NCBI RefSeq assembly: GCF_033954835.1
Contig: NZ_CP121471.1
Coordinates: 3,342,501 to 3,406,500 of the forward strand
Direction: 5' to 3'
DNA length: 64,000 nt
From: Thiorhodovibrio frisius
Lineage (GTDB): Bacteria > Pseudomonadota > Gammaproteobacteria > Chromatiales > Chromatiaceae
Each line of letters opens with the position of its first letter. Position 1 is the first letter of the stretch. Of this stretch, positions 1 through 64,000 are shown piece by piece. A program made the translations under genes and the position numbers. The notes under the pieces were generated by a model. The model was not told the DNA's origin and did no database searches. It saw only the letters and a list, made by a program, of their open reading frames with translations.

Positions 1-17
1 AGACCTGGAGAGAGCAG

Positions 18-311
18 ATGAGTGAGAGGCAACGCAAGACCTTCAGTGCTGCCTTCAAAGCCAAGGTTGGCTTAGAAGCCGTACGCGGAATGAAGACGAC
101 TAACGAGATTGCGCAGGACCACGGGGTTCATCCGGTCCAAGTGGGCCAGTGGAAGAAAGCCATTATCGAGGATGCCAGCAGGCTATTCGAAGGTCGGCGT
201 GGTCGCAAGAAAGCGGGCGGTCATGGCGACGAAGAGCGTCTCTACAGCGAGATTGGGCGGCTGAAAATGGAGCTGGACTGGTTGAAAAAAAAGTCCGGTG
301 TGAGCCTGTGA
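18..311 (+). CDS. IS3-family transposase OrfA
   Basis: A 97-residue protein with an N-terminal helix-turn-helix (about residues 5-50, 'KTFSAAFKAKVGLEAVRG' start) and a C-terminal leucine-zipper-like segment ('RLYSEIGRLKMELDWLKKK'). This is the usual layout of IS3 OrfA, which binds the terminal repeats. The start ATG follows an AGAG-type ribosome site. The frame runs through an A8 tract at 285-292, where ribosomes can slip into orfB. Confidence 0.9.
   Translation: MSERQRKTFSAAFKAKVGLEAVRGMKTTNEIAQDHGVHPVQVGQWKKAIIEDASRLFEGRRGRKKAGGHGDEERLYSEIGRLKMELDWLKKKSGVSL
287..293 (+). promoter_or_regulatory. Programmed -1 frameshift site of the IS3 transposase
   Basis: In the orfA frame the bases read A AAA AAG, the classic -1 slippery heptamer. 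The orfB frame is exactly -1 relative to orfA here, so slippage gives the fused OrfAB transposase. Known for IS3 elements; seen here directly in the sequence. Confidence 0.8.
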
Positions 312-1300
312 GCGTGCGTCGCGGGTGGATCGACATGGGCGGCCTTGACGCGGTTGGGTTAGCGGTCAGCCGCCAATGCGCGCTTCTCGGCGTTCACCGC
401 TCTGGAGTGTATGCGCACAAGCCTGATCGCCGGGCTGAGCCCAGCGAACTGGATCAAAAGCTCTTGCGCCTGATTGATGCGGAATACACCAAAAGACCAT
501 TTTATGGGAGTCGACGCATGGTTGTGATGCTGCGCGCACAAGGCCATGTGGTCAGTCGCAAGCGCGTTCAGCGTCTCATGGGCGTTCTGGGATTAGCCGG
601 CATGTTGCCTGGGCCTCATACCAGCAAGCCGCATCCCGAGCACAAGATCTATCCCTACTTGTTGCGTGGGCTGGCCATTGTGCGTCCCAACCAAGTCTGG
701 AGCAGTGACATCACCTATGTGCGACTCGCGCACGGATTCGCCTACCTGGTGGCCATTATCGACTGGTACTCTCGACGGGTGCTTGCCTGGCGCCTATCGA
801 ACACAATGGAAACCGGTTTTTGCATCGACTGCCTGGAGGATGCGCTGCGCCACCATGGCCGGCCGGAGATCTTCAACACCGATCAGGGCGCGCAGTTCAC
901 CAGCCTCGCCTTCACCAAGGTGTTACATGACGCCGAGGTGGCCATCAGCATGGATGGGCGCGGAAGGGCTTTGGACAACGTCTTCGTCGAGCGTCTGTGG
1001 CGCAGCGTCAAATGGGAGGACATCTACCCCAAGGGCTATGAGACGCTCTCAGAGCTGTTCATGGGCCTCTCGGAGTATTTCCCCTTCTACAACGGCGAAC
1101 GCCCCCACCAGGGGCTTGGCTACCGAACGCCGGACCATGTCCATGTGAGCGGCGAAGGCGGTGGTGTCGTGGTCGCCGATCACTTTGGCGACCGCCCGCC
1201 AGCGGACTCGTCGGCTCCGCTACGCTCCGCCGACGAGTCCGCTGGCGAAGACCTGGGGCAGCGCCTTACCGCTGCGACCGAGGTGGGTGCGCTAACTTAA
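308..1300 (+). CDS. IS3-family transposase OrfB (DDE integrase domain)
   Basis: The catalytic part of the transposase. An HTH_21-like segment ('KRPFYGSRRMVVMLRAQGH') precedes an rve/DDE core with Asp in 'SSDITYV', Asp in 'NTDQGAQF' and Glu in 'DNVFVERLWRSVKWE'. It is mainly made as a -1 fusion with OrfA; 308 is a possible GTG start for OrfB alone, and the frame is open upstream to 149 only by chance overlap with orfA. After the normal end ('YRTPDHVH') it has about 55 extra residues, partly encoded by a perfect hairpin (1201-1243). Confidence 0.88.
   Translation: MSVRRGWIDMGGLDAVGLAVSRQCALLGVHRSGVYAHKPDRRAEPSELDQKLLRLIDAEYTKRPFYGSRRMVVMLRAQGHVVSRKRVQRLMGVLGLAGMLPGPHTSKPHPEHKIYPYLLRGLAIVRPNQVWSSDITYVRLAHGFAYLVAIIDWYSRRVLAWRLSNTMETGFCIDCLEDALRHHGRPEIFNTDQGAQFTSLAFTKVLHDAEVAISMDGRGRALDNVFVERLWRSVKWEDIYPKGYETLSELFMGLSEYFPFYNGERPHQGLGYRTPDHVHVSGEGGGVVVADHFGDRPPADSSAPLRSADESAGEDLGQRLTAATEVGALT
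1201..1243. repeat. 14-bp inverted repeat in the orfB 3' end
   Basis: AGCGGACTCGTCGG at 1201-1214 is exactly reverse-complementary to 1230-1243, with a 15-nt loop. It lies inside the coding tail of orfB and has no T-run. It may be a small inserted palindrome or a structure protecting the transposase from read-through. Confidence 0.7.
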
Positions 1301-1826
1301 ATTCGGGGAAAAACTGTCCTTGACATGGGGTCCACCTCAAAAGGCGCATGGGAAACCTGCATCAGTCGGGTTGCTGTGGCGACACAGCTTGCCCGGATGC
1401 AGGGTTCTGAAGCGACAGTGAAAGCTAGGGATATCAGCGTTGATTCCCGCTTGCTTAAATGAAGATTCCCGAAATTATCTGGCCCCCAAGCACTTACCGC
1501 CTTCTTGACCATTGGTCTCAAAAAAAGCAACGCGCAAAAATGAGGCCCTTAGCGCGCCTGAGAACGCTGTCGCGGGGAGGCATCCTCGGCACTGATCCCC
1601 GATGTCGCGCTAGCTCACTTCAAGGAGACCCCATCAATCGCGGCAATTTCTCTCGAATGGATTTTTGGCCGCGTCAAAAAATTCGCAAAAACGGCGCTTT
1701 GGCTCATCTGACTGTGTCTGTGCGCCTTGCGCGTCTAGATCGGCACCGCCAAGGTCAAGCTAGGGCTGCCGGCGGAATCCGTGATCGAAAGCGCCCACGA
1801 AAAAAACCTGCCGGGACGGGACAGTT

Positions 1827-1856
1827 AGTCGAAAATCTCGCCGCATCCACGTCTTC
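1827..1856 (+). promoter_or_regulatory. Two-part promoter-like element, copy 1
   Basis: AGTCGAAAA (1827-1835), 15-nt spacer, GTCTTC (1851-1856). The layout fits an ECF-type promoter (-35 and a CGTC-type -10). A sigma-like gene lies 3.4 kb downstream. Confidence 0.5.
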
Positions 1857-1938
1857 TTCTTATGTGAATGGCCGCAAGACCCATCTCCCGCGACCTTGCG
1901 TCGCCAGCTGGCTGAGATCTCGAAAACTTTGCGACTCC

Positions 1939-1968
1939 AGTCGAAAAATGAGGCGTCGGAGCGTCTTT
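1939..1968 (+). promoter_or_regulatory. Two-part promoter-like element, copy 2
   Basis: AGTCGAAAA (1939-1947), 15-nt spacer, GTCTTT (1963-1968). It shares the 12-mer CCAGTCGAAAAA with copies 4 and 5. Confidence 0.55.
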
Positions 1969-2037
1969 AAATATGTCAGCCGCTTTGGCGGGAGTCGAAA
2001 CCGACGAAAACCGAGAGGCATCATTGACTGATGAGTC

Positions 2038-2067
2038 AGTCGAAAACTTCGCCGCCTCGACGTCTTC
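2038..2067 (+). promoter_or_regulatory. Two-part promoter-like element, copy 3
   Basis: AGTCGAAAA (2038-2046), 15-nt spacer, GTCTTC (2062-2067). It is the copy nearest to the gene at 2168 and would give a leader of about 90 nt. Confidence 0.55.
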
Positions 2068-2167
2068 TTCATCATGAGGCGGGCCGCTGCACCCGTCTCG
2101 CTGACCGTTGCTTTACTAGGCATCTAGCGACGGCAGTCGTTCCGCAGCGCATCTTAAGAGGAATGAA

Positions 2168-2404
2168 ATGATGGTTTCTACTAACCCCAACATCCGCACG
2201 CTCGTGTCGCAGGCAGTGACTCAGTATCCATGGCTAAGCCCTGAGAAGGGTCGTCGCCATTGGCGTTTACGGTCACAGCGGTCGCAAGACTTTGTCTTGA
2301 TCCCGTTCTCGCCATCTGATCGCCGTGTAGTCAAGCACCTCCAAGCACAGATCCGACGCTTAGCCGAGTACGGTCGCGGGTTTATCAACGGCAAGCACCA
2401 CTAA
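2168..2404 (+). CDS. Small basic protein, possibly HicA-like
   Basis: A 78-residue protein not firmly recognised. The segment 'HWRLRSQRSQDFVLIPFSPSDRRVVKHL' resembles short phage/HicA-like proteins that carry a 'W.. ... IP.TPSDHR' pattern, which would suggest a small RNA-binding fold; this is a weak resemblance. The ATGATG start has an AGAGGA ribosome site 5 nt upstream (the second ATG, 2171, is equally possible). Three copies of the two-part promoter element precede it, so it probably belongs to the same regulon as the NYN-E2-E1 operon. Confidence 0.6.
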   Translation: MMVSTNPNIRTLVSQAVTQYPWLSPEKGRRHWRLRSQRSQDFVLIPFSPSDRRVVKHLQAQIRRLAEYGRGFINGKHH

Positions 2405-2505
2405 TAAAGACAGAATCGTAAGAAGATAATTTCCTACAAATACATTATATATCATATTGTTACAAAATCTATTAATGGCTGGGGTCGCCCAAATCGGGTG
2501 GCTCC

Positions 2506-2536
2506 AGTCGAAAAATATAGCATCCAATCGTTCTTA
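2506..2536 (+). promoter_or_regulatory. Two-part promoter-like element before the NYN-E2-E1 operon
   Basis: AGTCGAAAA (2506-2514) is followed after 16 nt by TTCTTA (2531-2536). If this is a promoter, transcription would start near 2543. That favours translation from ATG 2572 (GAGG ribosome site) over ATG 2548. Confidence 0.55.
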
Positions 2537-2571
2537 GTTTTCCCAGCATGCATTCACCTGCGAGGCTATCC

Positions 2572-3099
2572 ATGATCAAGAAGATCTTTGCCATTGACCT
2601 AACACCCTGCGAGATCGTCGCTCGCGACCAGGGGCATCAGTACTTTCCCCTCGAGGCGATGCGCACGCTCATCGCTGGTGATGATGTCGACCTGATCGAA
2701 ACCGTCGTGACGCTGGTCGAGCGTGTGGCTGACGATAACGCCGAATCGATCGCATCCAACCGGGTGAATTTCACCCGGAAGCAGCACGCGCTCGAAGATG
2801 CCGGCGCACGCGTGATCCGCGCTCCGGCGAAGCGCTTGCCCGACGGCGGTTTCAAGCAGTCGGACGATCAGCGTCTAATGATCGCCACCCTGTCGTTGGC
2901 TTTGCGACTGCGTCCAGACTTCTTGGTGCTCGCCGCCGCCGATGGGGACTTCGCTCCAATGGTTTGGGAGTTGCGTGACGTGGGTATCCGGACCGAGGTA
3001 ATGGCCCGTCCGCAGATGCTGGCGAGCGATTTGCGCCGTGCCGCGTACTCGGTCATCGATCTCGATGAGGCACTAAACCGCGTTGGAGGAGCACGCTAA
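2572..3099 (+). CDS. NYN-domain (PIN-like) putative nuclease
   Basis: A 175-residue protein with the NYN/DUF88 pattern: N-terminal Asp strand ('IFAIDLTP'), central 'KQSDDQRLMIATL' helix with acidic residues, 'VLAAADGDFAPMVWELRDVG' and a terminal 'DLRRAAYSVIDL'. NYN proteins are metal-dependent RNases of the PIN fold; the target here is unknown. ATG 2572 is preferred because it has a GAGG site and fits the predicted transcript start; ATG 2548 would add eight residues. The stop overlaps the next start (TAATG at 3097-3101), so it is translationally coupled to the E2-like gene and is the first gene of the ubiquitin-like operon. Confidence 0.82.
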   Translation: MIKKIFAIDLTPCEIVARDQGHQYFPLEAMRTLIAGDDVDLIETVVTLVERVADDNAESIASNRVNFTRKQHALEDAGARVIRAPAKRLPDGGFKQSDDQRLMIATLSLALRLRPDFLVLAAADGDFAPMVWELRDVGIRTEVMARPQMLASDLRRAAYSVIDLDEALNRVGGAR

Positions 3100-3722
3100 T
3101 GGGATTGAAACGCGATGAGTTGGGATTCGTTCGCTCGAGCGGTTACGGACGCATTCGGCGCGATGAACTGGAGCAACTGCTCCGTGTTGGCCCTCGAGAT
3201 TCGGTCTACCGCTCCGGGATCGACCATGGCGTACGTACCGGGCAAGTCGTCACCGACCAAGAAGTTATGATCAAGCCAGGCGACACCTTTTCTGCCGGTC
3301 CTCGGGTGGTGAAAGGTGCGACTTTGGCTCCGTTGCCGGAGGCGCTGAAGCGAGAAGTCGACGCCCTGAGCCACGCTGGATTCGGTGGTGTCGGCATGCC
3401 TGAACCAGCAGAGGAAGGCTGGCGGCTGCGGCTGCGGGGGCTGACCCTTCCTGGAGGAAGCCGTACCGATGCCTTGATTCTGTTGCCCAAGACCTACCCC
3501 TTGGCCGCACCGATCGGTTTTTACTTGGCAAAGGGCGAGCAGACCGCACAGTTGGATCTTAGCCATCTGTTTGATCGCTCTTACTATGATGCACCTGACC
3601 TGACAGGACAAGGCTGGCAGTGGTACTGCGGGGTCGCCGACAACTGGCGGCCTGGCCATCATACGTTGGTCGCCTATCTGACGGTGACCTTGGCCTTCTT
3701 CGCCGACAAGGCGGTCAACTGA
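3099..3722 (+). CDS. E2/UBC-like protein with putative ubiquitin-like N-terminus
   Basis: A 207-residue protein. Residues about 85-205 follow the prokaryotic E2 'type E' pattern: 'GLTLPGG', 'ALILLPKTYPLAAPIGFYL', then 'GWQWYCGVADNWRPGHHTLVAYLTVTL'. The only cysteine, C177 in that block, is the natural candidate acceptor. Residues about 20-75 ('LEQLLRVGPRDSVY ... EVMIKPGDTFSAGP') resemble a single multi-ubiquitin-type beta-grasp unit, so this may be a ubiquitin-like/E2 fusion; that part is inference. The preceding GGAGGA is a strong ribosome site, and the stop overlaps the E1 start by one base. Partner of the JAB-E1 gene downstream. Confidence 0.72.
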   Translation: MGLKRDELGFVRSSGYGRIRRDELEQLLRVGPRDSVYRSGIDHGVRTGQVVTDQEVMIKPGDTFSAGPRVVKGATLAPLPEALKREVDALSHAGFGGVGMPEPAEEGWRLRLRGLTLPGGSRTDALILLPKTYPLAAPIGFYLAKGEQTAQLDLSHLFDRSYYDAPDLTGQGWQWYCGVADNWRPGHHTLVAYLTVTLAFFADKAVN

Positions 3723-5119
3723 TGAGCGCGGAACCCGTTCTCCGGGTTCCGTGGGGCCTGGCCGAGCGGATCCAGGCCCTACTGCATCCCCAACCATTCC
3801 AAGAGCGTTTTGCCTTTGCCGTCGCTCGACCGTTGCAGAAAGACTCAGATGCGCCGAGCGCCTTGCTGGAGCAATTGATTCTTCTCGATACAGAGGATTA
3901 TGAGCGAGCATCTGATGCTAGCCTGGTTTTGACTGACAAGGCGTCTTCTCGGCTCAATCGATGGGCAGTCCAACTGGGTGACAAGGGCTGGTTGGCCGTG
4001 CATCTCCACAGTCATCCATCTGGTATAGACCACTTCAGTGCGACTGACGATGCAGCGGAGTCGGCCCTCTCTCAGTGGCTAGACAGCCAAGGGGTTGCGC
4101 ACTACTGGAGCCTAGTTTGGCCGTCTCGGGGGATACCGCGAGCACGTCTTTGGATGTGTGGCAAGCCATTCGATGGTCAGTTGTATCTCGGGTTGGCACC
4201 CATGGATACGACAACCAGCACGGCATCCCCCGCCCTTGATCGCCAGCGCGCTTTCGGACCGGGCCTGCGTCAAGCCGCCAAACAGATCCGTGTCGGTCTG
4301 GTTGGTGTTGGCGGACTCGGAATGCTAGCGTTGGAACAGCTAGCGCGAGCCGGGTTTCGTCGTTTTGTCCTGGTGGATCCGGATACGATCGAGGTCAGCA
4401 ATCTCAATCGATTGCCGAGCGTAACCGCGCGTGATATTGGCCGCTTCAAAGTTCAGGTCGGAAAGCGCTTGGTTCAGCAGATCGCGCGCAGTTTAGACGA
4501 TGAAGCTGAGGTATCTGCCTGGAAACAGGATATCTACCGTTCCCGTGCGGCACAACGAGCGCTCGGGAGTTGCGATTTGATCCTGGCGGTGACCGACAAT
4601 GAGCTCAGCCGGACTATGGCACTGAGTCTCGCGTTAGACAGCGGTCGCGAATACCTGCAAGCAGGCAGCGATATCACGTTGGGAGAGGACGGTTCGATCA
4701 TCGGGTTGCGGGCGGAGGTAACCGGTGCCGAGACCGGTCGCTACTGCCCAATCTGCAGCGGACGGTTGTCGCCGGGGCAAGCCTCGATTGAAGCTCGTGC
4801 TTATGCTAGCGGTGAGGTGGTGGCTCACGCGCGCAGCGAGGGCTATCTGCCTGATGTGGCGGCACCGGCGGTGATGAGCCTCAATTCCGTCGCCGCAGGG
4901 ATGCTGGTGATGGAGATTCAGCGCAGAGCATCCGGACTGGGCGTGCGTGATCTAGTGCAAATGGACCTTCAGTCGAGCCGGATGCTTGTGCAAGACCGCG
5001 TTCAGGTTGGTCACGATTGCGAAATCTGTGGTGCCTTAGCTTCACCACCTACCACATCTCCGAAAGCCCCGACACTCAGGCCAAGCTTAGGTGTGACGAA
5101 GATCTCAGATCATCCATAA
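3722..5119 (+). CDS. JAB (MPN) deubiquitinase-like / E1-like ThiF fusion
   Basis: A 465-residue fusion. The N-terminal JAB domain has the complete JAMM metal signature H96-x-H98-x7-S106-x2-D109, expected to cut isopeptide or C-terminal Ubl bonds. The E1/ThiF domain starts near residue 188 with GVGGLG (195-200) and 'DPDTIEVSNLNR' (219-230, Arg finger), which adenylates a ubiquitin-like C-terminus. Zinc ligands are C342/C345 and C433/C436. No cysteine lies between residues 346 and 432, where a thioester Cys is often found, so activation may stop at adenylate or pass straight to the E2 (inference). ATG 3722 overlaps the E2 stop (ATGA); an in-frame ATG at 3620 lies inside the E2 gene and was not chosen. 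Confidence 0.88.
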   Translation: MSAEPVLRVPWGLAERIQALLHPQPFQERFAFAVARPLQKDSDAPSALLEQLILLDTEDYERASDASLVLTDKASSRLNRWAVQLGDKGWLAVHLHSHPSGIDHFSATDDAAESALSQWLDSQGVAHYWSLVWPSRGIPRARLWMCGKPFDGQLYLGLAPMDTTTSTASPALDRQRAFGPGLRQAAKQIRVGLVGVGGLGMLALEQLARAGFRRFVLVDPDTIEVSNLNRLPSVTARDIGRFKVQVGKRLVQQIARSLDDEAEVSAWKQDIYRSRAAQRALGSCDLILAVTDNELSRTMALSLALDSGREYLQAGSDITLGEDGSIIGLRAEVTGAETGRYCPICSGRLSPGQASIEARAYASGEVVAHARSEGYLPDVAAPAVMSLNSVAAGMLVMEIQRRASGLGVRDLVQMDLQSSRMLVQDRVQVGHDCEICGALASPPTTSPKAPTLRPSLGVTKISDHP

Positions 5120-5134
5120 CCGTGCTGTACCCAG

Positions 5135-5163
5135 TTGACATATTTAGACGGATTTACGATAAT
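5135..5163 (+). promoter_or_regulatory. Sigma-70-type promoter for the sigma-factor gene
   Basis: TTGACA (5135-5140) and GATAAT (5158-5163) with a 17-bp spacer. It lies between the JAB-E1 stop and the sigma-factor gene. A small hairpin (CTTCCGCA...TGCGGAAG, about 5172-5191) sits in the predicted leader. Confidence 0.6.
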
Positions 5164-5254
5164 TTTAGACATCTTCCGCACCTGTGCGGAAGACTGCGTT
5201 AGGGATCTTTAACAAATCGGCGAGAGCAGGCAGTTTCCAGTCAAGGAGACTGCT

Positions 5255-5923
5255 ATGCAATATTCAGGCCATCCAATTTGGTCAAAGGTTGAGGGTCTCA
5301 CCAAGGCCATCGCTCGCAAAAACAGCTTTCCCATGTCAGAACATGAAGATCTTGTCCAAGATGTCATGCTCAAGGTTTGGCAGCACCGAAATGCGGTGAT
5401 CAACAAGGGCAAGGCTCACTACGGATACTTGAAAGCTTGTATCGGATCTGTAATAGCGGAGCACAAAGAAAGCTACATCAAAAACACGGATTACGGAAAA
5501 GCTCGCGAGTACACCGATCGCGCAGCATCTAAGCGGTCCTCGGGAACCCAGCAGCAGAAATGTGTTGCTCCTGAAAAGACCTTTCCTGATTTCTACTTAG
5601 CAGATCATCGATACGAAGGATCTTTGGTGAGCGAACATGTACTCGATGGCAACATGGAATTCCTAAGAAGCCAGCACGATGTTCTTGAAGAAAGCCATGC
5701 TGACCATCTCCTATCTCAATTGCAGCGTAATTCCAACACGATGCGGGCAGGATTTCGAAAGGATGTTCGCCGTTTGTTCCTAAGCGGACTGATGGGTGAA
5801 GGTAGCAGCCAAAGAAAGGATATCGCGGTAGAACTAAACCGCGACATAAAGGCTGTTTCGGACGCGCTAACCGAGATACGCAAGCTTCTGAAAGCTGAGA
5901 TAAAAAAATTAAATCGTAATTAA
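5255..5923 (+). CDS. Sigma-70-like (ECF-type) sigma factor
   Basis: A 222-residue protein. Region 2 is visible as 'SEHEDLVQDVMLKVWQHRNAV' (about residues 28-48). Region 4 is in the last 60 residues ('VRRLFLSGLMGEG...KDIAVELNRDIKAVSDALTEIRKLL'). The linker between them is long and divergent, so this is not a standard ECF group member. The ribosome site AAGGAG precedes ATG 5255. It has its own sigma-70-type promoter, whereas neighbouring units carry the AGTCGAAAA/GTCTT element, which is the obvious candidate target of this factor (inference). No anti-sigma gene is recognisable next to it. Confidence 0.75.
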   Translation: MQYSGHPIWSKVEGLTKAIARKNSFPMSEHEDLVQDVMLKVWQHRNAVINKGKAHYGYLKACIGSVIAEHKESYIKNTDYGKAREYTDRAASKRSSGTQQQKCVAPEKTFPDFYLADHRYEGSLVSEHVLDGNMEFLRSQHDVLEESHADHLLSQLQRNSNTMRAGFRKDVRRLFLSGLMGEGSSQRKDIAVELNRDIKAVSDALTEIRKLLKAEIKKLNRN

Positions 5924-5958
5924 GTAAAAAATTCAGTAAAAAATTCAGTAAAAACTTC
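5923..5958 (+). repeat. Three tandem 12-bp AT-rich repeats
   Basis: AGTAAAAAATTC at 5923-5934 and 5935-5946, and AGTAAAAACTTC at 5947-5958. They start at the last base of the sigma-factor stop codon. Function unknown. Confidence 0.85.
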
Positions 5959-6055
5959 CATTAAAAATTATTAAATTGCATATTTAAGATAATTATTCGA
6001 TCAACCATCTGTCTGCTCTCGTTGATGTTATCTATTAATATACGCAGACCGCAAA

Positions 6056-6092
6056 AAGCCGAACCCTAGAAAAAGGGTTCGGCTTTTTTTTG
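6056..6092 (+). terminator. Rho-independent terminator
   Basis: A 12-bp perfect stem (AAGCCGAACCCT / AGGGTTCGGCTT) with a short A-rich loop and a T-run to 6092. It closes the sigma-factor unit. Confidence 0.9.
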
Positions 6093-6252
6093 CCAGTTTT
6101 TTAAGTATTTGCCCAGCAGTTTAGCTACACTACGTTATTTTCTCCCAATTCAGCAGTTCGAAATGATGTGACTGAGATGACCTCTTTATAAAAAGCGTTC
6201 CTGCAGTCGCCTCCCGTCTGTTTGCATGAAGCAACTCGATTTAACGTCAGCC

Positions 6253-6282
6253 AGTCGAAAAAATTGATTACCTGGAGTCTTA
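6253..6282 (+). promoter_or_regulatory. Two-part promoter-like element before the Cys peptide gene
   Basis: AGTCGAAAA (6253-6261), 15-nt spacer, GTCTTA (6277-6282). The predicted start near 6289 gives a leader of about 60 nt to ATG 6351. Confidence 0.55.
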
Positions 6283-6350
6283 CCCTATAAGCCTGAAGCA
6301 TAAGACGCGACAGGTGGAATCCCGAACTAACCGTACAGGAGATAACTGGC

Positions 6351-6509
6351 ATGAGTGATTTGTCTGAGTGGACCCACGACTACAGCACGGGTGAGAGGGA
6401 TCTTGATGATGAGATCAACGACATGATCGATGGTACCAACTGTCCCGACGGATGGCATCAGGAGTGCGATTCGGATTACCCGGACAATTGCAGTTGCGAG
6501 CCTGATTAG
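6351..6509 (+). CDS. Acidic 52-residue peptide with four cysteines
   Basis: ATG 6351 follows CAGGAGA with good spacing. The product has 17 Asp/Glu residues and Cys at 31, 39, 47 and 49, the last in the C-terminal 'NCSCEPD'. It is a single-gene unit: promoter element at 6253-6282 upstream, terminator at 6524-6560 downstream. No family is recognised. It could be a secreted or modified peptide, an inhibitor, a regulator of the sigma factor, or a conjugation substrate. It does not end in a Gly-Gly. Called a gene from ribosome site, context and terminator rather than homology. Confidence 0.65.
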   Translation: MSDLSEWTHDYSTGERDLDDEINDMIDGTNCPDGWHQECDSDYPDNCSCEPD

Positions 6510-6523
6510 CCACACATAACAGG

Positions 6524-6560
6524 CGTGAGGCTCGTTACCGTGCCCGAGCCTCACGTCTTT
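6524..6560 (+). terminator. Terminator after the acidic peptide gene
   Basis: An 11-bp perfect stem (CGTGAGGCTCG / CGAGCCTCACG) with a 10-nt loop, followed by TCTTTAT. It is weaker than the terminator at 6056 because the T-run is interrupted. Confidence 0.7.
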
Positions 6561-6697
6561 ATCGAAAACAAACTCACGCCAGTGCAAACGGCGATAAATC
6601 AAACTCTATCAAATTGACATATTGTGCAATGACTTACAAAAACTAGCTGGCTCGCTCCTATGGATGTGGGCCGCCCGCCCCTTCCAGGAGTGCACAC

Positions 6698-8815
6698 ATG
6701 CCTATCCATTATCTTTCGGAGTCTGGCGACCTTTACCAGGCTCCTGAGGAGCCCTTTCTGCCCCCACTTGGCATCGAGAGCGAAGTCGTGATTCGGCTTT
6801 GTCTAAGCATGCTGTTCGAGGCAAAGGGTCTTTCTGCATTTCTCCAGTCGATGCAGCATAACTTCCCGGAGAATCGCCTTTTTCACGCGCTTGGTGTTGA
6901 GCGTCCTCCCGAGAACGAATATGAGAATGCATTGGAGCGACAGCTCATGGCGCGCCGTGCTGAGGTCGGGCGTTTTGATGGCGACTTTGGTCGCCAAATC
7001 AATACCGGTATCTCCCATCTGGCGGATCGGATCGGCCTCTCTGAGATTGACTGCCAGATATTGGGTTTCGCCGCGCTTCTTGAGCTGCATCGGTGTCTCG
7101 CGAAGTTGTCCTCTCTTGCTTTCGGTGAACTCGATGCCCTCTGGGTGGCGAAGGTGACAGCTTCGACACTGGGAATGGAACCCAGCGCGGTGCAAGCCGC
7201 GCTCTCCACCAGAGGCATCCTCTGCCGATCTGGACTACTGTGTGTTGAACGCAAGCAAAGCAGCCGGCTGCATACGATGTTTAGTCTCATGCCCAGCCTG
7301 GCCGGGGCATTGATGGCCGGTGCCGAGGAGATCGACGCGCTCCTCGATCGAAGTACGCCAAAGGCGCCGGCCGCGGGATTGACGCTCGCCGATTATCCGC
7401 ACTTGCGCGCGGAAGTCAGTCTGGCGCGTCGTCTGCTGGCGGCTACCAGACACCCGGGAACCAACCTGCTGTTCCATGGGCCGCCAGGGACGGGCAAGAC
7501 ACAGTTGGCGCGTGCATTGGCGGATGTGCTGGAGCGACCCTTGTATCAGGTTCCCAACGAGGACGATGACGACGGCCCAGTTACGGGTAGCAATCGCTTG
7601 CGTTCCTTTCGGCTCGCGCAGAATGTACTGGCCCGGCAACCTCGGGCGCTGATTTTGTTCGATGAAGTTGAAGACGTGTTTCCTGATCGGCTCGGCGTTT
7701 CACTTGGTAACAGCGAGCTTACCAAGGGCTGGATGAACGATACCCTGGAGTCGAATCCTGTTCCGACCATCTGGGTATGCAATGGTCTTTCCGGATTCGA
7801 TGAGGCTTATCTGCGACGTTTCAGCCAGGTGGTTGAGGTGGGTCTGCCGCCGCAGCCGGTTCGTGAGCGGATGATTCGGGCACATACGCGGAGTTTGCCG
7901 GTATCGAGGGCTTGGTGCCAACGTGCTTCGCGTCACCCTCATCTTTCGCCGGCGCTCTTGCGACAAGCGGTCGATACCCTGTCAAGAGCTGGCTATCGCC
8001 AGGGGGGACGCGTCGAGTCAACCCTGGAGACGCTCTTGAATGCCTCCCTGGGTGCCATGGGTGAGGAGATTTTACCCAAACCCGGGAGCGCGGATCAGCT
8101 GCGCTTTCACTTGGCCTACCTAAACGCGGATCATGATCTGAAAACCCTGGTGCAGGGAGTCAAGTGTGATCCGCGCGCCCGGCTTTGCCTTTATGGCCCG
8201 CCGGGAACTGGCAAGTCCGCCTTTGGCGCGCATTTGGCGCATCATCTTCGCCGCCCGCTTCTTGTCCGTCGGGCATCGGACCTGCTCAACCCTTATGTCG
8301 GCGGAACTGAGCAGCAACTGGCCACGATGTTTCGCGAGGCTGAAACCGCGCGTGCGGTTCTTGTTCTCGATGAAGCGGACAGTTTTCTGCGCGATCGGCG
8401 CGAGGCAAGGGCCAGTTGGGAGCTGACGCAAACCAATGAATTTCTCACCCAACTCGAAGCCTTTGATGGACTCTTTGTCGCTTCAACCAACCTGTTTGAT
8501 GCGCTCGACGGTGCCGCCTTGCGCCGGTTCGATCTGAAGATTCGTTTTGACTACCTCCGTCCCGAGCAAAGTTGGCGCCTGTTTCGCGAGACCCTTCGCC
8601 AGGCAGGAGGCCAGTTGAGCAAGCCTGAGCCATGGCGGACACGTCTTGCGGCTATGGATCGGCTCACCCCTGGAGATTTCGCCGTTCAACTGCGCCGCAA
8701 CCGATTGACCGCTGAGCCGATGACGCCCGTGCGGTTGCTTCACCACTTGGCCGCGGAGATGGCGCTGAAGACCGACACACCAGCGCGGGCGGTTGGATTC
8801 ATGGCGAATCTATGA
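6698..8815 (+). CDS. Double AAA+ ATPase (Cdc48-like layout), copy 1
   Basis: A 705-residue protein: a helical N-terminal part (about 1-230), then two AAA+ modules. Module 1 has Walker A GPPGTGKT near residue 261 and Walker B 'LFDEVEDVF' near 321; it carries the acidic insert 'NEDDDDG'. Module 2 has GPPGTGKS near 500, Walker B 'LVLDEADSFL' near 557, sensor 'ASTNLFDAL' and Arg-finger region 'LRRFD'. Both modules look active. Two-ring AAA+ proteins usually unfold or extract proteins. AGGAG precedes ATG 6698. It is paralogous to the gene at 9548 and follows the ubiquitin-like operon, so a Cdc48-type role is tempting but unproven. Confidence 0.85.
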   Translation: MPIHYLSESGDLYQAPEEPFLPPLGIESEVVIRLCLSMLFEAKGLSAFLQSMQHNFPENRLFHALGVERPPENEYENALERQLMARRAEVGRFDGDFGRQINTGISHLADRIGLSEIDCQILGFAALLELHRCLAKLSSLAFGELDALWVAKVTASTLGMEPSAVQAALSTRGILCRSGLLCVERKQSSRLHTMFSLMPSLAGALMAGAEEIDALLDRSTPKAPAAGLTLADYPHLRAEVSLARRLLAATRHPGTNLLFHGPPGTGKTQLARALADVLERPLYQVPNEDDDDGPVTGSNRLRSFRLAQNVLARQPRALILFDEVEDVFPDRLGVSLGNSELTKGWMNDTLESNPVPTIWVCNGLSGFDEAYLRRFSQVVEVGLPPQPVRERMIRAHTRSLPVSRAWCQRASRHPHLSPALLRQAVDTLSRAGYRQGGRVESTLETLLNASLGAMGEEILPKPGSADQLRFHLAYLNADHDLKTLVQGVKCDPRARLCLYGPPGTGKSAFGAHLAHHLRRPLLVRRASDLLNPYVGGTEQQLATMFREAETARAVLVLDEADSFLRDRREARASWELTQTNEFLTQLEAFDGLFVASTNLFDALDGAALRRFDLKIRFDYLRPEQSWRLFRETLRQAGGQLSKPEPWRTRLAAMDRLTPGDFAVQLRRNRLTAEPMTPVRLLHHLAAEMALKTDTPARAVGFMANL

Positions 8816-8826
8816 CCTGGACGGCG

Positions 8827-8850
8827 AGCCCGCTGCGCTAGCAGCGGGCT
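8827..8850 (+). repeat. Perfect hairpin after the first AAA+ gene
   Basis: AGCCCGCTGC and GCAGCGGGCT pair perfectly around GCTA. There is no T-run, so it may be a transcript-stabilising or attenuating hairpin rather than a full terminator. Confidence 0.6.
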
Positions 8851-9019
8851 AATCCAGAGGGTATTTGCATCCGACCCGCGCTGGAGCTAGATGCCATCAG
8901 CCGATACGACAGGTTTTGTCGCGCACATCCATCAAACTGTCTTGATGTGCCCACTGTGCATTTTGTTTACCCGTCCGCTCCTTCTTCTTTGCTTGTTGAC
9001 ATAACCACTGGAGAAATCC

Positions 9020-9445
9020 ATGCCATCAAAACGCGATTCCCTCAGTTCTCGCGAACTGCTTGCCCGTATCGGGTTGGACCAGGAGCTTGGTAGCAATGAC
9101 CTGCTGGATGACGAGCTCCTGCCGGACCTGACCGGTAACCCTGGCGCGGCCTTGAAAGAACGCGCGCGCCTTTTCGCCCATGCCCATCGCTTCGCGCCCG
9201 GCGATCTGGTGACCTGGAAACCTGGCCTAAAGAACCGCCGTGTGCCGCGCAGCAGTCAGCCTGCCGTGGTGCTTGAAGTCCTGAGTGAGCCGGCGTTCGA
9301 CAGCGAGAAGAACTCGGGCAGTCCTTACTTCCGCGAGCCGCTCGACTTGGTGCTTGGGCTGTTTGTGGAGGACGGTCCCCACCGGGGCGACTTTCTCAAC
9401 TGGCATTTTGACAGTCGGCGGTTTCAGCCCTGGCCAGCGAAGTGA
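9020..9445 (+). CDS. Small protein between the two AAA+ genes
   Basis: A 141-residue protein of no named family. The N-terminal half is helical and acidic. The C-terminal half ('FAPGDLVTWKPGLKNR ... AVVLEVL ... LVLGLFVEDG...FLNWHFDSRRFQPW') reads like a small SH3-type beta-barrel. GGAG lies 9 nt before ATG 9020. Its fixed place between two paralogous ATPases suggests an adaptor or substrate-recognition partner (inference). Confidence 0.75.
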   Translation: MPSKRDSLSSRELLARIGLDQELGSNDLLDDELLPDLTGNPGAALKERARLFAHAHRFAPGDLVTWKPGLKNRRVPRSSQPAVVLEVLSEPAFDSEKNSGSPYFREPLDLVLGLFVEDGPHRGDFLNWHFDSRRFQPWPAK

Positions 9446-9547
9446 ACCCTTAAGAAGTTAGACATTGAGAAATAAGACATACCAAGTTTGAGAGTGCGTT
9501 TATAAGTCCCTCCCCTTTCCCACATTTGCTGCAAGGATGAAAAAACC

Positions 9548-11857
9548 ATGAACCCAAGTGATGCCCTAATCCGAACCGATCTTGACCAGATTCCAGCCAT
9601 TTCGCGTCGGCTGGCCCGTTTGAGTCTGCAATTCTTTCTAAATGACACCTCTTTGGTGAAACGCCTCAATGACTGGGACTTTCTCAGCACCCTCTGGCAA
9701 CTGAGCCAGTGCCTGCTTGAGCCCGCTGCGCGAGCCTTCTTCGACCCAGCCCTGGCGCCGGAACGGCTGCCTGAAGTGAGCACGAAGGTGCGCGATGGCC
9801 TGCGCGCTTTAACGGCGGAACTGCGCAAGGCTGACGCGGAGCCGGATCAGGACGTGGTCGAAGAGGAGATGCGGTTGAAGCACAGCCGACTCAGTCACCA
9901 ACAAGGCCGGCGCATTGAGCTTCCTCCACCTCCGTCTAAGCACCGCAAGCTGCGATTGTTTTTCACTGGCTTGTCCCCCGCGGTGCTTGAACCCTTGGTG
10001 GAAGCCGACGGGGAGACCTGTGTCGTGCCGCTTGCCGAAATGCTCGGCCGGGCGCTGGAACTAGAACCGGCAGCCGCGCGACTGCTCGAGTACCTGGTGC
10101 TGCGCGAGCAACACAATGAACTGCGTATTTTGTTGAAGGAGTCGCGCCGTGGACATTTGCATGCGCGACACGATCTGCACGTCGCCATGACCATCCTGCT
10201 CGGCATCGCCCCGCCGGTACTGCGTCGGCTGATGGCCAAGAGCGGTCCGCTGCGCAAGCTGGGTCTGATGGATATGCATTTCGGTCGCCATTTGGATCTG
10301 GAAGACTACCTGGATGCGACTGACTTATTGCGTGAGCTGATCGATGCGGAGCCAGAGGATGAGCAGGCGCTGTTGGCGCTGCTGATCGAGCCAGCCCCGG
10401 CAGCTGACTGGTCGCTCGATGCGTTCCCGCATTTGCATGAGGAGGCATTGCGGGCGCAAGGCGCGCTCAATCGCGCGGCGCGCGATGGTGTTGCCGGGGT
10501 GAATGCGCTGTTTTACGGCCCGCCGGGCACGGGCAAGACGGAACTGGCGCGCGCCATCGCCGCTTCCTGCGATCTGAAGGCGTTTCAGGTACGCACTAGC
10601 GACGAGGATGATGACGGACTGGACCGCGAGGGGCGGCTGTCGGCTTACCTGTTGGCGCAGCGGCTGCTGGCAAGACGGCGCGACGCGGTGATCATTTTCG
10701 ATGAGGTCGAGGATGTCTTCGAGCAGCAGCATGATCTCTTCGCGCTGCTCAGTGGTCGCTCGCCGGCCGGGGAGCAGAAGGGCTGGATGAACCGCATGCT
10801 GGAGGAAAACCCGGTCCCGACGATCTGGATCAGCAACGAGGTGCGCGGACTCGACCCGGCGTTTCAGCGCCGATTTCTGCTGCCGGTGTGCTTTATCACG
10901 CCGCCGCGCTCGGTCCGCCGCCAGATGGCCGAGCGACATCTGGGCGACCTGGCCCTAAGCCCGGCGCTGCTTGATGAGCTGGCCGCCGATGAAGCCCTAA
11001 CCCCGGCGGGGCTTGGCGCGGCACGGCGTTTGGTCGATCTGCAGCCGGATGCTCCGGTGGAGATCACGGTGCGCGCGGGGGTCGCCTCGCTGCGCAAGCT
11101 GCTGCATGGCACCCCAGCGCCCCGCCGACGCGAGAATGCCACCGCCTTTGATGTTGCCTACCTGAACCTGGCCGGCGGCATCGCGCCCAATGCGTTGTTT
11201 CGCGCGCTGGAACGCGAGGGTAGCGGTCGGCTGTGCTTCTATGGCCCCCCCGGAACGGGCAAGACGGCCTTTGCCGAGGTGCTCGCCGATGCGTTGGATC
11301 GGGAACTGGTTGCACGCCAAGCCTCCGATTTGATTTCCCCCTATGTGGGCGAGACCGAGCAGAACCTGGCGCGGCTGTTCGCCAGCGTCGACCCCAAGCG
11401 CTCGGTGCTGCTGATTGACGAGGTGGACAGCTTCTTGGCTGATCGGCGCCAGGCGCAGCGGCAGTGGGAGCGCACCCAGGTCAATGAGTTGCTGCAACAG
11501 ATGGAGCGCTATCCCGGCATTCTGATCGCGGCGACGAATTTGATGAGCGGATTGGATGGGGCCGCGCTGCGGCGGTTTGATTTCAAGCTGGAGTTCCGAG
11601 CGCTCAAGCCCGAGCAGCGCCTGAGTCTATTTGCCCGCGAAGCGCTTGGTGATACCGAGGCACCAGTACCGGAAAACGTGGAGCGATATCTGGAAGGACT
11701 GGATCACCTGACCGCGGGGGACTTCGCCAACGTGGCACGTCAAAGAAAGCTGCTTGGCGAAAGGCTTGAACCGGAGACTTACCTCAGGCGGTTGGTGACC
11801 GAGTGTCGGTTGAAAAGCATCGGGAAAGGGGGCGGAGCAGTAGACCCTTATGCCTAA
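9548..11857 (+). CDS. Double AAA+ ATPase (Cdc48-like layout), copy 2
   Basis: A 769-residue paralogue of the gene at 6698. Its helical N-terminal region is longer (about 300 residues). Module 1: Walker A GPPGTGKT near residue 325, acidic 'SDEDDDG' and Walker B 'IFDEVEDVF' near 383. Module 2: GPPGTGKT near 566, Walker B 'LLIDEVDSFL' near 622, 'AATNLMSGLDGAALRRFDF'. The shared acidic insert after the first Walker A and the shared 'KGWMN..LE.NPVPTIW' block show common descent. It may form mixed or separate rings with copy 1. AAGGA precedes ATG 9548. Confidence 0.85.
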   Translation: MNPSDALIRTDLDQIPAISRRLARLSLQFFLNDTSLVKRLNDWDFLSTLWQLSQCLLEPAARAFFDPALAPERLPEVSTKVRDGLRALTAELRKADAEPDQDVVEEEMRLKHSRLSHQQGRRIELPPPPSKHRKLRLFFTGLSPAVLEPLVEADGETCVVPLAEMLGRALELEPAAARLLEYLVLREQHNELRILLKESRRGHLHARHDLHVAMTILLGIAPPVLRRLMAKSGPLRKLGLMDMHFGRHLDLEDYLDATDLLRELIDAEPEDEQALLALLIEPAPAADWSLDAFPHLHEEALRAQGALNRAARDGVAGVNALFYGPPGTGKTELARAIAASCDLKAFQVRTSDEDDDGLDREGRLSAYLLAQRLLARRRDAVIIFDEVEDVFEQQHDLFALLSGRSPAGEQKGWMNRMLEENPVPTIWISNEVRGLDPAFQRRFLLPVCFITPPRSVRRQMAERHLGDLALSPALLDELAADEALTPAGLGAARRLVDLQPDAPVEITVRAGVASLRKLLHGTPAPRRRENATAFDVAYLNLAGGIAPNALFRALEREGSGRLCFYGPPGTGKTAFAEVLADALDRELVARQASDLISPYVGETEQNLARLFASVDPKRSVLLIDEVDSFLADRRQAQRQWERTQVNELLQQMERYPGILIAATNLMSGLDGAALRRFDFKLEFRALKPEQRLSLFAREALGDTEAPVPENVERYLEGLDHLTAGDFANVARQRKLLGERLEPETYLRRLVTECRLKSIGKGGGAVDPYA

Positions 11858-12013
11858 GCCGCCTTGTAAATTACGTGATTTATTAAACCCATAACCCTTC
11901 AATGGAACACTGCAAATCCATCTACGATCTTGTCCAACGCATAGGCCGCGAAGTCTTTATCCCAACGAACGATCTTGGCGGCAACTAACATCCACCAAGC
12001 CGCCTTGCTCGAC

Positions 12014-13210
12014 TCATCCCTTCACGCACACCACCTGCTTGAGGGTATGCACCACCTCGACCAGGTCGCTCTGGTTGGCCATCACCTGGTCGATGTCCTT
12101 GTAGGCGCCAGGGATTTCATCGAGCACCCCTTTGTCCTTGCGGCAGACCACGCCCTGGGTCTGGGCTTCCAGGTCGGCTGGCTTGAACTGCTTCTCGGCG
12201 GCGGTCCGGCTCATGCGCCGCCCCGCGCCATGGGCGCAGGAGCAGAAGCTTTCCGGGTTGCCCTTGCCGCGCACGATGTAGCTCTTCGCGCCCATGCTGC
12301 CGGGGATGATGCCAAGATCGCCCTCGCGCGCACGGATGGCCCCCTTGCGGGTGACCCAGACATTGGCGCCGAACTGGTTTTCCCGATCCACGTAGTTGTG
12401 GTGACAGTTAACCACTTCCTCGGTCACGGTGAATTCGGGCAGATGCCGCGCCAGCGCGGCCAGCACCAGGCGCATCATCTGGTCGCGGTTCTCGCGCGCA
12501 TAAGCCTGCGCCCAGGAGACCGCCGCGACATAGTCATCGAAATGCTCGGTGCCCTCGGGCAGATAGGCCAGGTCCCGATCCGGCAGCTGAATCATCCAGC
12601 GCTCCATGTCGCGCCGGGCCAGCTCGATGAAGTAGTGGCCGATGGCGTTGCCAATCCCCCGACTACCAGAATGCAGCATCACCCAGACGCGGTTGGACTC
12701 ATCCAGACAGACCTCGATGAAGTGATTGCCCCCGCCCAGGGTGCCGATCTGGTTGACCCAGTTGGAGAAGCGCCCGAAGGCCTTGAGCAGTTGCGGGTGC
12801 TTGTCGGTCATGACTTGGAGCTGCGCGGCGAATGGCTCAGCCGCATCGGTCAGCGCGCGGTCATCCTTGTGCTGCGCGCGCCCGACCGGGACATCGCGAC
12901 TGATCTGGTCGAAGAGCTTCTTCAGGCCCTTCTCATCGAGTTGATCCGCCGTCAGCGAGGTGCGCGCGGCGGCCATGCCGCAGCCGATGTCGACACCCAC
13001 GGCGGCCGGGATAATGGCCTTGTCCGTGGCGATCACGCTGCCGATGGTGGCGCCTATCCCTAAATGCACGTCGGGCATGGCGGCGACATGCTTGTGGATG
13101 AATGGCAAGGTCGAGAGATTGACGAGCTGCGCTTGCGAGCGCGCATCGATATCGTCGGCCCAGACCTTGACGGGCTTGGAGCCTTCAGTGAATACCTTCT
13201 GAATGGGCAT
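12014..13210 (-). CDS. rtcB: RNA-splicing ligase RtcB
   Basis: A 398-residue protein, close to the usual length of about 400. It joins 2',3'-cyclic phosphate (or 3'-phosphate) and 5'-OH RNA ends using GTP and Mn2+. Visible landmarks: 'VGVDIGCGM' (metal Asp/Cys), 'GGGNHFIE', 'LHSGSRGIG', 'NCHHNYV' and the guanylated-His motif 'CAHGAGRRMSR'. ATG 13210 is chosen because GAGGA precedes it; the open frame extends 70 codons further upstream without homology. It is convergent with the second AAA+ gene, and no rtcA or rtcR is seen in the window. Confidence 0.95.
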   Translation of the reverse strand: MPIQKVFTEGSKPVKVWADDIDARSQAQLVNLSTLPFIHKHVAAMPDVHLGIGATIGSVIATDKAIIPAAVGVDIGCGMAAARTSLTADQLDEKGLKKLFDQISRDVPVGRAQHKDDRALTDAAEPFAAQLQVMTDKHPQLLKAFGRFSNWVNQIGTLGGGNHFIEVCLDESNRVWVMLHSGSRGIGNAIGHYFIELARRDMERWMIQLPDRDLAYLPEGTEHFDDYVAAVSWAQAYARENRDQMMRLVLAALARHLPEFTVTEEVVNCHHNYVDRENQFGANVWVTRKGAIRAREGDLGIIPGSMGAKSYIVRGKGNPESFCSCAHGAGRRMSRTAAEKQFKPADLEAQTQGVVCRKDKGVLDEIPGAYKDIDQVMANQSDLVEVVHTLKQVVCVKG

Positions 13211-13759
13211 GTTGTCCTCCTCGCCGCCCGTGAGCGGCCTGGTTGATCCGGCGCATCTTGGAACAAGATGGACGCCGAGATGATCGAACCGCCATTGACC
13301 ATGAATGGGCCAAGGCGGCCAAACCACGGCGGGGATGGCGTTGCGAACAGGAGGTTTCGGAAGGGAAGCCTGGACACTCCGGTGTTGCTCAACCCCGCCA
13401 GATCGACTGACGGGGGTCACCGGTCAGGCGATCAGCACGTGCGCGCTGGTGTTTTGCCGCAGGGTCGGCGGTTGAGGTGACAGCGGCGCGGTGATGTGTG
13501 GCGTTGATGCGTCGGGAATGCGCCTGCACAATCACGCGCGCCCAGAACCACCGGGCCGCCTGATTGGGAATCGGCGGCGGTGGATGTGATCGCGACGGTG
13601 AGTATGGTGGGACGCAAGGCGTTATCCTGACAGCGGAGCATGATGGAAACGGTTGCCTGGAGACATCCGCGAACGTGGAAGTCTAGACCCGATGCCTTCG
13701 CCTCGCAACCGGCGAAGCACCGGGAACATTTGACGGAACTCAGGCATTACAGGGGCGCT
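13211..13759. other. Intergenic region upstream of rtcB, no supported gene
   Basis: About 550 bases between the stop of the phosphoesterase gene and rtcB. It must contain the rtcB promoter. I saw no sigma-54 type site, terminator or conserved frame. Confidence 0.4.
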
Positions 13760-15277
13760 TCAGCGGCGCACTAATCGCCCGTCGATCCCAACATCCACCT
13801 GACCTTGCTGGCGAAAGGCATCGGTCACCAGATCCAAAATGAGAAGCCCGGTCTCCGTCGCATCCGGTAAGTCCTTGAGCTCGGCATAGCCGTCGCCACC
13901 AGCGGCGAGGAAATCCGGCATCACCAGCCGATAGTCGGCGTCCCTGTCCAGCGGCTTGCCGCCGATCTGGATGTCTTGGGCAATGCCGTCCGCGATCACC
14001 AGGCGCACGCCGGAGACCTGGAGAAAGCCGCCGGGGTCATCCCGCGGGTCGAGGGCGGCGGAACGGTTCAGCACCTGCTGAAGTCTGGCACCGCTGATGG
14101 TGGCGGTGACCAGTTCGTTCCCGAATGGAAAGGCCTGGTGGAGATCGCGCAGGCGCACCGCGCCGGCTGGCAAGCTGGCGCGGAAGGTGCCGGCGTTGAA
14201 CAAGGCCACATCGGCCCCGGTCTGGGCGCGGGCCAGGTCGCCCACCCAGTCGCCGAAGTTGCTTTCGCCGCGGCGGATGACCGCGCGGCTGGCGTCGAGC
14301 TGTCGCGCGTTGTGGCCAACGACCATCTCGATCTCTTCGGCGAGACGCGCGTTCAGCTCAGCAACCCGCGCGGCGATGGACGCGTCCTCGGGGGCGCTGT
14401 CGTCGACCGGGATGGCTTGGTAGCCTTGGATGTCCATCTGTCCGTCTTGAACCACCAGGTCGAGACGCCCCAGATATTGTCCGCGCGCGCCGGCTTGGAG
14501 GATCGCGACGCCGTGTTCGATCTCCGGCTGTTTGAGCAGCCGATGATTATGCCCGCCAACGATCAGATCGATTCCCGGAACGGTTCGGGCAAGTTGGTGG
14601 TCGGCGGCAAGCCCTAGGTGCGACAGGACCACGACGAGATCCGAGCGCGCGCGCAGCCACGGGACCCAGCCGGCGGCGATCTCTTCGGCGGATCGCATGG
14701 CAATTCCGCTGGTGTTGCGTGGATGGGTGGTGGTGGTCAGTTCCTCGGTGACCAGGCCGAGGATGCCGATACGCGGGCCATTCGGCGGATGCAGGATCAG
14801 GGTCGCCGGCGTTGGAAAGGGAATCGGCGTGACCTCAAGGTTGGCGGCCAGGATGGGAAAGCCGGCGGTGGCGAGAATCTGGCGGAAGACGGCTTGGCCG
14901 TAATCCAGCTCATGATTGCCCATCACGGCGGCATCCACGCCGATCTCGGTCAGAATCTGGATATCCGGGAGGCCAAGAAAAACCGTCGAGGTGACGGTGC
15001 CCTGAAGGAGATCACCACCGAAGAGCAGCACCACCGGCCGGGTTGGATCTTCTTTGCGGATGGAGTCCACCAGCCCGGCGAGTCGGGCGATGCCGCCCAG
15101 GTGCTGACCCTTGGTCGGCGTGCCCCCCTGATCTTCCACCGGGGCTTCCACCGGATCGAGCTGGCCGTGAAAGTCGTTGAAGTGCAGCAGAGTCAGCGGC
15201 AGCGCCTCGCCGGCTAGGGCGAGTGTCGGCGCGAGCAGCATGGCAACCGCCAGGACAATAATAAACGGGCGCGTCAT
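13760..15277 (-). CDS. Periplasmic 5'-nucleotidase/UshA-family phosphoesterase
   Basis: A 505-residue protein with a signal peptide (residues 1-22, ending 'TLALAG'). The metallophosphoesterase domain has 'LLHFNDFHGQLDP', 'LLFGGDLLQGT', 'AVMGNHELDYG' and 'VGGHNHRLL' (dinuclear metal ligands). The C-terminal 5'-nucleotidase domain follows from about residue 330 ('NFGDWVGDLARAQTGADVALFNAG'). It should hydrolyse nucleotides or related phosphoesters in the periplasm; the substrate is not settled by sequence. Its start overlaps the stop of the upstream DUF2499-DUF3593 gene by four bases. Confidence 0.9.
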   Translation of the reverse strand: MTRPFIIVLAVAMLLAPTLALAGEALPLTLLHFNDFHGQLDPVEAPVEDQGGTPTKGQHLGGIARLAGLVDSIRKEDPTRPVVLLFGGDLLQGTVTSTVFLGLPDIQILTEIGVDAAVMGNHELDYGQAVFRQILATAGFPILAANLEVTPIPFPTPATLILHPPNGPRIGILGLVTEELTTTTHPRNTSGIAMRSAEEIAAGWVPWLRARSDLVVVLSHLGLAADHQLARTVPGIDLIVGGHNHRLLKQPEIEHGVAILQAGARGQYLGRLDLVVQDGQMDIQGYQAIPVDDSAPEDASIAARVAELNARLAEEIEMVVGHNARQLDASRAVIRRGESNFGDWVGDLARAQTGADVALFNAGTFRASLPAGAVRLRDLHQAFPFGNELVTATISGARLQQVLNRSAALDPRDDPGGFLQVSGVRLVIADGIAQDIQIGGKPLDRDADYRLVMPDFLAAGGDGYAELKDLPDATETGLLILDLVTDAFRQQGQVDVGIDGRLVRR

Positions 15278-16017
15278 GGGATTGTGGACTGATTCGATGG
15301 CAGGTCAATTACCGGAGCTGATGCGTCAAGCGCGGACGGTCCAGCCTTGATCGCGGACTGAGGTTTTGCCAACCGCAAACGCCGATAAGCGCCCAACGCG
15401 ATGAGAAAATTGCTGACGGACAGCAGGCTTTCGCTCGCGCCATGGAGCGCATCGGCATGAGCGAGGCTCGGCAGGCCAAGTTGAAGCGTCGCCACCCGGG
15501 TGGCGACAATCGCCCCGGCGACGAAAACCAGCAGAAACCAGAATCCCGCGATGCTCCATGGCGAGAACAGACTGGGGCTTTGGCGATGCACCACCAAGAG
15601 CAACACCAGAAAGCCGAGATACGCCAGATTCGCACCGGGGAGCAAGGCGGAGAGGCCATCCGCGACCCACAGCCGGCTCAAGCCCCAGGTCAGTCCCAAG
15701 ACCAATAGCGCGAGTGCGAACCAAGCGGACGGGATGCGCCGGGTGCGCAGCATCAGCAGGGTCGCGCAAAGGAGCGCGAGGCTGCCGAGGAAGGTCATGA
15801 GTCGCGATCCTTCCAACAGCCACTGGACGCGGTCACCGCTGGCATGGAAACTCAGCACCAACAGGCCCGCCACCAGGTGCGGCAGCATGGCATGGGCAAA
15901 GATCCGCAGCCGCGGAAAACCCGCCACGACGGCATACCGACGCAGGAGCAAAATGGCCGCCAGCCATTCGCTGACCGTTAGCAGATGAATGATGGCTGTT
16001 GGCAGTGACAGCAGCAT
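15274..16017 (-). CDS. DUF2499-DUF3593 fused membrane protein
   Basis: A 247-residue protein with about seven hydrophobic segments. The N-terminus ('LSLPTAIIHLLTVSEWLAAI ... HAMLPHLVAGLLVLSFH') matches DUF2499 (Ycf49-like). The second half ('ANLAYLGFLVLLLVVHR ... LHGASESLLSVSNFLIALGA') matches DUF3593. Both families are known mainly from cyanobacteria and plastids, usually as separate proteins; function unknown. ATG 16017 was chosen because it fits the family N-terminus; a GTG at 16047 is possible. Coupled (ATGA overlap) to the phosphoesterase gene. Confidence 0.72.
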   Translation of the reverse strand: MLLSLPTAIIHLLTVSEWLAAILLLRRYAVVAGFPRLRIFAHAMLPHLVAGLLVLSFHASGDRVQWLLEGSRLMTFLGSLALLCATLLMLRTRRIPSAWFALALLVLGLTWGLSRLWVADGLSALLPGANLAYLGFLVLLLVVHRQSPSLFSPWSIAGFWFLLVFVAGAIVATRVATLQLGLPSLAHADALHGASESLLSVSNFLIALGAYRRLRLAKPQSAIKAGPSALDASAPVIDLPSNQSTIP

Positions 16018-16137
16018 GATTGCGCATTCTGGTCGCGGATCAGACACGCCAGTCTAGCACCCGCGTGGCACGCTGGATGGATCCCTCAGCATGCGATTGG
16101 CGGATGGCGCCCTCTTGACCCGAGCACGGCCGAATCC

Positions 16138-17691
16138 ATGACCGACCTGCAACCGCCCTCCCCCACCCCCGCCGAACGCTCCCTCGCCGCCGGCGACAAC
16201 CGCCGCTTTCTCGGCCATCCGAGCGGACTGGCGATGCTGTTCAATGTCGAGTTGTGGGAGCGCTTCTCCTACTACGGCATGCGGGCTATCCTGGCCTATT
16301 ACCTCTATGCCACCGTCGCCGAGGGCGGGCTGGGATTGCATGAGGCGACGGCTGCCGTGGTGGTCGCGACCTATGGCGCGTCGGTCTATCTGCTTTCGGT
16401 GGTGGGCGGCTTTCTGGCAGATCGCTTGCTCGGCGCGCGTAGCACGACGCTCTATGGCGGCATGGTCATCATGGCCGGACATCTGTGCATGGCGGTGCCG
16501 GGCATTCCGGCGTTCTCCTGGTCGGGACTCGCCTTGATCGCGCTCGGCAGCGGACTATTGAAGCCGAATATTTCGACCATGGTCGGCGCCCTGTATGCGC
16601 CGTCCGATCCCCGCCGTGATGGCGGCTTTCAGCTGTTTTATTTGGCGATCAACCTTGGGGCTTTACTGGCGCCTTTCGTAGTGGCCTTTCTCAAGCAGCG
16701 CTGGGGCTTCCATGCCGGCTTTGCCGCCGCGGCGGCTGGGATGGCGGTGGCATTGTCGGTCTATATCGGTTTTACCCGCACCCTGCATGGCGCGGGCGAT
16801 GCGGTTCCCAATCCGCTCAGCCCGGACGCGCGCCGGCGGCTACCCTGGCAGGTGGTGGGACTGCTCGGCGGCATTGGGTTGCTCTATCTGCTGACTGGAG
16901 TGCTGCGCGGTTGGGCGGCGAGCGCCCAGCCGGCGCGGGTCAATGATGTGGTCTTTGCGCTGGCGCTGTTGGCCTCAGTGGTCTATTTCCGCGCCATGCT
17001 GCGGCATCCGCGCACCAGCGCCAGCGACCGGCGCCATGTGCGCGCCTATCTGCCACTGTTCATTGGCGCCTGTCTGTTCTGGATGGTGTTCGAGCAAGCG
17101 GCCGGTTACATGGCGCTCTTTGCCGAGGCCAACACTGAACTGTCGGTGGGTGCTTTCCGCATCGACCCGGAGTGGTATCAGTCGGTCAATCCGATCAGTA
17201 TCGTCATTCTGTCACCGCTGTTTGGCTGGATTTTCACCCGCCGCGCCGGGCGGTTTCCTTCGACGCCATTTAAGTTTGCCAGCGCGGTGCTGCTGATTGG
17301 GCTTTCGGCGGCCATCATGTCCTGGCTGTTTGCGACTTACCCGGCCGATGGGCCGGTGAAGGCGGCCTTCTGGATGCTGGCCGGGGTCTTCGTGCTGCAA
17401 ACGGTGGCGGAATTGATGCTCTCGCCAGTGGGGCTTTCAGCCACCACCACCTTGGCGCCAGCGCATTTCGCCAGCCAGGTGATGAGTCTGTGGTTTTTGA
17501 CCTCGGCAGTTGGGCAGGGTCTGGCCGGGCAGATTATCCAGTTCACCCATGGCCAGTCGCCAGCGGAGTCGTATCGGATCAATGCGGTGCTGACCCTTGG
17601 CATCGCCCTGGTGCTCTTCGCTGCCGTTCCCTGGACGCGCCGGCAGATGCAGGATATCGAGGATGCGCGGCGGTTAGGCTTGCGGGGCTGA
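16138..17691 (+). CDS. POT/PTR-family peptide-proton symporter
   Basis: A 517-residue protein with about 14 membrane segments. The PTR2 signature is near the N-terminus ('FNVELWERFSYYGMRAILAYYL'), with 'LKPNISTMVGALY' and 'FQLFYLAINLGALLAPFV' after it and the ExxER-like 'ELWERF' needed for proton coupling. It should import di- or tripeptides across the inner membrane. Single gene, divergent from the DUF2499 gene. Confidence 0.92.
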   Translation: MTDLQPPSPTPAERSLAAGDNRRFLGHPSGLAMLFNVELWERFSYYGMRAILAYYLYATVAEGGLGLHEATAAVVVATYGASVYLLSVVGGFLADRLLGARSTTLYGGMVIMAGHLCMAVPGIPAFSWSGLALIALGSGLLKPNISTMVGALYAPSDPRRDGGFQLFYLAINLGALLAPFVVAFLKQRWGFHAGFAAAAAGMAVALSVYIGFTRTLHGAGDAVPNPLSPDARRRLPWQVVGLLGGIGLLYLLTGVLRGWAASAQPARVNDVVFALALLASVVYFRAMLRHPRTSASDRRHVRAYLPLFIGACLFWMVFEQAAGYMALFAEANTELSVGAFRIDPEWYQSVNPISIVILSPLFGWIFTRRAGRFPSTPFKFASAVLLIGLSAAIMSWLFATYPADGPVKAAFWMLAGVFVLQTVAELMLSPVGLSATTTLAPAHFASQVMSLWFLTSAVGQGLAGQIIQFTHGQSPAESYRINAVLTLGIALVLFAAVPWTRRQMQDIEDARRLGLRG

Positions 17692-18953
17692 CCGATTCGC
17701 AGTGCCTGGCAGGCAACGATGGCGCGGTAAAACTGCCGGACGCTGGCTCCTGACGGTCCAAAGCGAACCGTATCGCCTTGATCGTGACCGATGATCTCAC
17801 ACCTGGGCGTTCTTTTCTGGTTCAGGATTGCTAGGAGAAAACTTTTCGTACATCCCCCATTGGGGGATGTACGCTCTGTCTGCATCCATTTGGCGAGTGG
17901 ATACCGGGGCTGCAACAGGCCGACTGGACGGCTCAAAGATGCTCTGACGTGGGCAGGGAATCCAAGGGGTACGGTTTCGCCGTTCCCCTTCAGCTCGGCG
18001 TCTCAATCCTGGGCACGGCTCATCCGATGTCAGTTGCAGGCTGGCGGTGATTGGGTCGTCGATGGCGACCCAATTCCTTGGCCATGGTTCGATCAGGCCG
18101 GCGAAGGAGTCGGGAAGCCCGCCGTTCGGAGAAAGGACAAAGCTGTCGTCAGCAACGAAGGCACTCAGGGATGGCCACGGTTTCGCTGTGGTCATCGCCA
18201 AGGGATGGACGAAGCGCCATTCTTCTAACAAGGCGCTCTCGACAAGCGTGACGCACGTTTGAAACATCAGGTCGGGCGCAGAGCCCCTATCGTTGCGGCT
18301 CTCGATAAAGGATTGAACTTAAAGATGATTCATTTTTGGATCATCTCTAAGTCCGCGAAGAACCTAAGGCAGGCGTCACTCGAGACTTAACGCACTGGGC
18401 TCTGTTTTTCTTGGTCAACCCCGTGAGCCGTTGCCAGCGAAGCCCCTTGTTCCCGGCAAGATGGCAAAGGCGCGGAATGCGCCGCTGCGTAGAAGGTCAC
18501 CGGCAGCGGCAAGAAATGATTGTCCGGCCGCACCGTGGCGGCCGAGCGATACCAGACCATGTAATGCCAGAGTGGACGTGCCATGGTCTTGATGCTGCAA
18601 GATCCATGCAAGAACAGCCTTCTTGGCCGCGAATTGGCGCACAGCGTTCGGGCCTCTCGATCAAAGCGCGCCCGACGACAGATCAGCTCGCAAGCGCCCC
18701 CGCATGCGGGGTCGGCGTGAGTGACCAATCGACCCGGGTGTCCTTGGCGATCATTCCAAGTAACCAAACCTAAGTGACGTTTTGATGAAGCGGCGCGGCG
18801 CACGGCTGGGAGCCAAAGAGTGCCATGATTCCGGCACTGTCGATTCGCAACCCAGCGGAGTTGGTGGTCCGTCTGGCGGCTGGGGCGACCTCATGATTGA
18901 GCGATTTCCTCGCCGCTTGCGCGCGGCGCTGTCACAATTCTGACAGGCAGGCG
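17692..18953. other. 1.26 kb without a supported gene
   Basis: Open frames exist on both strands (the longest is 17797-18267, minus, about 156 codons) but none shows a recognisable domain and they overlap one another. Contains the 13-bp-arm palindrome at 17847-17873. Most likely decayed sequence. Confidence 0.5.
17847..17873. repeat. Near-perfect 27-bp palindrome
   Basis: The arms 17847-17859 (CGTACATCCCCCA) and 17861-17873 are exact reverse complements around a single base. A protein-binding site or cruciform is possible; there is no T-run. Confidence 0.8.
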
Positions 18954-19598
18954 TTAGCCCGCAAGAGAGAACACCTCATCCAGCACGTCGATGGGGTAAC
19001 TGTTGACCGAACCGAAGCGCTCGTCTGGAATGTTGCCGATGCGCTCACCGCGCTCCCGCGCGAGTTTGGCGGCGGCAATCCCTCTCTGGCGCGATTCGGA
19101 GATCGGTAGCCGAATACCGTTCTGCTTCATGTAAGCGGTGATGGTCCGGTAACCGGTATCGCTGCCCATCCAATCGACCCGCTGTTCGAGGCGCGCGATC
19201 CGTTCGGCTTGATCGGTTTGCTCGCGCTCAACTGCCAGCATGGCCTCGCCTTGAGCAATGAGGATTTCGGCGGGCGAGCGCGGTCGGGCCTGCTGCTGCT
19301 CAAGTTCCTGCCAGCGATCCACCAGACGCCCGGTGACCTCAGGTGAGAGTTGGGCCACGACCACGAATGTATCGCGCTTGGACTCCGCCGTAAAAATGTA
19401 TGCACGGGCTTTTCGACGACGTCCAGACGCATCCACAAAAGGTACCTCCCAAATTTGGGGAAGTACGATCACGCCTTTCTTGGCAATGCGCTCGATCCGC
19501 TCCATGACCTTATCGTGGCGGACTTCGACGAGTGCCGCGATATCGCGGCTACTCATCGATGGACCCTGGACAGACAAAATCGGAACTAACTGATGCAT
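18954..19598 (-). CDS. Rha-family phage-type regulatory protein
   Basis: A 214-residue protein. The N-terminal Rha domain ('MSSRDIAALVEVRHDKVMERIERI') is followed by 'YIFTAESKRDTFVVVAQLSPEVTGRLVDRWQELE', then a coiled-coil stretch, then a KilA-C/antirepressor-like tail ('GYRTITAYMKQNGIRLPISE...LARERG'). Such proteins are phage or ICE regulators that bind DNA. It lies directly downstream of traB on the same strand with a 100-nt gap. In SXT-like elements traV and traA would be expected at this position. Confidence 0.8.
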   Translation of the reverse strand: MHQLVPILSVQGPSMSSRDIAALVEVRHDKVMERIERIAKKGVIVLPQIWEVPFVDASGRRRKARAYIFTAESKRDTFVVVAQLSPEVTGRLVDRWQELEQQQARPRSPAEILIAQGEAMLAVEREQTDQAERIARLEQRVDWMGSDTGYRTITAYMKQNGIRLPISESRQRGIAAAKLARERGERIGNIPDERFGSVNSYPIDVLDEVFSLAG

Positions 19599-19701
19599 GA
19601 TGGTCGCTCGTTAAATTCTCAATCGTCGGCTATTGGCCAAGGATGTTTCGTTTCCAGCAAGGGTGCGCTACGTTGAACAGATCCAACGCAGATCCATGCG
19701 C

Positions 19702-21000
19702 TTACTGCAATTTCAGCCCGACACCCCGATTGAGGACGACCTCCACCCCACGCCCGGCATCGACCTCAAGCACCGGGAAGATGGTCTCGGCCAGATCCAG
19801 GTAATACTCAGCCAGACGATCTAGCGCCTTGCCGGTCCCGGCGACGGCCGCACCTTGCAGCGCCTCGCCGGAGAAAACTTGCTGATACGGCATGGTGGTC
19901 CCGCCGGTGGCGACCGAGGCGATAGGCACGGTGCCAAACAGTTGGCTGAAGCCCTGGAGGAAACTCACCTGCATGGCACGGCCGATGACCTGGCCTTGTT
20001 TGTTCACCAATCTCCCGCGCACGCCGACCTTGCCGTCCTCGCCCACGGCATAGCCATCAATGGCGACTTCGATGGTCCGCCCATCGCGACGCACGCAGTT
20101 GATGGACTCCGCGCGCAGATAGACGCGCTCGGAGCCCAGATCGCCGTAGCCGCCAACCAAGAGAAAGCACTCGCGGATGTCGGCACGGAAACGGTTGGGC
20201 AGGATGGCGTTGTCTTTCAGGCGCAATAACGCTGGATAGGGATCCTGACGCGCCGTGCGGCCGGTAGGGGCATCCATGCCGGAGAGCAAGACGCCTTGCA
20301 GAATGCTGCCGGCGGGGATGCGCACCTCGGGGATTGCGTCCTCGGGGGTGTTGGCCTTGCCGGCAGCGGCTTTGGCCGCATCGTCTTCGACGTGACGAAT
20401 ACTGAGAGCCGGGCCGGTGGCTTTAGGGCTGGTGGCGGTTTCTGTTCCCGATCCCGCTGGCGTGTCGAAGAGTTGTTCCAGCGGCGGCGGTCCAGGACGC
20501 TGGGGTTCGGGCGTTGGTTTAACGCTCGCGTCTGCGGATTCAGATTCCGGCAAGGGTGGCGTCCAGGTGCTTGTTCCCTGTCCAGGAATAACCGCTGGCC
20601 GGGTTTTGACCTCCTCGCGCAACTGCGTGAGCTGTCGCTCCAGTCCCTGCAACTCCGCCTGGCGTTCGCGGCGCAGCGTCTGCATCAGGGTTGCCCGGGT
20701 GCCTTCGCTATCGGCGGCATCCAGACCGAGCTGTTCGAGGTTGTAGGCAATCTTGCGCACCTCCCCTTCCAGGGTCTGCAAGCGTCGGCCCAAGCCATCG
20801 ATACCGAGGTCTCTGGGATCGACATCGGTGAGAAGATTGTCGACCAGGCGCCGACGCTGCGCCTCGCTGCTGCGGTCGTCTTGCGGGGCGGTGGCGATCA
20901 GCAGCGCCAGCGACCCGACAATCACGCTGCCGGCCCCTAGGGTGATCCATTGGCGCAGGCGCGGGGAGAGCCGCTCCCAGTTGTCTGTCCATTCGGCCAT
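19702..21000 (-). CDS. traB: Conjugal transfer protein TraB (VirB10-like)
   Basis: A 432-residue protein: an N-terminal inner-membrane anchor (residues 18-36), a coiled coil (about 45-130), a Pro-rich linker, then the TraB/VirB10 barrel region ('IPAGSILQGVLLSGMDAPTG', 'ADIRECFLLVGGYGDLGSERVYLRAESINCV'). It spans the envelope and links the inner and outer parts of the type IV secretion channel. Its start overlaps the traK stop (ATGA). The last gene of the visible traLEKB set. Confidence 0.9.
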   Translation of the reverse strand: MAEWTDNWERLSPRLRQWITLGAGSVIVGSLALLIATAPQDDRSSEAQRRRLVDNLLTDVDPRDLGIDGLGRRLQTLEGEVRKIAYNLEQLGLDAADSEGTRATLMQTLRRERQAELQGLERQLTQLREEVKTRPAVIPGQGTSTWTPPLPESESADASVKPTPEPQRPGPPPLEQLFDTPAGSGTETATSPKATGPALSIRHVEDDAAKAAAGKANTPEDAIPEVRIPAGSILQGVLLSGMDAPTGRTARQDPYPALLRLKDNAILPNRFRADIRECFLLVGGYGDLGSERVYLRAESINCVRRDGRTIEVAIDGYAVGEDGKVGVRGRLVNKQGQVIGRAMQVSFLQGFSQLFGTVPIASVATGGTTMPYQQVFSGEALQGAAVAGTGKALDRLAEYYLDLAETIFPVLEVDAGRGVEVVLNRGVGLKLQ

Positions 21001-21923
21001 CAGCGAAAACCTCCCGCGCGCTTCGGCTTCGGGGTGGCTGGCGGCCCTTCCCTGCTGTCATCGATCGCGATGATCAGCGTCGCCTCGGCCCCGGGATTTA
21101 ATGGCGCGCTTGGCCAAAGCGCGACGGCGGCCAGGGCGTCCTGCTTGTGCAACCGGCACTGGCGTTCATCCAACACCACAGGCGTATCGCCTTTCGCCCC
21201 CACCTTGGCGGTGAGAAAGCGCAGCGGTTGGCCGTCGTAGGCGGTCACTCGGGTTACCCGGACATCCGTCCCGCAGTGAATGGCTTCGCCGGACCGTCCT
21301 CCCCTTTTGCGGTAGCCACTCGGCACCTCGCCCAAGGCCAGGGTGCGAAAGCCCTGGGTCAGCTCATTGGTGTAATGCTGCGGCTGGCGCCAGGTGGCGA
21401 TTAGCGGGATATCTGGCAGGGTCGATTCCGACTGAGCCACGACAGACGAGGGACTGGCTGCCTGGCGACGGCTTTCCAATCCCGGCACCAGCAGGCGAAT
21501 CTCCCGTGGTGGCACGCGACGGGGCGCGAGCGTCAGCGCAACCGTGGTCTGAGCATCATCGGCATCGGTGATGTACAGGGTCGCTGGGGTTTCCTCAGCC
21601 GTAGCGACATAGAGAACACTGCCATCGATTTCGGTCGAGACGCTCGAGACGGTTCTCACCGAGGGCTGGCGGAAGGGTGTGACAATGCGGTTGAGATGAT
21701 CAATGGCCAGTTCCAGGATGACATTGTTGCCCGGTGCGACAGTGACGGTGCGGGGGCCGATTGCCAGTAGGGCGTCCTTGGCGGACGCTGTCTCGGCATT
21801 TGCATCCGCAGTGGTGCGCAGGAAAGGACCGTTGGCCTGGCAGCCGAGGCTCATCAGGGTAAGCCCCGATCCGAGCAGGACAGCATGGATGGAAACAGCA
21901 AGACGGCGGGGTTGAACATGCAT
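21000..21923 (-). CDS. traK: Conjugal transfer protein TraK (secretin-like)
   Basis: A 307-residue protein with an N-terminal signal ending in 'LMSLGC', which could be a lipobox. The core ('TVTVAPGNNVILELAIDHLNRIVTPF', 'ATLYITDADD') matches TraK, the VirB9-like partner of TraB in the outer-membrane core complex. It lies 10 nt downstream of traE and overlaps traB. Confidence 0.88.
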   Translation of the reverse strand: MHVQPRRLAVSIHAVLLGSGLTLMSLGCQANGPFLRTTADANAETASAKDALLAIGPRTVTVAPGNNVILELAIDHLNRIVTPFRQPSVRTVSSVSTEIDGSVLYVATAEETPATLYITDADDAQTTVALTLAPRRVPPREIRLLVPGLESRRQAASPSSVVAQSESTLPDIPLIATWRQPQHYTNELTQGFRTLALGEVPSGYRKRGGRSGEAIHCGTDVRVTRVTAYDGQPLRFLTAKVGAKGDTPVVLDERQCRLHKQDALAAVALWPSAPLNPGAEATLIIAIDDSREGPPATPKPKRAGGFR

Positions 21924-21933
21924 TCAGGATTCC

Positions 21934-22509
21934 TCAAGGTTGCTCGGTCGTGCGCGGACCGCCGGGGTAGACATCCAGATGGCGGATCACCGGGCGGTAG
22001 TGCTGAAAGCCGACGCGGACTTCGTAGGTGCGCTGATGCCGCACTGGCTCGGCGCCGGGACCGGCGCTCACTTGGCGGCCGGTGACGAAGAAGGTGTCGC
22101 TGGCCTGGTCGTAACGCAGGGCATTGGGCGAGAAGTACATCGCCACGCGCTCGCGCTTGATGGCTTCGACCTGGTCGCCAATGACGGCGAGAATCTCCCG
22201 GCGCAGCGGAGGCGCCAGCAGGGGTTCGAGCGCCTCGCGAATGAAGTCCGCCGAACCGGCACTGACATTGCCGAGCAGGCCGGCGACATGCACCGCCCAG
22301 GCTTCCTTGACCGAGCGACTAGCGCTGTCGCGGGCGATATTGACCTCGCCTTCCAGAATCGGCGGCACCAGCACCACGGTGTGATCGGCGCGGACCAGGG
22401 CGAGCAGGGTCAGCAGGTTGGTGAGCAACAACACCGCGACGACCAGGCGGTGGAAGCGGTTCTCGGCATTGAGACCGCGCCAGGTGCGTGTCAGGGTGTG
22501 AAAATCCAT
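21934..22509 (-). CDS. traE: Conjugal transfer protein TraE (VirB8-like)
   Basis: A 191-residue protein with one N-terminal membrane helix ('LVVAVLLLTNLLTLLALV', residues about 20-38) and a periplasmic VirB8-like domain ending '...RTYEVRVGFQHYRPVIRHLDVYPGG'. It is part of the mating-pair formation apparatus. ATG 22509 has a GAGG site; it starts 9 nt after the traL stop. Confidence 0.88.
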   Translation of the reverse strand: MDFHTLTRTWRGLNAENRFHRLVVAVLLLTNLLTLLALVRADHTVVLVPPILEGEVNIARDSASRSVKEAWAVHVAGLLGNVSAGSADFIREALEPLLAPPLRREILAVIGDQVEAIKRERVAMYFSPNALRYDQASDTFFVTGRQVSAGPGAEPVRHQRTYEVRVGFQHYRPVIRHLDVYPGGPRTTEQP

Positions 22510-22517
22510 GGGCGACC

Positions 22518-22799
22518 TCAAGGCTGAAAGCAGCGGGCGAAGGGATTCGGACAGCGTCGGGACTTAAGCGGGACCAGCCCGTGCCAGTAGCCCCAGTGCA
22601 GCGCGAAGCCATCCGGGCGGCTGTCGCGAAAGCGCCCGTAGAGCCGCGACAGACCCAGTCCCAGGGCGAGGAAGATCACCAGCCGGTCGCTGAGCATGCC
22701 GACGACCAGCATGAGCACCAGCGGGATGAGTTCATCGAGCCGCCACAGCAGCAGCGAGGGCGGGTCGTCGACGCCATGGGGGAGCGAAAGGGGTTGCAT
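22518..22799 (-). CDS. traL: Conjugal transfer protein TraL
   Basis: A 93-residue inner-membrane protein of the usual TraL length, with 'RLDELIPLVLMLVVGML' and 'FLALGLGLSRLYGRFR'. It is the first gene of the traL-E-K-B order known from F and SXT. ATG 22799 is chosen because homology begins there; the open frame continues upstream without meaning. Confidence 0.85.
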   Translation of the reverse strand: MQPLSLPHGVDDPPSLLLWRLDELIPLVLMLVVGMLSDRLVIFLALGLGLSRLYGRFRDSRPDGFALHWGYWHGLVPLKSRRCPNPFARCFQP

Positions 22800-22992
22800 A
22801 CGGACGGGTCTCCGGCGAGTGGGTTGAATGCCGGATAGCCTGCGTGATTGGGCGCCGATCGGCGACACCGATAGCTCGGGAAAAACCCGAGCATTCGTGC
22901 TTACCCTGTCCAGGGAAGATCTGCACGGGGAACCGGGGCTGGTTGGTCGTCCAGGCTGTCCGGGTCGCATCAGCCCGGATGCGGCAAACGCT

Positions 22993-23079
22993 CTCGCGCG
23001 CGTCAGCGATCAGCAAGCAGCATTCAAAATTCTCTGTGAGTATTTTTATTGCTTGCTTGCTAGCAGACGCGCGCGCGAG
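22993..23079. repeat. Long imperfect inverted repeat around an AT-rich core
   Basis: Left arm 22993-23019 (CTCGCGCGCGTC...AGCAAGCA), right arm 23050-23079 (TGCTTGCT...GACGCGCGCGCGAG), flanking about 30 AT-rich bases. It lies about 200 bases upstream of traL on the opposite side from the gene. It could be an attenuator of the tra transcript or part of a replication/regulatory region. Confidence 0.7.
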
Positions 23080-23300
23080 GGGACGGGGGGGGTGCACAAG
23101 GTTCACATGTGGCAGAGTGCCCTAGCTAAGCCGCACCGGTTTTCACATAGAGTGCAGGAAGCCGAACGAGAGATTCGGAGGCTTACCCGCTGATTTTGCT
23201 TTACTCTGTTTTCTGCTTCTGGCTGTTTACCCTACCCGAGAGCGTACGCGTATCGCACAATTCGAACTCAGCTTTGTAGGGAACGACACTGGGGCACCAT

Positions 23301-23433
23301 GGGTCTTTACCCTACCAGGCCAGGGTTTCTTGTTCACCAGCCTAGGAACCCTGGTTCTCCAGTCCGGGGAATCTGGTTCTCCACCCTAGAGATTCTTGTT
23401 CTCCAGCCTAGGGACGCTTGTTCACCATGCCTA
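23301..23433 (+). repeat. Six tandem 22-bp imperfect repeats (iteron-like)
   Basis: Units start at 23301, 23323, 23345, 23367, 23389 and 23411 (the last is 23 bp). Each reads roughly GGGANNCTTGTTCTCCA followed by GCCTA; the first unit is the most degenerate. The 22-bp period is not a multiple of three, so it is not coding. Size and spacing resemble plasmid iterons or stacked activator sites two helical turns apart. No rep gene is recognised beside it. Confidence 0.85.
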
Positions 23434-23862
23434 TGGTCAGATGACTGGAATCTGGCAGCGCTCGGCGGAGCGGAACAAGATGTCCTTGATGGCCTGGGGC
23501 AGGCATCGGCGTCGTCCCAGGTGTTCATCGGTTTGGGGACTCCTGATAAAGCATCAGTCACAGTGGCACTGGATGCTTATCCCATTTTGTATGATCTCGA
23601 AAACCCAGTCGCGGTGGGCGGCGGCCGTTTAACCTGGGTGCTATCCGTGCGGATCGATCACCTGCCTTGCTATCATGGCAGCGCACATTGGCACTGGCCG
23701 AGGGCTGCGACCAACGCAACCTCGACTCAGGGATGCAGCGGCGGGAGGTCCATCGATTCTCCGCGCGTGAAGGCATGGCGAGCGCTGGGTTTCACTTGAT
23801 CGAAACCCTGATGCCAAGCCGGAGCGCCTCAGCGCAATCTTGATCATTGAGAGGTGTTAGCG
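23434..23862. other. No supported gene
   Basis: Short overlapping frames on both strands with no recognisable domain, between the 22-bp repeats and a small gene at 23863. Confidence 0.4.
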
Positions 23863-24093
23863 ATGCTCCATCCCAATCAGTTCCGCGTCATGGAAGCCTG
23901 GGTGGCTTTCAATTTAAATGAAGCGCCGATTCAGACCGAACGTGACGGCGACTTCAATGTCGTCGCGCTCATGGTGGAGAGCCGCAAGTTGGGCATTGAG
24001 GTCATGGAAATGACCGAGGATCTGCTGCAGCCGTTGATCGCAGAGGCCAGAGACAGCTTCAGGGAGCACTTTGCTGCTAGCCGCTTGCATTGA
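23863..24093 (+). CDS. Small protein of unknown function
   Basis: A 76-residue acidic protein ('MLHPNQFRVMEAWVAFNLNEAP...ALMVESRKLGIEVMEMTEDLLQPLIAEAR'). No family recognised. GAGAGG precedes ATG 23863 with good spacing; a GTG at 23854 is less likely. First gene of the cargo block between traL and the DUF4400 gene. Confidence 0.55.
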   Translation: MLHPNQFRVMEAWVAFNLNEAPIQTERDGDFNVVALMVESRKLGIEVMEMTEDLLQPLIAEARDSFREHFAASRLH

Positions 24094-24426
24094 TTAATTG
24101 CAGGATGCCTCTTGCCTTTACGCCGAAGTCCACGCGCCTGAGGTTCCACCCATAAGGCCCCGCAGATAGCACTGGCCCATCGCGCCGTCAAACTGATTGA
24201 CCTTAGTGGGTTCGTGCTCGGCCGGCTGATGATTCTCCGCTTGCGTCTCAGGTCGTGCTGAACGACCAAGAACCACCGGCCTGCTCCAGGATCGGCACTT
24301 TCCTCCATATCGCAATACCCGTGCGCGAACAAACCCCTGAAACGCGACTTATCAATGCCTCCAGTCCCAACACCCCGGATAATCCCGACTGGATTGATCG
24401 GATAACAGCAGAACGGAGGTTCCAAC

Positions 24427-24612
24427 ATGCCACAGCAACGGCCACACAACATGGGTGCCGGCGGCACCTGCATCTGCCCGAAGTGTGACTATCACGGCGC
24501 GCATCGCAACGGTGTCCCCTGCCAGGACGATCATTGCCCCAATTGCGGCGCCAAGTTGCTGCGCGAGGGTTCCTACCACGACCAACTGCTGCAACAGAAA
24601 CGCCAACATTAG
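24427..24612 (+). CDS. Small zinc-ribbon-like protein
   Basis: A 61-residue protein with Cys pairs 'CICPKC' and, after 'GVPCQDDH', 'CPNCGAKL': a rubredoxin/zinc-ribbon-like metal knuckle pair. GGAGG lies before ATG 24427. It ends 11 nt before the DUF89 gene, so the two are probably one operon; a small metal or nucleic-acid-binding partner is likely. Confidence 0.72.
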   Translation: MPQQRPHNMGAGGTCICPKCDYHGAHRNGVPCQDDHCPNCGAKLLREGSYHDQLLQQKRQH

Positions 24613-24623
24613 GGGCTGCTCAG

Positions 24624-25487
24624 ATGCGCGTCTACCTCGACTGCTGGCCCTGCTTTCTCCGCCAAGCCCTGAGCGCCTCCCGCCGCGCCGGCGCCTCGCC
24701 CGAACTACAGCGGGCGATCCTGGAAGATACCCTGACCGCCCTGCGCGAATTGGCCAGCGATGCGACGCCGCCGGAGATGGGCGAGCGAATTCATCGGCTG
24801 GTACGCGAGCGCGCCCGCGTTGCCGACCCCTATCTGGAGGTAAAACGCGAGGCGACCGCGCAGGCCCTGGCATTGCTCCCAGCGCTGCGGGCGCATGTGG
24901 CGACAGCTGAGGATACTCTCCGGACAGCGGTGCGCATCGCCATTGCTGGCAATATCATCGACCATGGTGTCGCCGAGACCTTCGACCTGGAAGCGACACT
25001 GGAGCGAGTGCTTCAGGCCAACCCCCTGATCGATGACCTGCCCGTGCTGCGCGAGGCGCTGGAACGGGTGGATGAAGTGCTGTATCTAGCCGACAACGCC
25101 GGTGAGACTGTCTTCGATCGCGTGCTGATCGAGACCATGCCTCTGCCCGTGCGCTATGCGGTCAAGGCTGGCCCGGTGCTAAACGATGCCACCCGCGAGG
25201 AAGCCGTCGCCGCCGGCCTGGACCAGGTCGCGGAGATCATTGACACCGGTTGCGACGCCATGGGCGCGCCGCTGGGGCTGTGCTCGCCAGACTTCCGCGA
25301 TCGCTTCAACCGCGCTCGGCTGATCATCGCTAAGGGCCAAGCCAATTACGAGACGCTGAGCGGCGTCCATGCGCCCATTTGCTTTCTGCTGCAGGCCAAG
25401 TGCTCGGTGATTGCCGAGGATATCGGGGTTCCGGCTGGCAGCGTTATCATTCAGGCAAGCGCCGCGCTGAGGGATGCCGTTTCCTGA
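24624..25487 (+). CDS. DUF89/ARMT1-like damage-control phosphatase
   Basis: A 287-residue protein with the family landmarks: N-terminal CxxC ('YLDCWPCFLRQAL'), metal/catalytic 'YLADNAGETVFDRVL', 'VKAGPVLNDAT' and 'IIAKGQANYETL'. Family members are metal-dependent phosphatases that remove phosphate from damaged or over-accumulated phosphometabolites; substrate unknown here. The N-terminal Cys pair is typical of the microbial subgroup. It probably shares a transcript with the zinc-ribbon gene just upstream. Confidence 0.85.
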   Translation: MRVYLDCWPCFLRQALSASRRAGASPELQRAILEDTLTALRELASDATPPEMGERIHRLVRERARVADPYLEVKREATAQALALLPALRAHVATAEDTLRTAVRIAIAGNIIDHGVAETFDLEATLERVLQANPLIDDLPVLREALERVDEVLYLADNAGETVFDRVLIETMPLPVRYAVKAGPVLNDATREEAVAAGLDQVAEIIDTGCDAMGAPLGLCSPDFRDRFNRARLIIAKGQANYETLSGVHAPICFLLQAKCSVIAEDIGVPAGSVIIQASAALRDAVS

Positions 25488-25593
25488 TGGCCTTATGCTC
25501 CCTTCCGGTTGGGCTGAATTGCGGCCAGTCCCCCTGTCCATACTCGCCAAAGACACGGACACATCGGCAAGAAGGCCAACAGGAGATCCGCTC

Positions 25594-25686
25594 ATGTTCA
25601 TCGTGATCAATCGCGTCGCTGTACTCGAGGACTTTGCCGAGATGTTCGGGGTGATGATCGATTCCGAGGTCACTGATCCGCGATGA
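25594..25686 (+). pseudogene. Fragment of an antibiotic-biosynthesis-monooxygenase-type gene
   Basis: AGGAG precedes an ATG, and the 30 codons 'MFIVINRVAVLEDFAEMFG' then 'VMIDSEVTDPR' resemble the N-terminus of ABM-domain proteins (about 100 residues). The frame then stops, so only a remnant remains. It runs toward the sulfotransferase gene. Confidence 0.45.
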
Positions 25687-25699
25687 CGGCTTCGAAAGA

Positions 25700-26593
25700 T
25701 CAACCAAGGCCCAAATAGGCCAGACACTCGGCGGGCAGTTCCTGCCGGCAACGGCGCAGAATGCGCGCCTCCTGATCGGGTGTCAGTTGGGTTTTGTGAT
25801 CGCCGGTCTCGCCTTTGCGGATAAAGCCGCCAGGGCGAAACATCGGGCTGCCGTCGGCGTTACGCCCGGCGAAGCGCTGGCTGTTCGCCTTCATCCAGGC
25901 GAAGGAGGACAGATGCGCGGCCCGCTCGCACGTCTGCGGCGTTAATGGCCAGCCAAGAAAGTCGGCGATGCGGGTGATCGCTGCGGGCAAGTCGGCCTTG
26001 AGGTCGCTGTAGCGCAGCATCAGCAGGTTGTCGCGCTCGCGCTGCGGCCACCAGCTTGCCAGGTTGCGAAACCAGGCGCCGAACCCCAGCCAGGCATCGA
26101 CGTGGGCATCCAGGCTCGCTGGTCTTTCCAGTCCGTGACAGGCGAGCGCGCTGTCGGTCATGTCCATCAAATGGTGGTAAAAGCTGATGCAGCAGTCGCG
26201 CGGATCGCGCACTGTCAGAATCAGACGTGCGATGTCCCGACCCGGGGTCTGCTCCCAGGTGCAATGGGTCTTGAACAAGCGCGGGGTAGCAAGCGCTTCA
26301 AACGCCTCCAGCACCTGCCGCCATGTCTGCGGCGGGCGCTGGCGTTCCAGCCAGGGAACCACATCATCAATGTCTTCGAACGCCTCATCGCCACCGGTGC
26401 ACAGTTGATGCAGAATCTGTTGCATCCAGGTAGTGCCGGCCTTAGGCGCCGTGGTGATCAGCACATCTGTCGGGCGTGCTTGGAAATTGGCGAGTATCCA
26501 AGGGTCATGCAGCGGATGGGGTTCGCCCCAGTGTGGGTCGGGTTGCTCGTCCCGCTCCGGACGGCTTGTGCCTGCAAGTTGCTGAGTGCTCAT
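25700..26593 (-). CDS. Sulfotransferase (PAPS-dependent)
   Basis: A 297-residue protein with the 5'-phosphosulfate loop 'ITTAPKAGTTWMQQIL' (residues about 45-60) and the 3'-phosphate-binding 'RLILTVRDPRDCCISFYHHLMD'. The C-terminal 'FRPGGFIRKGETGDHK' is the usual RKGxxGDWK-type motif. It transfers sulfate from PAPS to a hydroxyl or amine; the acceptor cannot be told from sequence. Cargo gene, opposite to its neighbours. Confidence 0.9.
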   Translation of the reverse strand: MSTQQLAGTSRPERDEQPDPHWGEPHPLHDPWILANFQARPTDVLITTAPKAGTTWMQQILHQLCTGGDEAFEDIDDVVPWLERQRPPQTWRQVLEAFEALATPRLFKTHCTWEQTPGRDIARLILTVRDPRDCCISFYHHLMDMTDSALACHGLERPASLDAHVDAWLGFGAWFRNLASWWPQRERDNLLMLRYSDLKADLPAAITRIADFLGWPLTPQTCERAAHLSSFAWMKANSQRFAGRNADGSPMFRPGGFIRKGETGDHKTQLTPDQEARILRRCRQELPAECLAYLGLG

Positions 26594-26706
26594 GCCATTG
26601 TGTTCCTAACGCTCATGGTCCCGGCCACCCCGGATGATGAATCCGTGGGATTGACGGTAAAGAATCTAAAAAAGTCGCATCCAGAATTCTCTGGCGGAGA
26701 TCACCT

Positions 26707-27321
26707 ATGTGGGACCAACGCTTCGATCAAGAAGACTATCTCTACGGCACTCAGCCGAGTCAGTTTCTGGCGGCGCAGACTGATCGGCTTCGACCCGGCC
26801 AGCGCGCGCTGGTCGTCGCTGATGGCGAAGGGCGCCATGCTGTTTATATCGCTGAACTTGGGCTCGAGGTCAGCGCGATGGACAGCTCTGGGGTTGCCTT
26901 GACCAAGGCGCGCAAGCTGGCGGCGGCCCGCGGGGTCGCGGTGGATTTCCATCAGGCCGACCTGCGCGACTGGCCATGGGCGCCCGCGCGCTATGATGTT
27001 GTGGTGGCAGTTTTCATTCAATTCGCCGAGCCCGCGCTCAGAGCCGCGATCTTCGCTGGAATGCAGCGCACCCTGGCGCCGGGTGGCCTGCTCCTGCTGC
27101 ATGGCTTCACTCCGGCGCAGCTGGCCTTTCAAAGTGGCGGCCCGCCCTGTGCCGAGCTGCTCTACACGCCAGAACTCCTGCGCGAAGTCTTCGCCGGGCT
27201 TGAGATTCTGCGGCTTGAGGAGTACGAGTGCGAACTGCAGGAGGGCACCGGCCATGTCGGCCGGGCTGCCGTGATCGACCTGGTCGCACGCCGACCAGTC
27301 GCTGCCCCGGTTCCAGCGTAA
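26707..27321 (+). CDS. TehB-like class I SAM methyltransferase
   Basis: A 204-residue protein. 'MWDQRFDQEDYLYGTQPSQFL' is typical of the TehB/thiopurine-type group. The SAM motif is modified ('ALVVADGEGRHAVYIAELG'); 'VSAMDSSGVALTKAR' and 'YDVVVAVFIQF' follow. Homologues methylate small thiols or metalloids such as tellurite, but the substrate is open. GGAG precedes ATG 26707. Confidence 0.85.
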   Translation: MWDQRFDQEDYLYGTQPSQFLAAQTDRLRPGQRALVVADGEGRHAVYIAELGLEVSAMDSSGVALTKARKLAAARGVAVDFHQADLRDWPWAPARYDVVVAVFIQFAEPALRAAIFAGMQRTLAPGGLLLLHGFTPAQLAFQSGGPPCAELLYTPELLREVFAGLEILRLEEYECELQEGTGHVGRAAVIDLVARRPVAAPVPA

Positions 27322-27455
27322 AGCAGGCTAAGCAACCGCTCATCGCCTCACCCGGCCCGGTTGATTTGGATGTGCGCCGGCACCGAGCACCCTTGGACGG
27401 CAGCCCCTCTGGCCCAAACTCACGAGAACCTCAAGCCATACGCGAATTTTCAACG

Positions 27456-27857
27456 ATGCCCAACCAGGACTCCGCCTTTCACGCTTCCAGCCAGCCATTA
27501 CGCGTGCTCTTCGATGGCGGCTGTCCGCTCTGCCGGCGCGAGATCGCTCACTACCAAAAATTGACTCCCCGTCAGCCGGTGCACTGGATCGACATTCATG
27601 CCGACCCAAGCGCGTGCGCAGCGCTCGGCATCACCCGCGAATCCGCCATGGCGCGGTTTCATGTGCTCGAGGGATCGCACATTCACACCGGCGCTGAGGC
27701 CTTTCTCGCGCTCTGGTCTGCCCTCCCCGGCTGGCATCTTCTGGCGACCTTGGTCCGCAAGCTGCGATTGATCCCCCTGATGGAACGTGGCTATGTCTGG
27801 TTTGCCCGTCGCCGTTGGCAAAAGCGTTGCCAGGATGATCGCTGCGCGGTCGCTTGA
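27456..27857 (+). CDS. DCC-family thiol-disulfide oxidoreductase (DUF393)
   Basis: A 133-residue protein with the family motif 'VLFDGGCPLCRREIAHY' (DxxCxxC) near residue 18 and the late 'WFARRRWQKRCQDDRC'. Probable small redox protein; partner unknown. ATG 27456 is used because homology starts there. It follows the methyltransferase gene by 134 nt on the same strand. Confidence 0.85.
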   Translation: MPNQDSAFHASSQPLRVLFDGGCPLCRREIAHYQKLTPRQPVHWIDIHADPSACAALGITRESAMARFHVLEGSHIHTGAEAFLALWSALPGWHLLATLVRKLRLIPLMERGYVWFARRRWQKRCQDDRCAVA

Positions 27858-28103
27858 ACGGAGAGCACTCAGCATTTGTGCCGGATGCCGTCTCTTGGGT
27901 CTCTCGGCTAGCGCGACAGTCCGGCCGTTTCCCGGATCAAGGCCGGCGGCTGCCGGCACACGCATCCCCTTCCTCGGGTTGCTTGGTCACGTTAGAGCCG
28001 CCCATGTCCGCGAGGGCGTACCTTACCGGTTTCCAAAAAAATGCCGCTCGTTTGACCTGTCGGTGATGCTCAAGGTGATCAACGCTCTTTGGCATGAAGA
28101 CAT

Positions 28104-28766
28104 TCAAAGACGTTTCTGCGTCTGCGTGACCATCGCCCCAACAGTCAGGGCGATTAGGGTGGCAAGCATTGGCGCGACCAGTGCCGGTATCGGCACAGGA
28201 AGCAACAAGCTCAGCGACACGCCCACTCCGATCCACAGCAATGACCCCACCGCCAGTCGGTGCGCGAGCGGGCTGGGATAATCAAACCCCGATTGGCGAA
28301 TGCGCCGGCGCAACAGCCCGTCGAGGATTCCCCCGACCAGGGCAAAGGCGAGAAAGGGCCACCAGGCGAGCAGATGAACCACCCGCTGAACCGCCATGTC
28401 CAGCGACTGCCAGATCACATCGAGGCGGTCTTTGATCAATGGCCAGATGGGGCTTTCCGCCAGCTTGCCCAGTTCCGGTGCCTTCTTGATGCGCACCTCA
28501 TCAGGCAATAGCAAATCATAGCTTCCGGCCATCAGTCCGGAGCGGACAAACAATTGCTCTGACCAGGACTCGGAGCGCTCGAAGATCGCCTGGGCCGTCT
28601 TGGCACCCAGGGTCTGCCGCATCCACTCGGCTTCCTGTTCCTGAACCCGGTTGGACCACTCCGTTGGCACCAGCGCCGAGAGCAGGATAAATTCCATCAC
28701 GAACAGGACGATTGCAACCGTCAGGCCCCACAGCCAGCCGGACTGTGATTGTCGGTCAGCGGACAT
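28104..28766 (-). CDS. DUF4400 ICE membrane protein (PFL_4697 type)
   Basis: A 220-residue protein with an N-terminal helix ('LWGLTVAIVLFVMEFILL') and two or three C-terminal helices ('WWPFLAFALVGGILDGLLRRRIRQSG'). This family is found next to traD in SXT-like and PFL-type elements. Its start overlaps the end of traD by 11 nt. In SXT the equivalent gene is followed by a cargo hot spot and then traL; here cargo likewise separates it from traL. Confidence 0.82.
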   Translation of the reverse strand: MSADRQSQSGWLWGLTVAIVLFVMEFILLSALVPTEWSNRVQEQEAEWMRQTLGAKTAQAIFERSESWSEQLFVRSGLMAGSYDLLLPDEVRIKKAPELGKLAESPIWPLIKDRLDVIWQSLDMAVQRVVHLLAWWPFLAFALVGGILDGLLRRRIRQSGFDYPSPLAHRLAVGSLLWIGVGVSLSLLLPVPIPALVAPMLATLIALTVGAMVTQTQKRL

Positions 28767-30621
28767 TGAATTGATCGTCCCCAGCAGGCTTGGCACCAAG
28801 GGGCACGCCAGCACCGTCCCCCTTGTCCGCAACCAAAATCGGCAACCGCCCCTTGATCGTGCGCCCGCCCGCGAGCCTTCCGATGTATTCCAAATTCGGC
28901 AAGTGCCCCAGCAAGGCCGGCGGCAGCAGGTCGCCCTCCTCCTCGATCAAACGCTCCCCGGCATTGCCGCTGAACAGCAGCGGGTTATCCGACTGGGTGC
29001 TGCTCGCCTGGGTGCGCATGATGGTCTTGAGCCGGATCTTCGGCAGGCTGTCGGTGATGTAGGTCTGGGTCTCGGCATCGAGGACTCTGAGCGCGATGAG
29101 GTTGTTCAGATTCGCCAGCACCTGGGTGGCCTTGTCACGGCTGCCGGTGCGCGCGGCAAAGTCGGCGAAGCTCTGGGTCGCGACCGTCACGCGCAGACCG
29201 GCACCACGGCCTTTGTTCAGCAGTTGCACGAAAGGGTCGTTCATCACCTCGGCGGCCTCGTCGATGAAGACGCTGACCGAGTGGTTTTTGACTCCGTAGT
29301 TGTAACGATCTCCGGCGATGGAGGTCAGCTCAGCGATCAGGAGCGAACCGATAGCGCTACCGACCATGCCGTCGGACAAAGAATCCAAGCCAATGTAGGC
29401 GACCGAGCGATCATTGATCAGGTCCGTCATGCGCATCAGACTGCGGGCGTCGTTGTCGATGTCAGGGTTAGGCGACAACAGCGGCCCCAGTTCGCCCGAG
29501 GTCAGCATGACCAGCACGGGCATGAGGCTCGCGACCATCTTGGAGAAATGCACCCGCTCATGCTCGTGCATATTGACCAGGCCGTCGATGACCGAGGATG
29601 GCTGCTGGGGGGCGACGCGCTGGCGGTAGTGGCGGATCAGGGCCATCACCCTGCCCTGCCCGTCTCTGGCTTTACTGAGAATGGCATCGGCATCGAAGCG
29701 CCGGTCCACTTGGTTGCAGTAGGTCACAAGCGCCCGTTCGACCAGCGCATCGATCCCGCCTTCCAGATAGTGCCGCAGCTTAAGCAGATTCGGCCGCTCG
29801 GCGACCAACAGCAACCCGGCGATGATATGGCTCATGGCCATCTGCCCGAAGGCTTTGAAGGGATCGGCGCCGGTCTCTGACGGCACCAGCGCGGCGATGC
29901 GGCTGGCCAGTTCGGTATGGCGCCCGAAGGTCGCCATCGGATCAATGCGGCAGGAGTGCTCCGGATAGGCGGGATGAAAGGCGGAGAAGGACTCCGGGCG
30001 TCCTGCCAGGGCACATGCCCGGCGCGCATTGTCGCGCAATTCCCGGTCGCCCTTGGGATCGATGATCAGCACGGCTTCCCCGCGCAGGACCGCTTGGGTG
30101 ACCAATAGATCGAACAGCCGGGTCTTGCCAGCACCGGTGGTGCCAACGACCAGAAGATGCCCTTCCATGGTGGACAGGGGAACCGCCAGGTCTTTCTCGC
30201 GAGGGGCCAGGCCATGCAGCCAATGGGCGCCGATGGCGGTGAGGGACACCTCGGCCAGGCGCGAGGGACCAACCCGCAGCAGATCATGCGCGAGCTGGGC
30301 CTGGTCGCGCTCCCACTCGAAGCCTTTGCCAAGCCAAAGCTGGCCTTTGACGCGGTACATGGTCTTGGCCAGTTCCTCGGCGGTGACAAAGGCCAAGGGT
30401 CGACCGTTGAGCGCCCGGCGAGCCGTGCGCATTCTGAGCGCCCCCGGCAGCCAGGTCAGCGCCATGACGAGCGCACCGAGCGAGAAGGCATGAAAGGCTG
30501 GGGTATGCAACCGCCAATGGGGCGCGCTGGCAAAGGAAAAGGCCGCCAGCAGCAGCCAGACGGCGACGGCGATGGCCTCGTAGTTCGGCCGCCAGGGGTT
30601 GGTGTAGCGATCCATGCTCAT
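28756..30621 (-). CDS. traD: Coupling protein TraD (SXT/TOL type)
   Basis: A 621-residue VirD4-like ATPase with two N-terminal membrane helices, Walker A 'VVGTTGAGKTRLFDLL' (about residues 155-170) and Walker B 'SVFIDEAAEVMND'. It brings the relaxase-DNA complex to the secretion channel. The start overlaps the traI stop (ATGA). Confidence 0.92.
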   Translation of the reverse strand: MSMDRYTNPWRPNYEAIAVAVWLLLAAFSFASAPHWRLHTPAFHAFSLGALVMALTWLPGALRMRTARRALNGRPLAFVTAEELAKTMYRVKGQLWLGKGFEWERDQAQLAHDLLRVGPSRLAEVSLTAIGAHWLHGLAPREKDLAVPLSTMEGHLLVVGTTGAGKTRLFDLLVTQAVLRGEAVLIIDPKGDRELRDNARRACALAGRPESFSAFHPAYPEHSCRIDPMATFGRHTELASRIAALVPSETGADPFKAFGQMAMSHIIAGLLLVAERPNLLKLRHYLEGGIDALVERALVTYCNQVDRRFDADAILSKARDGQGRVMALIRHYRQRVAPQQPSSVIDGLVNMHEHERVHFSKMVASLMPVLVMLTSGELGPLLSPNPDIDNDARSLMRMTDLINDRSVAYIGLDSLSDGMVGSAIGSLLIAELTSIAGDRYNYGVKNHSVSVFIDEAAEVMNDPFVQLLNKGRGAGLRVTVATQSFADFAARTGSRDKATQVLANLNNLIALRVLDAETQTYITDSLPKIRLKTIMRTQASSTQSDNPLLFSGNAGERLIEEEGDLLPPALLGHLPNLEYIGRLAGGRTIKGRLPILVADKGDGAGVPLGAKPAGDDQFNVR

Positions 30622-32714
30622 CAGATCGTCACAACCAGGCGGCGCTGATTGTCCTCGCGCACGCGCGGGTCGTTCAGCAACCGGGTACGCAGGCGAAACA
30701 CCCCGAGGTGATGCTTTCGGGCCAGTGCTTTGAGCTGGCGTTGCTCAAGGACGCAGGCGTGGGAACCATCACCACCGCCGTGCTGAATGGCCAGCTCGCG
30801 CAGAATGATCTCGATCAGACGCGGGTCGTCGGGATCGGTCCTCGCGGATGGTGGGCCGACAAGGACGCTTTGATCCGGTTGGCGAATCGTCGCCTCGGGG
30901 TCCTCCGGCGCTGGCTGACGGTCCCTCGGCTCACCCAGCACGGTGCCGAGCTGCTCGGAGAGTTGCGCGTTCAGCGCCAACCAGCGCTGGCCCGCATGAT
31001 CTCGCACCCGGCGCATGGGCGTTTGCGGATCAGGCTCCAGCCAACCGTCCTCGCTCAGAGCCTGCGCGGCCTCGGGGGCGGGCCAGCCGGTCGTCTCGAA
31101 CCAATCAGGATAGCGCAGCCACAGGAGCCCATCGCGCCAGAGGGCGTGGGTGTGAAGATCCCTGTCCAGGGAATCGATGGTCTTGGCGAGGCGCGCAGTG
31201 CTGGTGGAGGATTTGGTGAGCCAGCGGCGGGCTTGTTCGATGGCGGCCGTGGAGGGGTTTGACGATAAAGCGGGGCTCGGCTCGGACGGTTTTCCCGCAG
31301 CCGATACCACCGATGGCTCCGATGCCAGCGGCACTGTTGTCCCGACAGACGCCGGCGTGGACTCCGGCTGGCCTGAAGGCGCGTCCTGGGAGGCTACCAC
31401 CGGCTCAGATGGGCGCTGGGGCTCGGATCGCGCTGGCTGTGACTCCTCCGGCGCCGACCAAAGCTCCACGGTGCCCGGCGCGCCAAAGGGAAACAGCACC
31501 CCTGTGTCTTTCAGTCGCAGCATCGCCAGCTCAACCGGCTTGCCATTCTCACCGGACAACAGCGCCGGCGCCATCCGCCAGGTCGGATGCTGGCCGAGCG
31601 CATCGAGCCTTGGAATCGCCAAACCGCGTTCCAGGAGCACTTCAGCGATGGTATCAGGATCACGCGGAATACCCGGCACCCGGTCCTTGGCCAGCAGTTC
31701 GCTCATGTCCTTGGCCGCCGCCGGCCAGACCAGATGGAGCCCGAGATCAGCAAACAGCCACACCCGCGCACCGGGGAAATTGACCGTCCAGCGCCCGTCA
31801 TGCAGCAGCCGGCGCATGGCATCGATCAGGTAGCGATCCACGGGCACACCAACGGCGGTGTCGATGGATTCGATACGATGCTCGCGCAGATCCTGTTCGA
31901 CGCTGACCCGGTCGGCCTTGCGGACCAGTTCAACCAACGGGCTACTGTGCGGAACGCCGGTGATGGCGGCCAGAAAGCCGCTGTAGAGATTTGGGTCCGG
32001 ATGCGACAGCCAGCGTTCAACCCGTGCTGGCAGAATGCGTTTGAGCGCGATCAGGTTGAACGCCTCATGCCCGCCTTGGGCGCGTTGCTCGCGCCAATGC
32101 AGGAAGTAGCGATCCAGGCCCCGTTGGTTGGCCCAGTCGTCCAGGTCTTGGTCAATCGGCGACCAGGAGGAACGACCGTCGCGGTCGGTGGCGGTGACAT
32201 CGTGAATCACCTTACCGGCATCATGGAACAACCCGCCCAGGGCCGCGGCGACCCGCAGCCTGGGTTCGAGCTGGCGGCGTTCGACGCGCGGGCGATCCAG
32301 GCCAATCATCACCCCCTTGCTGGAGCGAGTAGCATGGAACGCCGCTTCGAGCCCATGGCGGTAGAGTCCGCCAGCGCCTCGGTGATGATGCGCCTCGCTG
32401 GCCGGGATCAAATGCACGAAGGCTGCGTAGCGTTCGATGACGGGCAGGATATAGGACTCCCAGCGGTTGGTGCCGTCATCGTCATCGCCGAGCATCAGCT
32501 CCTTGCGCAAGCGCGCGATCAGCTCGGACTGGGTGGCCATGAGCTGCGGCAGGGTTGGCAGCGGCAGTCCCTTGACGAAGGGCGGATAGCGGGGAATCTC
32601 CTCGTCGTTGAACGACGGTGATGGCGCTGCCGCCATGGCGGTTTTTGTTGGCGGCCTGGTCGCGGTCTGCTCCTCGCCACCCGCGTTCAGCCAGCGTGAC
32701 ATCCAGCCACTCAT
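30621..32714 (-). CDS. traI: MobH-family relaxase TraI
   Basis: A 697-residue protein. The TraI_2 domain contains the HD-type metal motif ('HHHRGAGGLYRHGLEAAFHAT' ... 'LGGLFHDAGKVIHDV') characteristic of MobH relaxases. A variable Pro/Ser-rich linker (about 420-490) precedes a C-terminal winged-helix-like domain. It nicks DNA at oriT to start transfer. Coupled by overlaps to the MobI-like gene upstream and traD downstream. Confidence 0.92.
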   Translation of the reverse strand: MSGWMSRWLNAGGEEQTATRPPTKTAMAAAPSPSFNDEEIPRYPPFVKGLPLPTLPQLMATQSELIARLRKELMLGDDDDGTNRWESYILPVIERYAAFVHLIPASEAHHHRGAGGLYRHGLEAAFHATRSSKGVMIGLDRPRVERRQLEPRLRVAAALGGLFHDAGKVIHDVTATDRDGRSSWSPIDQDLDDWANQRGLDRYFLHWREQRAQGGHEAFNLIALKRILPARVERWLSHPDPNLYSGFLAAITGVPHSSPLVELVRKADRVSVEQDLREHRIESIDTAVGVPVDRYLIDAMRRLLHDGRWTVNFPGARVWLFADLGLHLVWPAAAKDMSELLAKDRVPGIPRDPDTIAEVLLERGLAIPRLDALGQHPTWRMAPALLSGENGKPVELAMLRLKDTGVLFPFGAPGTVELWSAPEESQPARSEPQRPSEPVVASQDAPSGQPESTPASVGTTVPLASEPSVVSAAGKPSEPSPALSSNPSTAAIEQARRWLTKSSTSTARLAKTIDSLDRDLHTHALWRDGLLWLRYPDWFETTGWPAPEAAQALSEDGWLEPDPQTPMRRVRDHAGQRWLALNAQLSEQLGTVLGEPRDRQPAPEDPEATIRQPDQSVLVGPPSARTDPDDPRLIEIILRELAIQHGGGDGSHACVLEQRQLKALARKHHLGVFRLRTRLLNDPRVREDNQRRLVVTI

Positions 32715-33355
32715 GATGCGCGGCCCTCCCGGATCGTCTCATCCTCTGAATCCGTCTCGGCGCTCGGCAGCGGTTGGGCGAGCAGGGTCTGGAGTTCCTG
32801 CAGCCGCCGCTCCAGGTCTTTGATCAGGCGCAGCCGTTCCCGAATCGCGCCGAGCGGGCGTTCGGCCTCCAGGGCGATGCGCCGCTCCCAGGGCACTGCC
32901 CGATTGAAGGCCGGGCGGTTGTAACGGTCCCCTCGTCCGCGCGGCAGATACTGGGTGCGACCGGGACGGTCAACCAGAAACCATTCCAAGGTGAAGCTGC
33001 CGCCCGGTCGGCGCGGCGAGCGCATCCGCACCCCGAGCCGGGAGCACCCCGCGCGAGCACCCTGACGTTTGCGCTCGGCGCGCAGGCGCAGCATGGTGCT
33101 GACCTCCTCGATCTCGGCATGAATGCGCAGAGCGTCTTGTTCCTGGTCTAACCATTCGGCCATGACGCGCATGGCCTGACGTGAGAGCGGCTCATGATCT
33201 CCGGACGCAGGGTCCGCGACAGCGCGCGAATTCGCGTAACTGGCCCACCCCTTACCGTGGTGCCCCCGAGTTTCGGGGTCACCTGAGAATTCAGGGCGGT
33301 TTTTGGGGCTCTCAGCGGCCTTGGTCATCTGGGCATCGGGTCGGGTGAAGGTCAT
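32711..33355 (-). CDS. MobI-like mobilisation protein (tentative)
   Basis: A 214-residue basic protein with coiled-coil ends and a middle block 'GSFTLEWFLVDRPGRTQYLPRG...YNRPAFNRAVPWERRIALEAE' that recalls MobI of SXT-like elements, an accessory factor for oriT processing. The resemblance is from memory of the pattern, not a search. ATG 33355 has GAGGA upstream and itself lies inside one copy of the GGTCAYCTSG repeat; a later start at 33172 is possible. Its stop overlaps traI. It reads away from the repeat-rich region and the ParM-like gene, as mobI does in SXT. Confidence 0.55.
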   Translation of the reverse strand: MTFTRPDAQMTKAAESPKNRPEFSGDPETRGHHGKGWASYANSRAVADPASGDHEPLSRQAMRVMAEWLDQEQDALRIHAEIEEVSTMLRLRAERKRQGARAGCSRLGVRMRSPRRPGGSFTLEWFLVDRPGRTQYLPRGRGDRYNRPAFNRAVPWERRIALEAERPLGAIRERLRLIKDLERRLQELQTLLAQPLPSAETDSEDETIREGRAS

Positions 33356-34016
33356 CTGGTCCTCGCGGTGTCTTGGGTCACTGGTCGAAACGTGCTTTGA
33401 TTCATTGGGTTGCGGGGGTGTTTCGGGTCTGTTTGGGTCACCTCGTCCGATGCATCACCGGGTCATCTGAGTGGTTGGGAACCGCTGTCCACCAGGGGCG
33501 AAAAATCGGCTTTTTCGTCGGATGGGTCATCTCGTGTGTCGGGGACGCCTGGCACCTGTGTGTTCTTCAATTCGATCAATGGATTAGGGGCACTCTCTGG
33601 CCCGGCTGGTCATCTCACAACAGGGGCGGTTTTGGTCACCTCGCCCCAAACCGCGACGTCGAGGGGCTGGAGACCCATGCGAGTCGCTGAAGCGGGCGTT
33701 CGGCTTCCGCCGCTTCCGCTCAGCTCCCGCTTGGCCGTCACGGCGGTTTGTTTCTTGGAAGCCCGCCGGCAGCCGGGGCCTACGATGCCAACAAGCAACC
33801 CGTGCGCTGCCCTTCTGGACTCAACCGCCAAGGTCAGGCGGCCCGCAGCGCGGATCGCCGCTGGTCGCTTTCGTCAGTCGGGACTGGTGATTTCGCGGGT
33901 CGTTCGCGCCTCACGCGCTGGCGGGTCATCTCGTGCGAACCCGTCGCCGGTCACCTGCCTGTTCCCATCCTCGATCAGCGTCTTGCGCGGATCGGGGACC
34001 ATCGTGGGTCATCTCG
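33277..34016 (+). repeat. Array of about 12 GGTCAYCTSG repeats (candidate centromere/oriT)
   Basis: Copies on the + strand start at 33277, 33323, 33350, 33376 (shortened), 33436, 33461, 33525, 33608, 33634, 33924, 33949 and 34007. Several pairs are 25-27 bp apart. The array spans the start of the MobI-like gene and the non-coding region before the ParM-like gene; from 33644 to 33923 there is a gap without copies. Iterated sites next to an actin-like segregation gene are typical of a parC-type centromere, and in SXT oriT also lies in the corresponding interval. 34017-34300 shows no further structure. Confidence 0.75.
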
Positions 34017-34300
34017 CCCGCTGCTGAGTCGGCACACCTCGCTCGCTTCAGTGCCGAATCCTAGCCCTGCGCAGTCCTGAAGCGCAGCCACAAAAGACAC
34101 TGATTTAACGCAGCTTTCGTTGTTTCTCCGACGACATGATCGCGGGCAGGATGCGTCCATTGGCGCAGTCGTTGGCCTGTCGTTCGCCAGTGCGCGGACA
34201 GGGGCTTGCTGGGTTTGCCGGGCGGAATGTCCGGGGTAAACCCCGCTCTGGCCGGGCCGTGTCGTTGCGCTGTCGTTCCATTCATCCCAAGGGGGTCTCC

Positions 34301-35287
34301 ATGCAGGTCGTCGGTCTCGACATTGGTTACAGCAATCTGAAGCTCGCCTTCGGGTGGGCAGGTACGAAACCCGAGTTACGGGTGCTGCCAGCGATGGCGG
34401 CGCCGGTGGAGCATGTGGCGGTGCAGTTGGATGGCACCAGCCGGGCGAGTCCGACCGGGATTCCGGTGCAGGTCGATGGCCAGAAATGGATGGCCGGGGT
34501 GCGCCCGACCCGGGTGTCAGGCTGGTCGCGGGCCTTGCATGCGAGCTATGCCGACAGCGATGCGTATCGGGCGCTGGTGCTGGGGGCGCTGACGCTGGTC
34601 AATGCCCCGCGTATTGATCGGCTGGTGACGGGCTTGCCGGTCTCTCAGGCGGTTGACGTCAAACAGCGGGAGTCTTTGCGCGCGCGTCTTCTTGGTCGGC
34701 ATGCGACCGGGATTGGCGTTGTGGAAGTCGCGGAGGTGCGGGTGATCGCGCAGCCGGTCGGCACCTTTGTCGATGCGCTGGTGCAGGGGGATGACGCGCT
34801 GATCAGCGTGATCAGCGAGGGGACGGTGCTGATTCTGGATGTCGGCTTCTTCTCAGTCGATTGGGCGGTGCTGGTGCAGGGGGATCTGCGGCGCACGGCG
34901 ACCGGAACTTCTCTGGAGGCGATGAGTGTGGTGATCGAGACGGCGGCTGGATTGATCGGCGCCGATGGCTCGGGCCAGCCGCCCGTGGCGGTGATTGAGC
35001 GGGCACTGGCGGAGGGTCGGATGTCGATCCTCTACCAGGGGCGCCGGGTTGATTTGCTGCCGGCGTTGCAGCAGGCATCGACTGGGACAGCGCGGATTGC
35101 CCTGGAGGAGTTGCGCCAGGACTTGCGCCGGGAGCAGACGGCGGTAGATCGGATTCTGGTGACCGGTGGCGGCAGTGCCTGGTTCATGCCCTTGGTCAGT
35201 GACCTCTTCGAACCGGTGCCGGTGGAGATACCGCGCGATCCGGTGACCGCGAATGCGCGCGGGTATTTCGTCTATGGCGGACGCTGA
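34301..35287 (+). CDS. parM: Actin-like ParM/StbA segregation ATPase (SrpM-like)
   Basis: A 328-residue protein with the actin-fold motifs: phosphate-1 'VVGLDIGYSNLKLAFGW', phosphate-2 'VLILDVGFFSVDWAVL' and adenosine 'ILVTGGGSAWFMPLV'. Such proteins form filaments that move plasmids, or excised ICEs, to daughter cells. ATG 34301 follows AAGGGGG; the open frame upstream is not homologous. The repeat array just upstream is its candidate centromere, and the next gene its candidate adaptor. Confidence 0.85.
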   Translation: MQVVGLDIGYSNLKLAFGWAGTKPELRVLPAMAAPVEHVAVQLDGTSRASPTGIPVQVDGQKWMAGVRPTRVSGWSRALHASYADSDAYRALVLGALTLVNAPRIDRLVTGLPVSQAVDVKQRESLRARLLGRHATGIGVVEVAEVRVIAQPVGTFVDALVQGDDALISVISEGTVLILDVGFFSVDWAVLVQGDLRRTATGTSLEAMSVVIETAAGLIGADGSGQPPVAVIERALAEGRMSILYQGRRVDLLPALQQASTGTARIALEELRQDLRREQTAVDRILVTGGGSAWFMPLVSDLFEPVPVEIPRDPVTANARGYFVYGGR

Positions 35288-35543
35288 GGCGCTGCGGGTG
35301 CAGGTGCATCTGTCGCCGGCCTTGCATCCGGAGTTGTTTGGGGCCTTGGCCGGATTGCGCCCGCGTGGGCGGGCGGAGCGGTTGCGGCAGTTGGCGCTGA
35401 TGGGGTTGAGCGGCGGGCGGGCTGGAGCTGCCGGGGTTGCTGAGACGGCAAAGGCGATGCCCGAAGACCCGAGCCCGCCAGTGGCCGAGGCGCTGTCGCC
35501 TAACCGCGCGCGGTTGCTGCAAGGGCTGACGCTGTCGGACTAA
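35274..35543 (+). CDS. Small ParR/SrpR-like partner of ParM (tentative)
   Basis: An 89-residue protein with a helical, Arg-rich middle ('LFGALAGLRPRGRAERLRQLALMGL'), overlapping the ParM-like gene by 14 nt. The ribbon-helix-helix-like length and position suit a centromere-binding ParR-type adaptor, but no clear motif proves it. Confidence 0.6.
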   Translation: MADAEALRVQVHLSPALHPELFGALAGLRPRGRAERLRQLALMGLSGGRAGAAGVAETAKAMPEDPSPPVAEALSPNRARLLQGLTLSD

Positions 35544-35703
35544 GGCATCCAGAGGCCAGGCCAAGGTATCACCTGCAACCGTTCAATCCATGCCGGAAAT
35601 AGTTGTGTGTCATTTGATACGCAACGCGCTAGTCATGGCAGGAAAGGCGCCGCGGCTTCCCTATTGTTCGCAACGGATTTTTGATCATTCAGGAGGTTGT
35701 TCG

Positions 35704-36057
35704 ATGCACGCATACTCGCACCTTATCCCCGAGTCGCTGGTGGGCTCGATTCATCAGTTGAACCGGGCCTATCTGCATACCGCTCGGGATCTGCTTCGTT
35801 CGGGACAGGACAGGGTCGTGGAGGCCCTGTTCGGCTTGGATGGGACGCTGGCCCAGTGGCTGGTCGATGCCACGCCGGAGGCCATCGAGCGGTTGGCGAC
35901 GACGCCGGGCACGGTGTTTCAGCCGCGCTTGCCGGAGGCGACCGACAAGCTGCTGGCGGTTTGCACCCAGGCGCCGGAGCGGGATATCACGGCGCTGCAT
36001 CTGCTGCTGCGGAATCTGGGCGAGGCGGCTCAGATCGATCAGGGAGAGTCGCAATGA
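35704..36057 (+). CDS. setD: FlhD-like transcriptional activator (SetD-like)
   Basis: A 117-residue protein. 'SIHQLNRAYLHTARDLLRSGQDRVVEALFGLDGTLAQWLVDATPEAIERLA' follows the FlhD pattern of a dimerising helical protein. FlhD/FlhC-like pairs (SetD/SetC) switch on transfer genes in SXT-family elements; in the host they control flagella. AGGAGG lies before ATG 35704. It overlaps the FlhC-like gene by four bases. Confidence 0.75.
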   Translation: MHAYSHLIPESLVGSIHQLNRAYLHTARDLLRSGQDRVVEALFGLDGTLAQWLVDATPEAIERLATTPGTVFQPRLPEATDKLLAVCTQAPERDITALHLLLRNLGEAAQIDQGESQ

Positions 36058-36662
36058 TCCTGGAACGTCACGCCCGCATGCGCCTGGCCATGGAGTTGAT
36101 TGCCCGACGCGCAAGGGTTTCCATTGTTCATCACGAAGCCGGCGTCCCGCGCGATACCCTGCGGGCCTTGTATCGGGAGCTGCATGGGGTGTCGGCGCCC
36201 TCGGGTCAGTTGCCCACGATCGGCGGGACAACCATCAATTCCCGGCGGCGGCAGTTGCAGGCGTCCTTGTTCGCGGTGACCTATCTGCGTTGTCGTGGCC
36301 AGGCGGCAGCGGAGCAGGCTTCAGGGATCAGTGAGCCAAGCATTTACACCATCATCGCGGCTCATGATGTGTGCCGGACCCTGGCCGGTGCGGAGAACAG
36401 CCTGGACATCACCCGCTGCTGGGTGACGGCGCGCGATCTGCACATCGGCACGGCGAAGCTATTGGGCTGCCGCGCCTGTGAGGTGCATTTCCTGGTCGCC
36501 GAGCAGAGTCGGTTTGATCGCACTTGTCCAATTTGCTCGCTGTATCGGAATTTCAATGAGGCCCCGGCGGTGACGGGCGAAGCGGCCGGCAATGCCTTCG
36601 CGCAGTCCCTGCAGTTGCCGCCGGAGCCGATGTTTCAGCGATGGTCCGGGGGGCTGGCGTAG
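36054..36662 (+). CDS. setC: FlhC-like transcriptional activator (SetC-like)
   Basis: A 202-residue protein. The helical DNA-binding part ('LAMELIARRARVSIVHHEAGVPRDTLRALYRELHG') is followed by the FlhC zinc site CRAC, 15 residues, CPIC ('CRACEVHFLVAEQS' ... 'CPICSLYRNF'). With the FlhD-like partner it should form a heteromeric activator. Its targets are likely promoters of the mobI-traI-traD and traL/traF units (inference). Confidence 0.82.
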   Translation: MILERHARMRLAMELIARRARVSIVHHEAGVPRDTLRALYRELHGVSAPSGQLPTIGGTTINSRRRQLQASLFAVTYLRCRGQAAAEQASGISEPSIYTIIAAHDVCRTLAGAENSLDITRCWVTARDLHIGTAKLLGCRACEVHFLVAEQSRFDRTCPICSLYRNFNEAPAVTGEAAGNAFAQSLQLPPEPMFQRWSGGLA

Positions 36663-36719
36663 GTTTGGCGCCTTGTTCGGCGCATCGCCAAACCGGCCAG
36701 CAATTCCCGATGGTCAGAA

Positions 36720-37064
36720 TCACTGTGCCCTGAACTGGGCGTAGATCCGCTCCGGCGCCTTCTCGAAATACTTGAACAAGGCCGGACAGAGCCAGCCTTC
36801 CATGTCCAGTACCTCGCTGCGATACCAGTTGCCGTCGTATTCCTCTCGCTGCCATATCAACTCGAGCTGATAGCCCGGGAAAGGGGCTGCTGAGAAATAC
36901 AGATGGAAGCCAAGACGCGCATCGGGCAACTTGGCCACCATCTTGTCGATGATGTCATCGGCACCGGAGACGAAGGGCTCCTTGACCAAGCCGGCGTCAG
37001 GGTCGTCAAACACCCAGACGCCGCCGTCAAGGTAGGGGTGGATGACCATGATGGCATTCGGCAT
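36720..37064 (-). CDS. DUF6717-type protein
   Basis: A 114-residue protein with the family-like pattern 'IMVIHPYLDGGVWVFDDPDAGLVKEPFVSG ... GFHLYFSAAPFPGYQLELIW ... GNWYRSEVLDMEGWLCPALFKYFEKAP', split here for length. Function unknown. ATG 37064 has an AGAGAG site. It may be the last gene of the ADP-ribose operon upstream (108-nt gap) or a separate unit. Confidence 0.65.
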   Translation of the reverse strand: MPNAIMVIHPYLDGGVWVFDDPDAGLVKEPFVSGADDIIDKMVAKLPDARLGFHLYFSAAPFPGYQLELIWQREEYDGNWYRSEVLDMEGWLCPALFKYFEKAPERIYAQFRAQ

Positions 37065-37171
37065 TGCTATGTTCTCTCTGGCTTTGCCAACATTTGATGA
37101 CCCAAGTGATTCACGCATTTTCTTTTCCACGGGTCGATTTTCGATCAATAATCTTCTGGTCCCGACATCGC

Positions 37172-40100
37172 CTAGTAATCGCGATCACACTCTGAGCACA
37201 GACCGCTAGCACACAGTTCTGCCAATCGGACCTGAGCTTTAATATGACCTTTCGTAGCGGCTCGGCGATAGTACTCAGCGGCCTCTTCAAAGTCCTGACT
37301 TCCACCTTGGCCAGCCTCGTACATCCCCCCGAGCTTGAACTCAGCTTCTTGATGTCCACGCCAAGCTGCGCTATAGAACCTAGCGCGGGCTTGAAAGAGA
37401 TCCTGTTTTACACCTCGACCAGCCTCATACATGAGTCCCAATCGATACTTGGCTGCGGGAGATCCATGGTGTCCGTCAGACGCAGCTTTGCGATACCAAG
37501 CGAAGGCTTTAGCCAAATTCTGCGAAACCCCTCGACCGTCCTCGTACATTTTTCCTAAACAGAACTGATCATCACAATGCCCCTGTTCAGCACCTCTGCG
37601 GTACCAAGCAACGGCTTCCTGGAAGTCCTGCTTAACGCCGTAGCCATTCTCGTACATCTGACCAAGTTTATGTGGCGCGCTGCAATGTCCATCTCTAGCG
37701 GACTTTCGGTACCAACTCAATGCCTTGCTACAGTCAGGCTCAACGCCTTGACCACTTTCGTACAACTCTCCAATCCTAAATGCTGCATCCATGTGTCTTT
37801 GCTCTGCCGCCTTCTGGTACCAAAGGAGCGCTGTGTCAATATCACGCTCCACACCGATGCCGGTCTCACACATTTCCGCCAGTTTGAATTGCGCATCGGG
37901 GCTCCCTTGTCGAGCTGCTTCTCGATACCAGGCAATGGCTGCCGCCACAACCTGATCTGCCGTTTCCCCACTCTCATACATTTCAACGAGCTTTAATCCC
38001 GCCTTTGAGTGTCGCTGGTCCGCAGCCTTACAAAACCAATAGACAGCTACATCAAGATCGTACTCGACGATTTCTTCAGACAAGTAAATCTCGCCGAGTG
38101 TGAACTGCGCCTCTGCATTTCCACGTTCGGCCGCCGCGCGGCAAGACACGATATGCTGCATCCGACTCCTTCCAGGTTTTGCTTTCTCAAAGCCTTGCTC
38201 ATCAGCCCTGATGTACCATTCAGAAGCTTCAGTAAAGTTTTGCTTTACCCCTTTGCCGCTCTCAAGCATTTCAGCTAAACGGCATTGGGCTTCCGCGTGC
38301 CCCTGTTCGGCAGCCTTTCTGTACCAATTAACCGCTTGAGAATCATCCCACTGCATTTCTCGCCCGTCATTAAAAATTAGGCTTCTGAGCACGTCTATAT
38401 CGTCCCCTTCTGCCAATAGCCCCTCATGCTCTCCCTTCCTACTGCGACACTCTGCCTCCAAAGTACCTTCTAAATCATAATTTTCGGCCAACCGATACTG
38501 CGCTTCGGAATGGCCCTGTTTAGCGGCTTTCCTGAGCCAGCTATAGGCTTCACTGTCGGCGAGCAAGTCAAATAATTGAAATTGTGCCTCTGCATCTCCC
38601 TGTTCAGCCGCCTTCCTAAACCAGTCGGCGGCGCACGCTTCGTTCGCCGCTGCGCCTTGGCCCGTTAAGTAAAAATGGCCCAGTTTGCACTGTGCATCCG
38701 CTTGTCCTTTCTCCGCAGCGTCGCGATACTGGCCAAATAAATCTAATTCTTTGTCTACCGGATTTCGAACCGGTGCGTTATCCAAAACCTTGCAGATGAG
38801 GCTCTCGGGCCAACCCAACAGCAGGCGGGCCAGATGCTTGTCCATGAGTTCCCAGTTCCAGCGATCTGCGAAGCACTCAAGTAGCCTCTCACTCCAAGGC
38901 AAATTTGGATTATCTGAAAGTATGTCCCAGTTCCAATACTCTTTAAACCGCCCAAGAAGTATCTCGCTCCAGGGCAGAGTCGCATTCCCGCTTAAGATAT
39001 CCCAATCCCACCGGTCCGAATAACTAGCCAGAAGCGCTTCGCTCCAAGTCAATCCAGGATTCCCACTAAGTTCCTTCCAGTTCCAACGGTCTGCGTAGGG
39101 CTCAAGGACCTCATCGCTCCAGGGAACTGCAGAATTGCCGCTAAGTGCTAGCCAACTCCACCGATCCTGATAGCAATCAAGCAGCTTCCTGCTCCATGTG
39201 AGGCCACGATTGCTGCTGAGCGCGCTCCAGTTCCAACGATTAGCATAACCTTCAAGTAATCCTTTATTCCAGGGAAGTGAATGATTTCCGCCGAGAGCGT
39301 TCCAGTCCCAACGATCCGCATAACGCTCAAGTAATCCTTCGCTCCAGGGCAGTCTTAAATTTCCGCTCAGTGCACTCCAGTTCCAATGATCGGCATAGCG
39401 CTCAAGTAATCCGTCATTCCAGGGAAGTGAATGATTCCCGCTGAGAGCGCTCCAGTCCCAACGATCCGCATATCGCTCAAGTAATCCTTCGCTCCAGGGC
39501 AACTTGCCTTCTTTGCTAAGATCGCTCCAATTCCAACGGTCTGCAAAGCGCTCAATCAACCCTTCCTGCCATGGCAAGGGATTCCTGGACGTGATTTCAT
39601 CCCAATCCCACTGATCCGCGTAGCGTTCAAGCAGAGCTTCGCTCCAGGGTATGGACGGATTTTCAAATAGATACTCCTCAAAAAGCCAATACCTCGAATA
39701 GCGATCAATCAATGCTTCGTCCCACGGCAAAGCGGGGTTTTGGCTCAGTGCATGCCAGCCATATCCGTCTCCGTAACCACTAAACCCCCAATGAGCGCAA
39801 AAGCGATCAAGAAGCGGTACTGTCCAAGGTAAGCCAGTATTTCCGCTAAGTGCGCACCAATCTAATTGTCCATTGCTCATTTGCTCCAATCGGTCCAGCA
39901 GACTCGTGCTCCACGGCAACGCGGTATTTCCGGAAATAGCATCCCAGTCCCACTTGTCCGCATATTGCTCTAGCAACTCCTCGCTCCAAGGCAAGGCGGT
40001 GTTGGCACTGAGCATGCGCCAATCCCAACGATCAGCGTAGCGTTCAATAAATTCTTCGCTCCACGGGAGCCTCGTATTCTGGCTGAGTTCCGACCAGTCC

Positions 40101-41233
40101 CATCGCATGGCGAAGCGCGCTATCAACGCCTCAGTCAAGTTCAAAGAACTGTTTTCGTTAATTCCAGCGTGCGGCCCCGACTTTAACTGAACTTTGTCCA
40201 ACTGCAATCGGTCTAGGTAACGGTCGAGTTGAGCTTCAGTTAACGGATAAAAAGTCGACACGACGCGCACAAACGCCACAGTCGCATCCGGGACGTTCTG
40301 AAAAAGCTCTGCATGGCACCCAAAGTTGCCGTGGCCGACTGCTTGGCTTGCGGGCAGAACTTGCGGCCCAAACACGTTTCGAAACGGCCCCAGGAACCTT
40401 CGCTCAGTTGACCAATCCGCAATTGCAAAGACAATCTGCCCGAATGCCCCTGGGTGCGTTTCGATCGCGGTGCGGAAATCTTGGGCTGTGCGCGCTGGAT
40501 CATGGCGAAAGGCGCCACAACCCCAGGCACCGAGCACTAATGCAGTGTACTCATAGGCCCGGGCGATCGCCAGCACGCGCTGGATGCGCTGCGCCAGGAG
40601 GTCTCCCGCACGCGGCTGGCCGACCTTGGGTGCGTAAGGCGCCGCGCAGGTCAGCACACTCAAAGGCCAGGGCGTGTCGAGCGCTTGGCCCGCGTCGTCG
40701 CGAAAGACCGGGACATCCGGCGATAGAATTGCCCAATCGGTGGAGTCCGGCTGTGGCCGCGCGGCATGGATGGGATACATCGGATCACCGTCCAAGGTTG
40801 CGTAGAGCGCGCTCGAGCGGCACAAGACCTCCTCTTGCGCTCGTGCACCAGACAGAAACCCACCGCCGGGATTGACGCCGTTGGCAAAATTCAGTGCCAG
40901 CACCCGTCCACCCTCCTCCACCAGCCGCCGCGAAGCCTCCAGCGTGGTCTCGTTGACGACTTCAATCCGGGTCTGCCGGAATGGGCTGGGCGCGGGCGAT
41001 GGCAAGCTGGCCTCGGGCGGGATACTGCGCCTGAGGGCGCAGGCTTGCACCACGGCGTCGCGCCAGTTGACCGGTTGGCCCGAAGCGTTGGGATAGACGC
41101 CGGTCCTCATTGCCGTCACGGCGCTGCGGCCCAGTTCCGCCGCCCGCTCGCGCGAGACATTCAACAGTTGTTGGCAATGAGCCGCGCGTTCGGGTGAATC
41201 CTGGCAGGGCAAAAAGATGGGTGCATCCATCAT
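37172..41233 (-). CDS. PARG-like macrodomain + 25-residue repeats + Sel1 repeats
   Basis: A 1353-residue protein in three parts. Residues 1-280: TIGR02452-type poly(ADP-ribose) glycohydrolase with the complete signature GGG-x7-QEE ('PGGGFLSGARAQEEVLC'). Residues about 365-795: 16-17 tandem 25-residue units of the form 'LPWSEGLLERYADRWDWSAL'. Residues about 830-1350: Sel1/TPR-like repeats ('A.WYRKAAEQGHAEAQ..L'). The first part would remove ADP-ribose; the repeats look like protein-binding scaffolds. The gene lies 33 nt downstream of the ARPP-vWA-PARG gene with a GGAGA site. No signal peptide, so probably cytoplasmic. Confidence 0.82.
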   Translation of the reverse strand: MMDAPIFLPCQDSPERAAHCQQLLNVSRERAAELGRSAVTAMRTGVYPNASGQPVNWRDAVVQACALRRSIPPEASLPSPAPSPFRQTRIEVVNETTLEASRRLVEEGGRVLALNFANGVNPGGGFLSGARAQEEVLCRSSALYATLDGDPMYPIHAARPQPDSTDWAILSPDVPVFRDDAGQALDTPWPLSVLTCAAPYAPKVGQPRAGDLLAQRIQRVLAIARAYEYTALVLGAWGCGAFRHDPARTAQDFRTAIETHPGAFGQIVFAIADWSTERRFLGPFRNVFGPQVLPASQAVGHGNFGCHAELFQNVPDATVAFVRVVSTFYPLTEAQLDRYLDRLQLDKVQLKSGPHAGINENSSLNLTEALIARFAMRWDWSELSQNTRLPWSEEFIERYADRWDWRMLSANTALPWSEELLEQYADKWDWDAISGNTALPWSTSLLDRLEQMSNGQLDWCALSGNTGLPWTVPLLDRFCAHWGFSGYGDGYGWHALSQNPALPWDEALIDRYSRYWLFEEYLFENPSIPWSEALLERYADQWDWDEITSRNPLPWQEGLIERFADRWNWSDLSKEGKLPWSEGLLERYADRWDWSALSGNHSLPWNDGLLERYADHWNWSALSGNLRLPWSEGLLERYADRWDWNALGGNHSLPWNKGLLEGYANRWNWSALSSNRGLTWSRKLLDCYQDRWSWLALSGNSAVPWSDEVLEPYADRWNWKELSGNPGLTWSEALLASYSDRWDWDILSGNATLPWSEILLGRFKEYWNWDILSDNPNLPWSERLLECFADRWNWELMDKHLARLLLGWPESLICKVLDNAPVRNPVDKELDLFGQYRDAAEKGQADAQCKLGHFYLTGQGAAANEACAADWFRKAAEQGDAEAQFQLFDLLADSEAYSWLRKAAKQGHSEAQYRLAENYDLEGTLEAECRSRKGEHEGLLAEGDDIDVLRSLIFNDGREMQWDDSQAVNWYRKAAEQGHAEAQCRLAEMLESGKGVKQNFTEASEWYIRADEQGFEKAKPGRSRMQHIVSCRAAAERGNAEAQFTLGEIYLSEEIVEYDLDVAVYWFCKAADQRHSKAGLKLVEMYESGETADQVVAAAIAWYREAARQGSPDAQFKLAEMCETGIGVERDIDTALLWYQKAAEQRHMDAAFRIGELYESGQGVEPDCSKALSWYRKSARDGHCSAPHKLGQMYENGYGVKQDFQEAVAWYRRGAEQGHCDDQFCLGKMYEDGRGVSQNLAKAFAWYRKAASDGHHGSPAAKYRLGLMYEAGRGVKQDLFQARARFYSAAWRGHQEAEFKLGGMYEAGQGGSQDFEEAAEYYRRAATKGHIKAQVRLAELCASGLCSECDRDY
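38850..40110 (-). repeat. Coding array of 16-17 75-bp repeats
   Basis: In-frame tandem units of about 75 bp inside the gene at 37172-41233, encoding LPWSEGLLERYADRWDW-type 25-residue repeats. Units near the middle are nearly identical, and two near 39700-39850 carry insertions. Recent unit duplication is likely. Confidence 0.85.
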
Positions 41234-41266
41234 GGTCTCCGTGTTTCAGAGGCTGGTCGGCAACCT

Positions 41267-44200
41267 TTACGGCTGCGCCTTGAACTCGGCAGCGAAGGGC
41301 GCCAGAAAACGTCGCTCTGGCGACCAGTCGGTGACAGCAAAAACAATCTCGTCAAAAGCGCCGACCTGTTCGCGCAGCGCGGCATGGAAGGCGGCGGCGA
41401 CAGGAACGGGATCATTGCCGAAGGTTCCGCAGCCCCAGGCCCCGAGGACCAGGGTCTCATACCCATGGGCCCGGGCAATCGCCAGGATACGCCGGATGCG
41501 GGATTGCATGAGTTGGATGGACATGTCTTGACCAATGGTCGGCGCATAAGGCGCGGCGCAGGTCAGAATGCTGAGCGGCCATGGTCGTTCCCGCGGACGC
41601 CCCGCGTCGTCACGGAAGACGGGCACATCCGGCGATAGGATCGCCCAGTCGGTTGAGTCGGGCTGCGGCCGCTCAGCGTGGGCGGCATACATCGGATCGC
41701 CCTCCAGCGTCGCGATCAGGGCACTGGAGCGGCAGAGCACGCTCTCCTGGGCGCGATTGCCTTGCAGAAATCCACCCCCGGGCTGGATGCCATTGGCAAA
41801 GTTGAGCGCTAATACCCGCGCACCTGTCATGCTCAGGCGCCAGGCGGCGTCGAGCGTCATGGCGTTGATCACCCGCACCCGCGTGGTGGCGAAGGCCGGT
41901 GGCGGCGCCTCTGGCAGTGCGGCATCGGGTGGCAGACTTTGCTTTGCCGCCTTGGCTGCGGCGATAGCAGCACTCCAATCCACCGATTGACCGGCTGCGT
42001 CGCTGTAATGGCCGGCGTCGATGGCCGCCTGCGCGGATTCACCCAGCTTCTTCGTTTCGGCGCGCGGCGTATCGCGCAACGCTTTGCCCTGCGCGGCACG
42101 CTCATCGCTGTCGAGGGTTGGCAGGTAGTGCAGGCGTGGTTTCGTGTTGATTCGCATACGCGCCCCATCCTGCCTTCGTCCTCGCAGTAACGATCCCGAA
42201 CGACTGATCTGCTCCTTGATCTCCCGCGCCGGCAACGCCTTGCGGTAGCGTTCAGTCTCGGCTTCGAGTGCGGCGGCGAGGGCCATGTTTTGCGGGTTCT
42301 CACCCGCTTCTTTTCGAATTTGCTTGGCGACATCCATCAGGTGCGCGCATGCCTGATCGAGTTGTCCATCGCGGTTTGAGCGCGCGACATCAATACGGGC
42401 TTGATGGGCCAGGTGTTGGGCAAAGCGATGTTCAACCTCAGATTCATGCGCTTGGTTGTGGCGTGTGGCGCTATCGACCCAGGTCCAGTGGATGTGTTCC
42501 TCGACCAGATGGTGATCGCCATCGCGCAAGACCATCCGCAGTGGGCAGTCGGTATTCTTGGGGCCTCCTGGGAAACGCAGGCGCAGCAGCAGATCGCGTG
42601 TTTCGCCCTTCATCAGGTCGCCCAACTCCAGGCTCAGCGCATGCGCGGAGGCTGTTGCCGACCAGGGACCCAGCGGCTCAACCTTCAGATCGCCCTCCCA
42701 GGACAGGTCCAGTCGCGCGTGGTCGCTGACGAGGTTGCCCAGTTCTTCGACATGGCGGTTAATGGTCACAGGGATGGTTTCGGCGTCGGCGATATCCTGA
42801 AAATACCCGCCACCGGCATCGGCCAACTGCGCTAATAAGCCCTCAAGGTAGGTATCGCCGAGGCCGAAGGTGCTGGTTACAACCCCAAGATTCCGCAGAG
42901 CGCGCGCATGCTCGGCCAGCGTGGCAGGTGCGGTGATGCCGACATCGGGCTGACCGGCGCTCAGCACCAGGCAGTGCCGTCGCCGCGCCTTGTCGCTCTC
43001 GGCACCTACCAGGCCGCAGCCGGTGAGCCAGCCTTCCCCGAGATTCGCACCGCCGCCGGGATGATGATTCTGCAGGGCGATCTCAACGGCTTGGCGCGTC
43101 TCCTCGCTGATGGGCGTCAACGGCAGAAGGATCTCGGCGACGTCATTGAAGATCACCAATGCGATGCGGTCATCTGGCCCCAAGCGCTCCAGCACATCCC
43201 GCACGGCGTGTTGCGCCTCGGTCCAATGGGCGGCGCTCAAGGAGTGGGAGGCATCGAGCACCAAGGCCAGATCCAGCGGGGTGGTCGTCTCATTAATGGT
43301 TGGCACCTGAAGACGCACCTGCAGGACCCGCTTGCTGTGGCCCTGTCGGCGGATTAAGGCGCGATCAGTTGCCAGCGCCAGGCTGAAGGTATCAATCTCA
43401 GCAGGGTTTAGCGCCTCCTCGCTGTCCTCAGCTGCGCTGATCCGGAAGGCACAGAGATGGATCACCCGGTCATCCTTTACCAGGGCGCCGCCCGTCAGAT
43501 GCGAATCGTCGAAGCGCCAATCCTCGCCCTCCCCCACCGCGGGAAACCGCTCGAACTCTGCACCGGCGATGACATCGAGCCAAGCTTTGATGTCCGCTGC
43601 GGTTGGCGCCGATATCGGCTGCACTGTCTCGCCGTGCGCATCTAGGGCGTCGAGCGCATAGCTCTCAACTAAGGTGCTCAGAACCGCCGCCAGGGTAGTC
43701 GGACTATCGAACAGATCGAGCCCCAGGATGCGTCCGTTGAGGCTGAAGAGCGCGCCGCATTGACCCGTTTGTGGTGTAAAGGCGGACCGGAAGGCATCGA
43801 GAGACTGGCGATGGCTTTCGTAAAGCGCGGCTGCGGCATTGGTTCCTGAGTTCACGCCCATGCGTCTTGAGCGCGTTTCAATGTCGCGCCAGACTGCACT
43901 CTGGTTGCTCTCGCGCGAGCCGCGTTGGCGCAAGGACGTGTTCACATCGGCGCTCTTGCGCGCCCGTCCGGCGGCGAAATGCGCGCGTCTGGCTCCAGAA
44001 AACTCAGCACTGGTCGCGTGCCAGCGCCCGGCTTCGACGCAAGAGACCGGAATGATGGTCGTTTTCTGCGCCGGCGCCAGCACGGTGAGGTTGAGGATTC
44101 GGTTCTGCTTGGCACCCACCAACTCCTCACCATCGAGCAGCAGCACTGGTTGCGCACCTTCATTGATGATTTTCAACTCCGGGACGTGCCCCGACTCGGA

Positions 44201-44362
44201 CACCTCGGTGACACGGGCGCTGTGATCGCTCAGGGCTGCCTCGAGGAGGCGATAGCCCGGCTCCTCAGGCCCATCGGCCAAGAGCGGGTAGAGCGTCAGG
44301 TTCTTGTGCGAGGTCGGTTTCCCAACGACCACTTCAGACAAACACTTGGCGATGGCGGACAT
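41267..44362 (-). CDS. ARPP-1 + vWA + PARG-like domain protein
   Basis: A 1031-residue protein. Residues 1-270: ARPP-1 domain ('PVLLLDGEELVGAKQNRILNL', 'IPVSCVEAGRW'). Middle (about 340-520): von Willebrand A domain with MIDAS-type 'ALVLDASHSLS'. C-terminal part (about 770-1030): TIGR02452-type PARG domain with 'PGGGFLQGNRAQES'. There QES replaces the normal QEE, so the second, catalytic Glu is Ser, and this copy may bind rather than hydrolyse ADP-ribose (inference). AGGAG precedes ATG 44362. It lies between a MerR regulator and the active-looking PARG gene. Confidence 0.82.
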   Translation of the reverse strand: MSAIAKCLSEVVVGKPTSHKNLTLYPLLADGPEEPGYRLLEAALSDHSARVTEVSESGHVPELKIINEGAQPVLLLDGEELVGAKQNRILNLTVLAPAQKTTIIPVSCVEAGRWHATSAEFSGARRAHFAAGRARKSADVNTSLRQRGSRESNQSAVWRDIETRSRRMGVNSGTNAAAALYESHRQSLDAFRSAFTPQTGQCGALFSLNGRILGLDLFDSPTTLAAVLSTLVESYALDALDAHGETVQPISAPTAADIKAWLDVIAGAEFERFPAVGEGEDWRFDDSHLTGGALVKDDRVIHLCAFRISAAEDSEEALNPAEIDTFSLALATDRALIRRQGHSKRVLQVRLQVPTINETTTPLDLALVLDASHSLSAAHWTEAQHAVRDVLERLGPDDRIALVIFNDVAEILLPLTPISEETRQAVEIALQNHHPGGGANLGEGWLTGCGLVGAESDKARRRHCLVLSAGQPDVGITAPATLAEHARALRNLGVVTSTFGLGDTYLEGLLAQLADAGGGYFQDIADAETIPVTINRHVEELGNLVSDHARLDLSWEGDLKVEPLGPWSATASAHALSLELGDLMKGETRDLLLRLRFPGGPKNTDCPLRMVLRDGDHHLVEEHIHWTWVDSATRHNQAHESEVEHRFAQHLAHQARIDVARSNRDGQLDQACAHLMDVAKQIRKEAGENPQNMALAAALEAETERYRKALPAREIKEQISRSGSLLRGRRQDGARMRINTKPRLHYLPTLDSDERAAQGKALRDTPRAETKKLGESAQAAIDAGHYSDAAGQSVDWSAAIAAAKAAKQSLPPDAALPEAPPPAFATTRVRVINAMTLDAAWRLSMTGARVLALNFANGIQPGGGFLQGNRAQESVLCRSSALIATLEGDPMYAAHAERPQPDSTDWAILSPDVPVFRDDAGRPRERPWPLSILTCAAPYAPTIGQDMSIQLMQSRIRRILAIARAHGYETLVLGAWGCGTFGNDPVPVAAAFHAALREQVGAFDEIVFAVTDWSPERRFLAPFAAEFKAQP

Positions 44363-44422
44363 GGGCAGCTCCTGCTCCTGAGGGTTGATGGGCTCGCACG
44401 ATTGGGGACAGTCGGTCTCGGA

Positions 44423-44947
44423 TCAGTGCTTGGCACCGAAGATTAGCTGCGCCTGCTCCAGTAGTTTGTCGAGTCGACGCTGATCGGCGCGCGCCAGCGG
44501 TCGGCGCACATGCAGCTCGAGATCCGGGTGAAGCACGATGCGCTCCCAGGTGCTACGCGGCTGGTGGCGCGGACTGGTCGGCATGGTAGACGGGGCGGAA
44601 CTTGTTGGTGCGGCCCCAGACTCCGACCCACTCGCCAAGACCTGGCGCACATACTCGGAGGCCGTCGCCGGCGCGCGATCTTCGGTGCGCGTCGGTGCCG
44701 TCAGTGCGGCAGCGACAGCCGCGTCATCGAGCGCTTCCAATTGGGTGCGGATCGCCGCCAGCGGCAGATGCGCCTCCTGCAAGCGCCGGATCAGGCGCAA
44801 CCGGTCGCAATGCCCCGGGCCATAACTCGCCGCCGGACCGCGCCCTGAAGGGGGCGGCAGCAATCCTTCCGCCAAGTAGTAGCGGATGGTGCGCACGTTG
44901 ATGCCGGTGTCCCGACTGAGGGTGTTGATGTCGAGTCCGTCGTCCAT
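44423..44947 (-). CDS. MerR-family transcriptional regulator
   Basis: A 174-residue protein with an N-terminal MerR winged helix ('DINTLSRDTGINVRTIRYYLAEGLLPPP', 'RLRLIRRLQEAHLPLAAIR'). A Ser/Thr/Pro-rich linker and a short helical tail ('RADQRRLDKLLEQAQLIFG') follow; no Cys cluster for metals is seen. It starts the operon with the two PARG-domain genes (60-nt gap) and probably controls it. Confidence 0.85.
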   Translation of the reverse strand: MDDGLDINTLSRDTGINVRTIRYYLAEGLLPPPSGRGPAASYGPGHCDRLRLIRRLQEAHLPLAAIRTQLEALDDAAVAAALTAPTRTEDRAPATASEYVRQVLASGSESGAAPTSSAPSTMPTSPRHQPRSTWERIVLHPDLELHVRRPLARADQRRLDKLLEQAQLIFGAKH

Positions 44948-45250
44948 GGCTTGAGTTTACATCGAACAGTGTTGCTGTCAAGTTAAGACAGCAGACCGTT
45001 CGAGTCAGGGTTCGCAGCCGGACTTTCGCAGCAGCCAATTTTCAGGCTGCACTTACCCCCGGATCAAGGCTGTGTATACAATTCAGAACCTTGGATATCG
45101 TTGTCGAACCAGCCATCATTGCAAAGCATGGTATGTCGCTGCCGCTGGCAAGCAGTTCTGACTGGAATACCTTGCTCAATCACTGTTCTTGCCATGATGC
45201 GCTTCTGATCAGTCGATTCGATTGATTGAACGCTAACAGGAACCTCAAGG
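44948..45250. other. Divergent intergenic region
   Basis: Lies between the MerR gene (leftward) and the rhomboid gene (rightward), so it should hold both promoters. I could not assign specific boxes. Confidence 0.4.
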
Positions 45251-46702
45251 ATGCTTCTACCTTATGTTACAGCGCTGCGTCTGGGAAAAATCCCCTGGAT
45301 TACCCTCACTGTCGTGGTTCTCTGTACCTTCATCTACTGGAAGCAAGCGCACAACGAGGCGCTGATCAACGCGTATACGCAGGCGTATTGCAGAGACAAT
45401 ACGGACCTTTTACGCGCCATTCTGTTAGAGGACTACGACGAGACCGCGGTCAGCGGTTGCCAAGAGGTTCTGCCTATCATCCATTCCCAGCCAGATCCCG
45501 AGGCGTTTTTCGAGCGCTTGCTGGATTCACCCGATTTGCTGGAGGGCGTCAGCCAGGCGACGCTCGTGGACTGGCTAAAGCGACTGTATCAGGACTTTCT
45601 CCAATCCGGACCACCGTGGAGCCTTGATGCGTCCTTGATGTACGACCCCTTGGGTTGGAACCCATTGAGGGTCGTTACTTCCTCTCTTGCACATGCGGAC
45701 TGGGCTCATCTGATCTTCAACATGATCTTCTTCATCGCCTTCGCGCCGGCGCTGGAACTGCTGGTGGGAGGCAAATTCCGGTACCTCGCCATTTTGGTGG
45801 CAACGGCCTTTGCCGCGAGTTTTGCCTATTCGATCACCGTTGTGCTCGGCGCGGAGCCGCTCCCGACGCTCGGCTTCTCCGGCGTGGTAATGGGCATGAT
45901 CGGCCTATCGGCCTTTCTGATGCCCAAGGCGCGCATCAAGACGTTTTACTGGGTGGGCGTTGCGTTCGGGCACTTCTACATCCCGGCTTGGATACTGGCG
46001 CTGTGGTTTATCGGCTGGGATGCCTGGCGTGTGCTTTCATCGGCTGACGTCGGCAATGTCAACGTCATCGCCCATGTTGCCGGTGGAGTTGCCGGCTATC
46101 TTATCGGGTTTTACTTCTTAAAAGATCAACGCGCCTTGAACCAAGATGACCTCGACGAGGAGGTGTGGTATCAGCGGTTGAAGCGACAGGACGGGTTCGG
46201 CGGGCTCAGTTCTTACCGCAAGCGCCCGGAGACCTATGCCAACGAGGAGCGGTTATTGCAGGCCAAGCGGGATTACCAGTCCTTTATCGACCGCCTGCTG
46301 CGTGCCGTGCGGGTGCGGAAAAACAGCGAGGCAGTGCTGATTCTGCTCGAATATTTTGAGCTCTACGCGAAGAACCCCGAGGCCTACGAGGACATCTTTC
46401 AGGACATGAAGGATTACGGCAACTGTCGCGCCGTGCACTGCGCCGGACGCTTGGTGATTTTCCTCTACCTGCGTCAGGGCAAGATCGCAGCGGCGTTCCG
46501 GGTGCTGGAGGAGTGCTTGCAATTGTCAGAGCATTTCTCACTCGGCAGCGTCGATGATGCCGCCGAGCTATTCCGCCACGCGCTGGCCTGCCGGAAACCC
46601 GAGGTTGCCAAGCAGATCGTGCGCAACGCACCTGGCAAATACGGTCAAGCCCATGCGCTGAGCTTGCGCAGGATGGCGCGCGACGCGGTCCGAGCACAGT
46701 GA
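45251..46702 (+). CDS. Rhomboid-family intramembrane serine protease
   Basis: A 483-residue protein. After an N-terminal membrane helix and a periplasmic/loop segment comes the rhomboid core: 'ADWAHLIFNMIFF' (His-x-x-x-Asn region), nucleophile motif GFSG near residue 208 and catalytic His in 'NVIAHVAGGVAGY' near 273. A long cytoplasmic tail (about 300-483) with helical repeats follows. It cleaves membrane proteins in the bilayer. Single gene, divergent from the MerR operon. Confidence 0.88.
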   Translation: MLLPYVTALRLGKIPWITLTVVVLCTFIYWKQAHNEALINAYTQAYCRDNTDLLRAILLEDYDETAVSGCQEVLPIIHSQPDPEAFFERLLDSPDLLEGVSQATLVDWLKRLYQDFLQSGPPWSLDASLMYDPLGWNPLRVVTSSLAHADWAHLIFNMIFFIAFAPALELLVGGKFRYLAILVATAFAASFAYSITVVLGAEPLPTLGFSGVVMGMIGLSAFLMPKARIKTFYWVGVAFGHFYIPAWILALWFIGWDAWRVLSSADVGNVNVIAHVAGGVAGYLIGFYFLKDQRALNQDDLDEEVWYQRLKRQDGFGGLSSYRKRPETYANEERLLQAKRDYQSFIDRLLRAVRVRKNSEAVLILLEYFELYAKNPEAYEDIFQDMKDYGNCRAVHCAGRLVIFLYLRQGKIAAAFRVLEECLQLSEHFSLGSVDDAAELFRHALACRKPEVAKQIVRNAPGKYGQAHALSLRRMARDAVRAQ

Positions 46703-46812
46703 ATCAGCCGGCTTGTGTGATTGTTAATCAGGACGCCTCCGCCGAGACGCGACTGCTAAATCTGCACCCCTGATCTCATGGTGATACTCTTTTGACAAAA
46801 TTGGAGGTAGCA

Positions 46813-47061
46813 ATGTCCAACACACTGACCATCGAACTGCCGGTCGCGGGGCTGCCCTCGGCGGCAGAATTGCCGGCGAACTTCGCTGACGAAGTGCGTT
46901 TCCTGATCGCCACTAACCTGTTTGAGCAAGACCGTATTTCCTCCGGAAAAGCCGGTCGTCTGTGTGGTATGGGGCGGGTTGAATTCTTGCTCGCTGCCAG
47001 TCGGTCCGACGTTCCGGTGGTCGATCTGCGCGGCGATGAACTGGCCGAAGAGTTTTCTTGA
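46813..47061 (+). CDS. UPF0175-family antitoxin
   Basis: An 82-residue protein ('LPANFADEVRFLIATNLFEQDRIS', split here; 'AGRLCGMGRVEFLLAAS') with the UPF0175 ribbon-helix-helix-like pattern. It is normally paired with a DUF3368 PIN-type toxin just downstream. TTGGAGG precedes ATG 46813. Its toxin partner is broken here. Confidence 0.85.
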   Translation: MSNTLTIELPVAGLPSAAELPANFADEVRFLIATNLFEQDRISSGKAGRLCGMGRVEFLLAASRSDVPVVDLRGDELAEEFS

Positions 47062-47092
47062 TGCTCACCGAACGCGAAGTCAGGCACCCTGC

Positions 47093-47305
47093 ATGGCGAT
47101 TATCGACGAAAAGCGTGGTCGTCGGATCGCTCAGTCGATCTACGGATTACCGGTGAAAGGAACGGCCGGTCTCCTGGTCGACGCGCATCGGCTCGGTTTA
47201 CTGATGGATCTGCGTGATACCTTGCTTGCGCTGAAAGGAGCCGGCTACTTCCTCTCCGATCAGGTGATTGAAGCCGCTTGCACTGCCGCCCAAGGCCATG
47301 GATAG
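47093..47305 (+). pseudogene. Truncated DUF3368 (PIN-like) toxin
   Basis: Only the C-terminal half (about 70 codons) is present: 'IIDEKRGRRIAQSIYGLPVKGTAGLLVDAHRLG', split from 'LISDQ'-like 'FLSDQVIEAACTAA'. The family is normally about 155 residues and begins with the PIN metal Asp, which is missing. The ATG at 47061 just after the antitoxin reads a different frame, consistent with an internal deletion. Confidence 0.75.
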
Positions 47306-47328
47306 CCCGCCTGCGCACCAGATCCCTA

Positions 47329-50300
47329 TCAGTCACGGCCCCGACGCGCCGATCCCAGGCCTGTCACAACCGACTCCCAACCCACAAGCGCGCGATTGCC
47401 AGCCTTCCCTTCGTGATAGCTGCGTCCCGATGCATCGGCCGGCAATCCGGCCCAAATCTTGGATAGCCGAGACGCGAAGGTTTCATCCGACAAGCGTCCT
47501 GACTGCCAGGCTCCCAAACCCGCATCCGCGGCCAGCACCAGCGCCATGCGATCCTGAAGCGCTGGACTGAAGCGTTCCTGACCGCTCAGGCCCATCCGAT
47601 CAATCAGACCCTCCAGCGTGTCATCGAGGATCTGATAGCGTCCAACGGGCGACCCACCGCGCTCCGCGACAAGCTGTTGCTGCACCTGCTGGACCTGTTC
47701 CAGGGTCATATCGGTCAAGCGCAACTGCTGTTGGCCAGCATCGCCAAAGAGCGCGTTGTAGTTGCCGCGCGATTCCGGACGGGCGATCACATCGAGCACC
47801 GCGCCGGCGGAACCGCCGGAGACGTTCGGGTGGATCAGACCAGCCGGCGCGGTCCCTGGCAGCCCGCCGGGCGCTAGCGACTCAGTTTTTTTTTGAGCCT
47901 CGGCGGCATCGGCTTCCGCACGGTTGTAGGCCATGACCTCGGTCAGCTTGCTGTTGTCGAGGCTGTTGGCAGCCTGAGTCAACTGATGGGCAATGGCCGG
48001 TCCCAGATCCGGACCATGCTCGGCCACCAGGCGCTCGCGCAGTGCCTGCTGCTCGGGGGAGGCGAAGCGCAGCGCCTGACCCATGGCGGAGTTGCCCAAT
48101 AGCCCGTTATCCACCTGGTTGCGGTAGAAGTCCTCCTGCGTGCCGGTCAGGGCGTTCTCGGGCAGGCTTTGCAGCTGATAGGACGCCAGCCCATCAATGG
48201 CATCACCGTAACGCTCGCGCGCTTGCGCGACAGCGCCGGACCAGCCCTCGCCCTGTTGTAAACCTCTGAGCAAGCCATTGAAGGCCGCCACGGCGCGATC
48301 ACCCTGGACAATACCCCGCTGCAGCAGATTGCCGATGCCACCGGCGAGTTGGTCCGTGGTGGCCTCGGCTGGCGAGCGATGGCTGTTGGCCTCGCCGAGA
48401 ATCTGGCGTTCCCAGTAGTCTGAGCGTTGCTCGGCCAGCGATGCCTCGCGTTGCGCCTGTGACTGCATCAGGCGCTGTTGGGCGTCCTGATGGAAGCGGT
48501 TGACAGCATCCCCGCCACCCAGCGCCGCATTGCCGAGGAAGTTCTCGGCCAGTCGCCCGTCGAGTCCGGCCACTTGCGCGCGCGGATCAGGCAGCCCGGC
48601 GCCGAGCACCTGATCACGGGTACTGCCAAAGACACCAGCCGCGCCGTGCAGCCCCGCGCCATTGGCCGGATTGGCCCCCGTTCCACCCGGACCTTGGAAC
48701 GCATCACCTAGAATCGAGAAGGCCGTCTCGCGTGCCTGCAAGCGCTCCTCGCCACTCAATGCCCGGTCTGGCTTGGCATAACCGGCCAGCAAGTGCATGG
48801 CTGCCGCCGCGCGCGCCTGCTCGGGATTGGCGAAGACGCCCATGGCGCTATACCAGTCGCTCACCCGCTGATGATCGCCGGTCAGGCCCAGGCGGTCGAT
48901 GGCGCTGTAGGCTTGACCGGCAAGCGCCGGGTTGCCGGCCAGACGCTGCCCGACTTCGGCCGCGCCATAACTGCCGGAGGCGGCGGCCGATTGTGACAAT
49001 CGCTCGGCCCGCTGATGCGAACGGCTGTCTTGCACTACATCGGCCGCGCTCTGCTGAAGCTGGGCGCTGTCCTGCGTGCTGAGTCCCTGGGTGAAGACGC
49101 TGCGCAGGCCCTGCTGCGCGTCGGCGCTGACGGACGACGCCAGGCTGGACTGGAAGCCAGTGTCGCTGGTCACGCGCGTGGCGATGTCATCGGCGACCCG
49201 CTCGGCCATCTGGTCGCTGACCTGGTATTGATCGCGCAGTTCTCCGGACAACTGCCCGGATATGGCTGAGCCTGAGCGCCCGCCTCCGGCCAGTCCGACA
49301 CCGGTTGCTAGCATGCCGGTCATCTGATTTGCCGACAATCCGGTCTGGGCATATTGCTGCGACAGACTGCTACCGGTGCTGAAAAGCGTCTTATCGGTCT
49401 CGCTGGCGCTGGCCGAATAATCAAAGCCCAGCGCCCGCTGCGAGAAGGATTCCCGATTGTGCGCCGCCGACATGGAAGCCGTCTGTCCGAGGCTGGACAG
49501 GAACTGCCGGGAGGACTGCTGCAAGGCTTGCTCGGTCACCGCCGTCTCGCGACTGGCCTGGGTGCCAAGATCGAAACGCGGGAGAATCGATTCAGCTCCA
49601 GTCGCAACCGTCCCCGCATAGGGAGTGTTTTGATACCCCGAGCTGATCGCCAGCGCCGGTGCTGTTGAGCTGACGCTGGGCGAGAGCCCCTTTTCGTCGA
49701 TATGATCGCTGCCTCTGAGCCGTCCGGCCAAATGGGTTGCGGTCACCGCGCTGCCGTAGATCAGCATGAGCGCAATGGCTGGAGTGGCCGCTGCCAGCAT
49801 GCCGCCGGTGGCGAGCCAGTCCTGCAAGATCAAATCCAACTGCATCAGCCCATAGAAGGAAAAGGGCTCCAACTGGGCGACGTTCGACAGCGCATCCAGA
49901 TCCCGTCCGGCGGCCATCATCAGGTAGAGATTCGTTACCGCAAGAACGGGCAGCCACAGCTGCGTCCAGAGTGCGAACATCAGCCACTTGCCGGTCAGAC
50001 TGATGCCCATGGGTCCCAGGGCGACCGCAAAGCCCATCAGCGGGGCGACCGCGTAGATGAAGCCCTCGAAGAAGGTCATCATCGGGCGCACGATATTCAT
50101 GAACAGCGCCTGTTCAGCGGCCCACTGGGCGTTGCGCTGGGCGATGGCCTGCTGCACTGAAGTGGCGGCCGCCCATTGCAGGCGATTTTCATGAGTCAGA
50201 ACGATGCCCTTTTCCAGCCAGCCCAAGGCCGCCGACATCAGCACATAGTCCTGCGCATCGCGCCCGGCACCGGCCAGGGCATCGACGGCGTTTTGCAGTT

Positions 50301-51066
50301 TGGACTCGACATCGGCGGTATTGGCCACCCCGAAGCGCGCCTGCAGGGTGTCTTTGACAGCAGGCAGGAACTCGGCGGGCAAGAAGGCACTGATCCGCGC
50401 CCAGGCCTGATCGCAGCGCAGCGTCTGAGGCACACCGCCCTCGTAATACAGGGTGGTGAAGGCGACGTTGCTGCTCGCCAGCGCGGTGGTCACATCCGGC
50501 GCGGTCAGAATGTCATCCAGGGTGCGGCGCTGGGTATCGACATCGGCGAGCACGCAATCGGCGACATAGTTGACCAGCGAGCCTTCGACATCGGTGCCGG
50601 ACACCGGGGCATTGGCCGCGCCCAGCGATGCGCGGGATAGGGTGGCTTTTCTCACCCCCGCCAGCGTCTGCAAGGCATCGGCAAAGCCCTGACCGGTCAT
50701 CGCCGGCGTGGAGAAGGCCTGCTCCATCAGCCGGGTCACGCCATAGCCGACATTGGACATGGCCGCCCCGACCGCCGCTGGTCCGATTGGGACATTGTCG
50801 ACCACCCGGACCGAGCCGGTGTAAGCATCCTCCACGGTCACCGACACCGAGGTGCCGAAGGCCAGGAGATAGATCAGCATGGCAATGAACAGGCGCCCGA
50901 AGTACAGGGTGTTGTTGACCAGGCCCTGGAACATCCCAAGAATGATGCCGATCACCAGTCCCACCGCGACCAGTTGGCGGAAATCGCCCGTCCCGGTCAT
51001 GGCGGCGACGGCATTGAGGATTTGGGTCAGAAAGGCGGCATCGCCAATGGAGTAGATCTCGAACAT
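47329..51066 (-). CDS. traG: Conjugal transfer protein TraG with muramidase-like C-terminus
   Basis: A 1245-residue protein. Residues 1-420: TraG N-terminal membrane domain needed for pilus assembly and mating-pair stabilisation. The long periplasmic region (about 450-1050) is Gln/Ser-rich, as in F TraG. The last about 180 residues ('VIARPESRGNYNALFG', 'GGSPVGRYQILDDTLEGLIDRMGL') resemble phage-type muramidases, with the Glu in 'PESRGNY' a candidate catalytic residue. F TraG is about 940 residues and lacks this domain. It starts 4 nt after the traH stop. Confidence 0.88.
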   Translation of the reverse strand: MFEIYSIGDAAFLTQILNAVAAMTGTGDFRQLVAVGLVIGIILGMFQGLVNNTLYFGRLFIAMLIYLLAFGTSVSVTVEDAYTGSVRVVDNVPIGPAAVGAAMSNVGYGVTRLMEQAFSTPAMTGQGFADALQTLAGVRKATLSRASLGAANAPVSGTDVEGSLVNYVADCVLADVDTQRRTLDDILTAPDVTTALASSNVAFTTLYYEGGVPQTLRCDQAWARISAFLPAEFLPAVKDTLQARFGVANTADVESKLQNAVDALAGAGRDAQDYVLMSAALGWLEKGIVLTHENRLQWAAATSVQQAIAQRNAQWAAEQALFMNIVRPMMTFFEGFIYAVAPLMGFAVALGPMGISLTGKWLMFALWTQLWLPVLAVTNLYLMMAAGRDLDALSNVAQLEPFSFYGLMQLDLILQDWLATGGMLAAATPAIALMLIYGSAVTATHLAGRLRGSDHIDEKGLSPSVSSTAPALAISSGYQNTPYAGTVATGAESILPRFDLGTQASRETAVTEQALQQSSRQFLSSLGQTASMSAAHNRESFSQRALGFDYSASASETDKTLFSTGSSLSQQYAQTGLSANQMTGMLATGVGLAGGGRSGSAISGQLSGELRDQYQVSDQMAERVADDIATRVTSDTGFQSSLASSVSADAQQGLRSVFTQGLSTQDSAQLQQSAADVVQDSRSHQRAERLSQSAAASGSYGAAEVGQRLAGNPALAGQAYSAIDRLGLTGDHQRVSDWYSAMGVFANPEQARAAAAMHLLAGYAKPDRALSGEERLQARETAFSILGDAFQGPGGTGANPANGAGLHGAAGVFGSTRDQVLGAGLPDPRAQVAGLDGRLAENFLGNAALGGGDAVNRFHQDAQQRLMQSQAQREASLAEQRSDYWERQILGEANSHRSPAEATTDQLAGGIGNLLQRGIVQGDRAVAAFNGLLRGLQQGEGWSGAVAQARERYGDAIDGLASYQLQSLPENALTGTQEDFYRNQVDNGLLGNSAMGQALRFASPEQQALRERLVAEHGPDLGPAIAHQLTQAANSLDNSKLTEVMAYNRAEADAAEAQKKTESLAPGGLPGTAPAGLIHPNVSGGSAGAVLDVIARPESRGNYNALFGDAGQQQLRLTDMTLEQVQQVQQQLVAERGGSPVGRYQILDDTLEGLIDRMGLSGQERFSPALQDRMALVLAADAGLGAWQSGRLSDETFASRLSKIWAGLPADASGRSYHEGKAGNRALVGWESVVTGLGSARRGRD

Positions 51067-51070
51067 CGGC

Positions 51071-52489
51071 TCAGCCCTCCGGGGTCAGGCGGCCGCCGCC
51101 GGCTTGTTCGACGCTCCAGTAGGGTGTCGATTTGGCCGCTTGCAGCAGGTCCATGTAATAGGCAAGTTGTTCCTGCGCGGTGCCGTATTGGGCGCTGACC
51201 ACCTCGTACTCGGCTCTGAGGTCCGCGCGGGACTCGGCGATCTGTTCTCTGAGCAGACCGGCATAGGCGTTGTCCGCGACCACCGTCGCCAGGCTGACCG
51301 CACGGGCCATGTCGTGGAGCAGCTCCTGCACCAGCTCGATGGCAATCACCGGCGCGGCGCGCTCGGCGAAGAGCATGGCGGTGCCCTCGTCGATGCGCGC
51401 CAGATTGGCCACAGCACCGCCGAGGCCATTGGGGGCGACCTGCATGAAGGCTTTCTCGTCGGCGGTGAAGTCGCTGGTGCCGAAGCGGAACTTGGCGATG
51501 AGTCCGGGTGAACTCGCATCGCCGATCAGCAGGGTGCGCACCCGTTCGATCATGCCGGTGAGGGTCAGCGCTTGGACGGTGGGTGAGAGACAGTCATCGG
51601 CATCGCGACTGGGCGCGCAGCGATAGACCTGGACTTCGCGGTTATCCGAGGTGCCGTGCAGCAGATCGCGCAGAGACAAGACGGCTGGCAGCGGGGTGAC
51701 ACGGTTGTTACTGCCCTGCCCGTCCGGACTCGGTTCTGGCGGTCCGACGATGACGCTGCCGGTAACAGACATCAGGCTTTCGAGCAGGCTGTCGTCGCCT
51801 GCATCGAACCAGCCGCTGACGGCGCCGTCTTTCAAGGCCCGCCAGACCAGGTTGCCCTGGAGTTCCTCGCGGGCATAGTCCGGGTCGCTGTTCTGTACCT
51901 GGGTGATGGGGTCTTCACCGGTCACGGTGGACCAGGTCTCGAAGACATCGCCCAATCCTCTAACCAACGAGGCTTCGGAGTGCTTGATCTTCTGCTGGGT
52001 GTCGAAGGCATCGACCACATCGTTGACCACGCCCTGCCCCAGCTGACAGGAGTTGGCGAACAGGCTATTGAGCGCCTGAATCTTCTTCTGCAACGAGTCC
52101 ATCACCTGCCCGCAGTTCTGGCACATGGAGTCCAAGGCCAGCTTGAAGGCGTAGCTGCCGGCATTGGCGGCGATGGCGCGAAACAACTCGGTCAGCTGCT
52201 CGCGGGAGATATAGCTGAAGCCACCCGCGACCAGATCGATGCCGCCGCAGCCTGCCTCGAAGCTTGGGGGGATGATGTGAACGGGGTTGACGGTCATCAC
52301 CCGGTTGCGGGCATAGACCGACCCACCGGAGAGCACGCCCCGGCGCTGACCCATGTGGGCGGTGGGGTCGGTGACATTGACCAGGCTGTCGAACATGGCA
52401 TCCAGCTCGGACGATAGATCGGCCTGCGCCATGCCGGGCAAGCCGGCGCTGAGGGTGAGGGATAAACCGAGGACGGGCGCAACGCGCAT
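51071..52489 (-). CDS. traH: Conjugal transfer protein TraH
   Basis: A 472-residue periplasmic protein with a signal peptide (to 'GMAQA', residue about 23). TraH family blocks are visible: 'GGSVYARNRVMTVNPVHI', 'PSFEAGCGGIDLVAGGFSYI', 'ALDSMCQNCGQVMDSLQKKI'. It acts in F-type pilus extension. One-base overlap with traF. Confidence 0.9.
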   Translation of the reverse strand: MRVAPVLGLSLTLSAGLPGMAQADLSSELDAMFDSLVNVTDPTAHMGQRRGVLSGGSVYARNRVMTVNPVHIIPPSFEAGCGGIDLVAGGFSYISREQLTELFRAIAANAGSYAFKLALDSMCQNCGQVMDSLQKKIQALNSLFANSCQLGQGVVNDVVDAFDTQQKIKHSEASLVRGLGDVFETWSTVTGEDPITQVQNSDPDYAREELQGNLVWRALKDGAVSGWFDAGDDSLLESLMSVTGSVIVGPPEPSPDGQGSNNRVTPLPAVLSLRDLLHGTSDNREVQVYRCAPSRDADDCLSPTVQALTLTGMIERVRTLLIGDASSPGLIAKFRFGTSDFTADEKAFMQVAPNGLGGAVANLARIDEGTAMLFAERAAPVIAIELVQELLHDMARAVSLATVVADNAYAGLLREQIAESRADLRAEYEVVSAQYGTAQEQLAYYMDLLQAAKSTPYWSVEQAGGGRLTPEG

Positions 52490-53547
52490 TAGTGACCTCC
52501 GAGGCGATGATGCGTGGGGGATGGAATCAGGGGTTCAGTGACCGGGGGATTGGGTATCGCGCGGCGCTGACCGCGCAGGTGCTCAAGCAGCCGTTCGGGG
52601 TCTTCGGCCAGGTCTGGATCGCTGAACGTGCTCGTGTCCAGGCGCAGGGCGGTCACCCGCGCGCGGCTGCGTTCCAGCCAGCGCGGATCGATCCAGCCGG
52701 CATCGGCGGCGGTCTGGACGATGCGCTGCTGCAACTCGGCCAGCGACAGCACGCCTTGGGACAAAGGCTTGATGCCATCGGGCGGACGGACCAGGAAGAG
52801 CGCCGGGGTGGAGACCACACCAAGCGCGCGGGCCTGACCGCTGTCGGTGCGGAAGTCGGGAAAGAACCCGCTGGGCAAGGGTCGGCCATCCAGGGAGATG
52901 GCCTGCACGTCGAAGCCGTAGCGGTTGGCCAGCAGCTCAAGCAGCGGGGCCTGGGCTTCGCAGTAGGGGCAATCGGAGCGGTACAGGAACCAAAGGCCGG
53001 CGACCTGGGCGGTTTTGGTCAGCGCCTGGTCGCGTTGGTTCGCCGCTTCCCGATTGACCAGGTTGGCGGCGAAAGTCGCGAGTGGCCGGCGGGTGGTCTC
53101 GTCGAGGAAAGGGTCGGACCAGACGGCGCGCTGGCTCGCCTCGGCAAAGCGCTCGGCTTTGTCGATGGCCAGGCGTTGCAGGTAAAGATAGAGGGAGACG
53201 TTCTGCGGCGAGGGATCGTCGATGGCAACATCCCGGTAGCGCTCGAGGTTCGCGCGCAGCCAAGCGGCGGAGAGTGGCGCTGGGCCGGCGGGACGGCTTG
53301 GCGTCTTGGGCGTGAGCGGTTGCTCGGCGACCTTGTCGGTTTCCGGCGGTGGGGGCGGATCAGGTGGCGGTTCCGATTCCTCCTCGGGTTCAGGCTCGGG
53401 TTCGGGCGGTTGTTCGGCATACCAGAACCAGCCCTCAGCACCACGCTCGTAGAAGCGCGGCGAGGTGGGCTCAGTCTGGGCATGGACGGTGGTGCCAAGG
53501 ACGAGGGTGCCTGACAGCATGAGCAGGGGGATCGGGATGGTGTTCAT
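52489..53547 (-). CDS. traF: Conjugal transfer protein TraF
   Basis: A 352-residue protein with a signal peptide, a strongly acidic Pro-rich segment (about 45-75) and a thioredoxin-like domain with CPYC ('YRSDCPYCEAQAPLL'). The F-type TraF block 'LYLYLQRLAIDKAERFAEAS' is present. It is needed for pilus assembly; many TraF proteins lack the redox CxxC, but this one keeps it. First gene of traF-H-G. Confidence 0.9.
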   Translation of the reverse strand: MNTIPIPLLMLSGTLVLGTTVHAQTEPTSPRFYERGAEGWFWYAEQPPEPEPEPEEESEPPPDPPPPPETDKVAEQPLTPKTPSRPAGPAPLSAAWLRANLERYRDVAIDDPSPQNVSLYLYLQRLAIDKAERFAEASQRAVWSDPFLDETTRRPLATFAANLVNREAANQRDQALTKTAQVAGLWFLYRSDCPYCEAQAPLLELLANRYGFDVQAISLDGRPLPSGFFPDFRTDSGQARALGVVSTPALFLVRPPDGIKPLSQGVLSLAELQQRIVQTAADAGWIDPRWLERSRARVTALRLDTSTFSDPDLAEDPERLLEHLRGQRRAIPNPPVTEPLIPSPTHHRLGGH

Positions 53548-53770
53548 GCCACCATCCTGATCGCTGCGAGTTGTCAGAGCGACCTTGAAACCTCAGGCGG
53601 ATGGGCGTCTTTCGCGCTGGCGAGTGCAAGTCGAACTGGATCTAGCCGGCTTCAATTAGCGTCTAGTCCAACCAAACACCCCTTCAGGTTAGCCGTGATC
53701 GGTTAGGCACTAAGTGAGCTACGCTAAAGTATTGTTTCAAAAGCCTTAGATCCCAAGCAGAATATTATTT

Positions 53771-53784
53771 TTGATTTTAATCAA
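53771..53784. promoter_or_regulatory. Perfect FNR/ANR-type box
   Basis: TTGAT-TTTA-ATCAA, an exact match to the FNR consensus TTGAT-N4-ATCAA. It is centred about 83 bp upstream of the start predicted from the promoter at 53826, a position compatible with class I activation. It suggests oxygen control of the peptide genes. Confidence 0.6.
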
Positions 53785-53825
53785 TAGCTTAAAATGGATG
53801 CTGCGCGCAGCTTAACCGATTTTAC

Positions 53826-53854
53826 TTGACGCGCTAACGATTACAACCTAAGCT
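53826..53854 (+). promoter_or_regulatory. Probable promoter of the Cys-rich peptide genes
   Basis: TTGACG (53826-53831), 17-bp spacer, TAAGCT (53849-53854). It gives a leader of about 40 nt to ATG 53901. Confidence 0.45.
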
Positions 53855-53900
53855 TAGTGAGTAGAAATATACGCAGACGAACCGACTAGAGAGAAACAAA

Positions 53901-54080
53901 ATGGCTTGTCAATTTGCAGTTCCGTCAAGTAATCACTATTCCGCACTCTTCGGTGCGTTGAAAGAAACGGAAGCCCAATTAGCCGCTGCGATCTGCATCG
54001 GTCAATGCCAAGGATGTATGTGTAACTGCCGTTGCAGTTGCAGCGGTGGGGCTCTCAGTGATCTCGCATGGGATGACTAA
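53901..54080 (+). CDS. Cys-rich RiPP-like precursor peptide 1
   Basis: A 59-residue peptide. The leader has P8, H12-Y13, G18 and L20; the core holds seven Cys at 32, 36, 39, 41, 43, 45 and 47 ('CQGCMCNCRCSC'), then a Gly-Gly and an acidic tail. AGAGAG lies before ATG 53901. P8, HY, G18, L20 and the first core Cys (32) are at identical positions in peptide 2, so the two are paralogues. With a radical SAM/SPASM gene on the same strand 1.2 kb downstream, a ribosomally made, thioether-type product is likely. A metal-binding peptide is the alternative. Confidence 0.75.
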   Translation: MACQFAVPSSNHYSALFGALKETEAQLAAAICIGQCQGCMCNCRCSCSGGALSDLAWDD

Positions 54081-54081
54081 C

Positions 54082-54261
54082 ATGGAATCAATGATCGCAA
54101 ATCCGACGGATACTCACTATTACCAGATTTACGGCGAATTAGCTTTAGCAGGACACGAAACAACTATGCCAAGATGTGCATGTGTTGCTTGCAATAGCTG
54201 CACCTGCGCGTGCTCATGCAGAGCCGGCGAACAACAGGTTTGGGAATGGCCGGACTGCTGA
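54082..54261 (+). CDS. Cys-rich RiPP-like precursor peptide 2
   Basis: A 59-residue paralogue starting one base after the first peptide's stop. Core Cys at 32, 34, 37, 40, 42, 44 and 46 ('CACVACNSCTCACSC'), plus C59 as the last residue. The tail 'VWEWPDC' differs from peptide 1. Two related but non-identical precursors hint at a two-component product. Confidence 0.75.
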   Translation: MESMIANPTDTHYYQIYGELALAGHETTMPRCACVACNSCTCACSCRAGEQQVWEWPDC

Positions 54262-55284
54262 AGTGTTGACCTCTCGGAGGGGATGCCATCCATCTGAGCG
54301 AGAATAACTTTCGAGGGGTTTACACCCACGATGGGAAAAGCCCGAGCGCACTGATGACCACCACTTCCGTTCATCCAGTGGCCACCCTATTTTTATTTTA
54401 CCTGCAGTAAGATTACCCATAGCCATCAGACGCTTCTTAATACTGCACCCGACCACATCGGCTTAGACAGCATCGACACTGGGGTTGTTAAGGCCCGAAT
54501 CGAAGGCGTTGAGCACCTTTTTCCAATGACCGTTGATGGCCTGAGCGACCTTTGTCATCGACTCTAGGCAAAACGATGAGAGCAGTCACCCTCGAATCCA
54601 GCCGCTTTTCCGGCCTGCTCGTTTGAGTCGAGACGGAACGGAAGATATCTTGTACCGCATCATTGATGACCTAGGACTGCTGATCTCGCGTTTCAGCATT
54701 TGCAGGTCAAACAGTTGCGCACTCTCGCGGTTGCTCTGCTGGTATTTTTTCTCCTAGGGTTGCTGACAATCTCCGCCTCGTTCCGAATACAGTCAGGCAT
54801 GCCCTTCTTATCCAAACTAGTTTACTAGAATCTAACAGATTCGCATTACGGCTATGCCACCTCCCATTGTTTTAAAAGACGTCTATTTCATTGACTCCAA
54901 TCGCCACCGAAGTGCGAAAACCACCAAATTCTTTGCCTCGTCGCGATTGCTCTTTTTCGACTAATTAACTTTTGTTGCCTCTCGCAACTTCAACCGGCAG
55001 ACACTGAATTGTCACTTCGTTGGAGCGGCATTTGCTTAGGAGACTCTCCGACTTCCAAATTCAGCGCTCTTTACTAGCTATTGTTATTAATGATGCGTTT
55101 CTGCAACAACGCTAAAACATTTCTTTTAATCATCTCAAAACAATGGGTTAAGCAGTTCCAAAAAGCAAGTCGGACAGCCTCCTAGGCAGCGTAGTTGCTT
55201 CACCATCCAGCGTTCTCAGCTTGTATGTTCGCTACCACCCTCATATTTGGCGTTTAATAACCTCCTCGAGTCCACTCATTTAGC
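54262..55284. other. 1 kb AT-rich gap with transposase remnant
   Basis: No intact gene seen. Contains the short remnant at 54463-54566. The rest is low-GC sequence preceding the radical SAM gene, which has no strong ribosome site. Confidence 0.45.
54463..54566 (-). pseudogene. Possible ISL3-type transposase remnant
   Basis: About 33 codons read 'VAQAINGHWKKVLNAFDSGL' and then 'NNPSVDAV', which recalls the 'I..HW.GVL.AF.SR..NG..E' block near the end of ISL3 transposases. Stops on both sides. A weak call, but it suggests insertion-sequence traffic between the peptides and their enzyme. Confidence 0.35.
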
Positions 55285-56709
55285 ATGAACATCGCTGAAA
55301 ATATTCCTACACATCTTTTCTTCTCCAAATATGCTCACAAACTAGAGCGGAACGGGATATTTGCATATTTCCATGCATTGCGAATGAAGCCCGTATTCAT
55401 AAGCGCTGAAATGGAATCAACTATAGAGATGATACGATTATCCAAGGATGCTCGGAATGTCATAGCATCGATAACTAACCCCTCTTATCAAGAATCCGTG
55501 GTCTCCGCTATCAGCGCTCTTATCGAAAACAAAGTAATTACTAAAAACCCTGATGTCGACAAAAAAGTGATTACTCATTTCCGTTCTTCAATCCCTCCCG
55601 CGTACACACAGATTGCATACTTTATCCTGACCGAAAACTGTAATTTTGGATGTTCATATTGCTTCGTGAAAAGAGATGGAGAGACAAGATCTGGTGCTAG
55701 AGTTATGAGCCCAGAAACAGCTATCAAGGGATTAGAGCTATTCTGCAAACTAGTAGCAATGGACAAGGGCCGTTTTGAAGAGGAGAAAAATATAATTTTT
55801 TACGGTGGGGAACCCCTTTTAAACATAACTGTACTTCAAATCATTAGCAAGAAAGTCCGTGAGTACAAATCGTGCGGAAAGCTCCCTCAAGATACACGTT
55901 TATCAATTGTCACCAATGGCTCCTTACTCACCGAAGATAACATAGATCTTCTTAGTAGCAATAATGTCGCAATAGGAATCTCTCTTGATGGCGACGAATG
56001 CGCCACAAACTCTTGCAGGGCTTATACAGGTGGCGGACCGGTGTATCATGACATCATCAAAGGAATTGAACGATGCAAGGCGAAAAATATACCCTTCAGC
56101 CTCTCGGTAACCCTAACTGAACAAAGCGTCAAGAATTTTAATTCCACTCTCAGCGAGTTAAAGCAAATTGGTAGTAATGCACTAGGCTTCAATATTCTAT
56201 TGACAGATGAACAATTTCGGGTTTTCGAAGGATACAACGAAGCAGCCGCAGATTGCATCCTTACAGGCTTCGAGGAATTCAGGAGGAATGGTGTATACGA
56301 AGACAGAATGATGCGCAAATTGAAGTCATTTGCCGAATCGAGGGTTTATCTTTTTGACTGCGGAGCTGCAGGCGCAAGCCAAATTGTTGTTGCACCGGAC
56401 GGCGATCTTGGTATATGCCACGGCTTTCTTGGGAGCCGGGAAAATTTCCCTACAAATGTTGATAACATGGATTTCGATCCTTCGACTGACCCCACTTTTT
56501 TAGAGTGGAGGAAACGAACGCCCCTGAATATGCCAGATTGCGAAAATTGTATGGCTCTTGGTATCTGCGGAGGAGGTTGCCCACTGAATGCGCTCAAGAA
56601 TACGGGGAGCATTTGGGGGTTAGATGAACGGTTTTGTGTCCACTCAATAAAAACACTCCAATGGCTTGTCTGGGATCTATTCGCGCAAGTTACTAAATCC
56701 GGCAACTGA
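55285..56709 (+). CDS. Radical SAM/SPASM peptide-modifying enzyme
   Basis: A 474-residue protein. Residues 1-105: an N-terminal segment typical of peptide maturases. The radical SAM cluster motif is C119-x3-C123-x2-C126 ('TENCNFGCSYCFVKRDG'), followed by 'FYGGEPLLN' and 'VTNGSLLTEDN'. The C-terminal SPASM region carries Cys near 358 and 378, then 'CENCMALGICGGGCPLNA' (about 419-436) and a final Cys near 451, ligands for two extra Fe-S clusters. It probably forms thioether or C-C links in the Cys-rich precursors. Low GC compared with the window; no clear ribosome site. Confidence 0.9.
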   Translation: MNIAENIPTHLFFSKYAHKLERNGIFAYFHALRMKPVFISAEMESTIEMIRLSKDARNVIASITNPSYQESVVSAISALIENKVITKNPDVDKKVITHFRSSIPPAYTQIAYFILTENCNFGCSYCFVKRDGETRSGARVMSPETAIKGLELFCKLVAMDKGRFEEEKNIIFYGGEPLLNITVLQIISKKVREYKSCGKLPQDTRLSIVTNGSLLTEDNIDLLSSNNVAIGISLDGDECATNSCRAYTGGGPVYHDIIKGIERCKAKNIPFSLSVTLTEQSVKNFNSTLSELKQIGSNALGFNILLTDEQFRVFEGYNEAAADCILTGFEEFRRNGVYEDRMMRKLKSFAESRVYLFDCGAAGASQIVVAPDGDLGICHGFLGSRENFPTNVDNMDFDPSTDPTFLEWRKRTPLNMPDCENCMALGICGGGCPLNALKNTGSIWGLDERFCVHSIKTLQWLVWDLFAQVTKSGN

Positions 56710-56724
56710 TTACCTGTTACGCAA

Positions 56725-58947
56725 CTAGTACCCTGTTTCTTGCGCAATCAATTTTTCCATTATTGAGCTTCCCTTTGATACGAAGTTAGACTTTTCTCCA
56801 AGATATGTCACATTGCCTCCATAGATTCCGCTACCTGGCCCTAGTTCTATTAGATAAGAGCAATAGCTCAACGCAAAGGGGTTGTGCTCTGATATGAATA
56901 CTGATGACCCATCTTCAACCGCAGCGTACAGTACGCGGATGATACCTTGTATATTTTGTTTGTCTAATCCACGAAAAGGCTCATCCATCAGGATTATTCG
57001 TTTCCTTTTTTTCTCAAGCAGTTTTGCGGAGAATTTGACCCGTTGAGCCTCACCGCCAGACAACGTTGAAGTACTCTGAAAAAGCGTCAAATATCCTAGC
57101 CCGACATTTGAAGCAAGATTTAATGCTTTTAAGATTAAAATATTTTTCTTTGGGACCATTAATAGAATATCATTAATATGCAAGCTTAAGAATTCATAAA
57201 TATCAAGCCCATTCCACCTTTTTTTTAAAGCAAATTCGGAGAAACGGCGCCCGCCGCAAGCCGGACAGAGCAATGGTTCTGGAACGTACGAAGATATCTC
57301 TTCCAAAAAGCCTTTTCCAGAACATACTTCGCACTGCCCTTTCCCCTGAGATGAGTAGAAAAAGTTTTCACGAGAACCGCCTGTTTCGGCTGCGAATAGG
57401 CTAATTATCTCTTCAAAAATGCCGAGTGCTGTCCCAACTATCGAATAAGCATTTCCTCGTATAGCTGTCTGACTAAAATACTGCGTATTATCAAGATATC
57501 TTGGTAAAATATTCTTCATGAATGAAGTCTTCCCTGAACCCGAAACTCCACAAACCCCTACAACTGTACCTAAAGGAATGTTGCAATCTAGGTCATTAAT
57601 ATTGTTACTAGATGCTGATCCTATTTCAAACTCTGAAGTTGATTGAATGAATCTATAGGGCAATGTTTTTTTCGTAAAGCACTTCTTTTCTTCTGTGACG
57701 ATTTGCCCTCCATTCCTGCCGCCTCCTGGCCCTAACCAAATGCAATTATCTGCTCTATCTCGTAGAAACTCGTTATGCTCAATTAATAATATGGTGTTGT
57801 TTTTCTTCTTTAGTTCGACAAGAACGTCTGAAATTATATTCCATTCGCTTGGGTGCAACCCAGAAGTCGGCTCGTCGAGAATGTAAATGAAATTTGTAAA
57901 CTGTGAATTGAGTGATTTTGCCAATCGGAGTCTCTGTAACTCCCCGCCAGAGAGACTTGGTATCGAGCGATTTAGAGTTAAATAACCTAAATTTAACCTG
58001 ACAAGCGATTCGAGGAATCGCTCTATATGTCGGAAGGGTCTTATCTCGACCGAAGAATTTTGCCAAGATGGTTTTCTAACTTTCAGCCAATCAAGTAGTT
58101 GGTCGATTTCTAAGCAATATAGTTCACCAATATTCTTACCATATAGCAAAAACGTAAGACTATATCTTGAAAACCTCTTCCCTGCACAGGTGGGACATGT
58201 TACCTCTTTTAGGTATTTCTTCTTGTACGTGCTCAGTTTTTTTTGTTCAATTTCTTCAATTATCTCTTGGATTGGACCACTGTACTTAGCTGTCTTTGTA
58301 TGTTTTCTTCCATTTGACGAAAATGCAATACGGTACTTTGTGGCTGACTTACCATAAAGCAAAAGATCTTGATCTGTTTTATTAAGACTTTTAAATTGCA
58401 GTTCTAAATTTATGGAATTTTCAGCACAAAAGTATTCGAGTGACTTTTGGTAATACTCGCGACGCGAAGCTCTCCACGATCTAAACGGCATGTCTCTGAG
58501 TTTTTTAGAAAGTTCAACAACTGCAAAAACGTCGGGTGCAAGAACAACTCCCAGTCCTTTACACACATCACAAGCAAACCTAAGCGTGTTAAATTGAAAG
58601 TGAGACTGCGATACATTGTTTTTGAGCGAAAATAATTGCTTGAAATAGGTGTCTAAACCAAAATAAGTTGCGATTGTGGATCGAGGATTCCGGTTGTAAT
58701 TTTCCTGCTGAAGGCAGACAGCAGGCAAAATGTTCTTATAGTCCTTTATCTCGTACCGAGATACACTGTCCCGCGTATCAAAAAGCTGAGAAAGCTCGTC
58801 CTCGCTTATTTTGTATATAGTATCTATTGCAATTGATGACTTTCCACTACCGCTCGGGCCTCCAATGAAAGTTATCTCGCCAGATCTTATTACTATATCT
58901 AGATTTCTAACGTTATTTGTAGTAATTCCTTTATATAAAATTTTCAT
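56725..58947 (-). CDS. UvrA-like ABC ATPase (short class)
   Basis: A 740-residue protein, shorter than UvrA (about 940). It keeps two ATPase halves: Walker A 'GGPSGSGKSS' (near 33) and 'GVSGSGKTSF', signatures 'LSGGELQRLRLAKSL' and 'LSGGEAQRVKFSAKL', and UvrA zinc motifs ('CDVCKG', 'CPTCAGKRF', 'CEVCSGKG', 'CPACGGRRF'). The UvrB-binding region appears missing. Short UvrA relatives (UvrA2/DrrC) protect producers of DNA-binding antibiotics. It is convergent with the radical SAM gene and equally AT-rich, so it may give self-protection (inference). Confidence 0.87.
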   Translation of the reverse strand: MKILYKGITTNNVRNLDIVIRSGEITFIGGPSGSGKSSIAIDTIYKISEDELSQLFDTRDSVSRYEIKDYKNILPAVCLQQENYNRNPRSTIATYFGLDTYFKQLFSLKNNVSQSHFQFNTLRFACDVCKGLGVVLAPDVFAVVELSKKLRDMPFRSWRASRREYYQKSLEYFCAENSINLELQFKSLNKTDQDLLLYGKSATKYRIAFSSNGRKHTKTAKYSGPIQEIIEEIEQKKLSTYKKKYLKEVTCPTCAGKRFSRYSLTFLLYGKNIGELYCLEIDQLLDWLKVRKPSWQNSSVEIRPFRHIERFLESLVRLNLGYLTLNRSIPSLSGGELQRLRLAKSLNSQFTNFIYILDEPTSGLHPSEWNIISDVLVELKKKNNTILLIEHNEFLRDRADNCIWLGPGGGRNGGQIVTEEKKCFTKKTLPYRFIQSTSEFEIGSASSNNINDLDCNIPLGTVVGVCGVSGSGKTSFMKNILPRYLDNTQYFSQTAIRGNAYSIVGTALGIFEEIISLFAAETGGSRENFFYSSQGKGQCEVCSGKGFLEEISSYVPEPLLCPACGGRRFSEFALKKRWNGLDIYEFLSLHINDILLMVPKKNILILKALNLASNVGLGYLTLFQSTSTLSGGEAQRVKFSAKLLEKKRKRIILMDEPFRGLDKQNIQGIIRVLYAAVEDGSSVFISEHNPFALSYCSYLIELGPGSGIYGGNVTYLGEKSNFVSKGSSIMEKLIAQETGY

Positions 58948-59051
58948 TTATCAACCTTCTATGCTTTTGAGGATGGAGGATTCAGGGAACATATATCGGC
59001 TTCGTTAACATGGTAAGCGTCAACTCTCCACTCGAATGCGTACTCCTTAGG

Positions 59052-59705
59052 CTACTTGATTTCGACCATCACCTCGTTGCGCCGCAGAAACGGTAGGGAG
59101 AACGGTGAGTTGTAGCGCGCGTAGACGGGCGTGCCAATGGGCGTGAGCCCAGCAGCGCGAACCGCCTCAAGCAGCTTTCTTTCGTGCGCGCGATAGCGGC
59201 TTTCACCCCAGCCGCCCGAATAACGGAGCACAGCCATCAGTCGTTCCGGCTCTTGGCGCAGTTCAATGCGCGGGTCCGTGGGACGCGGAATGGTCTCGAG
59301 GGTGAAGCGACTGGGCATCACGAAGCTGATCCGGTAAGTGCCGGTCGCAGCATCATCCGCCTGTTGTTTGACCGGCGCGGTCATCGGGATGCGCGTCCCA
59401 CCGCCCTTTGCCTCGGGCGCGACAGGAGCCTGACTCACGGGTGCGGTCATGGCGATTTTCTCAGCCGCTTGATTGTTGCCGAAGATGTAGTCGGCCAAAC
59501 GACGAAAGGCATCGCCGCCGACATCGTCGAAGTCTCCGCTGACCTCGGTCTCGGCAAGCAGCTGGGGCGCGTAGCGGCGGAGTTCGAAATCCGGGCCTTC
59601 CCGGACCAGGGTATATGCCGGCTCCTCGGTGGCCATGACATGCCCTCCTATCAAAAGCCCTTGCAACAACGCCAGCCATATCAGTAAGCGGTTTGCTGTT
59701 TTCAT
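59052..59705 (-). CDS. SOUL-family haem-binding protein
   Basis: A 217-residue protein with a signal peptide ('LLIWLALLQGLLIGGHVMA'). SOUL/HEBP blocks follow: 'YTLVREGPDFELRRYAPQLLAET', split here at 'GDFDDVGGDAFRRLADYIFGNN', 'KIAMTAPV' and 'RIPMTAPV'. It probably binds haem or another tetrapyrrole in the periplasm. ATG 59705 has AGGAAA upstream. Confidence 0.88.
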   Translation of the reverse strand: MKTANRLLIWLALLQGLLIGGHVMATEEPAYTLVREGPDFELRRYAPQLLAETEVSGDFDDVGGDAFRRLADYIFGNNQAAEKIAMTAPVSQAPVAPEAKGGGTRIPMTAPVKQQADDAATGTYRISFVMPSRFTLETIPRPTDPRIELRQEPERLMAVLRYSGGWGESRYRAHERKLLEAVRAAGLTPIGTPVYARYNSPFSLPFLRRNEVMVEIK

Positions 59706-60317
59706 TTGCGGTTTCCTCAAATCCGATCCGACGCCTTCACATCCCTTCCCGGGTGATGGGGGCAGCACGCAGTCCGGGCAAGCCGTGATCGCGCGCGAGG
59801 TCTACTTGCCGCCAAGCGTTTACGGGCAGCGACCCATGCCACCCCGCTGAAAAACAGCACCTTTCAGCGGAGCTTTCGCGGCTGCGCACTGGCCTCAATG
59901 CGGCAATACTCAAGGATCAAGGTAAAGGGACCGCAAGACAGTCCGACACCCTTGCCCATCACGATTTTCCTCGCTTGCCGGCACTTGTCGCCGCCAGCGT
60001 TTCAGACCGAAGACGCCATGAGTCTGGCCCTCGTTTGAGGGTTACCAACCGCGTCCGTTCCATCCCCCTTCCCAGGGTTTCCCTCTTCCCATCCATTCGG
60101 CTGAGGCGACTGCCTTGCAGACCGTCACCGGCCAGGAGTTTCCCATGTTCTCACGTCCGTGGCGGATTCCCCGCCGTTGGAAGGTGCTGTTCTGGCAGCT
60201 GAGCGACAGGCTACTCGGCGCGCGTGTCGCGCCATTGCCGCCGCCACAACCGCATCCTCTGGAGTCGCCGACCTGCCTGCGTCGGCGTTCATTTTCACCC
60301 CACCGTGGAGATTGATC
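59706..60317. other. Intergenic region before ssb; hairpin, no firm gene
   Basis: Contains a 9-bp perfect hairpin (59844-59852 with 59862-59870, CCGCTGAAA/TTTCAGCGG). A short + frame starting at 60115 or 60145 has no recognised domain. The last part (about 60285-60305, TTCACCCCACCGTGG) resembles the starts of the structured leaders before bet and exo. Confidence 0.5.
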
Positions 60318-60716
60318 ATGCTGAACAAAGCCCAATTGATCGGCCATCTCGGGCGCGATCCCGAGGTCCGTCAAGCCAAGAACGGCCAAGGCGCTGTCGC
60401 CAACCTGACCCTGGCCACCAGCGAGCGCTGGAAGGACAAAACCGGCGAGACGCAGGAACGCACCGAGTGGCACCGCGTGGTGCTGTTTGGGCGCACGGCG
60501 GAAGTGGCCGGCGAGTACCTCAACAAGGGTGCGCTGGTCTATGTCGAAGGCCGCTTGCAGACCCGCCAATGGCAGGATGATGCCGGTCAGGACCGCTACA
60601 CCACCGAGATCGTCACCGACAAGATGAAAATGCTTGGCGGCAAGAACGGTTCCGCTGGCAATAGCCAGAAAGCACCGACATCAAAGGCGAATTTCGACGA
60701 TGACCTGCCGTTCTGA
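60318..60716 (+). CDS. ssb: Single-stranded DNA-binding protein
   Basis: A 132-residue protein: OB fold from '[17 protein letters not shown]' to '[23 protein letters not shown]', then a short linker and the acidic tip 'FDDDLPF' that recruits partner proteins. It is shorter than chromosomal SSB. First gene of the recombination operon that is also found in SXT-like elements. Confidence 0.93.
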
Positions 60717-60888
60717 TCCCGCTGACCAGCGCCCGATCCGTTTCGGCGCCACCCGCCGCTGGGCCTGCCGGGAGTTGTCCCTGATGGCTCAGCGTCTGCG
60801 CCTCCGTGCCAAACAGGTGGCGCCCGATGGCGGTCAGCCGGAGCGGCTGACCAGCCTCGCGCAACGACTTGAGCAGCTCGCGCGCTAA
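60700..60888 (+). CDS. Small basic protein (tentative)
   Basis: A 62-residue Arg-rich frame overlapping the end of ssb by 17 nt ('[20 protein letters not shown] ...', C-terminal '[10 protein letters not shown]'). No family recognised and no clear ribosome site; it may be translated by coupling to ssb. Confidence 0.35.
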
Positions 60889-60904
60889 GCCGACTAGTCT
60901 TCTT

Positions 60905-60950
60905 TCCACCCACGGGGTACCAGTGACCCCGTGGGGCCTTGTGCCCCATT
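60905..60950 (+). promoter_or_regulatory. Structured leader upstream of bet
   Basis: TTTCCACCCACGGGGT starts a perfect 8-bp hairpin (CACGGGGT 60912-60919 / ACCCCGTG 60927-60934), followed by a second GGGG/CCCC pair (60934-60948). Similar leaders precede exo and cobS. Confidence 0.55.
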
Positions 60951-60966
60951 CATTGAGGAGGGCATC

Positions 60967-61965
60967 ATGACCCGTTCGATGCAAGCTGTGCCAAAAGCCG
61001 ACGCGCCGCGCATCCCGATGCCGGCGGTCGATCCGGCGCTGAATGTGACCCCCAGCACCTGGAAGGTGCTGACCGATTCCATTTTCCCGGCGGCCAAGAC
61101 CGCCGAGGGCATTCTACTGGCGGTGCATTACTGCGCCGCCCGCAATCTGGACGTGATCAAGCGTCCGGTGCATGTGGTGCCCATGTGGTCGAAGGCACTT
61201 GGTCAAGAGATCGAGACCGTCTGGCCCGGCATTGCCGAGGTGCAGACCACGGCCGCGCGCACCGGGCAGTGGGCCGGGATTGATCCACCCCGCTTTGGGC
61301 CTGTGATCGAGCGGACCTTCAGCGGGCGCATCAAGCGCAACGGCGCCTGGCAGGAACTCGATTATTCCGTCAGCTTTCCCGAGTGGTGCGAGGTGACCGT
61401 CTATCGGCTTGTCGGCGGCCAGCGCTGTCCTTTCACCGAGCCGGTGTTCTGGCTGGAAGCCTACGCCCGTCAGGGCGGGGCCTACTCGGAGCTGCCAACG
61501 GAGATGTGGGTCAAACGCCCGCGCGGACAGTTGATGAAGTGCGCCAAGGCGGCCTCGTTGCGGGCGGCTTTTCCCGAGGAAGCCTCTTATACCGCCGAGG
61601 AGATGGAAGGCAAGGTGATCGAGGCAGATACCTCAATTCCCATTGCTGCGTCGCTGGATGCGACAGGGACTGTCCCCGCGAAGGCGGATACTGCGCCATC
61701 CGGGGTCGCTGAGGGAGCGTCGGACGCAGCGCCATCGAAAGCATCTGAAACACCAATGGACTCAGAGCCACCTGCCGAACCGATCACCCTCGATCCCAGC
61801 CTGCAAGCGCGGATCGATAAGGTGGTCGCCCGCGCGGCGGAAAAATCCGCCTGGAAGCAGGCCGAGCAGTATCTGCGCGCGCGCTGCAAGGGGGCTGAAC
61901 TCAAGCAAGCGCTTAAGGCCCTCGATCAAGCCCAACAGACCGCCGAGCAGCGCTTGGCCGCCTGA
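60967..61965 (+). CDS. bet: RecT/Bet-family single-strand annealing protein
   Basis: A 332-residue protein. The RecT core spans residues about 15-215 ('EGILLAVHYCAARNLDVIKRPVHVVPM', split here; 'PTEMWVKRPRGQLMKCAKAASLRAAFPE'). A variable acidic linker and a basic C-terminus ('AEQYLRARCKGAELKQALKAL') follow. It anneals complementary strands with the exonuclease downstream, as lambda Red does. GAGGAGGG lies before ATG 60967. Confidence 0.9.
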   Translation: MTRSMQAVPKADAPRIPMPAVDPALNVTPSTWKVLTDSIFPAAKTAEGILLAVHYCAARNLDVIKRPVHVVPMWSKALGQEIETVWPGIAEVQTTAARTGQWAGIDPPRFGPVIERTFSGRIKRNGAWQELDYSVSFPEWCEVTVYRLVGGQRCPFTEPVFWLEAYARQGGAYSELPTEMWVKRPRGQLMKCAKAASLRAAFPEEASYTAEEMEGKVIEADTSIPIAASLDATGTVPAKADTAPSGVAEGASDAAPSKASETPMDSEPPAEPITLDPSLQARIDKVVARAAEKSAWKQAEQYLRARCKGAELKQALKALDQAQQTAEQRLAA

Positions 61966-61985
61966 GCTCAGCTGAACCGCAGCTT

Positions 61986-62043
61986 TTCATTCACCCCACG
62001 GGGCGTTCTGCCCCGAGGGGGCATGGCGCCCCGGTCTTTTTTT
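61986..62043 (+). promoter_or_regulatory. Structured leader/attenuator upstream of exo
   Basis: TTCATTCACCC precedes hairpin CGGGGC (61999-62004)/GCCCCG (62010-62015), then GGGG/CCCC (about 62017-62032) followed by GGTC and a run of eight T to 62043. The second hairpin plus T-run looks like a terminator directly before the exo ribosome site. Confidence 0.6.
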
Positions 62044-62056
62044 GACGGAGCTTTCC

Positions 62057-63082
62057 ATGAAGAGTATCGATCTGGCCCAACGCACCCCCGAATGGCACCA
62101 GTGGCGTGCCCAGGGCATCACCGCCTCGGAATCAGCCATCATTCTCGGTCGCTCGCCCTACAAGACGCCCTGGCGCCTGTGGGCCGAACGCACCGGGTTG
62201 GCCAAGACCGCGGACTTGAGCAAGAACCCGCTGGTGCAGCGGGGCAACCGACTGGAAGATGCCGCCCGGCAGTGGTTCGAGCAGCGTTACGACACCCTGG
62301 TCTTGCCGGTCTGTGGGGAATCCGAGGAGGAGCCGCTGCTGCGTGCCTCTTTCGATGGACTGACCGATGCCGGCGAGCCGGTGGAGTTGAAGGTGCCCTC
62401 GGAACGCACCTTGCGCGATGTGGCGGAACATGGCCGCGCGGCCAGCGCCTTTCGGCTCTATGAGCCCCAGGTCCAACACCAGCTTTATGTCGCCGGGGCG
62501 GACAAGGGCTATCTGGTGTTCTATCAGGAAGACCAGGAACCCATCGTCTTCGAGATCGCCCGCGATGCGGCCTTGATCGAGGCCATAGTCTCCCAGGGCA
62601 AAGCCTTCTGGCAGGCGTTGGTCGAGGAACGTGAACCGGAGAAAGACCCGCAGCGGGATCTGTTCATTCCCAAGGGGCCGCAGGCCGACGATTGGGCGGT
62701 GCTGGCCGGGCGCTATAGCGCGCTCCAGCAGGAAGCCAAAACGGTCGAAGCTGAGTTAAAGCGCAAAAAAGCCGCGCTGGATGACATCCAGACCACCTTG
62801 GTCGCCATGATGGGCCATTCGCTTATTGCCGAGTCCGCCGGACTGCGGGTGACGCGCTTCTGCGCTAAAGGGTCGGTGGATTATGCGGCGCTGTTGCAGG
62901 TGCGCCTGCCAGAGTTGGGCGGTGACGCCATTGATGCCTTCCGCCGTCAATCCTCTGAACGGGTGCGGGTGACCGTGCAGGAGCATCCTCAGAAAGCGGT
63001 GATTCCGTTTAAGGCGAGAACCGCCCCAAACCCCATCGCCGATGACCACGGTCTCGCCGTGGCCACCAGTTTCTGGTTCTGA
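62057..63082 (+). CDS. exo: YqaJ/lambda-type exonuclease
   Basis: A 341-residue protein with the YqaJ nuclease landmarks: 'QRTPEWHQWRAQGITASES' with 'LGRSPYKTPWRLW', 'RGNRLEDAARQWFEQRY', catalytic 'LRASFDGLTD' and 'ELKVPS'. A coiled coil (about 220-255) follows. It degrades one strand of double-stranded ends to feed the Bet protein. GGAG lies before ATG 62057. Confidence 0.9.
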   Translation: MKSIDLAQRTPEWHQWRAQGITASESAIILGRSPYKTPWRLWAERTGLAKTADLSKNPLVQRGNRLEDAARQWFEQRYDTLVLPVCGESEEEPLLRASFDGLTDAGEPVELKVPSERTLRDVAEHGRAASAFRLYEPQVQHQLYVAGADKGYLVFYQEDQEPIVFEIARDAALIEAIVSQGKAFWQALVEEREPEKDPQRDLFIPKGPQADDWAVLAGRYSALQQEAKTVEAELKRKKAALDDIQTTLVAMMGHSLIAESAGLRVTRFCAKGSVDYAALLQVRLPELGGDAIDAFRRQSSERVRVTVQEHPQKAVIPFKARTAPNPIADDHGLAVATSFWF

Positions 63083-63241
63083 TGCCGGCGTTGTTTCTCT
63101 CTTGACCCCAAGACCGTCCTGCCCTTGGGCAGGCGGTCGTCCCCAGCCTCGCGTGCGCGGCTGCGGACGACCGCATCGGTTTTCCCGTGCGCCTGTCGGA
63201 GCGCCTTAGAAGACCCGACCTTTCGTTAATCCAGGCCAATT

Positions 63242-63305
63242 GGCCTTGTTCATTCACCCTTGGGGGAGATCCTCCCCTGCAGGGGGCGGTCTCTCCCATG
63301 TCACA
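63242..63305 (+). promoter_or_regulatory. Structured leader upstream of cobS
   Basis: GTTCATTCACCCTTGGGGGA opens a hairpin (GGGGGAGATCCTCCCC core), followed by GCAGGGGGCGG...CTCTCCC. The layout matches the leaders before bet and exo. The interval 63083-63241 shows no gene. Confidence 0.5.
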
Positions 63306-63317
63306 CAGGAGAGACCC

Positions 63318-64000
63318 ATGCCCACACCCCAACGCTTCGATGTCGCGACCACCTTTGGCGTCAAGGCTCCGAAGGGCTTGGAGATCGAAGGCTTCGCGGA
63401 AGAGGACCATCCCAAGGTTCCGTTGAAGCAGCCCTATGTCTTTCGCCAGGGGCTCAATGCCGTACTGGCCTTTTTGCGCGATGCCGGTGGCGATGCCTTG
63501 TTGCTGACCGGCCCGACCGGCGCGGGCAAGACCTCGCTGATCCGTCAGGTCGCCGCCCGGCTGTATTGGCCGGTGCAGGAGTTGACCTGCCATGGGCGCA
63601 TGGAATTCGCTGATCTGCTCGGCGGTTTTCAATTGCTCCAGGGCGAGACCCGCTTCGTTCATGGCCCGCTGGCCCTCGCCGCGCGCGAGGGGCATCTGCT
63701 GATCCTGAACGAAATCGATCTGATGGACCCAGCCGAGTTGGCCGGGCTGAACGATATCGTCGAGGGCGCGCCCTTGGTTGTCGCCCAGAACGGCGGCGAG
63801 GTAATTCGCCCGCATCCGAAGTTCCGGGTGATCGCCACCGGCAACAGTGCCGGCGGCGGCGATCAGACCGGACTCTACCAGGGTGTGTTGCGCCAGAACC
63901 TGGCGTTCCTGGATCGCTTCCGGGTGCTGCAGGTGAGCTACCCCGACCCGGAGACCGAACATGCCGTGCTGGATGGGATCGTACCCGACCTTCCCACTGA
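63318..64000 (+). CDS. cobS: CobS-like MoxR-type AAA+ ATPase (cut by window end)
   Basis: About 227 residues visible. Walker A 'LLLTGPTGAGKTSLIRQVAARL' appears here as GPTGAGKTS, Walker B-like 'LLILNEIDLMDPAEL', and 'FRVIATGNSAGGGDQTGLY'. CobS-like AAA+ proteins occur after exo in SXT-type elements, where they are not part of cobalamin synthesis as such. AGGAGAG lies before ATG 63318. Confidence 0.88.
   Translation, partial: MPTPQRFDVATTFGVKAPKGLEIEGFAEEDHPKVPLKQPYVFRQGLNAVLAFLRDAGGDALLLTGPTGAGKTSLIRQVAARLYWPVQELTCHGRMEFADLLGGFQLLQGETRFVHGPLALAAREGHLLILNEIDLMDPAELAGLNDIVEGAPLVVAQNGGEVIRPHPKFRVIATGNSAGGGDQTGLYQGVLRQNLAFLDRFRVLQVSYPDPETEHAVLDGIVPDLPT

Follow-up and report, generated by a model that had tools for sequence, protein, structure and literature searches.

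Analysis of a 64,000-nucleotide stretch of Thiorhodovibrio frisius DNA (hereafter the window) revealed a FibroRumin cassette, in which two Cys-rich precursor peptides, A and B, are encoded upstream of a single radical SAM/SPASM maturase gene. The product is most likely a two-part, enzyme-modified peptide, possibly directed at DNA, and the probability that A and B are both modified by the one maturase and that their mature cores jointly form one product is put at about 55%. The unit very probably extends beyond positions 53901-56709, the segment covered by the original prediction, to a gene for a UvrA-like protein at 56725-58947. The features are as follows (positions are those of the window):

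53584..59043, no strand: complete variable segment, lying as cargo within a conjugative element whose conserved parts flank it (collinearity of G001 on both sides; similarity of two other copies ends at 53619)
53901..54080, + strand: precursor peptide A, FibroRumin type A, 59 aa (TIGR04135, 54.1 bits against a cut-off of 45)
53934..53960, + strand: HYSALFGAL, the leader motif of A at residues 12-20 (putative recognition element for the enzyme)
53994..54041, + strand: A core, seven Cys, residues 32-47 (strict pattern match; kept across loci)
54082..54261, + strand: precursor peptide B, FibroRumin type B, 59 aa (TIGR04135, 47.9 bits against a cut-off of 45)
54115..54141, + strand: HYYQIYGEL, the leader motif of B at residues 12-20 (motif as in A; putative role)
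54175..54219, + strand: B core, seven Cys, residues 32-46 (strict pattern match; 18 of 18 loci)
54262..55284, no strand: 1,023-bp spacer separating B from the enzyme gene (contains fragments with further copies in genomes of the genus)
55285..56709, + strand: FibroRumin radical SAM/SPASM peptide maturase, 474 aa (TIGR04136, 423 bits against a cut-off of 400)
55321..55584, + strand: maturase N-terminus with strands and helices, suggested to form an RRE-like domain for precursor recognition (modelled secondary structure and full-length Foldseek matches; putative domain name)
55639..55662, + strand: radical SAM cluster motif C-x3-C-x2-C (C119, C123, C126; invariant in 19 sequences)
56359..56637, + strand: SPASM region with seven Cys (C359, C378, C419, C422, C428, C432, C451; invariant in 19 sequences)
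56725..58947, - strand: UvrA-like ABC ATPase, 740 aa, lacking the UvrB-binding domain; proposed protection protein (family, domain and tree evidence)

Both 59-residue reading frames exist, and direct reading of the sequence recovered the residues that they had been predicted to share (P8, H12-Y13, G18, L20 and C32) as well as the seven core cysteines of each peptide. The cysteines are spaced as C-x3-C-x2-C-x-C-x-C-x-C-x-C in A and C-x-C-x2-C-x2-C-x-C-x-C-x-C in B, and an eighth cysteine lies beyond the core of each peptide, C3 for A and C59 for B. Peptide A starts with ATG; the mechanical open reading frame of B begins with GTG at 54046, and its internal ATG at 54082 yields 59 residues. The original prediction had found no precursor family that could be named, and this point had to be corrected: A and B belong to a named family, FibroRumin (NCBIfam TIGR04135), whose curated cut-off both exceed (E = 1.1e-14 and 9.4e-13, respectively). 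As they are also the sole TIGR04135 matches at E <= 0.01 across the 5.42-Mb genome, the likeness between the two is beyond chance. With the cut-offs of both TIGR04135 and TIGR04136 exceeded, the assignment as ribosomal-peptide precursors with a SPASM maturase held. A search of one paper library for the names of these precursor and enzyme families found no paper.

The maturase gene is located downstream of the peptides, as predicted, and is the neighbour of B on the same strand, 1,023 bp away. It is the only maturase gene of the variable segment, and one match at E <= 1e-30 was found in the genome. All ten of its cluster cysteines (three radical SAM and seven SPASM) were unchanged in 19 of 19 aligned sequences. 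The structure model (pLDDT 89.3) showed N-terminal strands at residues 17-22, 25-30 and 37-40, followed by helices at 41-52, 56-61 and 66-81, and its top Foldseek matches were 8vpo, 5why and 5wgg, the latter two from CteB. The best of these, TigE (8vpo; E 2.4e-22, 18% identity), is known for non-thioether modification, and thus the chemistry of the maturase cannot be read from its fold alone. Among NCBIfam models, the next best match was PapB (NF047865), with 148.2 bits, far below the cut-off of 340, while SCIFF (TIGR03974) gave 106.1 bits against a cut-off of 425. The ranthipeptide maturases PapB and CteB are likewise RiPP radical SAM/SPASM enzymes, but the substrates of PapB carry Cys-x3-Asp repeats, whereas the window cores lack them and consist of dense C-x-C. 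By analogy with these nearest characterised relatives, the maturase probably cross-links the core cysteines, most likely as thioethers. A motif of the form Y-x3-hydrophobic-aromatic/aliphatic-G-x-I/L was found before most A and B cores of the compared loci, and this motif, together with the model, suggests that a putative N-terminal recognition domain would bind the leader motif shared by both dedicated precursors; the one enzyme would modify A and B.

Comparison among loci revealed that A, B and the enzyme gene follow each other in this order on one strand in all 18 loci with separate peptides (the window, L004-L019 and L036); the window shares with FibroRumin (TIGR04135, TIGR04136) the pair order as well as scores over the cut-offs for both peptides and the enzyme. 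The TIGR04135 cut-off was exceeded in 13 of the 22 genomes reached through loci, with exactly two matches in each of the 13. A and B are two distinct conserved types, always paired among the loci found. In L034, A and B are fused in a single 103-aa open reading frame, and in L023, L024 and L045 a B core is followed by an A core within one peptide; the fused forms lack the last cysteine of the A core. In the enzyme tree, L034 groups with the window and L004, while L023 and L024 fall within the 17-row starred clade, and thus the two kinds of fusion look independent. Since two distinct arrangements join A and B in a single frame, the two probably act together. The earlier idea of a two-part product gained from both the recurrence of the pair in 18 of 18 separate-peptide loci and these fusions. 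Separate reading frames and separate leaders in 18 loci would also be expected of two unconnected products made by a common enzyme; this is very unlikely, since neither peptide was found alone among these loci, their order is fixed and two kinds of fusion exist. The invariant pairing and the fusions instead suggest that the modified cores of A and B very likely form one functional unit.

The enzyme of the window lies on an outlying branch with L034 and L004 (73% identical to the latter) and is 37-41% identical to the main clade. Association of the enzyme with other precursors in relatives, named earlier as a result that would speak against the prediction, was absent among close relatives, whereas more distant enzyme relatives, such as the four Bacteroidota loci L020, L022, L025 and L030, carry single Cys-rich peptides of other patterns.

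Across phyla, the cores hardly change, whereas the leaders drift. Mean pairwise identity of the cores was 0.82 for A (17 loci) and 0.94 for B (18 loci), compared to 0.21 and 0.32, respectively, for the leaders in an ungapped comparison. In 15 loci each, pN/pS was 0.127 (A) and 0.057 (B) in the cores and 0.787 (A) and 0.665 (B) in the leaders, which points to very strong purifying selection on the cores. The cores of an antibiotic caught up in an arms race are not usually kept this well across phyla, which counts against the best explanation. The strong selection would agree with a cofactor-like role, in which the peptides are metal carriers whose cysteines bind Zn, Cu or an Fe-S cluster, with enzymatic modification tuning this binding. 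The Cys pattern is indeed invariant while other residues vary more, and fusion of both cores into a single chain would fit a metal site formed by the two. However, no metal transporter or metal regulator family was common to the loci, a UvrA-like neighbour fits such carriers poorly, and the last A-core cysteine is missing in the fused forms, so that this role appears unlikely. An invariant core would also suit an intercellular or intracellular signal, a role proposed for some clostridial Cys-rich peptides. The patchy and rare distribution of FibroRumin cassettes was not counted against a signal. However, mobile elements carry them in at least seven phyla and no receptor or regulator is common to the loci, and a signalling function is therefore highly doubtful.

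The UvrA-like gene lies directly beside the enzyme gene in 16 of the 18 separate-peptide loci (window included), and the starred clade of the enzyme tree has it there in 17 of 17 rows. The window differs from the main form of FibroRumin in its 1,023-bp spacer and in the position of this gene, which is convergent on the opposite strand, whereas in other loci it is directly downstream of the maturase on the same strand. In the nearest relatives of the window (L004, L005 and L034), no UvrA-like gene adjoins the enzyme and the genomes show canonical UvrA only, and thus the gene is not essential to the system. Between anchors, the UvrA-like protein has 14 residues compared to 156-160 in four canonical UvrA, and its alignment to 2r6f showed a gap at the UvrB-binding domain. 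It keeps a 101-residue insertion domain (PF17755 match), and Walker A, signature and Walker B motifs are present in both halves. Phylogenetic analysis grouped it, on a long branch, with the UvrA-like proteins of other FibroRumin loci (SH-aLRT 100), and an alternative placement with five other UvrA-like rows was rejected (p-AU 8e-6). The motif DEP[FY][RK]G occurs in 16 of 16 FibroRumin-linked UvrA-like proteins and in 0 of 10 others. Identity was 30-33% to the FibroRumin-linked proteins and 31-34% to unrelated UvrA-like proteins and canonical UvrA, so the window protein appears tied to the linked set by the tree, one motif and linker length only.

Thuricin CD (Trn-alpha and Trn-beta) is, in the accessible parts of the sources, also a two-component radical SAM peptide product (PMC12093266, PMC4289311), but it uses two radical SAM enzymes (PMC12093266), whereas the window has one maturase. 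A secreted two-peptide bacteriocin or sactibiotic of this kind, with the UvrA-like gene of the window as an unrelated passenger, would agree with two precursors and a SPASM maturase, and with the position of that gene on the other strand and its identity of only about 32% to the family. This is nonetheless improbable, given the recurrence of the gene at 16 of 18 paired loci, cores far better kept than leaders (the reverse of the effect expected from competition), and the lack of recurring immunity or export functions; no exporter or peptidase family was common to more than three of the 32 loci.

Under a joint product of A and B, the UvrA-like protein may protect the maker. According to the accessible parts of two papers, Ecm16 is a UvrA-like protein that lacks a UvrB-binding domain and requires its insertion domain to bind DNA and confer resistance (PMC10192343), and Ecm16 and DrrC protect makers of DNA-binding drugs, the echinomycin and daunorubicin producers (PMC10192343, PMC10413001). 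The window protein likewise lacks the UvrB-binding domain, keeps the insertion domain and lies beside a biosynthetic cluster, as in these class II UvrA proteins (PMC10192343, PMC10413001, same parts). Their producers, however, make non-ribosomal or polyketide DNA-binding drugs, whereas the window encodes ribosomal peptides for which a DNA activity is only proposed. The best sequence and Foldseek E-values of the UvrA-like protein were to canonical UvrA, not Ecm16; its target-normalised TM-score was highest for 7sh1 (0.83) among the 50 matches listed. The neighbouring gene tentatively suggests that the product would act on DNA and that the UvrA-like protein would clear it from the DNA of the maker, in the way that Ecm16 acts on echinomycin.

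The cassette lies within a conjugative element, at a site where the cargo varies. G001 is collinear with the window at 50926-53583 and 59044-62148, and the similarity of two other copies to the window ends at 53619. One relative carries its FibroRumin cassette on a plasmid; the cassette thus travels as cargo of mobile elements. GC content was 0.41-0.45 per kb in the enzyme region compared to about 0.63 in the DNA flanking the cassette on both sides, in agreement with the AT-rich radical SAM gene noted earlier. In the sister locus L004, about 190 bp separate peptides and enzyme, compared to 1,023 bp in the window. Parts 80-126 and 205-308 of the spacer query match other places in G000, G001, G002 and G006; a remnant of a lost gene was rejected, as only short repeated fragments were found in this 1-kb spacer. 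Promoter and terminator scans were not above shuffles, and a repeat search in the cassette gave nothing usable. Carriage by phages or viruses was also rejected: phage records gave no match, and viral contigs gave none to the protein or to the core patterns. The Kosakonia enzyme and UvrA-like DNA had no match in E. coli genomes.

Four FibroRumin loci adjoin defence genes: L034 lies between type III CRISPR genes, and L005, L011 and L019 lie beside Wadjet, type I restriction and AbiL genes, respectively. The 62 flanking ORFs of 17 loci (one long L036 ORF was omitted from 63, and L014 gave none) matched 86 PADLOC families at E <= 1e-20, the 25 listed including type I methyltransferase, JetA, JetB, Cas10, Cas1, AbiLi, AbiEi and PDC-S05. 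In the control, 71 ORFs in 12 stretches of the same genome set matched 35 families, the 25 listed including type II restriction enzyme and methyltransferase, type I specificity, QatD, mad5, PDC-S34 and PDC-S66; ten control stretches were contig starts, five of 17 were dropped as too short, and matches were not mapped to loci. This comparison gave no support for enrichment, and the defence-island reading was set aside. The PADLOC matches to pVip (enzyme) and mad3 (UvrA-like protein) were read as superfamily matches and not as membership.

While the precursor and enzyme families were already named, the paired types, the two kinds of fusion, the invariant cores, the UvrA-like neighbour and the conjugative-element cargo site are new. 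The comparison gives these families a testable structure of two obligately paired peptide types, the natural single-chain fusions indicate dispensable cysteines, and the recurring UvrA-like partner suggests that the target is DNA. If this is true, it would link radical SAM peptide chemistry to the self-resistance of daunorubicin and echinomycin producers and would provide a genome-mining handle for more such products. The fullest version, a mobile two-chain ribosomal peptide that is assembled from two modified seven-Cys cores, binds DNA and, having no dedicated exporter, remains inside the cell or acts on it, while a UvrA-class ATPase strips it from the carrier's DNA, is a long shot; if true, no earlier ribosomal peptide system would have had UvrA-type self-protection, and the two-chain peptide could be a DNA-directed chemical weapon or an anti-phage agent on conjugative elements.

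Analysis of the open reading frames of the window confirmed that the two peptides and the radical SAM/SPASM enzyme are present at the positions given by the original prediction. Together with the adjoining gene, they are arranged as follows:

53901-54080, precursor peptide A, 59 residues, Cys-rich with a seven-Cys core
54082-54261, precursor peptide B, 59 residues, Cys-rich with a seven-Cys core
55285-56709, plus strand, radical SAM/SPASM enzyme (maturase), 474 amino acids
56725-58947, minus strand, UvrA-like ABC ATPase, 740 amino acids, without the UvrB-binding domain and with the insertion domain kept

The last position of peptide A is 54080, peptide B begins with an ATG at 54082, and 1,023 bp separate B from the start of the enzyme gene. 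This spacer (54262-55284) contains fragments of 45 and 100 bp that occur in several copies in genomes of the same genus. The original prediction could name no precursor family; however, both peptides exceed the curated NCBIfam cut-off for FibroRumin precursors (TIGR04135), and the enzyme is over that for the FibroRumin maturase (TIGR04136). Pfam analysis revealed a Radical_SAM domain in the enzyme and no family for either peptide at E ≤ 1. The genome encodes a single such enzyme (E ≤ 1e-30) and two such peptides. In the literature searched, which lacks most subscription journals, no paper was found that names FibroRumin, TIGR04135 or TIGR04136, nor one that combines radical SAM, UvrA, RiPP and precursor peptide.

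Of 142 related genomes, two have the enzyme at E ≤ 1e-30: the window's own and G021. At E ≤ 1e-60, TIGR04136 matched 1 of 398 genomes from the phylum, again the window's own, and 2 of 394 from the order of the relative locus L007. A scan of genome contigs yielded 30 relatives out of 87 candidate stretches, a sample biased towards the window's kin since the queries were six short patterns from its enzyme. Among plasmid records, a single true relative was found; it comes from a Campylobacter plasmid, whose record annotates the two peptides and the enzyme as FibroRumin and the UvrA-like gene as a hypothetical protein. The hosts belong to Pseudomonadota, Campylobacterota, Bacillota, Bacteroidota, Actinomycetota, Synergistota and Spirochaetota, several being represented by metagenome bins only.

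The order type A, type B, enzyme was found in 18 loci (the window, L004-L019 and L036). The full seven-Cys pattern is present in B at all 18 and in A at 16, the exceptions being L011, with changed Cys spacing, and L019, with Tyr in place of the first Cys. Among all loci collected, the strict A and B patterns were confined to these cassettes. A whole-genome check of the 22 genomes reached through the loci showed TIGR04135 matches at E ≤ 0.001 in 14; thirteen have a match over the cut-off and exactly two matches each (the second falls under the cut-off in G547), and the fourteenth has one weak match.

The two peptides also occur as natural fusions. In L034 (G021, of the window's taxonomic family), A and B are joined in a 103-residue open reading frame in which each core is preceded by a leader; the A core comes first and is shortened to four Cys, and the B core is complete. 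In L023, L024 and L045, one peptide with one leader carries a B-like core and, behind it, the initial part of an A core. In a quick enzyme tree, built without L045, L034 groups with the window and L004 (support 93), but L023 and L024 fall inside a 17-row clade (support 100); separate origins of the two fusion types are therefore probable. The fusions are the strongest indication that A and B would act as one unit, and suggest that A can lose its final C-x-C part. In the Myxococcales locus L027, two related Cys-rich peptides (7266-7514 and 11689-11925), on either strand, lie around a distant enzyme relative.

Pairwise identity of the cores was 0.82 for A and 0.94 for B (0.69 and 0.89 without Cys columns), and that of the leaders 0.21 and 0.32, the latter somewhat low owing to gap-free comparison. 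Across 15 loci, pS of the cores was 0.97 (A) and 0.83 (B) against pN of 0.122 and 0.047, which argues that core conservation is due to selection and not to recent transfer; pN of the leaders was 0.588 and 0.491. For competition peptides, the opposite would be expected, with cores less conserved than leaders.

The three cluster-binding Cys and seven SPASM Cys of the maturase are invariant in 19 sequences. Its structure model was good (mean pLDDT 89.3), and the three strands and three helices at the N-terminus look like a leader-recognition domain. The best fold matches were TigE (8vpo) and a thioether-forming enzyme (5wgg and 5why); TigE makes a change of another kind than thioether formation, so the chemistry cannot be read from the fold. 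The next-best families by sequence were PapB and QhpD, both of which form Cys-to-acid thioethers. Behind the core, A and B both have a tail with acidic residues and Trp, which are candidate acceptor sites.

Clustering of neighbouring open reading frames of at least 80 residues revealed a UvrA-like family of about 700 residues as the sole recurrent one besides the enzyme, which it adjoins in 17 of 32 sequences. No other family was common to more than three of the 32, many flanks being cut by contig ends, and hence no recurrent exporter or peptidase was found among them. Of the 18 paired loci, 16 have the UvrA-like gene next to the cassette (all except L004 and L005; that of L036 was counted from its record), and in the 17-row enzyme clade it adjoins the enzyme in every row. 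The genomes of L004, L005 and L034 showed canonical UvrA only and no UvrA-like partner, so the partner can be absent and is in this sense dispensable. Over 14 loci, UvrA-like and enzyme distances correlate (r 0.91), as they do without the window (r 0.71) and without the window and L023 (r 0.92), with Mantel p 0.0002 each and host kinship uncontrolled.

In the window, the UvrA-like gene is convergent with the enzyme gene, and its protein shares 30-33% identity with linked proteins versus 31-34% with plasmid or canonical UvrA. The tree placed it with the FibroRumin-linked proteins (support 100) on a long branch, and the alternative grouping with five other UvrA-like rows was rejected (p-AU 8e-6). 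The motif DEP[FY][RK]G was present in 16/16 linked proteins versus 0/10 others. In L016 (Fretibacterium, 9501-11612), the UvrA-like open reading frame spans no more than 21% of the tree columns and is possibly disrupted. Ecm16 and DrrC have the same architecture as the UvrA-like protein of the window, also without the UvrB-binding domain. As matches to the window protein, canonical UvrA structures outrank Ecm16 by E-value; by target-normalised TM-score, Ecm16 (0.83) comes first among the 50 matches listed. Ecm16 is described as binding DNA bearing echinomycin and giving resistance (PMC10192343, PMC10413001). On a Streptomyces globisporus plasmid, a UvrA-like gene adjoins an enediyne chromoprotein gene.

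The window lies within a conjugative element, with a TraF-like protein at 52489-53547. The copy of this element in G001, which belongs to the same genus, is collinear with the window to the left (50926-53583) and to the right (59044-62148) of the cassette and encloses 1.9 kb of different content; in two further copies (the window's genome and G002) similarity ends at 53619. Because of these flanks, and because such an enzyme is missing from both G001 and G002, the comparison indicates that the cassette occupies a cargo site. GC content falls from about 0.63 outside to 0.38-0.45 inside. Among ten hand-picked neighbours from nine relative loci, mobile-element domains were found in seven loci (Mob_Pre, resolvase, T4SS coupling protein and MobA, MobA, integrase, and two transposases).

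Several cassettes adjoin defence genes; this link was set aside, as in a simple control other regions of such genomes contained comparable defence genes. In L034 (3955-15537), the fused cassette lies within a type III CRISPR locus, with a Cas10 gene 14 bp beyond the maturase on the other strand and Cmr4, Csm5-like, second Cas10 and Cas1 genes nearby. In L005 (Desulfosporosinus, 9712-16378), Wadjet (Jet) genes follow about 320 bp downstream, and in L011 (11537-16203) type I restriction and methyltransferase genes begin 8 bp after the UvrA-like gene. An anti-phage role of the cassette product would be no more than a possibility: DNA-intercalating drugs are described as blocking phages and acting jointly with nucleic-acid-targeting defences (PMC13250531).

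Elsewhere in the window, 3620-5119 encodes a protein resembling a fusion of a JAB protease and an E1-like enzyme; with small unknown genes next to it, it may represent a defence or ubiquitin-like system. At 37172-44362 (minus strand), two large neighbouring proteins seem to have in common a domain similar to bacterial poly(ADP-ribose) glycohydrolases, one apparently with Sel1-like repeats and the other with a von Willebrand A-like part.

The cassette of T. frisius is an ordinary member of a named, unstudied family, to which the present analysis adds the fixed pairing of A and B, their natural fusions and a UvrA-like partner, all of them testable.
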